Assembly: GCA_009761415.1 (NCBI GenBank)
Contig: QUOL01000011.1
Coordinates: forward strand, 62,001 to 126,000
Reading direction: 5' to 3'
Origin: Sarcomyxa edulis
Lineage: Eukaryota; Basidiomycota; Agaricomycetes; Agaricales; Mycenaceae
DNA length: 64,000 nucleotides
Shown: in pieces, positions 1-64,000 of the stretch
Layout: each line of letters opens with the position of its first letter
Position numbering within the stretch: the first letter of the stretch is position 1
Notes under the pieces: model-generated
The model's input: the letters and a program-made list of their open reading frames with translations, nothing else
Databases searched by the model: none
What the model was told of the DNA's origin: nothing
Program-made: the position numbers and the translations under genes

Positions 1-814
1 GGATGAAACATGTCCGAGTGAGCAGGATGATAGGGAGCTTCCGATAGATTTTTCCAAGATGCGACGGCCAAAGTTGTCCGAGAGGAGTGAATTTGATGTG
101 GGTTGCTAGGCGGAGACCTGTAGTGTCTTTGTTAGCGGGCGATACCTCGCTTACAAGTGCTGTGTCATGTGATAAACACAGAGGGAAGAATATTCCGTAG
201 CACCACTTGGTCAGGGTGGACGGAGGTCTTAACGAGGCGTCCAGATGCATGGAAAGGTGTGAATTGAGATTGCAATGTAAAGGGAATATGTCCGATTTGA
301 TAGGAAGAACAGCTCAGGGCAGCAAGCATCACGTTGGCGGTATGTCGACTGGTGGCGATGTTTTGTCGGTGAAGTATCTCTCGATGAGGTCTTCTAGAGG
401 TGAAAGGGAGCCTGCTGAAACGATTTGGGATCTGTCCGAAGGATCTAGGGGGCCGCGGAGAGGTGATCGAGTATATTGGACTTTCGGTCAGGTGAAACGA
501 CGATAGGGAATTGGGTTCTGGCGGTAGATTTCCCTCGGAGAAGTTGTTCGTGTGTGATTTCAAGTATTCCGAAACGTTCTGAGACGTGACCGAAGGCGGG
601 TTAGCGTTTCGTGAGTGGATGAAGAGGCCGCTTTCGGGGAGAAACCGTCAAGTAGCGGGTACTTGGTGTCTTTCAGTGTCCGGTCATTCGAAAAGTAAGT
701 CGTTTGTGGTGATGCCGCCAGTATCTCTGTAGTTAGCTATGTCTGGGGAGTCGCATAAGAGTAGGTTGTTGTATAGTTGTCGATTCCTTGGCTGGGGATG
801 CTGGCATCCTCACA
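1..814 (-). repeat. 3' LTR of the giant element, truncated by window start
   Basis: This stretch repeats 15,721-16,534 and ends in the same CATCCTCACA boundary. In element orientation it is the 3' LTR, and the polypurine tract lies immediately inside it. About 890 bp are missing to the left. ORFs of up to 132 aa in it occur identically in the other LTR and show no domain, so I do not call them genes. Confidence 0.93.
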
Positions 815-823
815 CTTCCTCCT
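815..823 (-). other. Polypurine tract (PPT)
   Basis: The minus strand reads AGGAGGAAG directly against the TGTGAGGATG end of the 3' LTR. A purine run at exactly this place is the expected plus-strand primer for reverse transcription and fixes the orientation of the element. Confidence 0.8.
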
Positions 824-921
824 AACTTTTAAATATCGACCGTCCCCGGTCGATCATCCGGAGGGCAAACACAACAACGTGTCCGTGACCGAAACAGGGC
901 AAGGACGACCGGCCAAGGACC

Positions 922-927
922 TATAAA
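922..927 (+). promoter_or_regulatory. TATA box of antisense gene 1
   Basis: TATAAA 52 nt before the ATG at 974. The same box occurs 47-57 nt before the start of each of the five paralogs. Confidence 0.6.
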
Positions 928-973
928 TTCCAAGGTCAAGACAGCCAGGGCTTTCCTGAAAGCAACAAGCCAA

Positions 974-1756
974 ATGGATCCCATAGCAAAAGAACTCTTC
1001 TTTACGCGCTGCCTCGATCTGGACGGGATAGATGGCGATATTACGATGGCAACTTTCCTCGGATACCTGCGTAACAATATCCGTCCCATGGTTCACCTAG
1101 TCGTCAGCTGCATTTTTCAAGATGCTGTGGCGGACGTTCTCCTTCCGGAGTTCTCGAGTCACGGTGTATACACGTTGAGAAAGCACGTTAAAATCTTGTG
1201 CCAGCACATGGTGAGTGCGTGTGCGCCTTTCAGGGGGTCCGTGCTAATTGCGAAGGTTAAGGTATTCATGCTCAGACTTAGATGGGTACTGAAGGGGAGG
1301 TGCATGGACGATACCACGGAGCCGTTTCCCAAGGAAGCAGTGACCGCCGTTTACCAGGTGCAGCGATGTGTCCACGTCGTAGGGTTTTCCGGGGATCAGG
1401 ACGAGGACGAGGCACATAAGATCGACGTTATCTTGTACTTCATAGAAGAATATGCCCGCCGATCGACATTTGGCGTCGCTTTCGATTACATCGAGGCGGA
1501 CCCGCGTGGTCGGTTCCATGCGCATGCCGTGTTGAAGAAGCATCCATACAGCGGTCCCAGGGTACATCGAGATGGTACGATTAGTACGGACAGGGGCAAC
1601 AGCCTCGAAGGGGAAGAGAATCCGGCTAACAACGAAGACGAAGGCATATCCGTCATAAGTATTGCAACGGACGACGAGGACGAAGAAATGGAGGTGGCCG
1701 AGGTAGAAAGGGCCTTGTCCGGTAAGAATTCTGACACTTTAGCGGTGCGGCAATGA
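974..1756 (+). CDS. Antisense paralog 1 of the retrotransposon gene island (unknown function)
   Basis: Open for 260 codons on the strand opposite gag-pol, just inside the 3' LTR. I recognise no known family. It belongs to a five-member local family. The first part carries FLGYLRNNIRPM, matching the F-R-x-LRPM core of the others, and the second part carries FPKEA, matching the (I/V)PSE motif. The C-terminal ~60 residues are strongly acidic (DDEDEEMEVAEVE). A good donor, GTGAGT at 1,211, sits after codon 79, phase 0, exactly where paralogs 2-5 have introns. Here the frame stays open through it, and the only in-frame acceptors I see are AAG (ending 1,255 or 1,261). Whether the 45-51 nt are removed is undecided; the product is 243-260 aa. 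Confidence 0.6.
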   Translation: MDPIAKELFFTRCLDLDGIDGDITMATFLGYLRNNIRPMVHLVVSCIFQDAVADVLLPEFSSHGVYTLRKHVKILCQHMVSACAPFRGSVLIAKVKVFMLRLRWVLKGRCMDDTTEPFPKEAVTAVYQVQRCVHVVGFSGDQDEDEAHKIDVILYFIEEYARRSTFGVAFDYIEADPRGRFHAHAVLKKHPYSGPRVHRDGTISTDRGNSLEGEENPANNEDEGISVISIATDDEDEEMEVAEVERALSGKNSDTLAVRQ

Positions 1757-1972
1757 GCTGATCGGAGAGGCACAGTCCAGCCACTCGCGAGCTTGGCAAC
1801 ACACGGGGCATTTCGCCTGCTTTTGGAGACGTTATCCGAAGAGGAGAGGAACGGTTTGATTGGCGGGGCAGCGATTATTGAACAGGGACTAAACCGCTTG
1901 TCGGGGGCATGAGGCGGCGAGAAGAGGGAAGGGTTCGGAGAGGTGATCGAGGGCATGCAGTCTTCATGTACA

Positions 1973-1978
1973 TATAAA
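1973..1978 (+). promoter_or_regulatory. TATA box of antisense gene 2
   Basis: TATAAA 50 nt before the ATG at 2,023 and 35 nt before an earlier in-frame ATG at 2,008. The family spacing of 47-57 nt favours the start at 2,023. Confidence 0.6.
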
Positions 1979-2022
1979 CGACGAGTCCCGTCGTGTTGAA
2001 AATCGAAATGCCTGCCCGCAGT

Positions 2023-2592
2023 ATGCAAATGGCTCGCGAGAGGCTCTGCGACTACTTCATGACGCTGAACGTCCCGTCCTTCATTCGACCCGTCTTCTAT
2101 CCGCACGAGGGCTTCGATGGATTCTTTCGCAAGCGCCTTCGTATGATGTTCGGTGTCATCCAGGCAACGCTTCCTCATAGGGTGACAGCATTTCCCGATG
2201 ACACCGATAGCGTTATCGGGCAGTATACGCTGTCGAGGCGGCTTATGCGGTTTTTCGTTGAGAACGTCGTACGGGCTTCCACCGTCTTCAGCGGGGCAAC
2301 GCAGAGATACTAAAAGAATCCTTCTGCGCAGGAACTCATCGTTGCATACCGTCAGCGGGCCAGGACCGATGCCAACGCCGCCGAATTCAAAATTCCGTCA
2401 GAGGTATCCCGTATGATGAAATTCAGTCTTATCGTTTATGACAAGGTCGGGTTTCATGGGGACTGGGCCCTCAGCACCGTCGGTCAGAGGAGGGAAATGC
2501 TTCAGTCACTAAAAGACGAGGCCGACGTTAACGCTTCATTGACTGGCGGGGCAAAGGAGTATCCCGAATTTGAGGACCTGGTGTTCTGGTAA
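2023..2592 (+). CDS. Antisense paralog 2 (unknown function)
   Basis: Two exons, 2,023-2,268 and 2,332-2,592, joined by a 63-nt intron (donor GTACGG, branch-like TACTAAAAG, acceptor GCGCAG, phase 0); about 168 aa. Without splicing the frame stops inside the intron, so splicing is needed for the conserved second half. Exon 1 has GFDGFFRKRLRMM, the family LR-core. Exon 2 has IPSEV and, nearer the C terminus, YPEF; both positions recur in paralogs 3 and 4. ATG 2,008 would add five residues but leaves almost no leader after the TATA box. No signal peptide, membrane segment or catalytic motif is visible. Predicted features are short amphipathic, probably helical stretches. Function unknown. Confidence 0.62.
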
Positions 2593-3609
2593 GCAGGCAC
2601 CGTCGGTCTCGTTCTTTGGGCCCCTCAGAGGGATACTAATAGTCGGAAATCCGCATTTTAGAGCGCACGCGTAGCGGGGAAGCTTTCCTGGATGTGACCG
2701 AAGGGGTTTTTGTCGTCGTTGGTACCTTAATGAATAAACACTCCTTTCGCGTGCCGTGTTTTTAGAGATCTTGTAGTTTATGGAATGCACTGTCAGTTCG
2801 GAGGGCAACAACGGTCTCGGGCAGCCTCCCAACCTCCTTTACAAAGGGTACCGATGTCCGATGATTCCACCCGCTGTGCGCAGTCATTTGAATCGCGGAC
2901 AGTCCGTAACTCCGTCAGCGGCTCTTGATGAGAGGAATGTTCAGAGGGGAGGCGAGTGAGATGAGAACGGAGAGAGGTTATCAATGCTTTCAGAGCTTTT
3001 CTCCTTTACAATTTCGCTATATCGCTCAGTGGCCTGGTCATCATTTCGTTCTTCCGTAGCCTCGCCCTTATACGATGTCAGGATGATCTTCTCGTCCCGT
3101 TCAATAACTCGGCCGGCGCAAGATGCTGTTCTCTTCTTCAAGATGATGCAGTTGCATTTCTACAGCGCTCAAAGCCGACAGCCGTCAAGCGCCAGTGGCT
3201 TCATGAAGTCATAGTCGTTTAGATCGAGGTGGCTTGCGTCCTGACCGTCGTTGTTCTTACGGTGCAGTTGAGACTGTTCGGGTTAATACGTGTGCGAGCG
3301 ATGTGACTGTGAACTCGCGGAATCTTTGCGAAGGAAACGAGACACGGCGAAGTGTATCAGGTGGGGCAAGGACCTGCGACAATAGTCGACAAAGATGGTC
3401 CCAGGGTAGCGGCGCGACGTGGCGGCCAGCTCGTGTTCTTTTGCATGTGGCATTCGCAGTCGTTCCGTGGGCATCTATACCGAAGTACAGGCATTTTTAC
3501 TGCTTCTGATAAGGCATGGTCCGGAAAATCCAACGGTTAACAGTTGCCGCACGGAGTCCGTTCGGACACCTCTTATCGGTCCGAGACGTCAGTCCTAAGT
3601 CCGACGAGG
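2593..3609. other. About 1 kb without a convincing gene between paralogs 2 and 3
   Basis: Six-frame ORFs here are short and show no domain. One weak lead is 3,140-3,205 (+), where a frame reads QLHFYSAQS, resembling the start of exon 2 of paralog 4 (VHFHSQW). This could be the remnant of a sixth paralog, but no LR-core or PSE motif could be placed. The 70 bases before the TATA box at 3,610 are rich in the word GTCCGA, which also recurs in the LTR. Confidence 0.35.
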
Positions 3610-3615
3610 TATAAA
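3610..3615 (+). promoter_or_regulatory. TATA box of antisense gene 3
   Basis: TATAAA 49 nt before the ATG at 3,659, preceded by several GTCCGA words. Confidence 0.6.
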
Positions 3616-3658
3616 GAACGCCAGCTGGCGCAGGGTAGCCATCATTATTCCAGCCAAA

Positions 3659-4254
3659 ATGTCGCATGTCGTTAGTTCATCGTTTACTCAAGCTCTCCGA
3701 GACGAGTTTTTGTCGTATGCCCATCCTCCCGAAGTTCTTGCCGGGGATTTCGCTCCTACCGAGGGCTTTACAAACTTCCTTCGATTCCGCCTCCGCCCTA
3801 TGGTGGAGATCGTTGAGCGGGGGTACGCGGCTTATCTTATAACGAGTTCCCCAAGAGACACTGTTGAACCAATCATATGGAGCGAGACGAAAGGCTGGTT
3901 CCGCATCGTGTTGGATCATTTGGTAGGCGTCCGTGTTTCCCTCGGTGAGCTTCGGAGTGTCAACCTTACGTCTTCTAGGATGCCATTCTACGGTTTAGGG
4001 ATAGGGTGACGGCAATTGGCCGAGGAGACGAGGCCGTGGTTCCGTCAGAAGCGTTGCGCCTCGCAAGCATGGTGCAGCTATTCCTTATCCATCACGGAGT
4101 TGAGCTCGGGTACGATGAAGATGTACTTGTGAAGAGGAAGGATTTAACGAAGGAGTTCCTTTGGTCTATCGTCCCTGTAATGCACCGAGAGGCAGTTGCC
4201 GTAGAATTTCCGGAGTACGTGATACGGTTGGCAGGGGAGGGTACGAGCAAGTAG
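3659..4254 (+). CDS. Antisense paralog 3 (unknown function)
   Basis: Exons 3,659-3,922 and 3,979-4,254 with a 56-nt phase-0 intron (GTAGGC...TTCTAG); 179 aa. The intron contains a frame stop in the second-exon frame, and the spliced frame joins two open stretches exactly. Exon 1 contains GFTNFLRFRLRPM, the best match to the family core. Exon 2 contains VPSEA and later EFPEY, matching paralogs 2 (YPEF) and 4 (DWPEY). No known domain was recognised. It lies 404 bases 5' of paralog 4 and has its own TATA box, so each gene appears to be an independent transcription unit rather than part of an operon-like transcript. Confidence 0.65.
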
Positions 4255-4292
4255 AAGGGGTGTCCGATAGCTAAATAGCGCGATATTTTTAG

Positions 4293-4298
4293 TATAAA
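4293..4298 (+). promoter_or_regulatory. TATA box of antisense gene 4
   Basis: TATAAA 47 nt before the ATG at 4,340 and only 39 nt after the stop codon of paralog 3, so the intergenic region is very compact. Confidence 0.6.
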
Positions 4299-4339
4299 GA
4301 GGGTGAATCAATTCCTCCGTACAGGTCACCGCAGAGCCC

Positions 4340-5058
4340 ATGAAAATTATGGAACCCCTACACCAAGTCCTTTTGAACACTCTTGCCCAAGAGGCAGCAA
4401 CGTTCGATATCCTTGATCGTGACGGAATGATTCACTATCTCAGGTGCCTCCTGCGCCCCGCTGTCGGCCTCGTTGCCGATTTTATATTCCGTGAACTCGG
4501 GCCCGATGGCTACTTCGTAGCTTTAACTGGTCGCGAGAGGGTTCCCTACTACTGCAATGCGCAAATCGTGTTGCTCCTCGCGGTACGTTGGTCTAAACTC
4601 GACCCTTATCGATTTTATCATTGAACGGGTTTTCACTTGATCGGTAACAGGTCCACTTCCACAGTCAGTGGCAGGACCTGAACAAGCAGGACAGACGATT
4701 ATACACGATTCCGTCCGAGATGAATAGAACGATCAGCCATTTGCGCTTGATTTGTCGGGCTGTCCGAATTCAGCCAGCAAGCCCCATTCATTGGGAGGTC
4801 GAAGCCGTCCGAGCTCTTACCGAGCTTAGCATACGCGCCCTGGCAGCTTACGCGTCGGCTGAAGATGCCTTCGATTGGCCGGAGTACGAGAAGCCCGGGG
4901 TTGCCGCGTTGGAAAGCGCGATGACCAGATCGATCCGTGTCGATCTCCTCGAAAGGGTCGTACCTAAGCGCGTTGTCGTAGTCGAGGGGGAGTCCGAAGG
5001 TGCAGGATATAGCGACGCAGAGGACTGGCCAGGGTCGGAGGAGGAAACGACGGAGTAA
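4340..5058 (+). CDS. Antisense paralog 4 (unknown function)
   Basis: Exons 4,340-4,582 and 4,651-5,058 with a 68-nt phase-0 intron (GTACGT...GTAACAG); 216 aa. Exon 1 encodes 81 residues with MIHYLRCLLRPAV, the family core. Exon 2 carries IPSEM and later DWPEY at the two positions conserved among paralogs, followed by an acidic tail (SEGAGYSDAEDWPGSEEE) comparable in charge to that of paralog 1. The intron runs into a stop if retained. Unknown function; no transmembrane segment beyond a moderately hydrophobic patch around FIFREL is visible. Confidence 0.65.
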
Positions 5059-5102
5059 AGTAACGCTCCCAGAATCATATGCCACTTATTGTAGTCTGCA
5101 TA

Positions 5103-5108
5103 TATAAA
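5103..5108 (+). promoter_or_regulatory. TATA box of antisense gene 5
   Basis: TATAAA 57 nt before the ATG at 5,160 and 45 nt after the stop of paralog 4. Confidence 0.6.
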
Positions 5109-5159
5109 CCTCCCCGAATCGTTTGCTCTGATCCTTAAGTCAGTAAAGTTCCATCAACG

Positions 5160-6095
5160 ATGTCCTTTATTCTCCGTTTGTCTGCAAATCGCTTTCCCGA
5201 GAATCCCCAGGATCCTGACCTCGAGAATGAGAGGTCTCCGACCACCATCTGGTCTCGGTCAATTCGTAGCCTCCTAGGCATCGTTCATCTCTCCGTAAAT
5301 GGGAGGTGTCCGACGGACGTTCCTCTCGAGGAAAGGCTCTGGGTCAGGACCCTCCTCACCCGGATCGTCAATTACGTAGTAAGCGGCTCGCTTGTTTTTC
5401 CTTCATCGTTCCTCTTTCAACATCGTCCGTCCAGCATCAAGCTATGAAACTCCGAGCCTCCGAGGCCATTAAATCAGGCTCTTGGGATACCATTCCAATT
5501 CCCGCTCAAGCCACCACTACCGTCGCCATGCTCGAGTTCTTTCTGAAGAATTTTGGTTTCGAGGGGGACTATGTTGCGGTCAACGTTAGGAACGTTGGGT
5601 ATCTTTTATCGTCGGTGAAGAGCGAGATGGTTGCCCAGGCGCGTTTTACATATTTCTTGGTTCTCATTCTTCGTTAATTTATTTCTTTTCGTCTTTTTCT
5701 AGGTCGGATACGTCGGAACTGCCCTGGATTTCGATGGATTTGAGTCGTCCGATGCGTACAACGTGTACGGCGTGCTTCCCGAAATGAAGCAGCAGCAAGT
5801 TAACGACCTGCTCAGATTGCGGGCGGCTTTCGTTCCCAATCCTATTCTTCCTGCTCCTCAATATCCTCTTGTCCCCTTCGTCGCGAGGTTTCCCGTGAAA
5901 GAGGGCTTTGAAGAGGTCCGTCTTCACGGAGACATTCCCGATCCTCGTCTCGGAGGCCTCAACCAAGTTTATTTCGGCCCCGGAGCTTTCGGACAGGTAG
6001 ATCCTCGGAACGCTGCGACGCGTGGGAGAGGTCGCGGAGGGGCAAGGGCTAATCGTCGAGGAGCTGGAGCGGTACCTGATACTACCATTCTGTAG
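5160..6095 (+). CDS. Antisense paralog 5 with Arg-Gly-rich tail (unknown function)
   Basis: Three exons: 5,160-5,378, 5,435-about 5,638, and 5,703-6,095; about 271 aa. Intron 1 (56 nt, GTAAGC...CCAG) is phase 0 at the family position, after IVNYV. Exon 2 carries IPAQA, a variant of the PSE motif. The second intron is open to two readings that both keep the frame: a GC-AG donor at 5,639 (CAG|GCGCGT) or a weak GT donor at 5,630. The last exon is specific to this member and ends in an RG-rich stretch (RGRGRGGARANRRG), suggestive of nucleic-acid binding; that is inference. The N-terminal LR-core is the least conserved of the five (IWSRSIRSLL). Confidence 0.6.
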
Positions 6096-6770
6096 ACCGT
6101 CCGATGAGTTTCCGATTCCTTGTCTCTTGTAAAATAAATGCCTGATAACAGGCGCATAATTCGTTCATAATTTTGCATAGTGTGAGACCCAGCGTCTCGG
6201 TCTCCTTGTAAATCTGTAAAACGTCGTGAGTTGCATACTTTTATCATATCAGCGCATAATTGGGTTCGGTCTGCGTCGGTAGATCCGCTGGCCAGCCAGA
6301 TCTACCGTCTCCGAACCCCGCATGGTCGTTTTCTTCCAATTTCTTTCCGATCGTTTGTCGTCCGTGGTCTTTTCGCAGTATTTCGTCACTGTGTACAGGA
6401 GAGCCGTCGCTCTCTATCCGTTATGGGTTTGAGGTTATAAGCCCCATGCGCCAACCATACTATTCTTTCTTGCTTGTCGCGTATTTCGATTCTTCGTATT
6501 TCTTCCTTTCGCGTTCTTCCAATTTGACGTTCGTATTTTGACTTCCAGGTTTAATCCATTCCTCCTCCCCTTTTTCTTCCACCTTATAGACCATCATTCT
6601 TCTTCCTTGTGAGCGGTTGTTTACCAAAGGCTTTATCGATTCGGCAATCGATTCGGCTTCTTTCCACGTGGCTGGAGATACCCGGGCTGAGATTCTTTTT
6701 AGGAGGGTTCTTTTATTCTCGAAACCTCTTTTATTGACGGTATCCTCTTCGTCCATCAGGATTCTTAGAT
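6096..6770. other. Spacer between antisense genes 5 and 6
   Basis: No gene of the five-member family is visible. AATAAA-like sequence shortly after 6,095 could serve polyadenylation of gene 5. A 98-codon ORF on the minus strand (6,756-6,460) is very rich in Lys and Glu, but it follows from the pyrimidine-rich plus strand and has no domain, so I do not call it. Confidence 0.3.
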
Positions 6771-8256
6771 ATGTCGTCCACCACTGGTGCCTTTTCAGGG
6801 AAGTTCAATAAGTCGATCACGGGTTTGCTATATTCCTTCATCGTCTATAGTTGGTTTGATAACAAGCTTTTGTTCAGATATTCTGGATGGCACCGTCGCG
6901 CAGCCTCTCTTGTCCGCCCTTTCTGGTGATACTGATTTGCGAACCCTCTCCGCTGCTCAGCGAAGCACCCTTATATCGACTAGACGAATTCCCGGCTCGC
7001 TTTTCGGCGTTTACAGGCAATTAATGCCTGATCATATTACGAAGTCGTCGAAAGAATTGAGGTCCATGATGTTCACCCTTTTATCGATTGGTTATCCTAG
7101 GGCTCCGCCGGCCTATTTCCACAATTTTCCGGAATTGAATTCGTCCGTTATAAAGTTCATCAACAACTTTCCCTATGTTCCCGACTTTCTTCTCGAGGCC
7201 ATTTCGTATAATCTTCCGCGCACCGTGGCCGTTGCTAATTTCGATCCTGAGTTTTCGAGCGACGAGTTGGCCGATTCTTGTAAGTACTCTTCCCGCGCCC
7301 GTAAGCCGGTCATTTAAAGTTGCCCGCGTCCGAATGGTCGTAGCTGCTAGTGATGTCGAGCCCCAAAGTGACTCTCCAGGGAGGGAACGGACCAGCCAAC
7401 CTACCCGTCGGTTGAGAAAAGTTACAGGCTCCCCCATACCCAAAATCACCGTCCTTCCAGCGGCCGAAGCCTATCGAACACTTTCCTCAGCGAAACGGGA
7501 TAGAGCCTCCAGGAAGAACCGCCTCTTTTTTATCCGAGCCAGAGTCAGTCCTTCCCCGTATCTTATCCTATGTTTTCAAGTCATTGACCCCATCTTTTAC
7601 CTTCTTCAAGGACTACCGATGTTCCGAGTGTATTCGCAATGACGTTTCCTGCCCCGGTTTCAGGTCTCAAGCATGCGACTTCTGTGAAGGGAAGCAGTCC
7701 GCATGCAATCTCGTAGGTGGAGAGGATAACCTCAGTGAGCCTTCTCCTTGTAGTGACGGGCACAACTGCAACCATAGAAATTCTTTCCCCTTTTGTAGGC
7801 GAATTAATGGCTCGCGCTACCGGCTGTATCAAGGTCCTAAAAAGGCCCGAGGTCGTTTCCAGCGAGGCGTCCGGTGAGATTAAGACCTTGGCGAACCCGA
7901 CTGCTAGTTCGTCGGCCCTTCCCCTTCTTCGTAACGTGGCTTCTGGCTCCCTCTCGCGTATCGACCCCAGACGTCCAGTCATTCGCCTGTCTCCGGAGCA
8001 CCATCCTCGGCCACGATCTGATTCCAGTATCGCACGCAGCGAGAAAATGGATACCATCGTTCGCAATTCTAGGTCCCGTCTTCTTGACGGTGCCAGCGAT
8101 TCGTCCGCTTTTGGCGTGCTAAGCCCCGTTGTCGTTGATCATATGACCCCGATTATTGATCAAGTCATGAAGGAAATTGGTTTGGCGTATCGCGTCTTGA
8201 TCGAGGATGCTATCGATGAGGCGGACGAGGAGGAGATTGCTATGGCGTTCTTGTAG
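6771..8256 (+). CDS. Antisense gene 6: protein with Zn2Cys6-like cysteine cluster (retrotransposon cargo)
   Basis: Proposed exons 6,771-6,822, 6,878-7,279, 7,344-7,543, 7,611-7,716 and 7,778-8,256 total 1,239 nt, a whole 412-aa frame. The central exon encodes CSEC...C...CDFC...C with spacing C-x2-C-x6-C-x7-C-x2-C-x6-C, which fits the fungal Zn2Cys6 binuclear cluster pattern (C-x2-C-x6-C-x5-12-C-x2-C-x6-8-C). Unlike typical transcription factors it is internal, and the ~215 residues before it are an unknown mostly helical region followed by a basic Ser/Arg-rich linker. The C-terminal part ends in an acidic helix (IDEADEEEIAMAFL). The fourth acceptor is AAG and the donor at 7,717 is weak, so exon borders are provisional. 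It may bind DNA or RNA; function unknown. Confidence 0.55.
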
Positions 8257-8450
8257 CACAAGTCCACCTTCTCGTATGTTCTTGTTTGTTTTTCGATAAA
8301 CCGTCGCAGATTTCCGACTTTGTACGCCCCCCCCCCTTTTTTCTCGATGGACATCACCTTTAATGTAGAAATATGAATCGATTTCTTGTTAAATAAGCCA
8401 GATGAATATAAGGTGAAAATTAAGAAGTCCTTTTCGTTGCCTCGCCGGCC
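8257..8450. other. Convergent 3' spacer between antisense gene 6 and pol
   Basis: It separates the stop of plus-strand gene 6 from the stop of minus-strand pol by 194 bases. It contains a run of about ten C followed by T (from about 8,327) and AT-rich sequence that could carry polyadenylation signals for both strands. No ORF. Confidence 0.4.
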
Positions 8451-11400
8451 CTACGTCCTCTTTTGTCCCGTTTCTGGCGTTAACGTTGTCCCTTCGTGTT
8501 CCGGTTTCCTGGGGAACTGCCAAAGTCTCGTCCTGTATGTTCCTGGTAGCGAGTCGTCCCCTGGCTCCACCAAGCTGTATTCGTCTGGTGTATCGTCGTC
8601 CGCCATCTCGTTCAGCTGTTTCGTAGTTTTACCTACTAAAGTTGTGACTTGGATAGTGATTTCGTTCCTCCTGAAGTAGGGTACCAGTCGGTGCGCCGCA
8701 AATCGATGTTCTGCGATCGCACCATTGACTTCGGAGAGTATATAACTTCCCGATTTCGTTTGCCGGACAACAACCATCGGACCTATATATCGGGGCTTCA
8801 TCTTGTTATTCAGTTCCTTCTCAATCCTTGTGTTTCTGATGAGTACGAGCCTCCCCGGGGCGAACTTGAAATCGTAAATCTGCCCTTCATACTTCTTCAG
8901 GAACTGCTCCGCCGACTCGAGCCTGGCCTTGTACTTGTCTCTCTGTATTTTCGATAGCTCCCTTTCCCGTCTTTGAAGCTTCATCGCTCTTCGCGTTATG
9001 AGTTCTCCGAAGTCCATTTCTTCGTCGATAAACGGGTGCATGTATGTTGACTGTTCCAAATCAAACGGATGTATCGCCTGGACACCGTGCGCTATGTAAT
9101 ATGGCGAATACCCCGTGGATTTCTGAATTGTAATCCGCTCGGCCCAAAATATAGCGTGCGCTGCTTTCGGCCAAATCGACTGGTTCCCATCGCACGACTT
9201 AATGAGCGATTCTCGGACATCGTAATGCTTTCGCTCGATGACCCCTTGCGCTTGTGAATTATAACCCGAAATTCGTATATGATTGATTCCGTACTGCTTT
9301 TTGAGGTGATCGACCGCTTTGACCCAAGGTTTCCCATTGTCCGTGACGATCTCCATTATACTTCCCCATCTGCATAGGACATCTTCGAAGATGAAGCTGG
9401 CCAGATTAATAGCACTCTCATTTTTCAGCATTCTCCACTCCGGATATGAGCTGAGCGAGCATCGTCCATGAGCAATCACATGAAAGCCATCAACTGTAGG
9501 AAGGTGCATTGTGTCCATATAGATTTTCCCGAATAGCGGAAACGGAACCGCCACGGTCGGAGGAATGTGGATCTTCGAACTGTTTCGGAGTTGGCATTGG
9601 TGACATGTCCTGACGAACCAGGACACATCTCTGCTCATACTTGGCCACCAAAACCTATCCATCAGCCTGACCTTCGTTGTCCACGTTGCTTTATGCCCGA
9701 ATTTATCATGAAGTTCGGACATTATTTGAATCCTCTTTTCCGGTGGGAGTACGATTTTGTGTTTCAACTGCCTGTCCTTTCTCCATAATTGCCCATTTAG
9801 GACAAAGAAGTGAGCTGCTTTCTTCATAAACGCTTTGAATTGTTTATCGGACAATCCTTCGGGCCTGTTCGCTGTTTCAAGGTACTCAGTTATTCGTACG
9901 AGTTCTTCGTCTTGTTTGATGGCGAGAGTCGACTGGGGAATAACCACGTTCGGGACAACTTCGCCAATAAGGACTGCCGATACTTCTCTTCTTCGGCCAG
10001 GTAGCGAGGCGAAATATGCCTTTGCTATGGCTTCGGGGAAATCGCGGTCATTTATCATTAATCGATGAGGCGGCACCGTATCCAATATTGACCGAGCCCT
10101 GTTTTCGTTCCAGTTTAGCATTTCGACCGAAAATCCGCATGCCCTATCGATCCATTCTTCGACGTCGTCTTCCTCTTCCGAGTCTTCCGGGGCCTTTCGT
10201 CGTCTAGATAGACCGTCCGCCGGCCCCATCGCCGTTCCTGGAATGTGCTCCAGTTTGAACGTGAACAGCTGGATAGCTGCTATCCATCTATTGATAGCCG
10301 CATTAGGTTGTATATCCGGATTATTTAGCATTCCTTTGATATATTTTGCATCTGTTCGGACCGTCAGGTTTTTAACCCCGACTATGTATAACCTATAAGC
10401 CCTGAGGGCTCTGAATAAGCCATAGAGTTCGATTTTTGCCTGGGAGTATCCTTGCTCGCGTTCATTCCATGTAATAGAGCCAAATCTAGATGGATATTCG
10501 ATCCCGTCTTGTCCGAGTTGCAGCAGGACACAGCCCATCGCCCTCCAAGACGAGTCGACAACTAGATAGACCATCCTTTCCGAGTGGTAGTCTATTGCTC
10601 GGAGTGCCGGAGAGGTTATTAAGAGATGTTTGAGCGTTTCCATGGCTTTTATCTGTGGCAATCCGAAGACGAAATCGACATCCTTTCGTGTAAGCATGAC
10701 CAGCGGCCGCGCATGTAGCGAAAAGTTCTTTATGAAGATTCTCATTAGTCCGAGCGTTCCTAGGAAGGCTTGGACATCTGTTAAATCTTCACAGGGTGGC
10801 CAATCTTTGATTTTCTGGACCTTTGTTTCATCCGGGACCCTGCCATGCACGTTACAGCGGTGGCCAACAATGACGACCGATGGTACTGCCAGAAATGATT
10901 TCTTGGCATTGAACGTTCCTTCTGCATGCCTTATTCGGTGAACAATTCGATTGACATTCACCAGGTGTTCCCACACGAATCTCCTTATCCCTGGGTTGTC
11001 CGGTATTGTTTCGTATTCCCCAGTTTCCGATTGGTAGTACGTTGCTGGTCCCTTCACCGGACAATCGTCCACGAACGGTTGTGTGATGCTCGGAATCTCG
11101 TCTTGCAGAATGAACGAAACATCTCCCTGTTGTATCTGGACCGAATTAGTGTATCCTTGTGGAAGCCTTGTTAACCTGAAAGTGCCCATCGGCGTTTGGA
11201 ACGTCGTAAGATCCCTTGAGGGTATAGCGAGGATTCTGTGGTCGAATCCCACAAACAGATCGAACATTCCATATATCGTGGCCCCACCGAAGGACTCCGC
11301 ATAGACTTCGACGATCGGCGGGCAGCCCGCGTCCTTTATCGTTACAGCATTAAGAGGCTGTAAGTCATGCACAATCCTTAACGATACCCCATCCTTCTTT

Positions 11401-12122
11401 GGCACGCAGAACCACCTCGACCTGTACGATGAATTCGATGGTTCATATACACCTGCCGCTATCTTGTCTTTGACTGCCTGTACCACTTTATCTCGTATCC
11501 CCGGTGGTATCGGAATGTTTTTATAGCTCCAAGGGGTGTGTTCGAGAACTGGGAGCTTAATCGGTTCGAAGTAGTCCGATCTGAAGTGGCCCTTTTCCAT
11601 CTCGTTCCAGGCGAACGCCATTTCGTGCGTTTTGATTATATGATGGACTAGTTTTTCTTCCTCAGGCCATAAAAAGCCGTCCGGGTTGATATTCTGTTCC
11701 ATCATCCTTTCCATCGTATATCTCGTGCCTGGTTCGAATCGCGGTGGATGTGTTGGTAGCTCAGGCAGCGTTTCCAGCGGGTCCGACGGGAACTTTCGTA
11801 CTATCCTGTATTCCTCTGGTAGCGTAGCAGCGACCGGTTGGGTCCTTTTATCTACCGGTTTGTACTTCTTCCCCTTCTTTCTCTTCTGCGGTATTTTGTT
11901 GTCCGAAAGCGTCAGGCATTGCGTATTTTCATTTAGTATACAATTTTCACATGAGGGCTGGTTGAGGGTTTGCTCCGCTCCCTCCGTTTCCGTGTTTTCG
12001 TAGCGCGTTCCGGTAAATATGTTACTTGCTGGGTGGCCCAGTCTGGAAGGGGAAAATCGTGTCGTCAAGTTTGTCGTTACATTATGATCGTTAATTTCAG
12101 CAGTCTGGGTATCGTCGGTCAC
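8451..12122 (-). CDS. pol: Ty3/gypsy Pol: reverse transcriptase, RNase H, integrase
   Basis: Residues counted from the first start-like codon at 12,122. RT spans roughly 210-400, with LRIVHDLQPLN, the first catalytic Asp in MFDLF (~288) and FVDD (350-353) in place of the usual YVDD/YIDD. RNase H begins near 525 (VVDSSW). Integrase has a His-His-Cys-Cys zinc motif (HDKFGHKATW...CHQC), then D (MDTMHL), D (VTDNGK) and E (GVIERK) of the DDE core. No chromodomain is seen at the C terminus. The frame is open upstream of 12,122 into the end of gag and is -1 relative to it, so Pol is probably made as a Gag-Pol fusion by frameshifting rather than from its own start. No internal stop: the element looks coding-competent. 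Confidence 0.9.
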   Translation of the reverse strand: MTDDTQTAEINDHNVTTNLTTRFSPSRLGHPASNIFTGTRYENTETEGAEQTLNQPSCENCILNENTQCLTLSDNKIPQKRKKGKKYKPVDKRTQPVAATLPEEYRIVRKFPSDPLETLPELPTHPPRFEPGTRYTMERMMEQNINPDGFLWPEEEKLVHHIIKTHEMAFAWNEMEKGHFRSDYFEPIKLPVLEHTPWSYKNIPIPPGIRDKVVQAVKDKIAAGVYEPSNSSYRSRWFCVPKKDGVSLRIVHDLQPLNAVTIKDAGCPPIVEVYAESFGGATIYGMFDLFVGFDHRILAIPSRDLTTFQTPMGTFRLTRLPQGYTNSVQIQQGDVSFILQDEIPSITQPFVDDCPVKGPATYYQSETGEYETIPDNPGIRRFVWEHLVNVNRIVHRIRHAEGTFNAKKSFLAVPSVVIVGHRCNVHGRVPDETKVQKIKDWPPCEDLTDVQAFLGTLGLMRIFIKNFSLHARPLVMLTRKDVDFVFGLPQIKAMETLKHLLITSPALRAIDYHSERMVYLVVDSSWRAMGCVLLQLGQDGIEYPSRFGSITWNEREQGYSQAKIELYGLFRALRAYRLYIVGVKNLTVRTDAKYIKGMLNNPDIQPNAAINRWIAAIQLFTFKLEHIPGTAMGPADGLSRRRKAPEDSEEEDDVEEWIDRACGFSVEMLNWNENRARSILDTVPPHRLMINDRDFPEAIAKAYFASLPGRRREVSAVLIGEVVPNVVIPQSTLAIKQDEELVRITEYLETANRPEGLSDKQFKAFMKKAAHFFVLNGQLWRKDRQLKHKIVLPPEKRIQIMSELHDKFGHKATWTTKVRLMDRFWWPSMSRDVSWFVRTCHQCQLRNSSKIHIPPTVAVPFPLFGKIYMDTMHLPTVDGFHVIAHGRCSLSSYPEWRMLKNESAINLASFIFEDVLCRWGSIMEIVTDNGKPWVKAVDHLKKQYGINHIRISGYNSQAQGVIERKHYDVRESLIKSCDGNQSIWPKAAHAIFWAERITIQKSTGYSPYYIAHGVQAIHPFDLEQSTYMHPFIDEEMDFGELITRRAMKLQRRERELSKIQRDKYKARLESAEQFLKKYEGQIYDFKFAPGRLVLIRNTRIEKELNNKMKPRYIGPMVVVRQTKSGSYILSEVNGAIAEHRFAAHRLVPYFRRNEITIQVTTLVGKTTKQLNEMADDDTPDEYSLVEPGDDSLPGTYRTRLWQFPRKPEHEGTTLTPETGQKRT

Positions 12123-12166
12123 CGTAAAATACTTGACCGATATGCTTTTTCGAAGGTTCGTCTCGA

Positions 12167-14800
12167 CTACTGACGGCCTCCGACCGGGCGAAAACCCACC
12201 GATGTCGGTGAAGATCGTTTTGGTTTGACGAATGTTGGAACTGTGACAACCTTCCCTGTATTAGGGCAGGTCAAGGTCAGGTCCTGGTTTCCGGTCGTGT
12301 AGTCCTTGGTAACGCATCCCGTTAGTTTAAAGAATGGTCGTCCCATTAGTATTTCGAACGGAGCGTTTTCCACCACATGGACCTTCAGATAGATTTCGAG
12401 TCCTCCGATATTAAATTTAAGGTCCTCGATAAGCCCCGTAGTCGTGTCATGCTGGCTATTGGCCGATTCCATAGTGATTTTATGGTCCGGTCTCAAGTGT
12501 ATTCCGAGTTTCTGCCAAAGTCCCTTGTTCATGGCAATTATTTCCGACCCTCCGTCCAACACACATTCGACCTTTTCATCCTCGATAGTCGGGTAGATTA
12601 CTCTGAGTTTTTCAATGGATGAGCCTGTGAGGAGAATTTCTTCATCCGGTCCGTTCGGATTTTCGTACCGAAGGATATAACTGGAGTCCGGTTCGTCGAT
12701 GTTGTCCGGATTAATCGACTCGAGTCGTCCAACCGTCGGAATCCTTTTAGTAGACACCAGTTCCTTGTACTGTTTTCTGACATCTAGGCTAAGCGAAAGT
12801 AATTCTCTTTGTGAGATGGATATCTGAGTATCAAGTGATCGGTTCAAGACCCTTTTTGCCAACTCCGGATCTTCTATCGGCGTTGAGAATTTATACTGCG
12901 GACCAGTTTGTACCTGCTTCCTTCCTTCGGTCGCATCCTTTTCGAATTCTACCGTTTTCCTTTTGGGAGGAACTTGGCTGACCGGATCGTCAGGGAGCGG
13001 CTGAGGTCGTCCGGGGGGTCCTTTCCTTCGCATAGCAGGTACAGGTTTCTCCGTAGGTTCCAGCGGTTTGCCATTACGGGTTTTTCTTGCTTGTTCGTTT
13101 GCTAGGACTTCTCCGATGTCTTCTTCTTCTTCCTCGATCTCCTCGATCCTTGATTCTTTGTAGTACGAACTAGAAGTTTCTCCGGACGATGCGAACCACA
13201 TGGTAGAGGCATGGGGAGGTGCATCGCGTACAAAGTTGACGCCATTTATAATCGACCCCGGATACATTTCATGGTACCTGTTGATTCTGGCAGCCAAGTT
13301 GATTCCTTCTATATTTGAAGGAACCCATGCTCCATTCGGAAGTACGACTTTTCCGTTCATGTTTCGCATGCATTTCCCATCTCTGATAAATTCGGCGACC
13401 TTCGGACAATCTCGAATGAAGTGAGACGTGTCCGAACAGAACGCACAAACCGAGCCGTTTCCTGGACCGTTTTGAGTTCTTCGGACAGGGGATCGATCGA
13501 GGAATGGGTTAGGTGCCCTTCCCTGCGCCGGGACATAGCCTTGGTAACGGTTATTGTACGACATGGCCTGGTTTGCCCCCATGTTTGATAACGTGGCTGC
13601 CAACGTACTCATGCTTGCTGCCAACTCTCTATTAAGCGCCTTTATTTCCCTCGACATTTCGTCTATTTCTTGTTTAACTACCGGATCCATTCCAGTCGTC
13701 TGTGTTCCGCTGTAAAGAACCTGTCCTCCTAGGATATGTTGGCCTTCCTTGTAGAGGTCATCGATCATATATGGTTCGTCGAGTTCCTGGTCGGGCTTCT
13801 TGATTTTTAGTCGGGCCATTAGCTGGACCAGGAACTGCGGGTGGAGTCCTTTTACGTAGAGGCGATTCTCTTCTTTCGCAGAGATCTTGTTTTGGTCTTT
13901 GAGATGATGCGATATCCTGGTGAAAGAACGATGGTATTTTCCAAAGTCCGATTTGGTGTTAATCGGTATTGCTGCTTCTTTTGCAAGCAAGACCTCTAGA
14001 TCATTGAGCGTATATTTCTTTTTCTCGTCTGATCCGGGATAAAGCTTCCGGACTTCGGATTTGAAGGCGTCCCAGTCTTTTGCGGTAACCACCTTCCAAA
14101 GCGATTCGTCTTCCGCCCCAAGGTAGTACCTAGCCATGTCGATTTTCTCTTTATCCGACGCTTTCCCAGCCGCCGTGCATACTTGGTCTATGTCTTCGAA
14201 ATACCTTGTAACAGATTCGTCGAGACCATCAAATTTTGGAGCATCCCTGCTGGTCCGGGTGGGCGGCGGTCTTAATGTCATTGTCGGAAGGTTTTTCTGT
14301 ATTCGGGGTTGGGATATTCGAGGGGTTATGCGATTCGATGGTAACGGTATCTGAGACGGAGGAGGCGGCTGAGTCTGCGTTTGGTCTTGTGTTGAAGTTT
14401 GGCGGGAAGGGATGGATAGGATTCGAGATTCCAATTGGAGGTGAGATAAGGGTTCAGCTGGTAAACTGTTCGACGGTTCGTTTCCCTGGGCTAGGCTAAC
14501 CGAGTCTTCCGAGGGCGTAAGGGAGGCCTCTGTTGAAATAGTGTCCGATTCAACGGAACGTGGGAGCAATTCTTCGTCTGAGGTATCTATGTTGGAAGGA
14601 GGTGTTTGGGATGGCAACCAATCAAGATTTATTGACGGTACGTCCGATAGCGGTGATGATTCGGGCGGAGTCGTTTCTTCGGAAAGGTCGCTTTGTGGAT
14701 ATTCGACGGATAAATGTGGTATACGGGAAGTTTGAGAGAAGGCTTGAAGCTCTGCTTCAGCTAAACGAGTTTGGGCTCGGGTAACTCGTCTAGTAGACAC
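12167..14800 (-). CDS. gag: Gag polyprotein with zinc knuckle and C-terminal aspartic protease
   Basis: 877 aa from an ATG ten bases after the PBS. Residues 1-180 are Ser/Thr/Pro-rich and disordered. A capsid-like helical region follows (KFDGLDESVTRYFEDI onward, ~190-360). A CCHC zinc knuckle CAFCSDTSHFIRDC lies mid-protein. Near the C terminus is the protease: active site LDGGS (Asp ~749) and later ILMGRPFF. DGGS departs from the usual D(S/T)G. The protease sits in the gag frame, so it is made in equimolar amount with Gag unless regulated otherwise. The ORF ends in TAG at 12,167; in-frame readthrough would soon hit TGA, whereas -1 slippage at 12,191-12,197 enters pol. Confidence 0.88.
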   Translation of the reverse strand: MSTRRVTRAQTRLAEAELQAFSQTSRIPHLSVEYPQSDLSEETTPPESSPLSDVPSINLDWLPSQTPPSNIDTSDEELLPRSVESDTISTEASLTPSEDSVSLAQGNEPSNSLPAEPLSHLQLESRILSIPSRQTSTQDQTQTQPPPPSQIPLPSNRITPRISQPRIQKNLPTMTLRPPPTRTSRDAPKFDGLDESVTRYFEDIDQVCTAAGKASDKEKIDMARYYLGAEDESLWKVVTAKDWDAFKSEVRKLYPGSDEKKKYTLNDLEVLLAKEAAIPINTKSDFGKYHRSFTRISHHLKDQNKISAKEENRLYVKGLHPQFLVQLMARLKIKKPDQELDEPYMIDDLYKEGQHILGGQVLYSGTQTTGMDPVVKQEIDEMSREIKALNRELAASMSTLAATLSNMGANQAMSYNNRYQGYVPAQGRAPNPFLDRSPVRRTQNGPGNGSVCAFCSDTSHFIRDCPKVAEFIRDGKCMRNMNGKVVLPNGAWVPSNIEGINLAARINRYHEMYPGSIINGVNFVRDAPPHASTMWFASSGETSSSYYKESRIEEIEEEEEDIGEVLANEQARKTRNGKPLEPTEKPVPAMRRKGPPGRPQPLPDDPVSQVPPKRKTVEFEKDATEGRKQVQTGPQYKFSTPIEDPELAKRVLNRSLDTQISISQRELLSLSLDVRKQYKELVSTKRIPTVGRLESINPDNIDEPDSSYILRYENPNGPDEEILLTGSSIEKLRVIYPTIEDEKVECVLDGGSEIIAMNKGLWQKLGIHLRPDHKITMESANSQHDTTTGLIEDLKFNIGGLEIYLKVHVVENAPFEILMGRPFFKLTGCVTKDYTTGNQDLTLTCPNTGKVVTVPTFVKPKRSSPTSVGFRPVGGRQ
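12191..12197 (-). promoter_or_regulatory. Putative -1 ribosomal frameshift heptamer between gag and pol
   Basis: The minus strand reads G GGT TTT in the gag frame, a fit to the X XXY YYZ slippery heptamer. It lies eight codons before the gag stop. Pol is in the -1 frame and stays open from here through 12,122. I did not establish a downstream pseudoknot. Confidence 0.6.
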
Positions 14801-14810
14801 CTTTTAAATC

Positions 14811-14828
14811 CCCTCGCGGTGGGCTCCA
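14811..14828 (-). other. Primer binding site (PBS)
   Basis: The minus strand reads TGGAGCCCACCGCGAGGG two bases inside the 5' LTR. The leading TGG complements the CCA end of a tRNA. I could not name the tRNA from sequence alone. Confidence 0.75.
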
Positions 14829-14830
14829 GT

Positions 14831-16534
14831 TGTGATGAGGACTGCGGTGCTAGGGGTAGATGGGCTAGACTCCTAACTGTAGTTCGCCTCTAGGGGGTAA
14901 GGTGACGTTTTCTCGGAGGGGATTTTACGTAGCGAGAAATCCTAATGCCCAGTGACTTGTATTTGGATAATGTGTTCGTAAAACGGTGGCGAGGTGGGTA
15001 TGAGATGATGGGGTGTAAGGAATGCTTCGGACTTGTAGGTTCGTTCTTGGTAGGCCGTTAGAGGCTTCGGACAGCTATAAGTTCGTTCTTGGAAAACCTA
15101 CGAAGGCTTCGGACAGCTTTCGAAGAGCTGACCGATGCCTTGGACGGCTTATAAGATGTCTTCGGAGAGCTATCGAGGACTTCGGACAGCTATAAGTTCG
15201 TTCTTGGAGAACCTATGAAGGCCTCGGACAGCTTTCGGAGAGCTGACCGATGCTTTGTATGGCTATAAAACGTCTTCGGAGAGTTATCGAGGGTTTCGGA
15301 TAGCTCTGAACTGATTTCGGAGAGCTTCCTTTGTCCGAGAGTGGTACTGCCGACTGAATCAAGTCCTTTTCTCTTGTTTGACCGACTCCTGTAATCGTTC
15401 CTTGTCTCGGTTTCAGAAGTATGAGAAAGAGATAGAATTCCTATAGAGAGTGACTGGGTAGTTGGTCGATTCGGGTATTTTCTTCTGGTTCTCGTCCACA
15501 CTGGTTCTATCTACCGTTCTCCATGTCCTATCCTACTTTATATATGAATTCCTTCCCTGTCCTTGCCTAATTCTTCACCCCGAGTGCCGTCCCAAGGTCC
15601 CCGAGATCTCTAATGATGAAACAGATCCGGTATTGATTTTGATGTGTCCGAACCTCGCTCAGTGTGAAAGGTTAGGGCCTGAGGTGTTTTCTGAAAGTAT
15701 TGCAAGGTGAATTTGTGAAGGGATGAAACATGTCCGAGTGAGCAGGATGATAGGGAGCTTCCGATAGATTTTTCCAAGATGCGACGGCCAAAGTTGTCCG
15801 AGAGGAGTGAATTTGATGTGGGTTGCTAGGCGGAGACCTGTAGTGTCTTTGTTAGCGGGCGATACCTCGCTTACAAGTGCTGTGTCATGTGATAAACACA
15901 GAGGGAAGAATATTCCGTAGCACCACTTGGTCAGGGTGGACGGAGGTCTTAACGAGGCGTCCAGATGCATGGAAAGGTGTGAATTGAGATTGCAATGTAA
16001 AGGGAATATGTCCGATTTGATAGGAAGAACAGCTCAGGGCAGCAAGCATCACGTTGGCGGTATGTCGACTGGTGGCGATGTTTTGTCGGTGAAGTATCTC
16101 TCGATGAGGTCTTCTAGAGGTGAAAGGGAGCCTGCTGAAACGATTTGGGATCTGTCCGAAGGATCTAGGGGGCCGCGGAGAGGTGATCGAGTATATTGGA
16201 CTTTCGGTCAGGTGAAACGACGATAGGGAATTGGGTTCTGGCGGTAGATTTCCCTCGGAGAAGTTGTTCGTGTGTGATTTCAAGTATTCCGAAACGTTCT
16301 GAGACGTGACCGAAGGCGGGTTAGCGTTTCGTGAGTGGATGAAGAGGCCGCTTTCGGGGAGAAACCGTCAAGTAGCGGGTACTTGGTGTCTTTCAGTGTC
16401 CGGTCATTCGAAAAGTAAGTCGTTTGTGGTGATGCCGCCAGTATCTCTGTAGTTAGCTATGTCTGGGGAGTCGCATAAGAGTAGGTTGTTGTATAGTTGT
16501 CGATTCCTTGGCTGGGGATGCTGGCATCCTCACA
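14831..16534 (-). repeat. 5' LTR of the giant element, complete (1,704 bp)
   Basis: The boundaries are TGTGATGAGG on the left and CATCCTCACA on the right in plus-strand reading, giving short TGTGA/TCACA terminal inverted repeats. It is flanked by the PBS on the inside. Bases 15,721-16,534 are repeated at 1-814. The LTR contains a 115-bp tandem repeat and an unusual density of the word TCGGA/TCCGA. No coding capacity is supported. Confidence 0.92.
15066..15300. repeat. 115-bp tandem repeat inside the LTR
   Basis: Two units start at 15,066 and 15,181 with TTCGGACAGCTATAAGTTCG, and a partial, diverged unit precedes them near 15,026. Each unit contains several TCGGA(C/G)AG words and TATAA-like motifs (CTATAAG, TTATAAG, CTATAAAA). 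Such arrays in an LTR often mark the promoter/enhancer region; that role is inference. Confidence 0.75.
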
Positions 16535-17399
16535 GCGTGTCATCTGCACGGATAAGATCCGTAACTTGAAATCGCTGGATGACTAGGTCGGCCGATCGGT
16601 CAGTGCATAGGATCGGTCAGTCGCACGTTCGAGTCCTTATACCAAGATAAGTGTCGGCCGATCGGTTGGTGCATATTATCGGTCGGTTGCGCGTTCGAAT
16701 CCTTAGACCAAGATAAGTGTCGGCCGATCGGTTGGTGCATATTATCGGTCGGTTGCGCGTTCGAATCCTTAGACCCAGATAAGTGTCGGCCGACTTTGTA
16801 ACCGAACCTTCTACAGAAAGCGATCGCGTTTGGCCTCCTACTAAGTCGATCGGCAACGTTCCAATTTGAATTCGTAGGATAGGCCTTGGTCTTACATTGT
16901 CGGCAGCGATAGCCAGGTCTCGGATCCTTTCGGCGACCGATCGGCTGATAGATAGGGAAGTTCGTGAATTGTGTATCAGGAGTGATAGGCTAGGCCACCA
17001 GGTACGTGTGGGCGCAAGGTACAAGGAGTGATAGGAGCGTGTGTGTGGATTGGGCAATCGGTATTTCCAGAGGAAAATGCGTTTTGGCAGGGAGTTCATG
17101 GGTAACTGTATGACGGACGGGATCTTTTTAGGAGTCGTGGAGTCGTCTATTGGAAACTTCAGTCGTGATTTCTTCTAGACTGTCGTTAATTTTTCTGGTG
17201 ACTGGTTGAACTCTTCATCTGTGGGAATACAGGGGTAATGGCTGAGGAAAGTCGTCAAAGCGTGAACGCAGTACTGAGCGGGTAGGTGAGGGATGGTCTT
17301 TCGGGGAGAAACCTAGATCGGCATGGGGTTAATGTCTTCGTACTCATGAAATGGATAGGAACTAGGATGTCGCAGGCTAGGGATGTTCACATCCTCACA
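16535..17399. repeat. Diverged LTR-like segment related to the giant element
   Basis: The end at 17,376-17,399 (GCTAGGGATG...CATCCTCACA) resembles the LTR end at 16,511-16,534 (GCTGGGGATG...CATCCTCACA). An internal 16-bp match, CTTTCGGGGAGAAACC, lies at a similar distance from the end in both. The left end is not clear; the giant element's LTR directly abuts it. It is most likely an older solo or truncated LTR of a related family in the same orientation. Confidence 0.55.
16587..16795. repeat. 66-bp tandem repeat, three units plus a partial fourth
   Basis: Units start with GTCGGCCGATCGG at 16,587, 16,653 and 16,719, and a fourth begins at 16,785 but breaks off after about 10 bases. Units 2 and 3 are nearly identical; unit 1 has about ten differences. 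Each unit contains GTTCGA(A/G)TCC, the core of a tRNA B box, but no accompanying tRNA structure. Confidence 0.85.
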
Positions 17400-18509
17400 C
17401 CGGACGGTCGCCTTGACTCAATTACCATGGATTTCGTTGGCCCTTTGCCTGAAGAAAACGGCTTCGACTGTCTCATGACGATCACAGATCGTCTTGGTTC
17501 CGACGTTCAAATTATTCCGTGCCGAACCGACTCTAACGCACAACAAATTGCGGGTCTCTTTTTCGATCATTGGTACTGCGAAAACGGATGCCCCTTGGAA
17601 GTTATCAGCGACCGCGACAAACTGTTCATATCCCGTTTCTGGACAGCGCTAATGGCCCGCTCCGGCATTAAACATCGCTTATCCACCGCTTATCATCCTC
17701 AGACCGACGGACTCTCCGAACGCTCCAATAAAACCGTCATTCAGGCCATCCGTTTCCACGTCGAACGAAATCAGAAAGGGTGGTCCAAATCCTTGCCCCT
17801 TGTGCGCTTTCACATCATGAACACGGTAAACGCCTCCACCGGTTTCACTCCCTTCCAACTCAAAACTGGCCGGTCACCGAGATTGCTGCCTCCCCTGATC
17901 GACGGGGCTATTCCCGCTCACGTCGACGACTCCGACGCCTTGAAATTTTTGGAGTGCTTGCAATTCGACGTTTTGGAGGCCAAAGACAACTTACTCAGCG
18001 CAAAGATTTCACAAGCTCATCACGCTAATAAACACCGGGCGGTCAAACACAAATTCAGCGTGGGAGATCGTGTCCTGCTCAGCACTATAAACCGACGCCG
18101 TGAATACATGCAAGCCAAAGACGGTCGAGTTGCGAAATTTATGCCGCGTTTCGACGGCCCTTATACAATCATCGATTTTCATCCTGATACATCAAACTAT
18201 GTCCTCGATTTGCCCAACTCGCCAAACATCCATCCCAATTTTCACGCTTCCCAGCTCGAGCCTTTCGTTGAAAATGATTCTATCCGCTTCCCCGAGCGTG
18301 AACACTCTAAGCCCGGACCTATCGTGACAACCGACGGGGAAACCGAGTATTTCATCGAGAAGATCCTAGACGAGCGCCCCCGTGGAAAAGGAAAACAATT
18401 CCTTGTGCGCTGGACGGGATATGGTCCCGAATACGATTTGTGGTTAGCTGGGAAGGAGCTGGAGGACACCGTCGCCTTGGACGTTTGGAACGCTCGGCTG
18501 GTTACTTGA
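17400..18509 (+). pseudogene. Truncated chromodomain Ty3/gypsy integrase (3' end of pol)
   Basis: The frame contains the integrase core: D in TMDFVGPLP, D in VISDRDKLF and E in LSERSNKT, all intact. A GPY-like segment follows (FDGPYTIIDF), then a C-terminal chromodomain (FIEKILDER...FLVRWTGYGPEYDLW), typical of chromoviruses. RT, RNase H and the integrase zinc domain are absent. The open frame continues left to 17,286, but that part is LTR-like sequence, so the true coding remnant begins about PDGRLDS at 17,400. This is a different gypsy lineage from the giant element, whose integrase lacks a chromodomain. The reading frame has no stops, so the loss is fairly recent. Confidence 0.85.
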
Positions 18510-18884
18510 TTTCTATTTTATATTCCTTTCCTACTTTTCATTTCTTTTCATTCCCCCCGACTCAAATTTTTTAAAGTACGGGTGAGTGTAAGCGTGGCTG
18601 TCCTATTTACACGTATTTACGAGTCCTTATGTTTACATAAGATAGACTCGTTCTTCACTCCACACAGGGCCATTTCTTAACCCCCCCCCCGTAACGAAAA
18701 CCGTCGACATGTGGGAAAGTTGATGTCATTGATGTTTTTTGAAAAGTTGTATTGAATACGGAGAACTCCGCTTCAGTTTGTAGTCTTTTTCGGCTGTTGC
18801 CGGGCCTTTTACTGATACTTTTTATCGTTCATTAGATTGTTGAGAGCCAACTCGCGGAAAGTGGGTATATATGGAAATATCCGA

Positions 18885-19220
18885 GTTCCGACGGATATAC
18901 TTCCCTGTGGTTCCAAGTTCGAATCACGTTGTGAGACTTTTCTTTTTCTTTCCTTTCTTCGATCCTGTGCATTCTGAGTTTGTGTTTGGAAGATGGCATA
19001 CCACTCATTAAATTTCCAGATCATCAAGGACTAGGATGTCTTACGTTGTGGTTTGACCAATGGTATTGAAATTTAATTGGCCTTGTTGGACAAAAACAAA
19101 AACAAAAAAACGGCTATGCAATGACGTAGTTGCTGTCTTTGGATGGTGAGCGCTAGTTGTATTATAGTATCTTTCGGTCTGTATCTGTCCAGGTGCTTGA
19201 GCGTGTTAGTAGCAATAAAC
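18885..19220. repeat. Diverged duplication, copy 1
   Basis: It shares the ordered words GTTCGAATCACGTTGTGA, TTTTCTTTTT, GATTCTGA-like and TATCTGTCCAGGTG with copy 2 at 19,625-19,830. The block may be an old short interspersed element, since GTTCGAATCA resembles a B box. Confidence 0.45.
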
Positions 19221-19484
19221 AAGTTTACTCAGGAGTACTCTGTGTCGGAAGTATAGTTGTATCTGTGCAAAATGAGGGTAGGTCCTCCATTCTGACAACA
19301 TGCTTAATAATGGTATCTGATTTCTAGCGCTTGGTGAACAATCTGAAATCGAAGCGAAAAGGTTTTGGGATTCTGAAGTTTTTGGCACTTTGCAGGTGAT
19401 CAGGTCTGTAGGGCCATGCAAATTGTATTGGCATTCAGTTTGATCGTTGTTAAATCAACCCTTGGTGTTGGAAAATTGAGTGTT

Positions 19485-19620
19485 GTGTTTGAATTGAGTG
19501 TCGGTGTTCAAATTGAGCCTTGGTGTTCGAATCGAGTGTTGTGTTCGAATCGAGTGTTAGTGTTCGAATCGAGTGTTGTCTTCAAATCGAGTGTGGGTGT
19601 TCAAATCGAGCCTTGGTGTT
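19485..19620. repeat. Degenerate ~20-bp tandem repeat (TTCGAATCGAGTGT)
   Basis: Six or more units of the type TGTTCGAATCGAGTGT, with A/G variation, run head to tail. A related word array occurs at 27,060-27,235 (TCGAATCGAGC, TCAAATTGAGC). The plus-strand ORF across it is an artefact of the repeat. Confidence 0.7.
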
Positions 19621-19624
19621 CCGA

Positions 19625-19830
19625 TGGTTCTACGTTCGAATCACGTTGTGAACTTTTTTTTTTTTTCTTTTTGAAGTTCTTGTAGATTCTGAATTTCTTC
19701 TGTTTAGAAGGTAGCTACATCTGAAATATAACCTTCATTTTGTGAAAAAAAAATTGAATAAATTTCTTCTGTAAGAGCCGGTACCTTTTGCTCTGTATCT
19801 GTCCAGGTGATCGAGTGTGTTTGTATTGCA
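19625..19830. repeat. Diverged duplication, copy 2
   Basis: Second copy of the block described at 18,885-19,220, starting GTTCGAATCACGTTGTGAAC and ending near TATCTGTCCAGGTGATCGAG. Sequence identity is partial by eye. Confidence 0.45.
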
Positions 19831-20934
19831 TGTGTAATGTTGGGTGCAAGTGAAGCTCTTGCACCTATCTTGCTTTTCTTCTAGTCAAGTTGAATTATGT
19901 ATGTTTCTAAAAGTGGTTGACCGTTGGGCAAACCTTTTTGCCCTGCCCAAAGTCTGCCTCACCGGCCTTCTCGGCGTTCCTGAGGTCACATGACATATCT
20001 TTGTGCTCATTGTTGGACGTGACAAGAACGTGTTTTGACTTGATTCTCCGTATCTCTGGGTTCATGCAATGCTTATAAATGCATGTTTCAACCCCTAAGG
20101 GGCCCAAGAATGTGTATACAGGCAGGAGCAAGGATGTTTATAAAGTAAAGGAACTTGTAATATGCTGCAAAAGGTCAGGGGTTGGTGAAGGGATAGTACA
20201 GTATTCCAAAGTCTTGAAGGACAGACGTAAAAGATAAAGGAACAGGAGGGGTAGGTAACTCTGCATCTAAATGATCTGTTCCAGGACAAAGTTCTTGGCT
20301 ATAAGCTCAGGAAAGTTTAGACTCTGGAAACCAGTAGAGATAAATGAAATAAATCCAGGAGTATTCCTGGATGCAAATAGACAAAATGAGATAACTCACA
20401 AGGACAGTATCAGCCATTGCCTGACTTAGAGGCTCTATCGATTGACTCTGGAGCATCTAAAGAGATGAGGGCTAGTCCAGATTTGCTTGTAGAAGAACTA
20501 AGAGGGGTTGGGTGATGGTAGGTGCAGGGGAATGCTTACCTTACCTGATAAGGGAGCTCTGGAACTTTAGAACCATATGGACAGGCAGTGAGTAATAATA
20601 TATCCATCTTTTACTAGAATTTAAGTATCAGTGAGAGGCTCCTTGAAGGCTAAGAGCTTGAGAAAATCAAAAGGAAGATTGAGAAACAGAGATATAGCCT
20701 ATAGACAAGGAAGATTTGCTGAGGGAAGAGAACTAATGAGCAGAGTTGAACAGAGGCCAGAGTTGAGCAGAGGCTAGCAGAGGACTCAAGGAATGTGGGT
20801 TGTTTGGTCTAATAGTCAACTTTTGCGCTCATTATTTATTTTGTGCTTGTACAGGAAATTTGTGCAATAAACTAATGGGCAGTGAGTGCATAGTCAATAG
20901 CCCAGAATTGATACTAATTGTGGGATTTCCATGT

Positions 20935-21385
20935 ATTTCCAGATGTTGGTAAAAATACACTTTGTCTGATGGGTGGATAGCAAAGCCGAGAAAACACCAA
21001 GAAAACACCGAGAAAACACCAAGAACACTGGGATGTAGTGCATGCTCATTTACAGTGCTTAACCATTTCATATCCACCTATATTTGTTGTCAAATGAATT
21101 TCCCTCCAATCCAAGGCATGAGCTCTGACAGTATGACACGCTGTAGAGGTACTTTATGTATTTTTGATAAACCGTCTTGCAGTTGTGCTCGAATCGAGAA
21201 TTGAACTCGATTCGAGCGCAACCGCGATGCAAAAAAATGTCTGCAAAAAGTTTATGCACTGGCTGGATTCGAACCTGTGTGAAGGCGTGAGCTTGAACCG
21301 ATCACGTGATCGATGACGTGCGAACAAGGGTACTCCACAAAACATACACTCGTTCGCACGTCATCGAACCACGTGATCTATTCGA
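20935..21385 (+). repeat. Left inverted-repeat arm
   Basis: In order: TCTGATGGGTGG...GCAAAG, three GAGAAAACACC units, TTGTCAAATGAATTTCC, TTTTGATAAACC, a CTCGAATCGAG palindrome, ATTCGAACCTG (B-box complement) and a hairpin. All recur in reverse order and complement in the right arm. Confidence 0.75.
21311..21366. repeat. Hairpin in left arm
   Basis: CGATGACGTGCGAAC pairs perfectly with GTTCGCACGTCATCG (15 bp) around a ~26-nt loop. CACGTGAT elements flank it on both sides. Confidence 0.85.
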
Positions 21386-21398
21386 GAAGAAAATAACT

Positions 21399-21471
21399 GC
21401 GCTCATGCAGGATCGAACTCGGACTCTTCGGTCTTAATACCGAGAAACTGACAACTTGACCACTAGTCTAC
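21399..21471 (-). repeat. tRNA-derived sequence, degenerate
   Basis: The minus strand shows an A-box-like TAGTGGTCAAG and a B box GAGTTCGATCC at tRNA spacing, with a TCGGT/ACCGA stem between them. Acceptor and T stems do not pair, so this is a tRNA-derived repeat (SINE-like) or a dead tRNA, not a functional gene. Confidence 0.35.
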
Positions 21472-21749
21472 ATGATCACATGACACTTTGAACATTTCGT
21501 AATCACATCCTGGAGGGTGTCTCCTATGCCAGTATAAAAAAACATTGTTCTAACAGGCCCCAAGGAAATCTAGTTGCATGCAGGTTATGTGTATAGTCTA
21601 GATGGTGTAGCCAAATATACAAGTGTATGATTTTACTTGTACACTTGTTCGCAGATCATAGGTTACATGACATATCACGTGATGTGTCATGTGTCGCATT
21701 GTTGAAAAGCTGTGGAGCTTCTTGTTTCATATTTCACTCCCCACTCGTC

Positions 21750-22395
21750 ATGTCCACCCCTGGTCGTCTTCTTGACAAATGGACTCACAGACATGATATT
21801 CAGTGTATCCAACGAGACTACTTAGCCACGACTGACAAAACAACCCCCGAGCAACTCCAACGCTTTATTGAAATCGATGACGCAACTCGGAAACGTGGAG
21901 TTGGAGTAAGTTTTCCTCCGTCTTCGAGATATGAGCATGATTTGTGACGTATACTAGAATCCCCCTTGCCTACGCAGTTATGCCGTTCTCCCTGCTGAAT
22001 TCAATCCTTTTGGTCGGGAACTAGGACATGCGACCTATATACGTGCACTTTATTTTGGGGTAGGCGTGACTGCCGAAACCATCATACGGACCGCTTCACG
22101 TATGAACGTCAGGATTGCCCACATTGATTCCACCAGCACAGTCACTAGCTGGCACATGGCCCTGTTGACGGGCCAAAACATTGCCACCGTTTTATCGAAG
22201 ATATGCCGGCACCCTATCAAGTGCCGGTGGGTTGCCAGTGGACACGCGACCTACGCATTCACTATATTTAGCAACTACGACCCAACTCCAACCGCTCCCC
22301 TCAACAACGACGAACAAATGCTCATTGCAATCATACAAACATTTCTGGGCGTCGAGAAGTCGCCAGAGTGGTATTTCGAAGGGTATGCCTATTGA
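21750..22395 (+). CDS. Cargo gene A of the inverted-repeat segment (unknown function)
   Basis: Exons 21,750-21,905 and 21,958-22,395 with a 52-nt intron (GTAAGT...TACTAG, phase 0) give 197 aa. The alternative acceptor at 21,977 would cause an early stop. The protein is moderately basic at the start and has a mixed globular composition; I recognise no domain, signal peptide or membrane segment. Readable landmarks are FNPFGRELGHATYIRALYF and a C-terminal VEKSPEWYFEGY. It is in the same orientation as genes B and C, about 0.6 kb before B. Whether it is transcribed with them is unknown. Confidence 0.45.
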
Positions 22396-23013
22396 TGTGG
22401 TGGTTTTATGGTTGGTATCAGCTGATTGTGCAACGGTAAGATAATTTCTCAATACTATATGTGTGTGTTCGTAAATAACTAACACGTTGCCCTAAAATTC
22501 AGTGGGAGATGTTTTCTGTTTAGTATGCGTAATAATGACATTTGGTTTTTGAGTGAAGGTGATATTGTGTGGAAACTCATCAGAGATAATTTGATTATGA
22601 TGTGTACCATTTTTTCAAGTTCTCCATGAGCACAAATGCATTCAGATACAGCACTAGCCTAACATTGAACACACGTGCTGATCCGAAATAATGGATAAAT
22701 TTAGAAATCGTCCAATTTTAGAGCATGAGTTTTAAAATTTACAAATTTGAACCGGTCGCACGTGGGAGCACTTCCATTTTCTTCCGCATCGCACACATAT
22801 ATCAAGAGCTTCTTCTATATCGTTGTAATTTGTTGTCTAAAACGTTTGATTGTGAATGTCCTCAGTTAAGGTACGTGGCCATATTTTTTGCAATATCTAT
22901 GGATTGTTGTTCATGATCTAATGTACTTGCTGGACCAACAATAAGAAAGCAGTCAGTTGTGCTCCCTCCTTTTGAACCAAATCAATATAAACTCATGTAT
23001 CTCATTTTCCTAG
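22396..23013. other. Spacer before gene B; 5' end of gene B not resolved
   Basis: A frame around 22,840-22,870 reads FDCECPQLR before a GTACGTGG donor and might be the first exon of gene B, but the phase does not match the exon starting at 23,014. No start codon could be fixed. Confidence 0.3.
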
Positions 23014-24822
23014 AAGTGTCCTCATTCCTGTAAAGAATGCCGTGACCTCACCGCGAGCGGAAGTGCACTCAAAACTCACCAGATCAACCCCCGACTCCAT
23101 CCAAATTGTCACAAGCGGTGCCCTGGCTACTCCCTTTTGAAATTGGATTACGTTCCATCGTCTCAAATCAAGAAAAATCCGCCGTTGACTTCAGGATCAC
23201 ATACAACGATGTCATCTTCTCGATCGCAGATAGGGATGATCAAACATGCCTCAATAGAATTGACACCGCTGTCAATTTTGTTTGTTCTAGAGCCTACGTA
23301 CGAACCTCCCATCGAACCTCCGGCGGGGTGGAGCCCATGGCTGACATTTGTCGAGTACGACGACTCGGACCAGGGTGATCGACAGTGGTTGAGGGGTATG
23401 GAAAAGAAGATCAAGGGGTTTCAGAATCAGTACTGTATCGACAGTGCAACAAAAAAATTGTGGACTTTTTCAATAGTGAGCTGGTTCATATGTGTTCCAT
23501 ATGTTGCTGTCATTGACATCTACGATTTAGTTTATGGTTCTGTATCATCTTATTGGAGGAGACAAAGGATGGACATCCACGTCCTCGGAATCTTCTGAAA
23601 GCGGCTCGTCAGAAGATGATTCAACCATCAATCGTTCCTCTCAACAGATAAGCGTGGAAGTTGTGACATACGCGGAATTTCGTAGGATGTTGAAAGTATC
23701 CAACCTGTTTGCAAGGTTCTCTGCTTGGAACGTTGTCATAACGGGCATTGGAAGAGGTGACAAATTTTTTGAATCACGGTAAGCCGTTGGGGTTCTAGAA
23801 GTATATGCTCCGTCCTCACATCAATTATCAGCCCCAAGGAAGAAATAATGGTTATGTGGCAAAAGATGAGAGCCTTGGAGCAACACGTAATGCTATGGCC
23901 GTCTTTCAACGAATCATATCGATATGACGAGAAGATGATGGTGGAGTATGATCTCGACTACATCGCTAGCACGGTCACACACACACCTCGACCCAAACGT
24001 GAAGAATATGTACCGAACACGCATTATGATGGAGATTGGTTCTTCAAACGGTATATTTTTCCAATCAAGTTATACAACTTTAGTGTCTAATTATCTATGA
24101 TTTAGACAGTTTTCGTCAAACTCTGAACACACATTCAAAATGACAAGCAATACTCCGCCCAAAACACATCCAATTGCTGACTGGTTTCTTCAAGAGTACA
24201 ATCCTCTGATTCAGAAATCTGGTGAAATGTGATTGATCGTGGCAGGAGGCGATATTGTATTATCTTATATTGGAGTATGCAAATCATATCCCGACACTTC
24301 ATCCTACTATAAAGGATTGCCCACCAAAACACTCCAGCGCATGGAACAACGGTGAGTTTTTGTTCCTTTCAATCACCCTTCCCCCTTGGAGTTCTCGTTC
24401 ATCTGTTTATATACGAACATTTTAGATTGGCAGCCGGGCGTACTCCGCATCTTATTCCGGATTCCGATTCCAGTGTCGAAGAAACTGCTCGAGCCGAACA
24501 AGAACTCAAAAAATTTGTGCTGGATACATGGCGTACGATGGTAAAATTGGAAGAACAACGGCAGTCTGCTCCAGTATCTATTCAGGACATTGCCCGCTTC
24601 GACGTATCGCTGGTGCGGAAAGGAAACAGGTTGCACTATTATGTCAACGAGATAACCAGGCTCCCGTATTGTGGATTGTTCTTATTTGAGGAGTCGTCAT
24701 TGGCAGGTGGGAGTACCGCGTCTACCATTGCTCGTCACTTGAGAAGCTCGCTCAACAAAGGTATGGACTACGTGAAACGTGCATACCCAGGTCGTCCCAC
24801 TCCAATTAATTCTTCGGTGTAG
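23014..24822 (+). pseudogene. Gene B: zinc-motif plus ATP-grasp-like protein, interrupted by a TGA codon
   Basis: A first visible exon starts CPHSCKEC...H...LHPNC, a Cys/His zinc-binding pattern, followed by RCPGYSLL. Later exons give an ATP-grasp-like series: WNVVITGIGRG, then MLWPSFNESYRYDEK (nucleotide-lobe WPS...DK type), then LIVAGGDIV, and finally ARFDVSLV...YYVNEITR, the Asp and Asn-Glu expected to bind Mg-ATP. Introns are short, for example donor after WTFSI and acceptor at GATTTAG. An in-frame TGA at 24,230-24,232 lies just before the AGGDIV strand, where gene C has an open codon; CGA to TGA would explain it. No intron of plausible size removes it. ATP-grasp assignment is inference from motif order. 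The 5' end is unresolved. Confidence 0.5.
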
Positions 24823-25186
24823 TGGATTGTTTGTGTTACTTCTTTTGATTTTTGTTACTTTGTATTACTACCATATCAATTCATTCGTTGCAGTCTATAA
24901 GCCAGGGTATTGTGGATTCAAAAGAAAAGGAAAAATTAAGTGGATTGGTTGGAATATTTATAGCCTTATTAATTATGGAACACATATATCAAGTGAATCG
25001 GGCGTCAAATACCTGGTGCTCGACATTTGCTAGGCAGAATTTCACGTTGACCAATATGGCGAGTATATATTTTGTTCATGTGTGTCTGCTATCAAAGACT
25101 GAAGCCTGCTACAGGCATCCCAACAGATGATAGTGAAGTGTTGACAAACTGTACATTTTTTGTTATCAATTGACATCGTCAACAGC

Positions 25187-26858
25187 CGTGTCCTCATTCA
25201 TGCCCAAACCGACGTTGCAAGGAGGGTTATACACCCAAGTCAGGAGGGTTGTACGAACATCGGAGGAACAAAAAACTCCACCCAAATTGTTCCAGCCGGT
25301 GTCCCGGATTTTCATTGCTTGTAGGCGACGCTGATCCCACAGATTCAGGAAGATCAATCCCACAAGCAATACGGAAAAAAGGGTCAACTGGATCTATGGT
25401 GTCCTACGTATCACATGGCCTTTCGACTATAACCATCGCAACACCCTCGAAAGCACGCACAACAGACCTCAAGATACTGTTTGTCATTCCAGATATCGAC
25501 AACCCTGACCCGATGTTCAAAACATTCCGGGCTCAGTGCGACTATAAAAGCGACAGTCGTTTGGATAAGCAGTGGATGGCAAGCCTTCGCACCCACATTA
25601 AGGGGATTTCGGAATGCATGCGTTTGAGTGGCAGCAAGAACAGACTTTGGAGTCACTGTTGGGTAAGTGGTAAGATTGCGATCTATTACATGCAATTGAA
25701 TGTATTTGCAGACTTTTGTTGCGTACCATATGGCCGGTGGTAATCCTGTCCGGGTCGACTTCGATCCGGAGGCACACCCAAAAGTTGGGATGATGCCGCA
25801 TAACAAGTTCAAAGATGTCATTCGGAAGGGAAAAGATCCAAACATATTGAGCGACTGGAACATCGTTGTGGTTGGGCTTAACAAGGACGAAAATATGTTT
25901 GAGAAAGGAAACAGGTAAGGATAAACCAAATTTTGGTTATGACGTACTGATGATCATTTATTAGACTCACCGACACCTTGAGCTTTTGGGACGATCTCAG
26001 AAGGCTCAACACCAAAAAAGCGATATGGCCCTCAGTGGAGGAGATTATGATGGGAGAGCACAAGCTGAGGACCAGCTTGGATTTGACCCACTCTCAAAAT
26101 GTTCCTCTACGTCAAGGTGTTTATTGTGCACCTCTTGGCCATACGCAGTGGGAAGTTCGAATGATGAGGTGAGCGTTTTGGTATGCACAACACATATGAG
26201 TATTTACTCAGATAAAAATGTAGTACTTTCCCTACGACCACAACACTCAGAGTACAAACTCCATTTCCGTCGCACCCGGTACAGGAGTATTTTCTTGAAG
26301 ACGCTCTACCGTTAATTCCGCTGGCAGGAATGCTTCGGGTGTGTTTAGCAGGAGGAGATATAGTATTTGTGCTGGGCATGTTACCAGGCCGTGATGCAAA
26401 AATTGTGGAGAATATCATATGCGTGTCTTCTCTAAAAGCAGGGTAACGTATATCATGGTCATGTCCAACCCAAAATTTCTCACATACACCTCAGGGACAC
26501 GTTCAGAGACGGGAGTCTCTGGGACCGTGCTGTCCCTCATCGCAATGGAATGACAGAACTCCAATCGTTCTGCCGCATCATTCTCGAAGAATTGGTCCAC
26601 GTAGAACAACCCCGATGTTCGTATTCATCTTCTCTTTTGGGGTTTGCACGAATGGAAGTAACGGTAATGAGACAACAAGATGGAATAGGGTTCACAGTGG
26701 GTAACATCGAGCGTGGTTTAGCAGCAGGACTGGATCAATCAGCCCTCACGGAATCTATCAGCGAGGATTCCATGACTGTCAAGGTTGCCAATACCGTACT
26801 AGAATCCATAAGATCTACGTACGAACGTCACAAGGACATGTACCCTCTCTATACCTGA
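25187..26858 (+). CDS. Gene C: tandem paralog of gene B, open frame but altered metal motif
   Basis: Aligned by eye with gene B throughout. Matching pieces are CPHSC...RCKEG...H...LHPNC...RCPGFSLL; KILFVIPD; RLWSHCW then AYHMAGG; WNIVVVGLNK; AIWPSVEEI...HKL; RVCLAGGDIVFVLG; and ARMEVTVM...FTVGNIER. Several introns fall at the same places, for example 25,663 GTAAGT to GCAG before TFVAYHM. No stop interrupts the proposed exons. The last motif reads GNI where gene B has NEI, and the preceding Asp is Glu, so ATP-grasp catalysis is doubtful. The start codon upstream of 25,187 is not resolved; the exon begins after an AACAG acceptor. Confidence 0.5.
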
Positions 26859-27239
26859 ATTTGCTTGTAATCAGAATTGTTCAGATGTATTTGAATACTT
26901 GGAGTATAAAAAAAATTAAACCATGTGGATCAAGCTTGCTATTGAAGCGCACCATAGTGAGTCGTATATATATGTATTTTATCTTGGGCACAGCGGTTCT
27001 AATTGAGCTCGTGCCTCAAATTGGACTCATGCCTCTAATAGTGCAAGTCAAATGTTTTTTTATCCTGGTTCGAATCGAGCCTGTGCCTCGAATATTTCGC
27101 TACTTCAATTCGAACACGGTGCTAGATCCACGCACAAGTTCGAATCGAGCGTGTGTCTCAAATTGAGCGTGTGTCTCAAATTGAGCGTGTGTCTCGAATC
27201 GAGCTTGTGCCTCAAATCGATAATGTGTCTCGGACTAAT
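26859..27239. repeat. Degenerate TCGAATCGAG/TCAAATTGAG repeat array
   Basis: From about 27,000 units such as CTCAAATTGAGCGTGTGT and CTCGAATCGAGCTTGTGC follow each other up to the right inverted-repeat arm. The palindromic core TCGAATCGA (or TCAAATTGA) recurs eight or more times. The ORFs across it are repeat artefacts. No gene. Confidence 0.65.
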
Positions 27240-27790
27240 CAGGTGATCGATGACGTGCGAACGAGTGTACTCCACAAAACATACACTCGTTCACACGTCA
27301 TCGAGTCACGTGATTGGATCAAGCGCGCGCCTTTACTCAGGTTCGAATACCGACCATGCATATATTTTATGATGTTTTTGCAGACACCCTTTTCCATCAC
27401 AGTTGCGCTCGAATCGAGTTCGAATCGAGCGCGACTGCTGTACGGTTTATCAAACATGAAGTACTACTTTGTAGTGTCAAAATTCATGCCCTGGATTGGA
27501 AAGGAATTTATTTGACAACAAATGCAGCAAAAATGCAGGTAAATGTAAAATGATGTGAATGAACGTGGATTGGAAGTGGAAATGGCAATAAACATGCCCT
27601 ACGTCTTGGTGTTTTCTGTGTTCTCGGTGTTTCTCAGTGTCTGCTCCAGGTTTTCTTGGATGTTTTCTTGGTGTTTTCTCCCAATTTATCCGAGCTTTCT
27701 CAGGGTTTTCTCGGTGTTTTCTCGGTGTTTTCTCAACTTTGCTGTCCGCCCATCAGACATATTATATATTTTCGGACATCTGAGAATATA
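27240..27790 (-). repeat. Right inverted-repeat arm
   Basis: Reverse complement of the left arm in order: hairpin, GGTTCGAATA, TTTTTGCAGACA, GCTCGAATCGAG, GGTTTATCAAA, TTGGAAAGGAATTTATTTGACAACA, an array of GTTTTCTCGGT units (more than in the left arm) and CTTTGCTGTCCGCCCATCAGA. The GTTTTCTC array is expanded here to about six to eight units. Confidence 0.75.
27248..27303. repeat. Hairpin in right arm with inverted loop
   Basis: Arms of 22 bp (CGATGACGTGCGAACGAGTGTA and its complement, one mismatch) surround CTCCACAAAACA. Relative to the flanking arm, which is inverted, the loop is in the same orientation as in the left hairpin, so the loop has flipped. Confidence 0.8.
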
Positions 27791-28690
27791 AGTTATTCAA
27801 TATCATATGGAATTGGGCATATTCTGGTGTTGACAAACAAAAAGCCAAGCATATGGATGGAAATAAAATGACTTGTTGAAGAGTCGAACCTTGAGCCTGA
27901 AATTGTAAATTTCTTAAAAGTAAAAAAAAAAATGTAACGTGTTACCGCTACACTACGGCACTATACAATAGATGGCTAACAACATATACCTAATGCAATA
28001 GTTTCTATTTAGTACTATCTATCTATCATCGTAGAAACGTGTATGTAAATCAAACAAAAAGTCTATGAAGAAAGAAAACTTGTTGAACAAACTAACTACT
28101 GATATGGTAGATAAAAGTAGCTTTTCCGATAAATTTTCCACCAAAAGCAGGACTCGTGTATGCCATGCTTGCAATGGCCCGCTTCCGCAAGTTACCTACG
28201 GCCTTTACCTCGCCCCGCCCCCGCGTCTCGTCTCTTTACCTTTTAATACACACACGGTTCCATTTCTGTCCTTGTCCTGCTTCAGTGGAGACTACCCCGG
28301 TAGGCTCACAGAGATATATATATTTTTTGGTAGCAAACCACACTACTTGACCAAACTAAAGACAGAAAATAATAAATCCTTTCAGGATTAGGTATCTTAT
28401 TCCACATCCAGTAACCTAGATACAACCTCCAGAAAGTAGGTATATAATATTCCCTGAAGTGATGGACTGAAAAATGAAGAACTGAATAACACTGGTTAGA
28501 CAACACAAAGCAATGATGGTGATAGTGTAAGCATAAAGTGGGTAGGTATTAGCGGCAATGGGTTGAAGCAAGCCAGGGAAAGAGCATTTACGAAGAAGCA
28601 TCCAAGTATGTGACCTGGATCTTGATGAACATCTTAGTAAGCTCCTTCCACTGACAGGACCGATACGTACTTACTAAAGGTAGAGTGGCA
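27791..28690. other. Gene-free spacer with a tRNA-derived repeat
   Basis: No coding region is supported. At 27,872-27,960 the minus strand has a strong tRNA A-box (TAGTGTAGCGGTAACACG) and B box (GGTTCGACTC) with a T-rich insert between them; the ends do not form an acceptor stem, so it is probably a SINE or dead tRNA. The 108-codon ORF at 28,065-28,391 has no support. Confidence 0.4.
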
Positions 28691-30454
28691 CTATTGGTAG
28701 TCCTTTTCAGAAACAACCTTCTCGCCGCGGAATGTCTCGACGCCGTTATAATCAAGTGACGACCCGTTGATAGCGATGCCACTATCGACCCGAAGATCAT
28801 TTGCGGGGGTTACGGGGCGAGAGGCAACAATTCCCGAGGACGATGTTGCAGTTACAGTTGAGATGATATGCTGATTGTGGGGGTAATATGAGCGGCGTTG
28901 CATTTTCTTGAAGTCATATGGAGTGAACCTAACGGAGGATGAGTGACGGGCTAAAATGCACATGATTGTCTGCGTGACACGTACTGGTCCTCCATTTGTT
29001 TCATCTCGGCACTGAGGTTATCTTGGTTGACCTTCCGTGCCTTGGCTTTGAGAGGGTTATCTTCCAAAAGTAATTCTTCCAGTTCGTGCGAGGGGTCAAA
29101 GTTAGCCTTCTTGGCCTGACATGACAAACGAAGTCAGCCACGTGGAAAGATATCAAACGGGAATGTACATACGTCGGGTACAAATGGGGGTATCTGTTCT
29201 TTCGTCTCTAGTGTATCCCAATCGATAGTCTTGAACCACTGGTGTCGTCGCAATTCCTGGTAACCCTCTCCATGCGGCTTACACCCAAAACGTTTCGTAG
29301 GATCTCGATCCAGTAACTAGAGAAAGAGTTAGACGTGTTGGACAAGAAAGCAAGTACCCTTACACCCTTGAGGACTTGCAAGCCCGTCCGACTACACTTC
29401 TTCTCCGCATCTTCTGGGTACTTTAAAGGGTCCTTCGAAATGCTATAGGTCAGATCGCTGTTGGTCCTCCCTCTGAAAGGCCTCCGACCAAATGTGAGCT
29501 CATATGCGCAAACGCCCAGTGACCACCAATCAATGGTATACGTGTATCCGCGCTTCGCAAGAATCTCAGGGGCCATGTAAGCCATTGAGCCCGCAACACC
29601 CGTCAGTAAGCGTCGCTCAGAAAAATGAACAGCAATGTTGAAATCTGTGAGATGAGCGTTTCCGCGTTCATCGAGAAGAATATTATCCGGCTTGAGATCT
29701 CTTACGATGATTACAAGGTTAGCAAGCGTTACTTGAGAAAGATCCAGGCTTACCGATGCATTATATTATTTTCGTGTAGGTAGGCCAGTGCAGAGGCAAT
29801 CTGTGCAACATAAAATCGGACCACTTCTTCTGGGAGAGACCCAAGTCGTTCAAGGTGGACTTCGAGGTACATGAGGATAAACCACATGAAGTAGAGAGAA
29901 TTGACTGACAACGGAGATCCCCACCCAGCATAAGATCCAACACAAAGAAACAATTCTCGTCATCCTGGAATGCATAACGCATGTTGACAATGAAGGGGTG
30001 ATCGATCTGGGGTAGAGAGTCATTTCGTAGGCCATATTTCTGATAGTAAAGACGTGCCTCCTCTAGCAAACGACGTTCCTGGATGACATTTGGAACTGCT
30101 TTCATCTTCACGCACTTCGTTTTGTTGATATATTTCAAAGCGTAGATTTCGCGAGTTTGTTTGTGTTGAACGACGCGAACCTGGACGGCTTTGGCAATTA
30201 GCACTTGAAGTGCGCCATTCGGAAGACTTGATAGCTCACTTTTCCAAAAGCACCCTGTTATGTGGGTTCATGAGCTTGATGTAGATATATCTCGCGATGA
30301 TGTACGGACCTTTCCAACACATCTCAGGAGAACAAAGTGGAAGAGATTGACGTCGCCGTCGAAGTCGATAGGCTGTCCGAGTCTTCATAAGCCAATAGGG
30401 TGACATGTAGATAGAGTAAAGGTATACCTGTGCACGACAACAGACGGCACCCAT
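28691..30454 (-). CDS. STK32/YANK-type AGC-like serine/threonine kinase
   Basis: Multi-exon gene starting at 30,454 with MGAVCCR, a dual-acylation type N terminus (Gly2 and Cys5-Cys6) suggesting membrane attachment. The kinase domain follows: glycine loop VGKGAFGKV (split by introns), Lys in YALKYINK, MHRDLKPDN catalytic loop, TDFN in place of DFG, and YMAPEI. TDFN and the context are characteristic of the STK32 (YANK) family. The AGC-like C-terminal tail reaches KTIDWDTLE and then a Ser-rich end closing with SEKDYQ. Introns of 50-70 nt interrupt the gene about every 100-200 bases. The substrate is not known. It diverges from GUK1 across 378 bp. Confidence 0.85.
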
Positions 30455-30832
30455 GATATTTCGTGAAGGGGTCGTTTATAGCGTTGTTGGGGTAGTGTGA
30501 GAGCCTATATAGCGCCGGAGTAAGGATAGAGACAGAAAAGAAAGCAAAGGGGGGTGAAACGAAGGTCTGGCAAATATATGCGGGCTTGAAAAGAGAGCAG
30601 GCCCTGTGTGAGCGAGTCGGTGAGCTATGGGAAAGGGAAAAATAGAAGAAAGACAACTTTGGTGGCAACCGGGGAGCTCGAGGACTAGCAATCAGTCACA
30701 GTCACTACACCGTAACAGTAACGCCATGCACTGCCACCGCCATACATAGACCCTCCACTCGACAAGCTATTTCAGGACAAGCCATTCCGACTACTAGGCT
30801 ACATCAGCTACTATCGCGTCGTTCTGATGGTC
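30455..30832. other. Divergent intergenic region, kinase / guanylate kinase
   Basis: 378 bp between start codons, probably holding both promoters. It is rich in GAAAG-type purine tracts on the plus strand. No clear TATA box was identified. Confidence 0.4.
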
Positions 30833-31540
30833 ATGGCTGACTTTCTTCGTCCATTGATCCTCTCAGGTCCTTCAGGTGTCGGAAAAAGCACCCTTCTTCA
30901 ACGCCTCTTTACTGAATTTCCCGACAAGTTTGGGTTTAGCGTTTCTCGTATGTCTTTCTATCTATTCTCTCTCCCGTTACCTACCTTCCCATAGACACCA
31001 CTCGATCTCCTCGTCCCGGCGAATCCCACGGAAAACACTACTTCTTCGTGTCTCAAACCGCTTTCAAGGATCTCATCCGTGATGGCGCCTTCATCGAACA
31101 CGCCGAGTTTTCTGGCAATTATTATGGGACTAGTTTCCAGACTGTCCGTGAGGTCGAACAGCAGGGAAAACGGTGTATCTTGGACATTGAGGCACAGGTA
31201 TGTTCCGATGGATCGTTTGTTCTTCCACTCGTGAAACATGTACTGTAACTAGGGTGTACGCCAAATAAAATCAACCAACTTGAACCCAGTCTACCTTTTC
31301 ATATCGCCACCTTCCATGACTGCACTCCGAGCTCGTCTTCAGGGCAGGGGCACAGACAGTGACGCCTCTGTTCAAAAGCGCCTCACGATCGCCATTAAAG
31401 AAATCCAATACGCCAAGGAACCCAATGCCCACGACTTGGTTATAGTCAACGACGATCTAGAAAGAGCATACGAACTATTCAGAAAGGTTGCACTGGGAGA
31501 AAAGGTGGATGGGGACGTGCTGCCGCCGTTGGACGATTGA
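30833..31540 (+). CDS. GUK1: Guanylate kinase
   Basis: Exons 30,833-30,947, 30,995-31,197 and 31,253-31,540 give 201 aa, the usual length for eukaryotic GMP kinase. It converts GMP and ATP to GDP and ADP in the cytosol. The P-loop is GPSGVGKST near residue 11. [10 protein letters not shown] and the GMP-binding Tyr-containing segment [10 protein letters not shown] are intact. DIEAQGVRQIK and the LID Arg region (RLQGRGTDS) are present. Introns are 47 and 55 nt, phase 1 and 0. The ABC transporter gene begins 108 bases after the stop. Confidence 0.95.
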
Positions 31541-31647
31541 CGCGCGCGGTTTGAAATAAATAAATACGTATTAGAAATCCAGTGAGAATGCAGTGAGAAG
31601 CCAAATCTTTTTCTGTCTCTTGCGCAATCGTCTCCTGGAATTGTGCG

Positions 31648-34600
31648 ATGGCGACCTGCCATGATGCAGAGGGATGGCAAGTTATATCGCATCTACGAGA
31701 CTTTGACACAACCTTGTGTTTCGAGGAAGGTGTATTGCTCTCCACCGTCTTGGTCGCGCTCCTCGTTTCGGCAGGCTTTCGTACTCTCTCTCTCGTTCTC
31801 GCTGACTGCAGACCTGTATCCCACAAAAGCAGGCGAATATTACGAGCCAAATTGGTATGTCACTCCCTTGCATATGGCAGTAGTCGGTTTTGACCCCAGT
31901 CTTGTAGGTCCTGATTGCTCTTACCGTTATCATCAGTTCCGCCAACTTTATCTTCGTGGTTTCCCACATATCAGTACCAATTCTACAACTCTATATCCTA
32001 GAACCCATCGCCTTGATTGCCGCACTCTTCTTGACCAGCGTCAACCACAACCGGACTCGCACCTCTTCGTCTATCTTGCTCATATTTTGGCCATCATACG
32101 CAGTTGCCGTTGCGGTTTGGAGTAGATCTATCCTAGCTGTAGACTTTGATTACTTCAAGGTCACCTTCGCTTTGCGATGTGCTGTGATAGGAGTGGGGCT
32201 GATCACCTTCGTTCTCGAGTGCGTCGGTCCAGAAGTGGGATCTGTGGCAAGTCAAGCAATCCATGAGAACCCTATAACAACCGCCAATATATTAAGCATT
32301 TGGGTGCGTATATCTAAATTTGATCGACTGCAGAATCCAACTCAACGGATCTCCTCGACAGTCGTTCTCGTGGATGACCCCTCTGATGAAGAAGGGTGCA
32401 TCGCAGTTCATCACCGAGAATGACTTGCCATCTTTGCTACCACGCGACGAGTCCGCAAATCTAGGACGAGATCTTGAGAGAGCTTTAGCAAAACAGTATG
32501 TTGTGCTACATCCTCAAGAGCCTGCGATTAACACTCACGACACGCAGTCCGGCTTTATGGAAAGCTTTGTTTGCAGCCTACGGTGGTCCTTACGCTGTCG
32601 CGGCAGGCTTGAAGATATTTCAAGACTGTCTCGCGTTTCTACAGCCCCAGCTTCTACGATGGCTACTGGCATACATATCTTGGTATCAAAATCTCAAAAG
32701 AACAGGTGCAACTCCGGACCCTTTGCAAGGTTTTGCAATCGCTCTCTGCATGTTCGTTGCATCCGTCATACAGACTGTAGCGTTAAATCAATATTTCCAA
32801 CGGACTTTCGAGACTGGAATGCGTGTCAGAGCAGGTCTGGTGCAAACCATATATAACAAAGCCTTGGTTTTGTCCAATGACGAACGTACTCGTGCCTCTG
32901 GAGATATCGTAAACTTGATGTCTGTTGATGCCACCCGCCTGCAAGACCTATGTACTTATGGCCTCATTGCGATTTCTGGGCCTCTTCAGGTACGATCCAG
33001 TATAATGAGTGGACGATGAAGTATATTGAAGTCATCTTGTAGATCACATTGGCATTCATGTCTTTGTATAATCTCCTTGGATGGTCTGCGTTTGTTGGTG
33101 TTGCTATCATGGTCTTTTCCATCCCTCTCAACACCTTTATTGCTCGCATATTGAAGAAGATGCAAGAGCAACAAATGAAGAATAGGGATCAACGCACACG
33201 ACTGATGAGTGAACTTCTGTCCAATATCAAAAGGTACTCCATTGTTTTCATTGCTTAAGAATTGAAGCTCAATCTTCATTTCCAGTATAAAGCTATATGC
33301 TTGGGAGTTTGCGTTCGTACGCCGGATTCTACATGTGCGCAATGATTTGGAGTTGAAGATGCTGAGGAAGATTGGTGTCGCAACGGTAGGCCCACTTCCC
33401 ATATAGCCATTTCATATTTGCTTATAGCAGGACAGGCATTGAATATGACAATGTGGAGCGGCATCCCTCTGCTTGTGGCATTTAGCTCATTTGCGACCGC
33501 TGCGTTGACCTCGTCGAAACCTTTGACATCGGATGTGATCTTTCCCGCGATCTCGCTGTTCATGCTCCTTCAGTTTCCGCTTGCTATGGTACCTAATTTG
33601 TTACTACGCGTGTGTTGCGTCTTACTTATCTGTCCGTCTTTTAGTTTAGTCAAGTCACTTCCAACATTATCGAAGCTATCGTTTCAGTACAGCGTCTATC
33701 AAGTTTCTTGAACGCTCATGAGCTACAACCTGATGCTCGTGAAATGTTGTTGCAACGTGATTTACGGGTTGGCGATGAAGTACGGTGTTTTTTGTACACT
33801 CGATCAGACCAGGATGAACCCTCGTTCTCTAGGTTCTATCGATCAAGAACGGCGATTTCAGTTGGTCCAGCCAATCGCCGGTCCCAACCCTTGAAGATAT
33901 CAATTTAAACGTTAAGAAGGGTGAATTGGTCGGTATAATGGGACGTGTCGGAGCCGGCAAGGTATGTTTGAGCATGATCAATCTGTCGAAAATTGTTTGA
34001 CTCCTTCACAGACCAGCTTGCTATCGGCCATCATCGGTGACATGACCAGACTAGATGGGGAAGTAGTAGTATCTGGATGCATATCCTATGCACCTCAAAA
34101 TCCATGGTGCGTTCGTTTCTCTTTTTGACTTCAATGGCTTCGAATTATGAATGCTATGTTCCAGGATTCTGTCCGCTACTGTCCGAGAGAATATATTGTT
34201 CTCTCACGAATACGATGAGCAATTCTATAATCTTGTACTTGACGGTACGTTTCTGTGTCAGAGCATCATACGGAGAAGCCTATCAACTCAATCAACGCGT
34301 CTCAGCCTGCGCTCTAGGACCCGATTTAGCCTTGCTTCCTCAAGGGGATTTGACAGAAGTGGGTGAAAAAGGTATCGTCATCTTCATTTTGTGCTACGCC
34401 AGTTAGAGGACGACTGATTGTTTCAACAGGTATAACGGTGAGCAGTGAGGCTTCCTCCTTATAATCATGAGCTTTCAACATTTCGATATCGTTTGTAGCT
34501 CAGCGGAGGCCAGCGTGCACGTGTATCTTTGGCGCGGGCGGTGTATGCAAGAGCCGACCTGTCAGCTTTTCGTTCAGTATGATCCTTTTAGTATACTAAT

Positions 34601-37600
34601 AGCATGTTCTCAGCATTCTGCTCGACGATGTTCTAGCCGCCCTCGATTCTCATGTTGCCAGGCATGTTTTTGGTGAGTGTGATAGATTTCCTAACTTCTG
34701 AAATCATTTTTCCAAAGAATATATAGATCATGTTATCGGCCCAGGAGGTTTACTCGAAACCAAAGCAAGAATTATCGTCACCAATAGTGTATCATACTTG
34801 AAATATTTCGACCAACTAGCCTTCATCCGTCGTGGAATTATTCTGGAATCCGGATCATTCGAAAGCCTCATGAGCAACCCAGAAGGAGAACTGTGTAAAC
34901 TCGTGTAAGCCAGTAATACCTCTTGCAATATCATTACCCCTGACGAACGTCGTGATGTTCCAGGCGAGGTCACAGTGTCAGCGGCTCATCCGGGGCATCT
35001 ACACCATTTTTGGGTAGTGGCACTGTAACACCGCGGGTGGACGAAACCGACAACGCATCTTTGTGCAGCTTAGATAAGACTGTGGACGCAGGCTCTTTGG
35101 CGGAAAAGCTACGCCGCCAAAAGAGCTTCACTAAGGCCAAGCTTGCAGAGCCGATAGGTATCCGGGCAGCCGCAGCTGACGTCTACAAGGAGCATTCGGA
35201 GCATGGTCAAGTCAAGAAGGATGTCTATTGGCGATATATCGAAGCTGCTTCAAAAGGTGGTTTTGCTCTGTTCCTCTTCGCCACCGTCACTCAGCAAATT
35301 GCGTCCGTTTTTGCCAATCTTGCGTTGCGAAGTTGGGGAGAACACAACCGGGAGATGGGAGACAACTCCGGAATGTTAAGATACTTAACCATTTACGGAG
35401 CTTTCTCTGCATCAGCCGCTATACTTGGAGGTGTGGCGTCGATTTCGATGTTGATACTCTGCGCTTTACGCAGTGCTAGACTTTTGCATGATCAGATGTT
35501 GGGCGCGGTCATGCGGGCCCCTTTGAGCTTTTTCGAGTTGACACCAACTGGACGGTTAGTCTCGCCTTATATGGCGCCTGATAAACGTTCGATTGACTTG
35601 GCTTGCAAATAGCATCCTAAATCTATTCTCGCGGGACACTTATGTGGTGGACCAAATTCTTGCACGAGTTAGTACCTCGATGCTCTGCTGACTTCGATAT
35701 TCACACATTATCCAGGTCATACAAAATCTCTTCCGCACATCCGCGGTTTGCCTCTCGATCGTTGTAGTGATAGGCGGGAGCTTCCCGCCTTTCTTGATCG
35801 CTGTCATTCCGCTAGGATACTTCTACATACAAGTCATGAAGTACGTGTCAATCTGGGTAGTCCTTGCATGCATTCATATACTCAAGATCATTAGGTACTA
35901 TCTTGCTACGTCGCGTGAACTAAAGCGATTGGACGCTGTTTCCCGCAGTCCTATATTCGCTTGGTTCTCAGAGTCATTGGCTGGCTTGTCTACTATCAGA
36001 GCCTTCAATCAGCAGGACACCTTCATTGCGACTAATCAACGACGCATTGACCGCAATCAGATTTGTTACTTGCCTAGCATTTCAGTCAACAGGTTTATCT
36101 TCTTTCTAAATATTTGCGTGGCAACGGCTTACACTTGCATAGATGGTTAGCAGTCAGGCTGGAATTTGTAGGGGCTCTCATCATATTGACGACCGCGGTT
36201 TTGGCTATGATTGGGCTAGTAACAACTGGAGTGGATGCAGGTTTAGTTGGGCTTGTGTTATCATACGCCCTCAACACTACTTCATCACTTGTATGTCAAG
36301 TTCCTCTGTCCAGTCAGCGATCTAACGGGGTTTCCCTCTGTAGAACTGGGTCGTGCGGTCAGCAAGCGAAGTAGAGCAAAACATAGTCAGCGTGGAGCGT
36401 ATCCTTCATTACATCAATCTTCCCTCGGAGGCACCAGATGAAATACCTGAAAGTAAGCCCGACGAAAATTGGCCCTCTGAAGGTCAAGTCGAATTCCGGT
36501 AAGTTCTCATCGTATCTGGAAACAGATGCCCTACCGCTAATGTTGGTCCAGCGATTATTCCACCAGATATCGCCCGGAGCTCGACCTGGTCTTGAAGAAC
36601 GTCTCCTTCACAATCGTGAGTTCTAAATTTGCTTTTATGCGGCGGCTCATTTCCTAAGCTACTTGCAGAAACCTAGCGAAAAGATTGGTATCTGCGGAAG
36701 GTAAATTCCACGCCAAGTATTCTGCGAATTTGATGCTCACATCGTATGCTATAGAACGGGCGCTGGAAAATCTTCCGTACGTTGCAGATACTAGTCATAC
36801 ATTCAGAAACTGATGTGGACGATTCAGTTGCTTCTTGCGCTTTTCAGAATCATCGAACCAGTTAATGGGTCCATCTTCATCGACGACGTAGATATATGTA
36901 GCATTGGACTTCACGATTGTAAGTCATGTCTGTGTAGATCTCTTCTACTTTGGTCTTTACTCATTTGGTTCTTAGTGCGCTCGGCAGTATCTATCGTGCC
37001 ACAGTCCCCAGACTTGTTTGAGGGCACTTTACGCGAAAACATCGATCCTGTCGGTCAACATGAAGATCACGATATCTGGATTGCTCTTGGCCAGGTGGGT
37101 GATATTTCTCCGATACCATCAAAGCATCGGCTCACTCTTCTTCGTCTACAGTCACACCTCAAAGAGTATGTTGAAAGTCTCCCGGAAGGTTTGGACGCTC
37201 CTGTGCGAGAAGGAGGAATGTCTCTTTCTTCCGGTCAAAGGCAATTACTCTGCTTTGCGAGAGCATTGTTACGCAAGGTGTGTTTCTTCTCTATACCTCA
37301 TACTAGAAACAAAACATCTGACGGTGTTATTCGCGCCAGTCCAAAATCCTTGTCCTCGATGAAGGTATCTATACCATTGACTGTGTCTCTTGCGAGCGAT
37401 TTACTGATGTCAGATGCATAGCTACATCTGCGGTTGATTTAGACACGGATCGTGCTATCCAGGAGATTATCCGTGGACCCTCATTCAAAGATGTAACGAT
37501 GTTCACGATCGCGTAAGTACGCCGGCCGGATATTTGAGGAGAGCTGATTTGATTTGAATTTCCAGCCATCGTCTAAACACTATTATCGAATCGGACCGAG

Positions 37601-37778
37601 TCATGGTCTTGGATGGTGGCAAGGTCAGTGACTCGCATTGTATAGTTGAGTCAGACTAACATGACGGCTTCTTAGATTGCAGAGATGGATGCCCCGCAGA
37701 CGTTGCTTGCCAATCCCAAATCGCTGTTCTACTCTTTGGCAGACGAGGCAGGGTTAATCAGCTCTACAACAGCTTAGG
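31648..37778 (+). CDS. ABC transporter, ABCC/MRP subfamily
   Basis: Many short exons. The order is an N-terminal membrane region, TMD1 (WKALFAAYGGPYAVAAGLK onward, ~32.5-33.7 kb), NBD1 (Walker A GRVGAGKTSLL split by an intron at 33,961; WILSATVRENILF; LSGGQRARVSLARAVY; Walker B ILLDDVLAALD), TMD2 (~35.2-36.3 kb) and NBD2 (GRTGAGKSSLL; SIVPQSPDLFEGTLRENID; LSSGQRQLLCFARALL; ILVLDE; TIAHRLNTI). It ends ISSTTA at 37,778. Gene order and motifs fit full-length fungal ABCC exporters of the vacuole or plasma membrane, typically for glutathione conjugates or xenobiotics; the actual substrate is unknown. In NBD1 the Walker B is followed by Asp-Val rather than Glu, as is usual for the degenerate first site of ABCC proteins. 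The start codon is the first in a plausible frame and is less certain. Confidence 0.88.
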
Positions 37779-37944
37779 CGTTTCAGAACATAGAGATGTA
37801 GATAGAGATGGATGATATTTTCATCCATTAATTCCAAGTTAGCGCCACTGCCGCGCTAGTGCTATATAGTATAGAATGATGTCACCGATCGTTTCGCTGC
37901 GGGTTCCGTAAATTTCTCCAGTTTCTCTCTTCGTTCGCATTATC

Positions 37945-40723
37945 ATGGATCTCAAGTCCACTCCTTTGCCCAACCGCAACTCTCTTCCTGATCTCTCCAT
38001 TCCCAAAGATCACGACTTTGCCAAACCCCCACGCATCCCTCAGCAAGACGAACATGATCCCGATGATACTCATCAAGACTCCGACTCTGACACTACTGCA
38101 ACAAACTCTTCCGATGAATTTGATTGGGATGAAGAAGACGACGCTAAATCTGCTGTCAAGACTGATAACATCAAAGCAAAACGAGGGAGAGCCCTCTGGA
38201 TGATGTTCATGAAATTGGCAAGACCCGTTAGGATCTTCATCATAGGCATTTTTGGAACTGGCGTCCTGATTGCTCCTCTTTTGGTGAGTTCACATCTTTG
38301 TACACATCCTGCTATCCACTCTTGACCGCCGTATTCCGTAGGTGGTTCATTTTCGCTTTCAACACAGCACTGTTCGAACCGAAGTGCACGTTTGGTCGCT
38401 GTGGCTAGCAATCATATGGGCTGCTGGCTGTGTGACATATCTTGTTGTAGATTCCATTCCTCGTATGGTAGTATCTATCATTGTACTGTTCGGCGGTCAC
38501 GTAGAACGTCTGAAACTCCAATTAGAGGTATGAAGTCTCCGTTCGCCGTTCTGGGTCCCATATCTCATAGCACTTCCAGTTAACCCTCGCCGTCTCAAGC
38601 TGGTTGAAGCTCGTGTTGGATATATCGTGGGCTTGGGTCGCCTTGTCTGTCATACGTGACATCTACCACCCTTCCGGTTCATATTGGACCATAGTGAACC
38701 GTGTGATGCAGGTGATATACACTCCAACTCTCTCGCTCGCAAACTGTATGCTCACTCTTGTACAAGGCCCTTTTCTCTTCGGGTCTTATCATTCTAGCAG
38801 AAAAGCTGTTCCTACAATTTGTTGCCATAAATTTCCATCAAAAAGCACTCGCAGAGCGACTGGCAGAAAACCGTCTTGGCCTCAAAGCTCTCGATCGGCT
38901 CTCGAACGCTCAAATTGCCCAGAACAAACGGTCTCCGTACGGAAAAAGAGGACACAAAAGTATGATCATGACAGAGTCGACGGACTTCGCAGGACTGTCC
39001 CAGCGCGGTCATAAATTTGGCGAGAGCAGTGCAGATATATCCCCTATGCAAGAAAAGAGCGGCGACAATCAACTCGAGAAGCCTGATGAGAAAAACAACC
39101 GTTCTTCGGAAAGGCAGCGACGCAGGCACAAAGCTATGGCGAGCATCATTGTCGATCAAGTCGGTCTGGTTTCGTTACCATTAGCTTCTCCTCTGACCTT
39201 TATAAAACTTCAGGTTGGTGGAGTGATCGGGCAAGTTGCGCTCAAGAATTCAAAGTTCAACAGAGATGGACAAAGTGGGGGCCTTCACTCTGCTCGAAGG
39301 CTCGCGCGAAAGTTATTCAGTGCCTTGAGTGATGTTAACCCTGCTAGATCCCATCTCGTTGTGGAAGGTCTGTCGAAGAACTATTGTCGAGTACCGGATA
39401 TTGAGCAGTATCTTCTCAGATTTCTATCCTTACTTCCGTACGACAGCGGACGCGGTAAGCATGGTCGTCCACCGACAAATTTACATCCATTGAATCTTTC
39501 ACTGCAGCATACCGCATTTGCATTATTCGACAAAGACGGAAACGGTGACATTAGCAAAAGAGAAATGCGGGAAGCCGTGCAACGAATTTACAGAGAGCGT
39601 AAAGCTCTAATATCTAGTCTCAAAGTGAGTGCCGTTCGCCCACTTAAAAAAATACAATAACACTGTATCTTGCTGTAGGATGTCGGTTCCGCCGTAGCCA
39701 AACTAGATGCCGTTCTCCTCTCAGTGGCATTAGTTCTGGTCATATTCGTGTGCTTGCTCATCTTCAATCGCAAGAATACTCTTGCGTCTCTTGTGCCCCT
39801 AGCCACTATCATCCTCGGGTTTTCCTTCATTTTCGGTCACTCTGCGCAAACTCTGTTCGAATCTGTATGTAGTCATTTTTTCTGCGCCACTCAGGCCGGC
39901 TGATCGATATCTTCACAGCTCATATTCATATTTTCGACGCACGTATTCGATGTCGGAGACCTAGTCATGATCGACGACCAAGTGAGCGTCTCTTCAGTCA
40001 ACGATCTCGTACGTTCTACTCAACATAACGGCAGGTTCTTCTTGTCCGTGAATTTGGACTTTTCTCGACCACTTTCCGTCGCGTAGATGGACAGGAAGTC
40101 ATCGCCCCGAATGCACTGCTGGCTAGTTCAAAGCTAGTGCATAATCTCAGGCGCAGCAACTCCATGTAAGCTTGACCTGACGGCCTCAAATATATGATCT
40201 GACTGGTGAGACAGGTGGGAGAGCACGAATTTGACGGTAGCGTATGATACACCCCTAGAACTGATTGACCAGCTCCGTTCGCGAATTAGCGCCTATGTAG
40301 CAGCTAATAATCGTGAATGGTCCGGATGTTCTCTAAATATCGACAAGATGGAATATCAAAATACAATACAACTTATAGTGTCTATGGAACGTATGTGGAT
40401 CCTACCCTATCTCTGTCCGGCTTTTTACATGTCATTCAGATCGTCCAAACTGGCAAGATTGGGGTGGTCGCTGGGGACGCCGCACGGCGTTCATGCGTAA
40501 TCTGAAGGTCATCCTGGAAGAACTAGACCTTCGCTATAGCATGCCGGTTCAACCCATACTGCTACCTCGTGGAACTGGACTGAACCATCCAGAGTCTTTG
40601 CGGATGTCCGTGCCGAGGGGTATGTACAGCCATGAAAGTCTTGGAAATGCGGGCTCGTTTCAATCGAGCGACCACCTTCGCGCTCCGACGAGGTCATTGC
40701 GCCCCGGGGGGGACACGTTTTAA
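37945..40723 (+). CDS. EF-hand MscS-type mechanosensitive channel
   Basis: The N-terminal cytosolic segment is acidic (DSDSDTTATNSSDEFDWDEEDD). Several transmembrane segments follow (around VRIFIIGIFGTGVLIAPLL, LWLAIIWAAGCVTYLVV and WVALSV). A single EF hand, DKDGNGDISKREM, comes before the MscS pore region (AVLLSVALVLVIFVCLLIF, then LVPLATIILGFSFIFGHSAQTLFES) and the beta domain (VGDLVMIDD, FGLFSTTFRR, GQEVIAPNALL). This layout matches the fungal Msy1/Msy2 type, ER channels that shape calcium signals under hypo-osmotic shock in fission yeast. Introns are 50-60 nt. The C-terminal tail is Ser/Arg-rich and probably disordered. Confidence 0.88.
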
Positions 40724-40933
40724 ACGGAATAAAAATATACACACGGATTCGTAGGTACGCTCCCTATACATAGTAGGATTATAGTTTGTTGCGAAATGTC
40801 ACAAATTGTCACAATACACCCGCCGATTCAACACTTCCCACACGCGTGACTCGCTCTCACCCTCTCTCACCGTTTGCCACATCTCCTCATCCTCGCCACA
40901 CCTCGTTCTACTGTTCTCTTTGCATGTATCTAC
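40724..40933. other. Intergenic region before the DNA ligase gene
   Basis: Short 210-bp spacer with TC-rich sequence (CTCTCACCCTCTCTCACC) before the ligase ATG, of the kind common in fungal promoters. Nothing else seen. Confidence 0.4.
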
Positions 40934-43900
40934 ATGGCAGACAATAATGATTTGTCTACCGCTGTACCTTTTTCATTGTATGTTTCATCCTTCTTGGTTT
41001 TGTTCCCCCGCCTCACTTTTCGTAACCCATCAGTTTTGTCTCGTTACTCCGAGAGATCTCGAGGATACGGCCCCGCCAGGCGAATTCTTTCTCGGGCAAT
41101 AAATCTAGACCCAACCTGCCACTCAAAGTCCTTCAAAAATGGATATCTGAACTGAGGGCTCAATACAGTCCTTTGCCTCCTCGTACCTGCGCAATCGTGT
41201 TCCGCCTTCTTTTTCCTGAAGAAGATACACGCCGAAGATATGGTCTCAAAGAAACAACATTGGCGCACCATTTGTCCGACTCTTTGGGTATACCAGAGCG
41301 CCGTCTTCGCTGTTGGAATAGTGAAGACTCTTCTGGCTGCCTTGGCGATCAAGTCGCTATCGTGTTAGATAGATTCTATGCAGTATGTGGCACTCCCACG
41401 TCTCTGTCAATATTGCCGCTAACATTTTTCCAAGTACCCTGACGATGCTATAGGACCGTTAACTCTCTGTGAAATCGATGAGCTTTTAGATGAGCTGGCC
41501 TCATTGTCTGCCTATTCTCACCCAACCGTGCGAAATCAATACGCGACTTTGACTCACCGCTCCAGAAATATAATTCTCAGCTCGATGTATCGATCTCTTC
41601 CGCCCTTCGATGCAGCCTGTCTCACTCAAATTATTTTGAAAGACCTTCGTCCTGTCATTTATCCTCTCCCAGACACCCACTACACCGTCGCCTTAAAAGG
41701 ATTCAAGAGTAATGCCGTCAGTTTGATCACGAAAGAAGAAGCCATGACTGCTTGGGATCCTACTGGCTCTATGCGCAAAATATACCGCGTCAGGTCAAGC
41801 CTTGACGAAGCTGCAGAGGCCTTCGAACAAGAAGCAGGACATTATGTTGTCCCTAAGATCGGGACACCCATTGAGGTATTTGAGTTCGATCTCTTTCAAC
41901 ATCGTCTGTCGCTAAGAATACCCTTCAGATACCCAAATCTGTTAAAGGCACAGGATGCGCCGAAGCTCTTAAGTACTGCAAGCATTCCTCTACTATATAT
42001 GCCGAGACCAAATATGACGGCGAACGAGCGCAGATTCATGTGCAGATCAACGTCGACAACAGTTCACACATCACTATATTCAGCAAGAGCAAGCGGGACT
42101 CTACTCATGACAGATTTGCCATCCACAGTACCATTCGTGAAGTCTTAGGTCTTGAAGATAAAGAAAACTGCAAAACAATCTCAAACAAAGTGAAGAAGAA
42201 TGTAGTACTAGAAGCTGAAATGATTGCGTTCCATGGCGGTGAGATTGACGGTATGTCATCCATGAAATGTCATCCTGGCGTATACATAACAGTCAGACCG
42301 CAGAATTCTGGAGAATACGTGGTTTAATTGAGAATACTGCCCGTGGAATAAGAGGTGCTCGCAGAAACATCCCCGTAGTACCAACAACGGAATCTCAACT
42401 CGATTTGTCAGTCTATTCCATGATCCTAGGTCTGTATATCTGATAATTTCACCAGATGCTCCCAATCCTCTCTGGTAACTGATATGTCCGACACGCGCCA
42501 CCTTGGGCTCGTCTTTTTCGACATCCTCTTCCTTGATGATGTCTCGCTGTTATCTTCGCCATATTCCTCCCGTCGCTCTATTCTGGAAGCTGTCGTCGAA
42601 CCCATCTCTGGCCGTTCCATGCTCGCTGAGAGAACAGCTATATCTCTCACCAAGGGTCTTGCCGAAGCTGAACATTCCCTTCGCGGGATATTTTCTCGAC
42701 TCATTGCAGATCATCGAGAAGGGCTTGTTCTCAAGACGGCCGAGAGTCGGTACAATGACTTCAAGGCTCCGTGGGTGAAGGTATAAGGTCTCACTGTACT
42801 TTGACCCCAGCCTAGTGCTAACGCCTACGCACTGTAGCTCAAGAAGGATTATATTCCTGGATATGGTGACACGGTCGATTTGGTCCTTCTGGGTGCAACA
42901 TGGGATAAAGAGCGTGCTCGAATGCTTCGTGGTAAGTTGCTTTTGCCGATCAAATTTGAAGGTTTCGACCCTAATGCTATTTTCGCTATAGTTGCTCCAA
43001 CAGTGTTGACCACATTTTACATCGGTGCATTAAAAAATGCCGAGGACATCAAGAGAGACGTATGTGTTCCTTCGAGTACTTCTGTTCGAAAACCGTTCAT
43101 GTCAATTCAAGGCATCGGTGCTTCCTCATTTCTTCATATATTTTACGGCTTCGTGGGGAATGAGTCGCGAATATCTTGAAGAGACAAACTTCCTTATCAA
43201 GACTTCCGACTCCATCAACCTGAAAGGGTCAAGATCGGTACGTACCACGCTTTTCATCGGCACTCGTCCCTAAACAATGGAATATCCCAGTCTCCCGTCG
43301 ATCTTTCATACACGTACACATTATTCTCTGGCATACCGCCTCCTATGGTTTTGTTGAGAAAGCCGTTACTCGTGGAGTTATTTGGGGCTGGTTTCACCAA
43401 GTCGCCCAAGAGCAAGGTCAGTGTCTCAACTCCGGGACCCCGTACTATATCCTGACTTGTTTGTCTCCAGTACTACGAGCTCCGTTTCCCCCGAATAAAC
43501 AAGATATACCGCTGCGGGGAACGCGATTGGAAGGATGGTATCAATCTTGAAGACTTGCATAAAATAGGTCGTGAATCAGTTGGGCGTGATAGATCTAACA
43601 AAGACCTAGACGACTGGTGTAACAATCTATGGGGAAACCCCGTCTCTCCGGGAGTCAAGTGTCCACAAAAACGGAAGGCTGCAACAGCCATTTGGGAACA
43701 CAAACTGTCTATGTGGGACCAGCGATCGTCAAAGAAGAGGAAAATCATGTCACAAAATGTAACACCTTCTCCTCCATCTAGAGCAAAGGCAGCCTCCAAA
43801 ACAGACAATCAGTTGAACCTCCAGCAGCCTATTTTCAACCCACAACCCCTAGGAACAAGAACAAACCTTGACTTTGACACTCCAGTCTGCCACAAGATAG

Positions 43901-44466
43901 AAGATATCAAAACAAAGCCTCAACGGCAAACTTGCAGTGAATCAATCGACACCATCACGAACTTCGCCTGCCCCGCCAACTCCACCGTAAAACCTACCAG
44001 TAACCGACTATCGGAAAATAGCTCACACGATCTCAGCGACCACCCGACAATGATTGGAGATACCTTTGTCCATGGTGCCGACGTGACCCTGTCTGAGTTG
44101 CTCACAGACGCGTTTGTGTGGTTCGCGAAACCACGACGAGGAGTGGCTCAACCTCAAATGGCATCGCTCTATGGTGCTGTATCCTCAGAGCAGCGTCTGC
44201 ATTCTTTGGAATCCTTGTTATTTGGATGTGGGTGGCATCCAGACGAACTTGTCGGTTGCGATTGGATCCGTCGGGGTGTCATTTTTGTCGATGACAGTGA
44301 TGTTGCCGGAAAGCAATGGAAGAGGTACACCTTGGAGAAGTTGAAGGATCGGAAGGACATCATTTCCAAGGAGAAGAAGGTGGAAGGTTTTGGAGGAAAG
44401 CCGATATGGGTACTGGACTGTAGGACATTGTCTGTGGATCCGGAGAGTCAAGGGGAAGTGAATTGA
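40934..44466 (+). CDS. ATP-dependent DNA ligase
   Basis: Start MADNNDLSTAVPF, with an intron shortly after. An N-terminal ligase domain (FRLLFPEEDTRRRYGLKETTLA) is followed by the nucleotidyltransferase: motif I KYDGERAQIH with the AMP-accepting Lys, motif III VFFDILFLDD, motif IV EGLVLK and motif V WVKLKKDY. The OB-fold follows (PRINKIYRCGERDWKDGI). The last ~300 residues are a basic, Ser-rich linker and a C-terminal segment (DAFVWFAKP...WVLDCRTL) that could be a single BRCT-like domain. Length and N terminus are like ligase IV, but a tandem BRCT pair is not evident, so the class (ligase IV or a separate fungal ligase) is left open. It seals nicks in nuclear DNA repair or end joining. Confidence 0.8.
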
Positions 44467-44547
44467 TCGCGACATGCATGTATTACTATTTTTATATCAC
44501 ACAATGTCTTGTGCGGCTTCGATTCTACCACCTAAACTCGAATCGAC

Positions 44548-46022
44548 ATGGCGTTTCGGATAACTCGTTTCATTGCAGCTCGGTCTTGCCGACAATTCTC
44601 TACGTCGTCTGTTCTAGCAGACAGAGCCATCGTCTACTCGAGCCCCGGAGACCCGACGACTACACTTAGCGCATTCACATACCGACCACTGTCGCCACCA
44701 GCTTCTGGGACTCTCAATCTCAAATTCCTTGCATCCCCCATCAATCCTGCAGATATCAATGTCATTGAAGGGGTATATCCTGCAAAACCTGCCTCAGTTT
44801 CTCTAGATGGCAAGGACAGTCCCGTGTTTATTGCTGGGAACGAAGGCTTGGCCGAAGTCACAGAAATAGGTAATGATGTCTCTAGTCTGCAGAAAGGGGA
44901 CTGGGTGGTTATGACCAAACCTCAAAGCGGGACATGGGCTTCCAGTAAGAATGTACGACCGCAGGATGTCTTGAAAGTGCCCCGGGCAACGGGCTTGACC
45001 GAAGTTCAAGGAGCTACATTGACGGTGCTTATCTTTCTAGACCCAATACTTGTTTGTGATATTGATATAACTGATCTGGATAGGTGAACCCAGCCACGGC
45101 GTATAATATGCTCCACGACTTTGTTGAATTGCAAGAAGGCGAGTGGGTATTGCAGAATGGCGCGAACAGTGCTGTCCGTAGATTCCCATATGTGTCCAGG
45201 AAATTCTTCATTCAAACTATTCGCAGGTCGGGCAAGCTGTCATTCAGATAGCTGCATCCAGAGGTCTCAAAACGATCAATTTCATTCGAAATCGGTACGT
45301 GATTTCACCCACTTTGCATGACAGTCTCTCTTCAACGTGCACCCTAGCAAGGATTTGGATGGTTTGATCACGCGCTTAAAAACCTTAGGCGCGACGAAGG
45401 TGCTCACGTATGATGACCTGGATGATAAGAGTTTGCGACATAAAGTCAAGGAGTGGACGGGCGGTAAAGTAATCAGACAACCATTTTCCGAGAGTAATGG
45501 TCCTGACGAGACATTCGACAGGATATACGTCTAGGCATGAACTGCGTTGGTACGACCGCTAGACATCGTGGTCACAGTGAATATAGAAACCTGACCCCTT
45601 CACAGGAGGCAAGGATACCACACTGATGGCGCGTCTTCTGGGGAATAACGCGCACCTCGTATCATACGGTGCTATGTCAAAACAACCTCTATCGCTTCCT
45701 ACCTCATTGTTCATCTTCAAAAACCTCACATGTCACGGATTCTGGCAAACTCGGTGGTATGCAGATAGATCCAGGGAGGAGCAAGAAAGCTTGATGCATA
45801 CGCTAGTGAACCTTGTTAGTGAAGGCAAGGCAAGTAGAAAATATTCATATGCGCAAGGCTCGTGTTGATTCTCGTAACCTACAGCTCAAGGAACCCGACC
45901 ATGAAGTCGTCACGATCGCAGCGCAGGAATCCGATGATGACGCGAGTGGAAAGATTCGGGATATCCTCATCAAGATGGCCGAGGGGCAATATGGGAAGAA
46001 GGTGCTGTTGAAATTAGAATGA
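44548..46022 (+). CDS. ETR1: Mitochondrial trans-2-enoyl-ACP/CoA reductase
   Basis: Member of the medium-chain dehydrogenase/reductase family, MECR/Etr1 type. It reduces trans-2-enoyl thioesters with NADPH in mitochondrial fatty-acid synthesis, which supplies lipoic acid. The N terminus MAFRITRFIAARSCRQFSTSS is a typical matrix presequence. ASPINPADINVIEGVYP, the catalytic-Tyr-containing region, and GNEGLAEVTEIG follow. The nucleotide-binding stretch is QNGANSAVGQAVIQIA, split by an intron. Later come LGMNCVGGKD, FWQTRWY and the end KKVLLKLE. Exon 1 ends at 45,024. About 380 aa, normal for the family. It starts 81 bases after the ligase stop. Confidence 0.92.
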
Positions 46023-46075
46023 ACCAGTCCACTGGGGAGAAAGCAATGGTATATTTGAAGGATAGATATCAGATA

Positions 46076-46889
46076 TCATCTCATCTTTCTATCTTCAAAG
46101 AAGCGCTGGAGGAGAGAAAGTGTTAAGTAAATACAACAAGAAGGCGATCGATGAACACTCACTCTCAGGTGCCGCAACTGCCATGCACATGTCACCACCA
46201 AGACAGCAATCTGTACGATACTATACCACACCGCTTTGGAGTTGGTAGCCTCACTGAGATCTCTGAAATCTGCCTCTCGTTCTCTCTGATATTGCTGTTC
46301 CCGTCTGATATCCTCGAGTTTCTGGTTTAGATCGCGAACTTTGGCTGCCAATTCGGAGATGTGCGAGCGGTCGTGCTCGGTATCTGCTTTTGTGGTGCCA
46401 ACAACGATGTCAAGGTACAGGCGGATGTGGGTATTGGAGAACCAGGAAGTGTAATTTGTTGAAAGACAGATAGAGTGGTCGCCTGCTTCGTGAGAGGTGA
46501 AGGTGAATGCGCCTTCACTAGGCCCTTTTGTGTGCACTACGGTGTCACCGCTCTCCATTTCCTACAAGCATTCGGGTAAGATGGTGAAGCTGTGAGGATG
46601 AGGCAGTCGCGTACGTCTACATCGACGAGTATCCCGAGATTTGGGTTCTCTCTATAACCTTGCTCAGCTTCGCCCCATTCAAGTGCACGGTAGTGTCCTG
46701 ACAACGATGAGTATGAGTTGAGTATGAGTTGAATGATGGAATATTGAGGTGTGTACCCTGCACTACCGTGTCTGTCGGTAATTCTTCGATGAAACAGCGC
46801 TTTTCGTTTGCGTCAAGATAGAAATGGAGAGCATTAGCGGTAGTTGTGAGGAGGAGAAGTATAACTAGACAGAATCGAGGAGGAGACAT
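46076..46889 (-). CDS. p24 family cargo receptor (p24-alpha/ERP type)
   Basis: Signal peptide MSPPRFCLVILLLLTTTANA, then a GOLD domain beginning LHFYLDANEKRCFIEELP, whose Cys-Phe-Ile-Glu-Glu is typical of the alpha subfamily (yeast Erp1/5/6, animal TMED4/9). The second Cys is in HSICLSTNY. A coiled coil follows (ELAAKVRDLNQKLEDIRREQ), one membrane helix (VWYSIVQIAVLVVTCAW) and a short cytosolic tail FFEDRKMR with the FF motif for COPII/COPI binding. It works in ER-Golgi vesicle transport. Three or four short introns. It diverges from RPF1 with 93 bp between start codons. Confidence 0.9.
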
Positions 46890-46982
46890 GGCTGGAAAGA
46901 AAGCAAGACAGGCGTTACTCGTGTCGTGTTTTTCACGGTCGGCCAGTCTCCGACTTTTCACTTTCTTCCTCAATCTTCCACC

Positions 46983-48365
46983 ATGCCTACCTCTCGTTTC
47001 GAACCGTCTTCTATCAAGAACAAGCACAAACGAGAGGAGATTGCAAAGAAGAATAAAAAAGCAAAAAACCAGTTCAAGCTTCAAAAACGATTGGCCCAAG
47101 CAAAATTAGAGGCGAATGATCCAGCTCTCAAGAAAGTATGTATCTTACACGTTCTAGGGAAGGTTCTCCGTGTTCATATTCTTCTCAGAAACGTCTCGCC
47201 GAGAACATCCCTAGGACCCTCGACAATACCCGGGAATTTGACCCTTCTATCCTCACCGCCGATCCTTCATCCTCGTCTTCTCAACTCGACTCCTCTGGCA
47301 ACGCACCACAAGACGAGTCAGCTGCCGACATTGCATCAGACCCCTTTGCCTCGTATTTCTCTTCTACAGATGACCCGAGCTTACCGCCGAAGATTCTGAT
47401 AACTACCTCCCCGAAAGCAACTAAACTGACTTACGACTTTTGCGATGAATTGGTAGGCGTATTTCCGGGAGCCGAGTTCATTCGAAGAAAAAAAGGAAAA
47501 GGATTCGAGATGGGAAGGATTGCAGGATGGGCTGCTGGACGAGGCTATAAACATCTTTGTGTGGTGAACGAGGATATGAGGAAACCAAGTGAGTGCACAT
47601 CCGCTGAACCTTGCTATGACCGAGTCTCACATATCAACAGATGCTATCACATTGGTGCACCTCCCGAATGGGCCGACGGCCTATTTCAAGCTTACTTCTA
47701 TAGAATTGACAAAACAAATATTTGTGCGTCCGGTTGACTTTTGACAGTGCCTCATATACTGATCTTACCATAGGGACATGCACGAGCTACGCCTCACAAT
47801 CCTGAGCTTGTCCTCAACAATTTTGTCACTCGGTTGGGACACGCAGTAGGGCGTATGTTCCAAACTACTTTTCCACCAATGCCTGAATTTCAAGGGCGGC
47901 AAGTCGTGACGCTTCACAATCAGCGCGATTTCTTGTTCTTCAGACGGCATCGGTCAGTAGGCCATAAATTCTCCCTCTCAACATTCCTTCCTGAAAGCAA
48001 AATAGATATGCCTTCCGATCAACAGAAAAAGTTGCGCTTCAAGAAATCGGTCCCCGGTTTACCCTTAAACTGCGGTCCTTAAAGAAGGGAATTCCGGCGG
48101 TGACACACTTTGGCGAAGCGCCTAAAACACTGGACTTTGATATCGACGAAGAGGAAGAAAACAAAGATGAAGCAGCAGCCGCTTCTGCCGAATCAGAAGT
48201 TCAGGATCATCAGCCACAAGCAAGCAAACCAATTATACCTCCCAAACAAGACGAGTTCTTGTGGCAGTGGAAGGTATGTCGTGATCAGGTTTTCTGTGTT
48301 CTGACCGTACCTAACTCTCTTTTCAGCCCGAGTTGGAGACGACAAGACGTACATTTTTCTTGTAA
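46983..48365 (+). CDS. RPF1: Ribosome production factor 1, Brix-domain protein
   Basis: The N terminus is very basic ([18 protein letters not shown]), a nucleolar-targeting character. The Brix domain starts [23 protein letters not shown] and continues through [28 protein letters not shown] and [31 protein letters not shown]. The end [19 protein letters not shown] is highly characteristic of Rpf1. It is required for pre-60S assembly and ITS2 processing. Introns of 50-60 nt. An acidic insertion ([20 protein letters not shown]) precedes the C terminus. Confidence 0.93.
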
Positions 48366-48549
48366 TTGTATCGTACATATAATGCTAGTCGATCTGTCTC
48401 ATGTTACTTTGCACCTTCTGAACTACCTGCAAGTTGAGAAATACTGATACTGAGCTCAATATTACCGCGGGCGGTTGTTGATCTATGAACCGCAAAGTAA
48501 ACACCGACCATAAATTTCGAAATTGTAGCTCAGTCGGGAACCGTCAGTC

Positions 48550-51500
48550 ATGGTGAGCTCAACAGTCGAGGCCTTATGTATCCCCATCTTACTTGCATGT
48601 ATAGGCTACACCCGCTCAAGCAGCTATGCATATATGGGTACAATCTCGTTTAATTCTCCAGATCTTACCATCGCTGACTTCCCTGTTATTTTAGACTGAG
48701 CATCGTAATCCAGAAGGTCGCACTTACTGGTTCAATACAGGGACTAGAGAAAGTGTTTGGGAGAAGCCAGACGGTATGTTGATTCTTCGGAATCTTACTT
48801 TGAAAAGCTCAACATTCGAAATCATGTAGACCTGAAGACTCCATTTGAGGTGCGTGTCGTTTTACATAGTAGCTTTAACAGGTCTGACCTCCCACCCTAG
48901 CGTGCTTTGAATCAAACAAAATGGAAGGAGTACTTCTCAGGTGGACGCAAATACTATTATAATGTGAGTCGGTATTCTCGTAGATCTGAATTCACACCAA
49001 TTTTCTCCTCAGACCGAAACCAAGGAATCAAAATGGGACATGCCCGACGAACTCCTTCTCGTCCTTGAAAAGGTAGAAAAGGAAGGTCCAGTCGGTCAAC
49101 CTGCCCCGTCTGCCCTCACGCAAGTCCCTTTCCTCCATCCTCCGTTACATCCGTTACTCATATGTGCCAAGCAGGCCAGCGCTCATAACCGGTTCAGGTG
49201 TCCCAGGCCCGAATGATCAATCCTCTGCCTCCCAGACCAATCAACATAATGGCACTGTGGGCCCTCACACAGGTGGACTTCCATTCGCTCCTACAAGCAT
49301 CCTCCCGGCACGACCCAACCTCCCAGACGATCCTGTTATTCCTCACAATGGTTTCGCAACTGCCGAAGAGGGCGAAAAGGCGTTTACACATCTGCTAAGA
49401 AAGGCGGGTGTTGATGCCAATTGGACGTGGGATCAAACCATGAGGGCTATCATTACAGATCCGCTGTACAAGGCTTTGAACACTCTCGCAGAGAAGAAGG
49501 CCGCTTGGCAAAAGGTATGCCCATAATCGTTGTTGTGCGATGCGAAATACTGATTGTTATGATTGTTGTGATTGTTATGATTGTTGTGATTGTTATGATT
49601 GTTGTGATTGTTGTGATTGTTGTTGATAGTTCACGGACGGACTCAAAGCCAAGGAACACGAAGAGCGCGAAGCGCGTCTGGCAAAATACCGGCCGGCGAT
49701 CCGTAACATGCTCAAGGGAAACCCTAACGTTTTCCACTATACTACATTCGCCACGGCAGATAAACTGTTTGCTCAACATCCGATCTGGCAACAGGCGAAG
49801 ATCGAAGCAGAGAGAAGGCTCATATTCGAAGAATATGTGGCGGAGTTGAAACAGCGTGAAGTGGTGCGTTCTTGTCTTCATTGCCTTGATGCTCTCGTTA
49901 ACAGCGTCAACAGCAAGAAACCCGTGCAGCACGTTCTCGAAGTATATCTAAAGTTGTATCATTGTTCAAGAAGCTGGACGTCGATGTTGTTACTCGATGG
50001 AGGACGGCACATACCCTTGTTCTTGAGTCTGAAGAATGGAACCAAGATCCGGAGCTACGGAAGCTGCCTACGCTTGATATCCTGCTTGCATTCGAGGACT
50101 ACAGCCGCGTGAGGGAGCGTGAGTACGAAGAACAGATGCGGCGGTCTCAGGTGGAGAAGACCAGGAAGGAACGCAAAGCACGCGAGGCTTTCAGGGAACT
50201 TCTGCAATGGTTTGTCAACTCTGGTCAAATCAAAGCGCGTACCAAATGGAAGGACATCTATCCTTCGTTCAAAGAGGATGAACGATACTTGAACATGCTA
50301 GGGAATCCGGGTTCCAATCCTCTGGAGCTGTTCTGGGATACTGTGGATGCGCTTGACCAGAAGTTGGATGCGAAGATTGCCGTCGTGGAAGACGCTATTC
50401 GGAAGTACAACGAAGTGACTCTAAAAAAAGAAGATGGCGCCGAAGAGCATGATGATGCGATGAAAGTCGACGTCAAGGCATTTGATATAGGACCCGACAC
50501 GGTGGAGACAGTGTTCTTGTCAATCGTCAAGCCCAACCTAGCGTCGACGTCCAAGACGACGCTCAGCGACGATGATCTTCATCTTGTATTCGAAACTGTA
50601 AGTTCTCCCTTCTTGACCACCTGCCTTGCATGACACAAACCTGCATCGTAGCTCCACGAACAAGCGCTCAAGAAGCAGTCAGACGAGAAACGACGATCAG
50701 AGCGAAAGCAGAGACATCTGCAAGACGATCTACGGTATGCGCTCAAAAAGCTTCCAGAACCTCTGGATATCAATATGTCATATGAAATGGTATGTTATTA
50801 TCCTCGTGACGTTGAAGTATCTAACGTAGCACCCGTAGGCTGTGCCTCTAATTGAGAACCTTCCGGAATATAAAGCAATAGAGGATGAAGAGGGTCGACG
50901 TGCTGCATTCTCTAAATTCGTAAAACGACAAAAGGTATAGTGACTATCTTATATATTTGTATGTCTAAGCTCACGATGATCTCAGGAACGCCTACGGGAG
51001 ACAGCAGCGTCGGAGGACGGTGGGTCAACTACAAGTCGAAAGCGGAAAGAGCCCACCCGGGACAAGGAGCGAGAGCGAGTTGTCGAGAAGGAGCGCGAGC
51101 GCGAGCCACACCGGGAGAGAGGCAAAGAATATGAAAGGGACCGAGAAAATCGAAGCTCAAGACATTACCATCGGGAGCGTGAGCGGGGTCACGATGAATA
51201 CGACGTTCAAGGACATCGTAGCTCGAGGGAATACGTGCGAGAGAAGGAGCGAGACGTTGGCGAGAAGGACTATAGGTCCTCCAAACATCACCGGGAGCGC
51301 GAAGCTGACAAGGACAAGGACGATCGAAGGAGAGATCGCGATCGTAAAGGTGGAAAGGATCGAGAATGGGAGGATGTGCCTGTTGCTGTTGCTGGTGCTG
51401 CTATTGTGAAGAGGGACCGGAGCGAATCTGAACTCAGGGAAGGAGACAAGGACAGAGTGAAGAGGGATGCTCATGAAGATGGGGCATTTGATGATCGTGT

Positions 51501-51666
51501 TGAAAAGGTGTGCTTGATCTGAGTTGTTATTGTGTTGACTGACTGAATTTTCGTGTCACAGAAAGCCAAATATGACCGGGAGAGTATTGTTGAAGAACCC
51601 GTGAAGGAGAACAAACCTCCGAAATCGCTCGGGAGAGCAGAGACTCCCGAGGAGGGTGAGATTTAG
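48550..51666 (+). CDS. PRP40: U1 snRNP splicing factor PRP40 (WW and FF domains)
   Basis: The first coding exon is only the ATG (48,550-48,552); intron 1 (48,553-48,604) follows at once. Then come [11 protein letters not shown] and two WW domains ([15 protein letters not shown]...[18 protein letters not shown]...WDMP). A Pro-rich linker and a series of FF domains follow (starting [33 protein letters not shown]; later [26 protein letters not shown]). The C terminus is a long Arg/Lys/Asp/Glu-rich tail ending PEEGEI. Prp40 bridges the 5' splice site complex to the branch-point factors. One intron (about 49,516-49,630) is filled by a short minisatellite. The stop is 18 bp from the stop of the convergent bL21m gene. 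Confidence 0.93.
49550..49625. repeat. Minisatellite (GATTGTTRT)n in a PRP40 intron
   Basis: About eight 9-bp units of GATTGTTGT and GATTGTTAT alternate and run up to the acceptor GATAG. The array makes up most of a roughly 115-nt intron, longer than the other introns of this gene. Confidence 0.9.
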
Positions 51667-51684
51667 ATGAGGGTATGCAAGATA

Positions 51685-52222
51685 TTATGATTGAATGGGT
51701 TGTGAAGGACCGACTGCGATATTGATATCCCCAATTCTCAGTCTAGTATATGGTTGCTTATGGGTGATTGTCTTTTGATAGCCCTTTCTCCTCTTCTTCT
51801 TGAATATGAACTCCATCTTCCCTTTTGTGTGCTCCATCACGGTCGCTTCCACTATGACTTTGTCGGTTGGGAGGACAGGATTACCGCGAATGGTGTATTC
51901 ACGAGAGCCGAGTTCGTGGATTTCTGAGAGTGCAATGACATCGCCGACATTGACGTCGTTCAGACGTGGAATTGTGAGGATATCGCGCGGTGCGAGGAGA
52001 TGTTTTCGACCTGCTATCGAGGCGACGATGTAATGAGAAGGTTGAGAGCGAATAAGTTCGAGAGCAGCGGTCGCAGAGTCTGGCAAGGGCACAGTGTGCA
52101 GTGCTCTCACTGTAAAAAAAATCACAAAAAATCAGGAAAGAAGATGGGTTGATTATGAGGGTGGTATGCTAACCTGCATGTCGACCTACACGCCCGATAG
52201 TTCTGGCTGTAAAAGAGGCCAT
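51685..52222 (-). CDS. Mitochondrial large-subunit ribosomal protein bL21m
   Basis: Exon 1 starts at 52,222 with MASFTARTIGRVGRH, a matrix targeting type; exon 2 begins VRALHTVPLPDS. It contains the L21 signature: YIVASIAGRKHLLAPRDI, DVNVGDVIALSEI, and the C-terminal EFIFKKKRRKGYQKTITHKQPYTRLRI, where KRRKGY...GHRQ-type residues bind 23S-like rRNA. About 160 aa, as expected for fungal mitochondrial L21 (yeast Mrpl49). It shares a 169-bp divergent promoter with ATP1. Confidence 0.9.
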
Positions 52223-52391
52223 GCCTCCCTGCGGGTGGATAGTGGAGGAGGAGGAACGAGTTGAGCGGGAGTTGGAATTGAAAGTCCGACTAGTGTAGAC
52301 CCGAAAAATCCCTTGCCCATCGCCGAAACCTTCCCAACGTCAAAATCGTCTTTCCTCCTCTTTCCTCCTTTCCTCGAAGCAGAACATCGAG

Positions 52392-54574
<2,183 letters not shown>

Positions 54575-54994
54575 GCGACTCTTCGTTTAGTCCACTCCCC
54601 CAGTGCGGATGACTACTAGAAAAACATGGTGGAGGTCCGGATTAAAATGAAAAATATATTCCCCTGTTTTGCTTCACCTAGCAAATCGTCTGACGTGACT
54701 ACAAGAACGCTCCCTTCATCTGTAAGTGAATAGTGATGAAATTTTGACACCCTACAGCTACATAGAAATACAACTGCTACAATATAGGCGCCACGAAAAA
54801 TGAAAAATCCGAGTATGAACGAATTGAGCGAGTTTAGCCCGTCGTCGATGATAGCTTCATAGATTTGCTATATTCGATGTACCTGCGACGCAATCAGGGA
54901 GAACGCGAAGTAGAGAAGAAGACACGATATTACAAAATTCAGAATTATTGGAGTCCCAAAAATATTACGAGGGGGTGGAGAGTGAAACAGTTTT
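54575..54994. other. Convergent 3' region of ATP1 and the DUF2408-like gene
   Basis: 420 bp between two stop codons. No ORF or RNA structure recognised; AT-rich stretches probably carry 3' UTRs and polyadenylation signals. Confidence 0.4.
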
Positions 54995-57122
54995 CAATGA
55001 TCTTCTTCGTCGTCGGTGACGGTATCTGAATCGTCTTCGTCTTCGTCATAATTGTCTTCTTCTTCATCCATCGATTCCTTCAACTAGAGAGACAAAGGTA
55101 AAGAGAGAGAAAGAGAAGTTCAGCCGCAAATTCGATTTTGACACGTCTAGCATAAAAACGCAAGGGCAGGAAGGAGGGTCAAGGCGCACCATCTCTAGCA
55201 ATTCGTGGCATTCATTAAGGTGCGCATGAAGGATGGCTTGACCTTCTGGCAGTGTGCCGTCCACTCCGACGAACTTGCCATCTTTTCGCATGGAGTCGAT
55301 TTGATGAAGTGCTAGTTGATACTGCAATCATGAAGGTGAGTACGGGAGAATAGAGATCGTACGCGCGTAAGGACTCACCGGATAGAGATCGCGGGGACTA
55401 AAAGGGCCTCCGTACTTGAGCACTTCGTTCAAGCATTTCTTCACCGTTGATAATTTGTTGGCCTGCCAAATAAATGTTCAATCATAAGTACATCGTTGGT
55501 TCGGGAAACATACTATTGGCATAAGTTCCTCTGAAACAGGTTCGCTCGACGACAGCAATCGATATATGAGGCCATAACATCGTCGTAGAAGGTACAACAA
55601 CACCTACGGAAAAGTCAGTACAGCACGAACATTGATTATGAAAAAGGGCGACCCACATATTGCCCCTGAGGCCGATTCCCCTCGGAATCCACAAACTTTC
55701 CGTCGATTCTCATCTTGTCAATCTCCTGCAGACTTAGCGAATAATTCCACAGATCTGTCTCTCTAAGACTCCACCGATGCGTTAGGACAAAATTCTCCAA
55801 TTCGCCTCTGATCTCGGTCAACCGGTCATATATCGGTTTGAGAGAAGACGCGACGTTCTTGGATTCCTCCATTGCTTTTATTTCCTGGGCGATATTGAAG
55901 CATTCTTCTAGGAGGGAAGAACAGATCGCTTGGGACGTGGGCACCATACCTCCCGGACCGAGGAATTTACCGTCCACTCGTTTCCTGCGTGATCGTGACG
56001 GCGAATATAATATGTACGAGGCCAATAAATTAGCGTCTGTTGTTTCGTGAGAGGGCAGCAAGCCACGGGGGTTGAAGGAAATAGAAACAGGTACTCAACG
56101 AATCTATTTTGCGAAGTTCCTCCTGGAGAGGTTTAAGTTCTGCCTTGTGAGACCCTTCCTTTGCAGCTAGAGCAACGAGCTGCCGACGGATTGTGACGAG
56201 CCTCTCGTGGATGGGAGTGAGCTCTATGGAAAGAACTGAAAGTGATTCTTCGAGTGACTTGACGAGGGCGTCTAAAGGTTAGGTTGTATGTTTGAACGAA
56301 CGCGAGTCAGACACTTGCAGACGACTACTGCGGGACAGGAAACGAACCGCATTCATTGAGCTGACGTTCCAAAAGTTTAGTCAGAGCATTCGGATGATTC
56401 CCGGCCTCTGCGTCGTGCTGAACAATATTTCGTAGTTCGCCTAGTCGTCGACGAAATGGGGCGAGATCAGAGTCATTGTAGACAGCGGATTCGTTCATGT
56501 GGTTTAGGATTTGCTGAGGATCATAGAAAGTCATCATCAAGTAGGAATCGTGAGTGGGATATGTTAAGAATGGGACTGCACCCAGGACATGGAGGTGTCA
56601 CCTATAGATTGGCGGCGTCCGATGTACTGAAGAACGAGAGTGTGCATAGAGAGAAAAGGGACTAACGCGCATGGAGGCTATCTGTGAATAAGCAGCTGGT
56701 GCATCTCTCGTTTTGCCGATGGTGAGGTAGAATAGCGAAAGTAAACTGAAGACGTCCGCGAGGGTGGTGTCGAGCCTGTTGTTGTAGGTGGTATCATCGT
56801 CCCTCACGCTGTTCAGCTTGGTGACTAACGACCAGGATTAGAGGAGCCGCCATTAGGGATGCTCCGAGACATACCTTGCTTGACCACAGCCTGGTAAAGT
56901 GTGTTGACATCGGATGCCTTGATGTACTCTCCTCTGTTTTTCTTGAGGGCTGTTAGACGGTTTCGGATACTGATGATGAAGTTAGATGTGAAGATGTGAT
57001 GAAGAAGTGAATAAACTAGCTTGATGACGGCCTCGAGGATAGGAAGTTCTATTGTAGATATTGAGTAGACGAATCAAGACTAAGGATGTGCAGATACCTT
57101 CTTGAGGAACTGGAGTAACCAT
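54995..57122 (-). CDS. Conserved fungal protein, DUF2408-like
   Basis: Start MVTPVPQE at 57,122, continuing ELPILEAVIKL. About eight to ten short exons. The protein is helical and repetitive: a segment of the form ID-M-x-DGKF-x-G-P-x-GQA occurs three times (KMRIDGKFVDSEGNRPQGQ, SRRKRVDGKFLGPGGMVPTSQ, SMRKDGKFVGVDGTLPEGQ). The C terminus is extremely acidic (ESMDEEEDNYDEDEDDSDTV). The layout recalls the fungal DUF2408 family of unknown function; this match is from memory of family character and is only moderately secure. No membrane segment or enzyme motif is visible. Confidence 0.6.
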
Positions 57123-57691
57123 GAACGAAAGAGCGAAATGAGAGAGGGACAAGGAGGATATCCAAGTGCAAGAGCAGGTGATGGTCGAGTGTAAGCAGCC
57201 TCAGACGCTCGATCGACATTCCATCCTCTTTCGAGTTTCGACAGTCAATCGCGCCAACTCACCTGCTATCACTGCTACTACATGGTACCCAACTAGTACC
57301 CAACTAGTACCCAGTTATACGAGGTATGGGTATACTTCTTGCTAATTCTCACAGAAAACCAGGTATCTAAATTCAATGATGACTTCGACTCGCATACCTG
57401 CATGGCGAAGCAACATCATGAGGACATTCTCGCATAAAGCCTCCTCATGAAACCCCGCCGGCCGAATACTATGCCACGGAGTCTCAAGTCAAGTCCAGTC
57501 GAATCGAATCGTCCGATCACCTTTTCTTTTTTCTTGCGTTATTTCACCACGATATTGGCATGATCATGACTCCGGGCTTCGATAAAAAGATCATTTGTAA
57601 TGGTCGACTCTTCTTCTCAAACCACACGCCTTCGTGCCCATACCTTGAAACTATTATATGCCGGCGTGGACATCTCCCCCTCTCTTGAAAT
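57123..57691. other. Divergent promoter region, DUF2408-like / PQ-loop gene
   Basis: 569 bp. It contains a short direct repeat (ACCCAACTAGTACCC near 57,288-57,310) and GAATCGAATCG near 57,500. No ORF or RNA gene seen. Confidence 0.4.
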
Positions 57692-58845
57692 ATGACTATA
57701 GCTAATGCAGCAGCGGAGAACGCTCTGGGTACATTGGGTGCGCACCTCCATTTCTATCTATAATAATCCCACATTCTCATCACACTACAGGCACCGTCTG
57801 CTGGACAGCCCAAATGATCCCTCAGGTATGGAAGAGTTGGCGAGACAAGTCAACCGAAGGTCTATCCCATTGGCTTGTGTCAGTCCCGTTCCTTCTTTGG
57901 CCACCGACGATATACTTATAGTCCCAAAAGACTCTTATGGGGCATTTCCGCCGTATTCATGGGTGTATATAATGTTGTTGAGAACCTCAACATCCCTCTC
58001 ATCCTACAACCCCAATTATTCGGTGTCTTGTCCATGATCTCTTGGGGTCAGGTCAGTCCGCACCTAGTTCCCAATTACTGAATTGAGTTCAGACTGCCAA
58101 TGACCCCATAGTGCCTGTACTACGGTAAGAAGAAATCCGTCAAATTTACCGTCACACTCGTTGTCGGATGCCTCATTCTCATGGGTGGAATCGAAGCTGG
58201 GATGATTTTTGCCATTCGGGTGCGTTGCAATGTAGTCTGTGGTAACGCCACACTGACGCGATGCACTTACCCTCCTCCATCAGCCATCCTACCACGAAGG
58301 CAACATGCGAGCTGTTCAATTCTTTGGTATATTCAGCTCGGTTCTCATAGCTTTAGCTCTTCTGTACGTCCCTTGCCCACCCGTCATTCCTGTGCCTAAC
58401 ACTTCATTATCAGTATACAATACTACGAAATATACAAACGCAACGAAGTCGTTGGCCTCTCCATCCTCTTCATGACAGTCGACATGCTAGGAGGCGTATT
58501 CTCCGATCTATCACTCGTCTTCAAGACCAAATTCGACGTCGTGGCTGGTGTTACTTATTCTCTCGTCGTCGTACGTCCACTTATTATTGGGCTCTATCTG
58601 CTTATGGGCGTCCTTGTGCTGACGGTTTACGGCTACTAGGTAATGGACGCGATAATACTAATCTGCGCTGCCATATTGAACCCGCGAGCCAACAAGAGAC
58701 GAGCATTATTAGAAGCCGGGGATGATTTGGAGAATATCACGTCTAGCCCTTCGACAGCGGTAGCAACGAGGACCGCGTCTCCCTGCACAGAACTGAAACT
58801 AGACGATCCGACCAAGATCGAAGAGCCTGCCTTGTTGTCCAAATA
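57692..58845 (+). CDS. PQ-loop repeat transporter, probably vacuolar basic amino-acid type (Ypq-like)
   Basis: The seven-helix PQ-loop layout is visible. The first PQ motif is in WTAQMIPQVWKSWRDKSTEGLS. Next come ISAVFMGVYNVVENLNIPLILQPQLFG, LYYGKKK, a helix VTLVVGCLILMGGIEAGMIF, and the second repeat with QYYEIYKRNEVVGLSILFMTVDMLGGVFSDLSLVF. A cytosolic Ser/Thr-rich tail ends EEPALLSK. The family exports cationic amino acids from vacuole or lysosome (yeast Ypq1-3, animal PQLC2); substrate here is inference. Five or so introns of 50-60 nt. Start at 57,692 (MTIANAAAENALG) keeps the frame into the first helix. Confidence 0.85.
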
Positions 58846-59008
58846 GAGATAGCAGGACGCAGAAATAAAAGGGACATAGAGTAGGCGATGTATGTATGTA
58901 TATCTACGGGCGGGGTACTACGGTATTAAATACATGACGAGAGGGGTCAAGGTGTTCCACAAGAAAAGAAAGAAAACAACACGGCAGTCAATGCTTGTAA
59001 AAGAACGT

Positions 59009-60121
59009 TTAGAGCCGCCGACCGGAACCTTCATGATCATCAGAGCTTACGCTAGCACTTTCCTCCGTGCCCGTACCCAATTTCGAATGACTTCGCGAAC
59101 TCGAATTACCCAGCTCGTCTTCGTCGAATAACACTTCGTCCTCTTCTAGCTCGATATCGAGCTCGGGTAACTTTGCGACCAAGGGGTTTGACATGGAGAG
59201 GTTTGATTTTGTGTGGGTATTGCGTTTGGGTCGCATGGGTGCACCGATGAAATCAGCAAAGCTGGATATGGATGATCCGGGGGTGCGGAGAGGTATACGG
59301 TAAAAGTCTTCGATCTCCTCGTCTTCTTCTTCCGGGAGGGCGTCGTAAGTTGAGGCGGATAGCGCTGGAGCGGAACGAGATAGTGGAAGGGAGCGGTAGG
59401 AGCCTTTTCGGAGATGTGTGGCATAGGAATATATAAGGAGCGCGAAGTAAATCTACAAGCGCGAATCAGGGAGTGCAACTGTTGAGACTATGAGACGACG
59501 GACCTTTGTTAGCCATGATATGATGATAATGGCGAGTGCGGTGCCCTTCTCCTGATTCCAGATCATCATGGCAGCTTGCGTACGTTCTTCGTCTGTCATT
59601 GGTGCGGTACCTAATGGCGCGGCCTTCATCATCTCTTCCTGAGCTTCAGAGTGGGCTTGTCGGCGTCCGTCATGGGGGGTGTATACCCACCACATGACAG
59701 CAAAGAAGACGGTCCAAGAAGTTGATAGCACATGATCGGCAAAGAATAGATGAGCAAAGTATAGGGTATGTTTCGCGTCTTCCTGAAGGGGGATGAATGG
59801 GGGAGCATAGTGGGCAAGAAGGGTACGAACTGCTTTTACTGATTTGAGGCCCCACACGAGTGCTACTAGTGCAATAACAGAGTAGATGTATAGACTGAGT
59901 TGAGCAAAAGAGCCGCCTGCGCCTGTGAGGACAGCGATGAGACCGTATACACCCGCGACCTTGTTCAAGAGCTGCGAGCAGAGTCAGTAAAATATCACAA
60001 CGACTGGGATGGGACTGACTGCAAATAGTAGGGCTACAGTGACGCCTGTTTTTAAATCAAGTATGCCCAAGAATGAGGCGAGTGGCCAAAGCCTCCATTC
60101 CGGTCGAAGAGTCAATTTCAT
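59009..60121 (-). CDS. Kei1-like regulatory subunit of inositol phosphorylceramide synthase
   Basis: Start MKLTLRPEWRLWPLASFLG at 60,121, then ILDLKTGVTVALLFALLNKVAGVYGLIAVLTGAGG, which closely fits the Kei1 N-terminal membrane region. Three or four transmembrane helices (YIYSVIALVALVWGL; FFADHVLSTSWTVFFAVMWWV; ALAIIIISWLTKIYFALLIY) lead to a long cytosolic acidic C-terminal tail (ELDIELEEDEVLFDEDELG) ending GSGRRL. Kei1 is needed for IPC synthase activity and Golgi localisation in yeast. The family call rests on the N-terminal pattern. Three introns. Confidence 0.75.
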
Positions 60122-60240
60122 GGCAAGGGAGTAGGAGGAGCAGTTAGGTAAGCGACAACGAAAATAAATCGAAATTATCGAAATAACATTTCACTTCTCA
60201 CCATCCAGCAACTTTGCCACTTTGTACTACCTGCGTCTGC

Positions 60241-61398
60241 ATGGCTAATAGCGCTGGTTACTTTTCTAATCACTCCCAGTCCAGATTCCTTGCAAACTCG
60301 ATCCCATCCACAACGACGACGACGACGACGACAGCGACGGCGACCACCACGCTCACCCCCGTAACTAGTACTGCTGCTGGTGGCGGCGCTACCTCGCGAC
60401 CCTCGAAACACTTTTCAACGTCTGTAGTATCCTCAAACGAAGACCGTTCCATTCCAGGCTCACGTTCAAAAGAGCGAGTGCCCAGCATCTCAGGCTCAGT
60501 CGCAAACGGCGGCGCAGTACACCCACTAAGAAACACGTATGTTCGTACTCTAGTCAATGTGACACCCGTTCCCATCTCACCCCTGCAAGCAGCTGGGTAT
60601 TTTGGTTCAGGCAACAACGTGCACCAGGTAATAAAATCATCAGCTACGAGGAAGGTATCAAGAAAATATCTGCCTTTGGCTCCGTAAGTAGATTCCTACC
60701 TCGTCTACATTCCAACACTCGCTCAAATTTCGTGATTTAGGTTGAATCCTTCTGGTCCTTGTGGACCCATCTATACCCTCCATCGGCACTGGTCCCCACC
60801 ACCGACTACCTGCTATTCCACTCCGGTATTCGCAGACCAGTCTGGGAAGATCCACTCAACATTACCGGAGGAAAATGGATCATCCGTCTAAAGAAAGGCG
60901 TTGCAGATCGCATTTGGGAAGACCTCGTTCTCGCCATATTGGGTGATCAATTCGACGCTTGCAAAGGCGATGACCCCACCAAGAAGGACCCAGTACCCGC
61001 AACCACAAGCTGGGAAGACAAAAGTGACGGGTCAGGTTCTGGAGACGCAGAATGGCCAGAAATATGTGGTTGTACCATCAGTGTTCGCCAGAGTGAGGAT
61101 ATCGTCAGTTTATGGAATCGAGTGGATGGTGATCCGAAGCTTAGAGAGAAGATCAGGTTCGTCTTCCACCTATCTTTTCTTAACAACCAATTCAGACATG
61201 TATTTCAGAGACATGATACGACGCGTCCTCAACCTACCTCCGTCGACTATCATGGAATACAAGTCCAACAACGGTAACAACTAGTCTATCCTACTTTGAA
61301 CAACCCCCACTTACTTTGCTCTGCCTACAGACTCGATGCAGGATAAATCCAGCTTCCGAAACTCAGCCATCGACCGGAGCGCATTGCCCCTGTCGTGA
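60241..61398 (+). CDS. eIF4E-family cap-binding protein, 4E-HP/eIF4E2 type
   Basis: Start at 60,241 (MANSAGYFSN). A Ser/Thr-rich N-terminal extension includes a poly-Thr run from an ACG repeat at 60,313-60,350. The eIF4E domain starts HPLRNT|WVFWF, joined across an intron (60,539 to acceptor GCAAGCAG). It continues ISYEEGIKKISAFGSVESFWSLWTHL, DYLLFHSGIRRPVWEDPLN, GGKWIIRLKKG and WEDLVLAILGDQF. The Trp in SFWSLW and the VWED acid are the cap-stacking and recognition residues; in class II proteins the first stacking Trp is changed to Tyr or similar. The end is SALPLS. The class II assignment follows YEEGIKKI and overall similarity; canonical eIF4E remains possible. Confidence 0.85.
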
Positions 61399-61511
61399 CC
61401 TACACCAGCACCTGGAGTACTAGTATAGTTATTGTCTTTTTATGCTGTAGCCTTATAGTCACGTACTTTGGTGAATTTGCAACAGCTTTGTCACCGGTCA
61501 CACGATCACGC

Positions 61512-62298
61512 ATGTTGTCCCGCACTGCCACCCACTTCTCAAGGGTATCTTATAAACCTCGAAGCATCCTCCCACTAGTACTAAGAACCTCATTCTCGAT
61601 ATCCCATACTCACCTAAACGACATGCCTCAGAGGAAATCAGAAACAGAATGGCGGGCGGTCCTCTCACCTGAACAGGTATCTCACTCCATGTCTCGTAGT
61701 ATTGCCCCCTAACTCAAAATCTCCTGGTGGTGGTGGTGATGGTGGTGGTGGAATATCAGTTCAGAGTCCTTCGACAAAAAGGAACAGAACCTGCCGGAAC
61801 CGGGATATACGACAAACACAAAGCTGACGGTGTCTACTCTTGCGCTGGGTGTGGAACGGCACTCTACAAGAGTTCGACGAAGTTCAATGTATGTCGTCAC
61901 TTCTGCCCACGTTTAGGCTTACTTGACAGTTCGTCTCCAACTTGTATTCAGAGTGGATGTGGATGGCCTGCGTTCTTTGACGGTACGTGCTTATCAACTC
62001 CTTACATCCTATCTCTCACAAACCCCCTGCGTGCGCCAGCCATCCCCGGAGCCGTCACAAGACATGACGACACCTCCTTCGGCATAACACGCACCGAAAT
62101 CGTATGTACAGCCTGTGGTGGGCACTTAGGGCATGTATTCAAGGGCGAGGGGTTTCCTACCCCTAGTGAGCATATCCATCAGATCGCACTGTGTCTCACT
62201 ACTAACATCGTTACTCAGCGGACGAACGCCATTGCGTCAACTCTGTCTCTCTCCGTTTCCACGATGACAAGAAAGCGGAGGTCGACAAAACTGCCTAG
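61512..62298 (+). CDS. Peptide methionine-(R)-S-oxide reductase (MsrB), probably mitochondrial
   Basis: Start at 61,512 gives MLSRTATHFSRVSYKPRSI, an Arg-rich presequence; an internal Met at 61,624 (MPQRKSETEW) would give a cytosolic form. The MsrB core follows: EWRAVLSPEQ, FRVLRQKGTEPAGTGIYDKH, first zinc pair CAGCG, SGCGWPAFFD, second zinc pair CTACGGHLGHVF, GEGFPTP, and the catalytic Cys in RHCVNSVSLRF. It reduces methionine-R-sulfoxide in proteins. Introns are short; the first contains a GGTGGT microsatellite close to the acceptor. Stop at 62,296-62,298. Confidence 0.9.
61723..61749. repeat. GGT microsatellite in MsrB intron
   Basis: About nine GGT units with one GAT interruption, directly before the acceptor AATATCAG. 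Confidence 0.85.
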
Positions 62299-62778
62299 GA
62301 TTCAGCACACAATACCCTATCTACCATACCACCGACCATCGCTCGTGTATCGTTAACGTTTGTATGAAATGCAGGAATATTTAATAAGTTATGGAACTTT
62401 GTCATTGTAATCCAGTTTCTGATCAGTTTCATGAGATTTGAGCGAGAGCGAAAAAGTAAGTACAACGTTAACGGGACGAGTCAACTTGTTCGTGGAGATC
62501 CGAGTACTAGTCATTTCTTCTTGAGTGTAAAGCATTAAAGAGCCCCCTTCCCATCTATCAAACTCGCAGTAGAAGTGCATCGTAACGGCAACGGTAACGT
62601 CAAGATGTACTAGATGGAGCTTTCGGCAAGCAAGACAGACTGGAGAACAGGGTTGACGAAAGGCGAAAATTGCGAAGGAAATACAGTATCGTGATTGTAA
62701 TTAGGCGAGATGCAAAAAATGACGGGAAGTTGATTTGGCTTTGGGCTGCGATATCGATAATGGCGATTGATGATCCGA
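62299..62778. other. Convergent 3' region of MsrB and tropomyosin
   Basis: 480 bp between stop codons. Short ORFs on both strands have no support. Nothing else seen. Confidence 0.35.
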
Positions 62779-63488
62779 TTACAGACCCTCCATGCTGGAC
62801 ACCAGCTCGTCCAACTCTGCTTTGGAATCGCGGTATTTCTGTTGCGCGTCCTATAAGATCGCGCGATATACACACGGATTAGCCATCGGATCAGTAGAAG
62901 GCATATTATGTTACGCACCTCGTATTTCTTTTCCCATTCATCGCGCTCTTGCTCGACGCGCTGTACCTGGCGTTCAAAGTGTTCCGCCTTGACATCGACT
63001 TGTCGTAGTCTACCATCGCAAACGCACCCAAAAGATGATCAGCAGACCATCCCCATCGCGTGTACGTGGAGAGGATACATAGAACGCACTTCTCAACAGT
63101 CTCCTTCACATTCTTCTCCGCCACGTCCAACTCCTCCTCCAGAAGCTGGACCTTCCTCGTCAACGCCTCATTCGTTGTCTTAGACGTCTCACCCTCCTGC
63201 TGACCCGCCTTGTACTCTTCGAGCTTCGCTTCGGTCTTCTCAAGATCAGCGTCCAAGATCGAGAGTCGGTGTTGGAGGGATGTGATCTCTTGGTCTTTCT
63301 CGAGCAGCTGTTGTTCGTACTTTTTGTTCTTGGTTTCTGCTTCTTCCGCTCGGGCGACAGCGTTATCGGCTTCGGTGCGGAGGGAGGCGAGTTTCTGGTG
63401 ACGATGCGAGGAGGGGGGTGGTTAGTGTGGACCTATATCGACATCGAGATTGAAATCGGAATGTCCTTGCCTCTTTGATTCTGTCCAT
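62779..63488 (-). CDS. Tropomyosin
   Basis: Start MDRIKE|KLASLRTEADNAVARAEEAE at 63,488; exon 1 is 18 nt. Intron 1 (63,470-63,395) has a GC donor, GAG|GCAAGG, and a normal CAG acceptor. The whole protein is a heptad coiled coil (KYEQQLLEKDQEITSLQHRL, LEKTEAKLEEYK, VQLLEEELDVAEKN, LRQVDVKAEHFERQVQRVEQERDEW) ending ELDELVSSMEGL. About 160 aa matches single-tropomyosin fungi such as fission yeast Cdc8, whose product stabilises formin-made actin cables and the cytokinetic ring. Confidence 0.9.
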
Positions 63489-64000
63489 GAGTGATGAGGT
63501 GGTGGTTGGTGGTTGTGATTTGACCGAAAGTGCTCCCGGTATTTGGCCCTAATCACCCGTGAGAATTATCGTAAGCGCCCATGGCCAGTCGGCGCGACTC
63601 ATCGCCTCAACATTGCCTCGCGAATACAAAGTCGAATAGGATACCTCGCACTCGAGCAGCTTATAATCGAACCAAAATAAAGCGGTTGAACGCAGTTATA
63701 TTCCGGACTATTATAATTTTTTTATGAGAGAGATCGTGCGAGAACAAACAGCGAAGCAGGGCTGTGGGGGTTAGTCTACAATCCAACGGGATGGTGGCGG
63801 GGTAGTGTGAGTGTAAGGTGTAGGTAGTGAGAGTTAGAAAGAGAAGAGGTATCTATGAGATTGCGTTAATAAATCAGTGGAAGGATGAACTTCCGATGCT
63901 AGGCAGAGCGTGTGACAAGACAGACGACTATAGTTGAAGGAAGAGAAGAGAACGAATGAGTGACTGAATGAACGTCGACGAAAGCCCATTCGCTCAGAGG
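63489..64000. other. Region upstream of tropomyosin
   Basis: 512 bp 5' of tropomyosin on the minus strand, probably its promoter and 5' UTR, with GA-rich sequence toward the window end. No ORF with support. Confidence 0.35.

Follow-up and report, generated by a model that had tools for sequence, protein, structure and literature searches.

An inherited cluster of six predicted intron-bearing genes lies antisense to gag-pol in a Ty3/gypsy retrotransposon of Sarcomyxa edulis

Results

A young LTR retrotransposon carries six genes on the strand opposite gag-pol

We analysed a stretch of 64,000 nucleotides of Sarcomyxa edulis DNA (contig QUOL01000011.1, positions 62,001 to 126,000; hereafter the window), across whose left end lies a minus-strand LTR retrotransposon of about 17 kb. 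The 3' LTR occupies -889..814 (1..814 inside the window, the first part just before it) and the 5' LTR 14831..16534, both on the minus strand. Each is 1,704 bp long, starts with TG and ends with CA. The two differ at a single base (at -504), and GCGT is present at both flanks of the element as a flanking duplication. Judged by one mismatch over 1,704 bp, the element is very young.

An 878 aa open frame at 12167-14803 (minus strand) encodes gag and an aspartyl protease (PF13975, 5e-8). A 1269 aa open frame at 8451-12260, on the same strand, encodes pol, with matches to RNase H (PF17917, 1e-14) and the integrase zinc domain (PF17921, 6e-18). The Pfam models RVT_1 and rve gave no match to this pol at E<=1; a reverse transcriptase core with the residues FVDD was recognised by eye. 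By these sequence features (LTRs, flanking duplication, gag, protease, reverse transcriptase by eye, RNase H and integrase zinc domain) the element belongs to the Ty3/gypsy group (Metaviridae).

With the left LTR reaching to 814 and the minus-strand pol frame closing at 8451, the stretch in between, 815-8450, forms an island bounded by the 3' LTR and the pol stop codon. The initial annotation had proposed at least six plus-strand gene models here, most with introns and TATA boxes. We found six, with predicted introns in all six and a TATA box in five. On the plus strand, G1 lies at 974-1756 (exons 974-1210 and 1262-1756; 243 aa), G2 at 2008-2592 (2008-2268 and 2332-2592; 173 aa), G3 at 3659-4254 (3659-3922 and 3979-4254; 179 aa) and G4 at 4340-5058 (4340-4582 and 4651-5058; 216 aa). 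These are followed by G5 at 5160-6095 (5160-5378, 5435-5638 and 5703-6095; 271 aa) and by G6, here of type A, at 6771-8256 (6771-6822, 6878-7279, 7344-7543, 7611-7734 and 7799-8256; 411 aa). Some minus-strand ORFs also remain open, as shadows of the plus-strand exons.

The ten predicted introns are 51-68 nt long and all end in AG; nine start with GT and one, intron 2 of G5, with GC. The G1 intron (51 nt) is in frame and free of stops, so that the unspliced form is also open. In an alignment of 30 copies of the island, the introns of G3 and G4 and intron 1 of G5 kept GT/AG in 30/30. The G2 intron kept it in 28/30, the other two (L033 and L034) having unrelated sequence at that place, and intron 2 of G5 kept GC/AG in 29/30, being disrupted in L016.

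The island has seven TATAWA sites on its plus strand, two of them overlapping, and two on its minus strand. Relative to the ATG the motif stands at -52 in G1, -35 in G2, -49 in G3, -47 in G4 and -59/-57 in G5; the chance of finding TATAWA at -75..-35 of a random site is about 3.4%. A scan of the region upstream of G6 found no TATAWA within 120 bp.

G1 to G5 are probably a tandem family of paralogues, as their sequence comparison suggests. The pair G2/G3 is firm (E 1e-8) and the remaining pairs are weak (best E 2e-4 to 0.02); a shared intron place is a further basis for this grouping. Searches of Pfam and PDB sequences with G1 to G5 and with G6 returned no family above cut-off, and the two structure predictions made were poor (pLDDT 44 and 49). 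A common origin of the G1 to G5 family with the N-terminal domain of G6, or with gag, was unsupported by profile comparison.

G6 has the cysteine spacing of fungal Zn2Cys6 regulators

The Zn2Cys6 proteins of fungi are regulators whose consensus spacing is CX2CX6CX5-12CX2CX6-8C. G6 exists as divergent types A, B and C, and G6-A and G6-C both have the spacing CX2CX6CX7CX2CX6C, which fits this consensus. While G6 resembles the fungal Zn2Cys6 transcription factors in cysteine spacing, it differs from them in the profile match: Pfam Zn_clus reached only E 0.11 with G6-C (13 bits, the cut-off being 21) and had no match to G6-A. Based on the motif, we suggest that G6 is probably a nuclear regulator. 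G6-A is 27% identical to its type C homologue (E 6e-27), and two introns are at the identical place and phase.

The island is present in many copies and its genes are under constraint

We found the island, scored by the G3 region, at 31 places in the genome, at 96-100% identity. There are 14 near-identical full-length pol matches; the G3 region adjoins 13 of them, and the 14th (on C17), which starts at a contig end, has G6. The frames are open in most copies, and for G3 both exons are open in 31/31 places. In a few copies G1, G2, G4 or G5 is hit by indels or a stop codon. Larger damage was seen in L043, which lacks G1 and G2, in L042, which lacks G1 and part of G2, and in L049, which is rearranged.

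The initial annotation had proposed a comparison of nonsynonymous and synonymous change among copies, and this gave ratios well below 1 in all six genes. The piN/piS values were 0.078 for G1 (n=8), 0.014 for G2 (n=27), 0.085 for G3 (n=30), 0.156 for G4 (n=29), 0.134 for G5 (n=11) and 0.106 for G6-A (n=5), and the bootstrap upper bounds did not exceed 0.363, or 0.400 for a subset. We excluded copies whose exons carry an insertion and masked deleted bases, which gave samples of 5-30 copies. In the region-by-region diversity table 0-3 of the 30 copies were dropped per region, for unrelated or missing sequence. The third codon position holds most of the variable sites in every gene: by positions 1/2/3 the counts were 3/3/17 in G1, 4/1/30 in G2, 4/4/25 in G3, 6/10/27 in G4, 7/6/31 in G5 and 5/7/34 in G6.

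We also looked for host-gene homes of the antisense genes. In the genome protein search, with all first-look candidates scored, every match listed at E<=1 for G1, G2, G3 and G5 lay inside copies or fragments of the element or of a sister family. The two outcomes that the initial annotation had named as refuting were thus not observed: other copies carry the region, and for these four genes the search gave no ordinary host gene.

A sister family has collinear orthologues

The pol of the sister family is about 71% identical, and the family has collinear orthologues of G1, G2, G3 and G5 at 28-59% protein identity. The values were 40-48% for G1, 38-39/31% for G2, 40/28% for G3 (E 4e-4 and 0.01-0.02) and 48/59/38% over three pieces for G5. 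The order and strand of G1', G2', G3', G5' and pol are unchanged on both C12 (1003047 down to 990038) and C16 (312030 up to 325030).

At the place of G6 the sister family has a gene, G6', with a similar six-cysteine motif, CX2CX8CX7CX2CX6C. Searching the genome with the G6-C protein did not match G6' at E<=1. Direct comparison of G6' with G6 was weak: the best tblastn value was 0.004, in a stretch outside the cysteine motif, and the profile comparison gave 3.9 bits (E 0.002 for two sequences). The searches do not support homology, and we treat G6' as a positional counterpart only.

Homologues of the antisense genes were also found in other assemblies (P0001-P0008). P0001 is 74% identical to G1, and P0002 is 76-78% identical to G2 over the exons. 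These homologues read on into the predicted introns and therefore look like DNA or unspliced RNA. A search of other assemblies with the whole G6 protein found nothing, probably because the predicted proteins there stop at introns; an exon-sized G6 query gave three matches. Viral contigs scanned with P0002 and with pol yielded no relative.

A short form keeps the antisense genes without gag-pol

In addition to the full-length element we found a short LTR form, with its own G6 (type C), which makes up 15 of the island copies. In all six type C loci examined, tblastn found no match to gag or pol. The G6-C frames are full length in 6/6 copies examined. Among 15 pairs of G6-C, 14 gave dN/dS of 0.12-0.18 at dS 0.47-0.94, and the 15th pair is near-identical. 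In the three divergent copies compared, the introns are 66-74% alike and the exons 82-84%. For the other genes of type C copies piN/piS was 0.007 (G2), 0.081 (G3) and 0.151 (G4). Since copies free of gag-pol keep their genes, the gene products probably favour their own copy (cis preference), or selection acts on the cluster itself.

A captured host fragment lies in the sense orientation

Between G2 and G3, at 2822-3360 on the minus strand (the sense of gag-pol), lies a fragment of a host gene for a PPC89/Cep57-like centrosome protein. It matches C6:547866-549128 at 77-92% identity in four pieces, and the source host gene scores 1.3e-12 with PF14197. The fragment is present in many copies. One predicted host intron is missing from it, together with further internal deletions. 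Only this piece is host-derived, sense and intronless. G1 to G6 are antisense, bear introns and occur in many copies, and so are not a sense, mRNA-derived transduction of host genes in one or a few copies.

Discussion

Our data indicate that the island is very probably an ancient inherited antisense cluster: six genes with splice signals, five of them probably paralogues, largely intact and under purifying selection, four with collinear orthologues in a sister family, and present also in a form without gag-pol. The initial annotation had viewed the genes as inherited cargo and named chance capture by one copy as the alternative. In that alternative, one copy took up a multi-gene piece of host chromosome, which has been decaying since. 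The element does take up host sequence, as the fragment at 2822-3360 demonstrates. Against this stand the 31 copies, the purifying selection, and searches with G1, G2, G3 and G5 that gave no match outside elements; for these four genes chance capture is refuted by the sister family. For G4 the copy number and piN/piS argue against it, and for G6 the same evidence plus the divergent types A, B and C and P0006-P0008. We regard capture as barely credible. It is also very improbable that the island is an antisense RNA or a packaging sequence with the frames as by-products. Passages of PMC7264820 do report, for other elements, antisense transcripts that may be regulatory, but third-position bias and low piN/piS mark all six plus-strand frames, and the exons of G6-C are better conserved than its introns.

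Two further readings accept the genes as real. The cluster could be the genome of a once independent mobile element or virus that joined a gypsy element, with gag-pol as the later addition. The short LTR form, which carries antisense genes only, as far as found, and is old by G6-C divergence, suits this reading, as does the fact that G1 to G5 and G6 resemble nothing known. However, pol adjoins the cluster at the same place in both families, and Pfam, PDB sequences and the scanned viral contigs hold no relative; we consider a fusion improbable. Rather less improbable, but still unlikely, is host-level or drive selection, in which the genes act on the host and not on transposition, for instance as a helpful host factor, as a poison-antidote pair or by blocking rival elements. 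Trans-acting help in transposition would not by itself readily account for constraint that persists in the gag-pol-free form. On the other hand, no gene has a Pfam match above cut-off, and presence within the LTRs of two families suits a function for the element equally well.

Returning to an inherited cluster that serves the element, we can suggest roles only tentatively. From its motif G6 may be a nuclear DNA-binding regulator of the element, and G1 to G5 could be accessories of an RNA-protein particle or act against silencing; we would put this assignment somewhat short of an even chance. A slightly more doubtful possibility is that the genes form a self-standing accessory set that travels either next to gag-pol or by itself, as a short satellite form coding for nothing but the antisense spliced genes, and works to the benefit of its own copy. 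If so, the two strands would be under separate selection, the sense strand for replication and the antisense strand for a spliced, promoter-driven programme, and recombination would swap the modules on the right, consisting of G6 alone or of G6 plus gag-pol.

The initial annotation held that a multi-gene antisense family in an LTR element had not been described. That antisense genes as such are known is clear from several systems, while the multi-gene, spliced and paralogous layout appears new. According to passages of PMC11963269, antisense ORFs are regular in the plant Ty3/gypsy group Retand, with 104 detected in one survey and present in all its clusters. Retand resembles the island in its long region between pol and the 3' LTR, its antisense ORFs and a suspected DNA-binding product, and resembles the short form in that coding domains are missing from some elements with recent activity (passages of PMC11963269). 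In contrast, the main text of PMC11963269 never uses the word intron, whereas the island has six intron-bearing genes with a paralogue array, and constraint was measured here in copies without gag-pol. When the six antisense proteins were scanned with Pfam, the Retand marker TRP28 (PF04195) was not among the matches.

Maize Grande (gene23) and rice RIRE2 likewise have an antisense ORF between pol and the 3' LTR, and that of Grande is driven by a promoter of its own and gives a nuclear protein (passages of PMC7264820). PMC7264820 lists them as additional ORFs and never uses the word intron in its main text, and sequence relation to the island was judged by Pfam alone. HBZ of HTLV-1 and APH of HTLV-2 to 4 are spliced antisense genes of retroelements with a mostly nuclear regulatory protein; unlike the island, with six genes of which five have their own TATA, each virus has one antisense gene, driven by the 3' LTR (passages of PMC10186651). 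The LTR elements of bdelloids that have captured additional ORFs (PMC5408684) and the giant Burro elements (PMC6431247) are large and have extra coding content, as here, but the word antisense occurs once in PMC5408684, about small RNAs, and 0 times in PMC6431247. The island thus offers a testable case of antisense accessory genes outside plants and retroviruses.

Retrotransposons are normally thought unable to keep spliced genes for long, as the RNA cycle removes introns. We propose that every gene would have a promoter of its own (TATA in G1 to G5), at which host Pol II would start, and that the transcript would be spliced. In the LTR-driven genomic RNA the introns would be present as their complement, a form that the spliceosome should not recognise, so that the genes would cross reverse transcription with introns intact. 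Opposite-strand placement would in this manner allow an intron-bearing cluster to be carried under selection, and at least four of the six genes predate the split of the two families. This bears on how genes stay selected without gag-pol and on the size of the inherited programme that a retroelement can hold. The initial annotation had predicted such survival of antisense introns, and the copies agree with it: introns are found where the genes are, and the sense host fragment is without its intron. Both faces of the rule are seen in one element, a sense host capture that lacks the intron and antisense genes that have theirs.

An antisense gene island in a recent gypsy insertion

The genome searched comprises 35.6 Mb in 40 contigs; coordinates without a contig or locus name are positions in the window, and negative values lie before its start. 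The window begins within the 3′ LTR of a Ty3/gypsy element on the minus strand. The two LTRs (-889..814 and 14831..16534, minus strand, 1,704 bp each, starting with TG and ending with CA) differ by one base and are flanked on both sides by GCGT, so the element inserted very recently. On the minus strand gag (12167-14803) and pol (8451-12260) each form an open frame. DUF4100 matches gag weakly (3e-5, under the cut-off); together with the intron sizes and a PPC89-type host gene described below, this points to a fungal host, probably a basidiomycete. No RVT_1 or rve Pfam match was found in pol at E<=1, though the RNase H and integrase zinc domains match; its RT motif is FVDD rather than the usual YxDD. 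An 85-nt direct repeat (15065-15264) lies within the LTR.

The island (815-8450) runs from the pol stop to the LTR and carries six genes on the plus strand, G1 to G6. The predicted gene models have two exons each for G1-G4, three for G5 and five for G6, with introns of 51-68 nt. Nine of the ten introns are GT-AG; G5 intron 2 is GC-AG, and this GC donor is conserved in 29 of 30 aligned copies. We found TATAWA 35-59 bp upstream of the ATG in five genes. The island plus strand has only seven TATAWA sites, and the chance of one at that distance from a random site is ~3.4%. The initial annotation had described at least six plus-strand gene models, most with introns and TATA boxes, and this description stands.

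G1-G5 look like paralogues. G2 and G3 match each other at E 1e-8, the remaining linking pairs within G1-G5 range from E 2e-4 to 0.02, and the first intron falls at the same alignment place (in G4 within a few residues). G6 has six cysteines spaced as in fungal Zn2Cys6 regulators; against the Pfam model for Zn2Cys6 it did not reach the cut-off. The 51-nt intron of G1 (974-1756) is in frame and stop-free, and the same stretch is read through in P0001, a homologue from another assembly, so intron retention could yield a second protein form.

The genes recur in copies of the element

The G3 region is found in 31 places in the genome at 96-100% identity, with both exons open in 31/31. The initial annotation had asked whether each full copy has the same antisense genes: the G3 region adjoins 13 of the 14 near-identical full-length pol matches, and in the 14th, where the contig start truncates the copy, G6 is present.

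Sorted by right-hand module, the 31 copies comprise 11 of type A (the type of the window element), 5 of type B, whose G6 is 79-80% identical to that of type A, and 15 of the short type C. Some type A copies are cut by contig ends or insertions, and one has most of pol deleted. In type C copies the starts of the two LTRs are ~10 kb apart. In the six examined, the match to the window stops at 6430 and resumes only around the other LTR, and neither gag nor pol was matched in any of them; the genome-wide pol search gave no adjoining match for the remaining nine. The last 2.5 kb of type C holds a G6 homologue, G6-C (27% identity, E 6e-27), with two introns matching in place and phase. In a handful of copies, G1, G2, G4 or G5 carries indels or a stop. 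G1 and G2 are absent from L043 (type C), G1 and part of G2 from L042 (type A), and L049 is a rearranged copy.

A sister family carries the array

A second family, with pol ~71% identical, has the same gene order and strand. In the example on contig C12 these are G1' (1003047-1002313), G2' (1001874-1001412), G3' (1000292-999779), G5' (998703-997808), G6' (995395-994297) and pol (992028-990038). G1', G2' and G3' occur in 8 places each, G5' in 9 and G6' in 10; G6' takes the place of G6, lies on the plus strand and has six cysteines in the motif CX2CX8CX7CX2CX6C (L053 1-1001). The places lacking G1'-G3' are on C5, where the contig ends within G5', and C15, where it starts just before G6'. Spacing is wider in C2, C4 and C34, in C34 owing to a nested gypsy element. 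In L053, a sister-family copy, a different gypsy element with gag and pol (2370-7252) is nested between G6' and pol.

Sister-family proteins are 28-59% identical per piece to those of the window, and the G2 query also matches G3' (E 0.003-0.005). Orthologues are closer than paralogues, so the array predates the split of the two families. G6' is a positional counterpart of G6 only and was dropped as an orthologue: searching the genome with G6-C left it unmatched, and direct comparison was weak. G5' (e.g. C12:998218-998703) seemingly lacks G5 intron 1, the two query pieces adjoining in open frame; this intron would thus have been gained or lost while the gene was antisense.

Other assemblies contain relatives of G1 (P0001, 74% identity), of G2 (P0002, 76-78% across exons) and of the N-terminal exon of G6-C (P0006-P0008, 54-67%). 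These continue into predicted introns and are therefore not spliced transcripts.

Selection on the genes, with and without gag-pol

The initial annotation had proposed dN/dS among copies as a check, and the ratios are low throughout. Among copies piN/piS was 0.078 for G1 (n=8), 0.014 for G2 (n=27), 0.085 for G3 (n=30), 0.156 for G4 (n=29), 0.134 for G5 (n=11) and 0.106 for G6-A, the type A version (n=5). In all six genes third codon positions hold most variable sites. Values within type C alone (G2 0.007, G3 0.081, G4 0.151) agree with these.

G6-C has a full-length open frame in all six type C copies examined. Fourteen of the 15 pairs have dS of 0.47-0.94 and dN/dS of 0.12-0.18, the 15th being nearly identical. 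Its introns end in AG in 18/18 cases and start with GT in 17/18 and GC in 1/18, and in three divergent copies exons are 82-84% alike versus 66-74% for introns. These patterns indicate that long-term selection has kept an antisense spliced gene in copies unable to make their own reverse transcriptase.

Left and right halves have different histories

The module boundary lies at window 6430 (L040-L049). To its left the LTR and G1-G5 are nearly uniform; to its right the A, B and C modules show old divergence, and at synonymous sites G6-C has diverged some ten times as much as G1-G5, or more. In a tree of the G1-G5 part (30 copies) the three types are intermixed, with no sorting by module. Copies 22-25 kb apart on the same contig have a common left half and a different right half. 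A type C and type A pair on C34, ~22 kb apart, is 99.97% identical across 6.8 kb covering LTR and G1-G5, beyond which the two differ; an A and C pair on C40 is 99.93% identical across 4.5 kb. Elements whose right halves are old and different thus share a left half that has spread or been homogenised among them; template switching in mixed particles or ectopic exchange could produce this.

A probable sense-strand capture lacks a predicted intron

In gag-pol orientation, window 2822-3360 contains four pieces with 77-92% identity to a host gene at C6:547866-549128, which has a PPC89/Cep57-type centrosome domain (PF14197, 1.3e-12) and neighbours what, reading by eye, we take to be a 2-oxoglutarate dehydrogenase gene. 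Each of the 30 copies aligned over this stretch has at least 70% of the fragment. A 54-nt GT-AG host stretch with an in-frame stop, which we read as an intron, is absent from the fragment, and the fragment looks like a capture from host mRNA. Two more gaps between pieces are not clean introns; one omits 587 host bases including exon sequence, so the fragment also underwent deletions. Sequence with the look of an mRNA capture thus lies in sense orientation without its predicted intron, whereas the antisense genes retain theirs, and these cannot have entered as spliced mRNA.

Relation to known systems and proposed working

Antisense genes in retroelements are already known. Antisense ORFs are a regular feature of plant Retand elements, where they sit between pol and the 3′ LTR, the place of the island genes (PMC11963269; PMC7264820), and HBZ of HTLV-1, likewise a spliced antisense gene, has spliced and unspliced forms (PMC10186651). 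The word antisense is absent from a survey of fungal LTR elements (PMC3248453). Among the top-ranked results in the literature searched, mostly without subscription papers, we noticed neither a fungal element with antisense genes nor any retroelement whose antisense strand holds a cluster of several spliced genes. Thus the kind is known, and the multi-gene spliced form and its fungal setting are new as far as we noticed.

At the level of sequence we regard the genes, their splice signals, the constraint and their inheritance as established, inheritance because G1, G2, G3 and G5 have counterparts in the sister family and selection acts from copy to copy. Pol II would transcribe the island genes from internal promoters, G6 may act as a regulator, and G1-G5 may have accessory roles; predicted structure models were weak and no help on function. 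For the constraint in copies without gag-pol two answers are live: the products may act preferentially in cis, or selection may work via the host.

Sequence beside the element

Three tandem 66-nt repeats (16587-16784) stand immediately outside the 5′ LTR. Beyond them, the plus strand at 17286-18509 retains part of another gypsy element, including integrase, SH3 and chromodomain.
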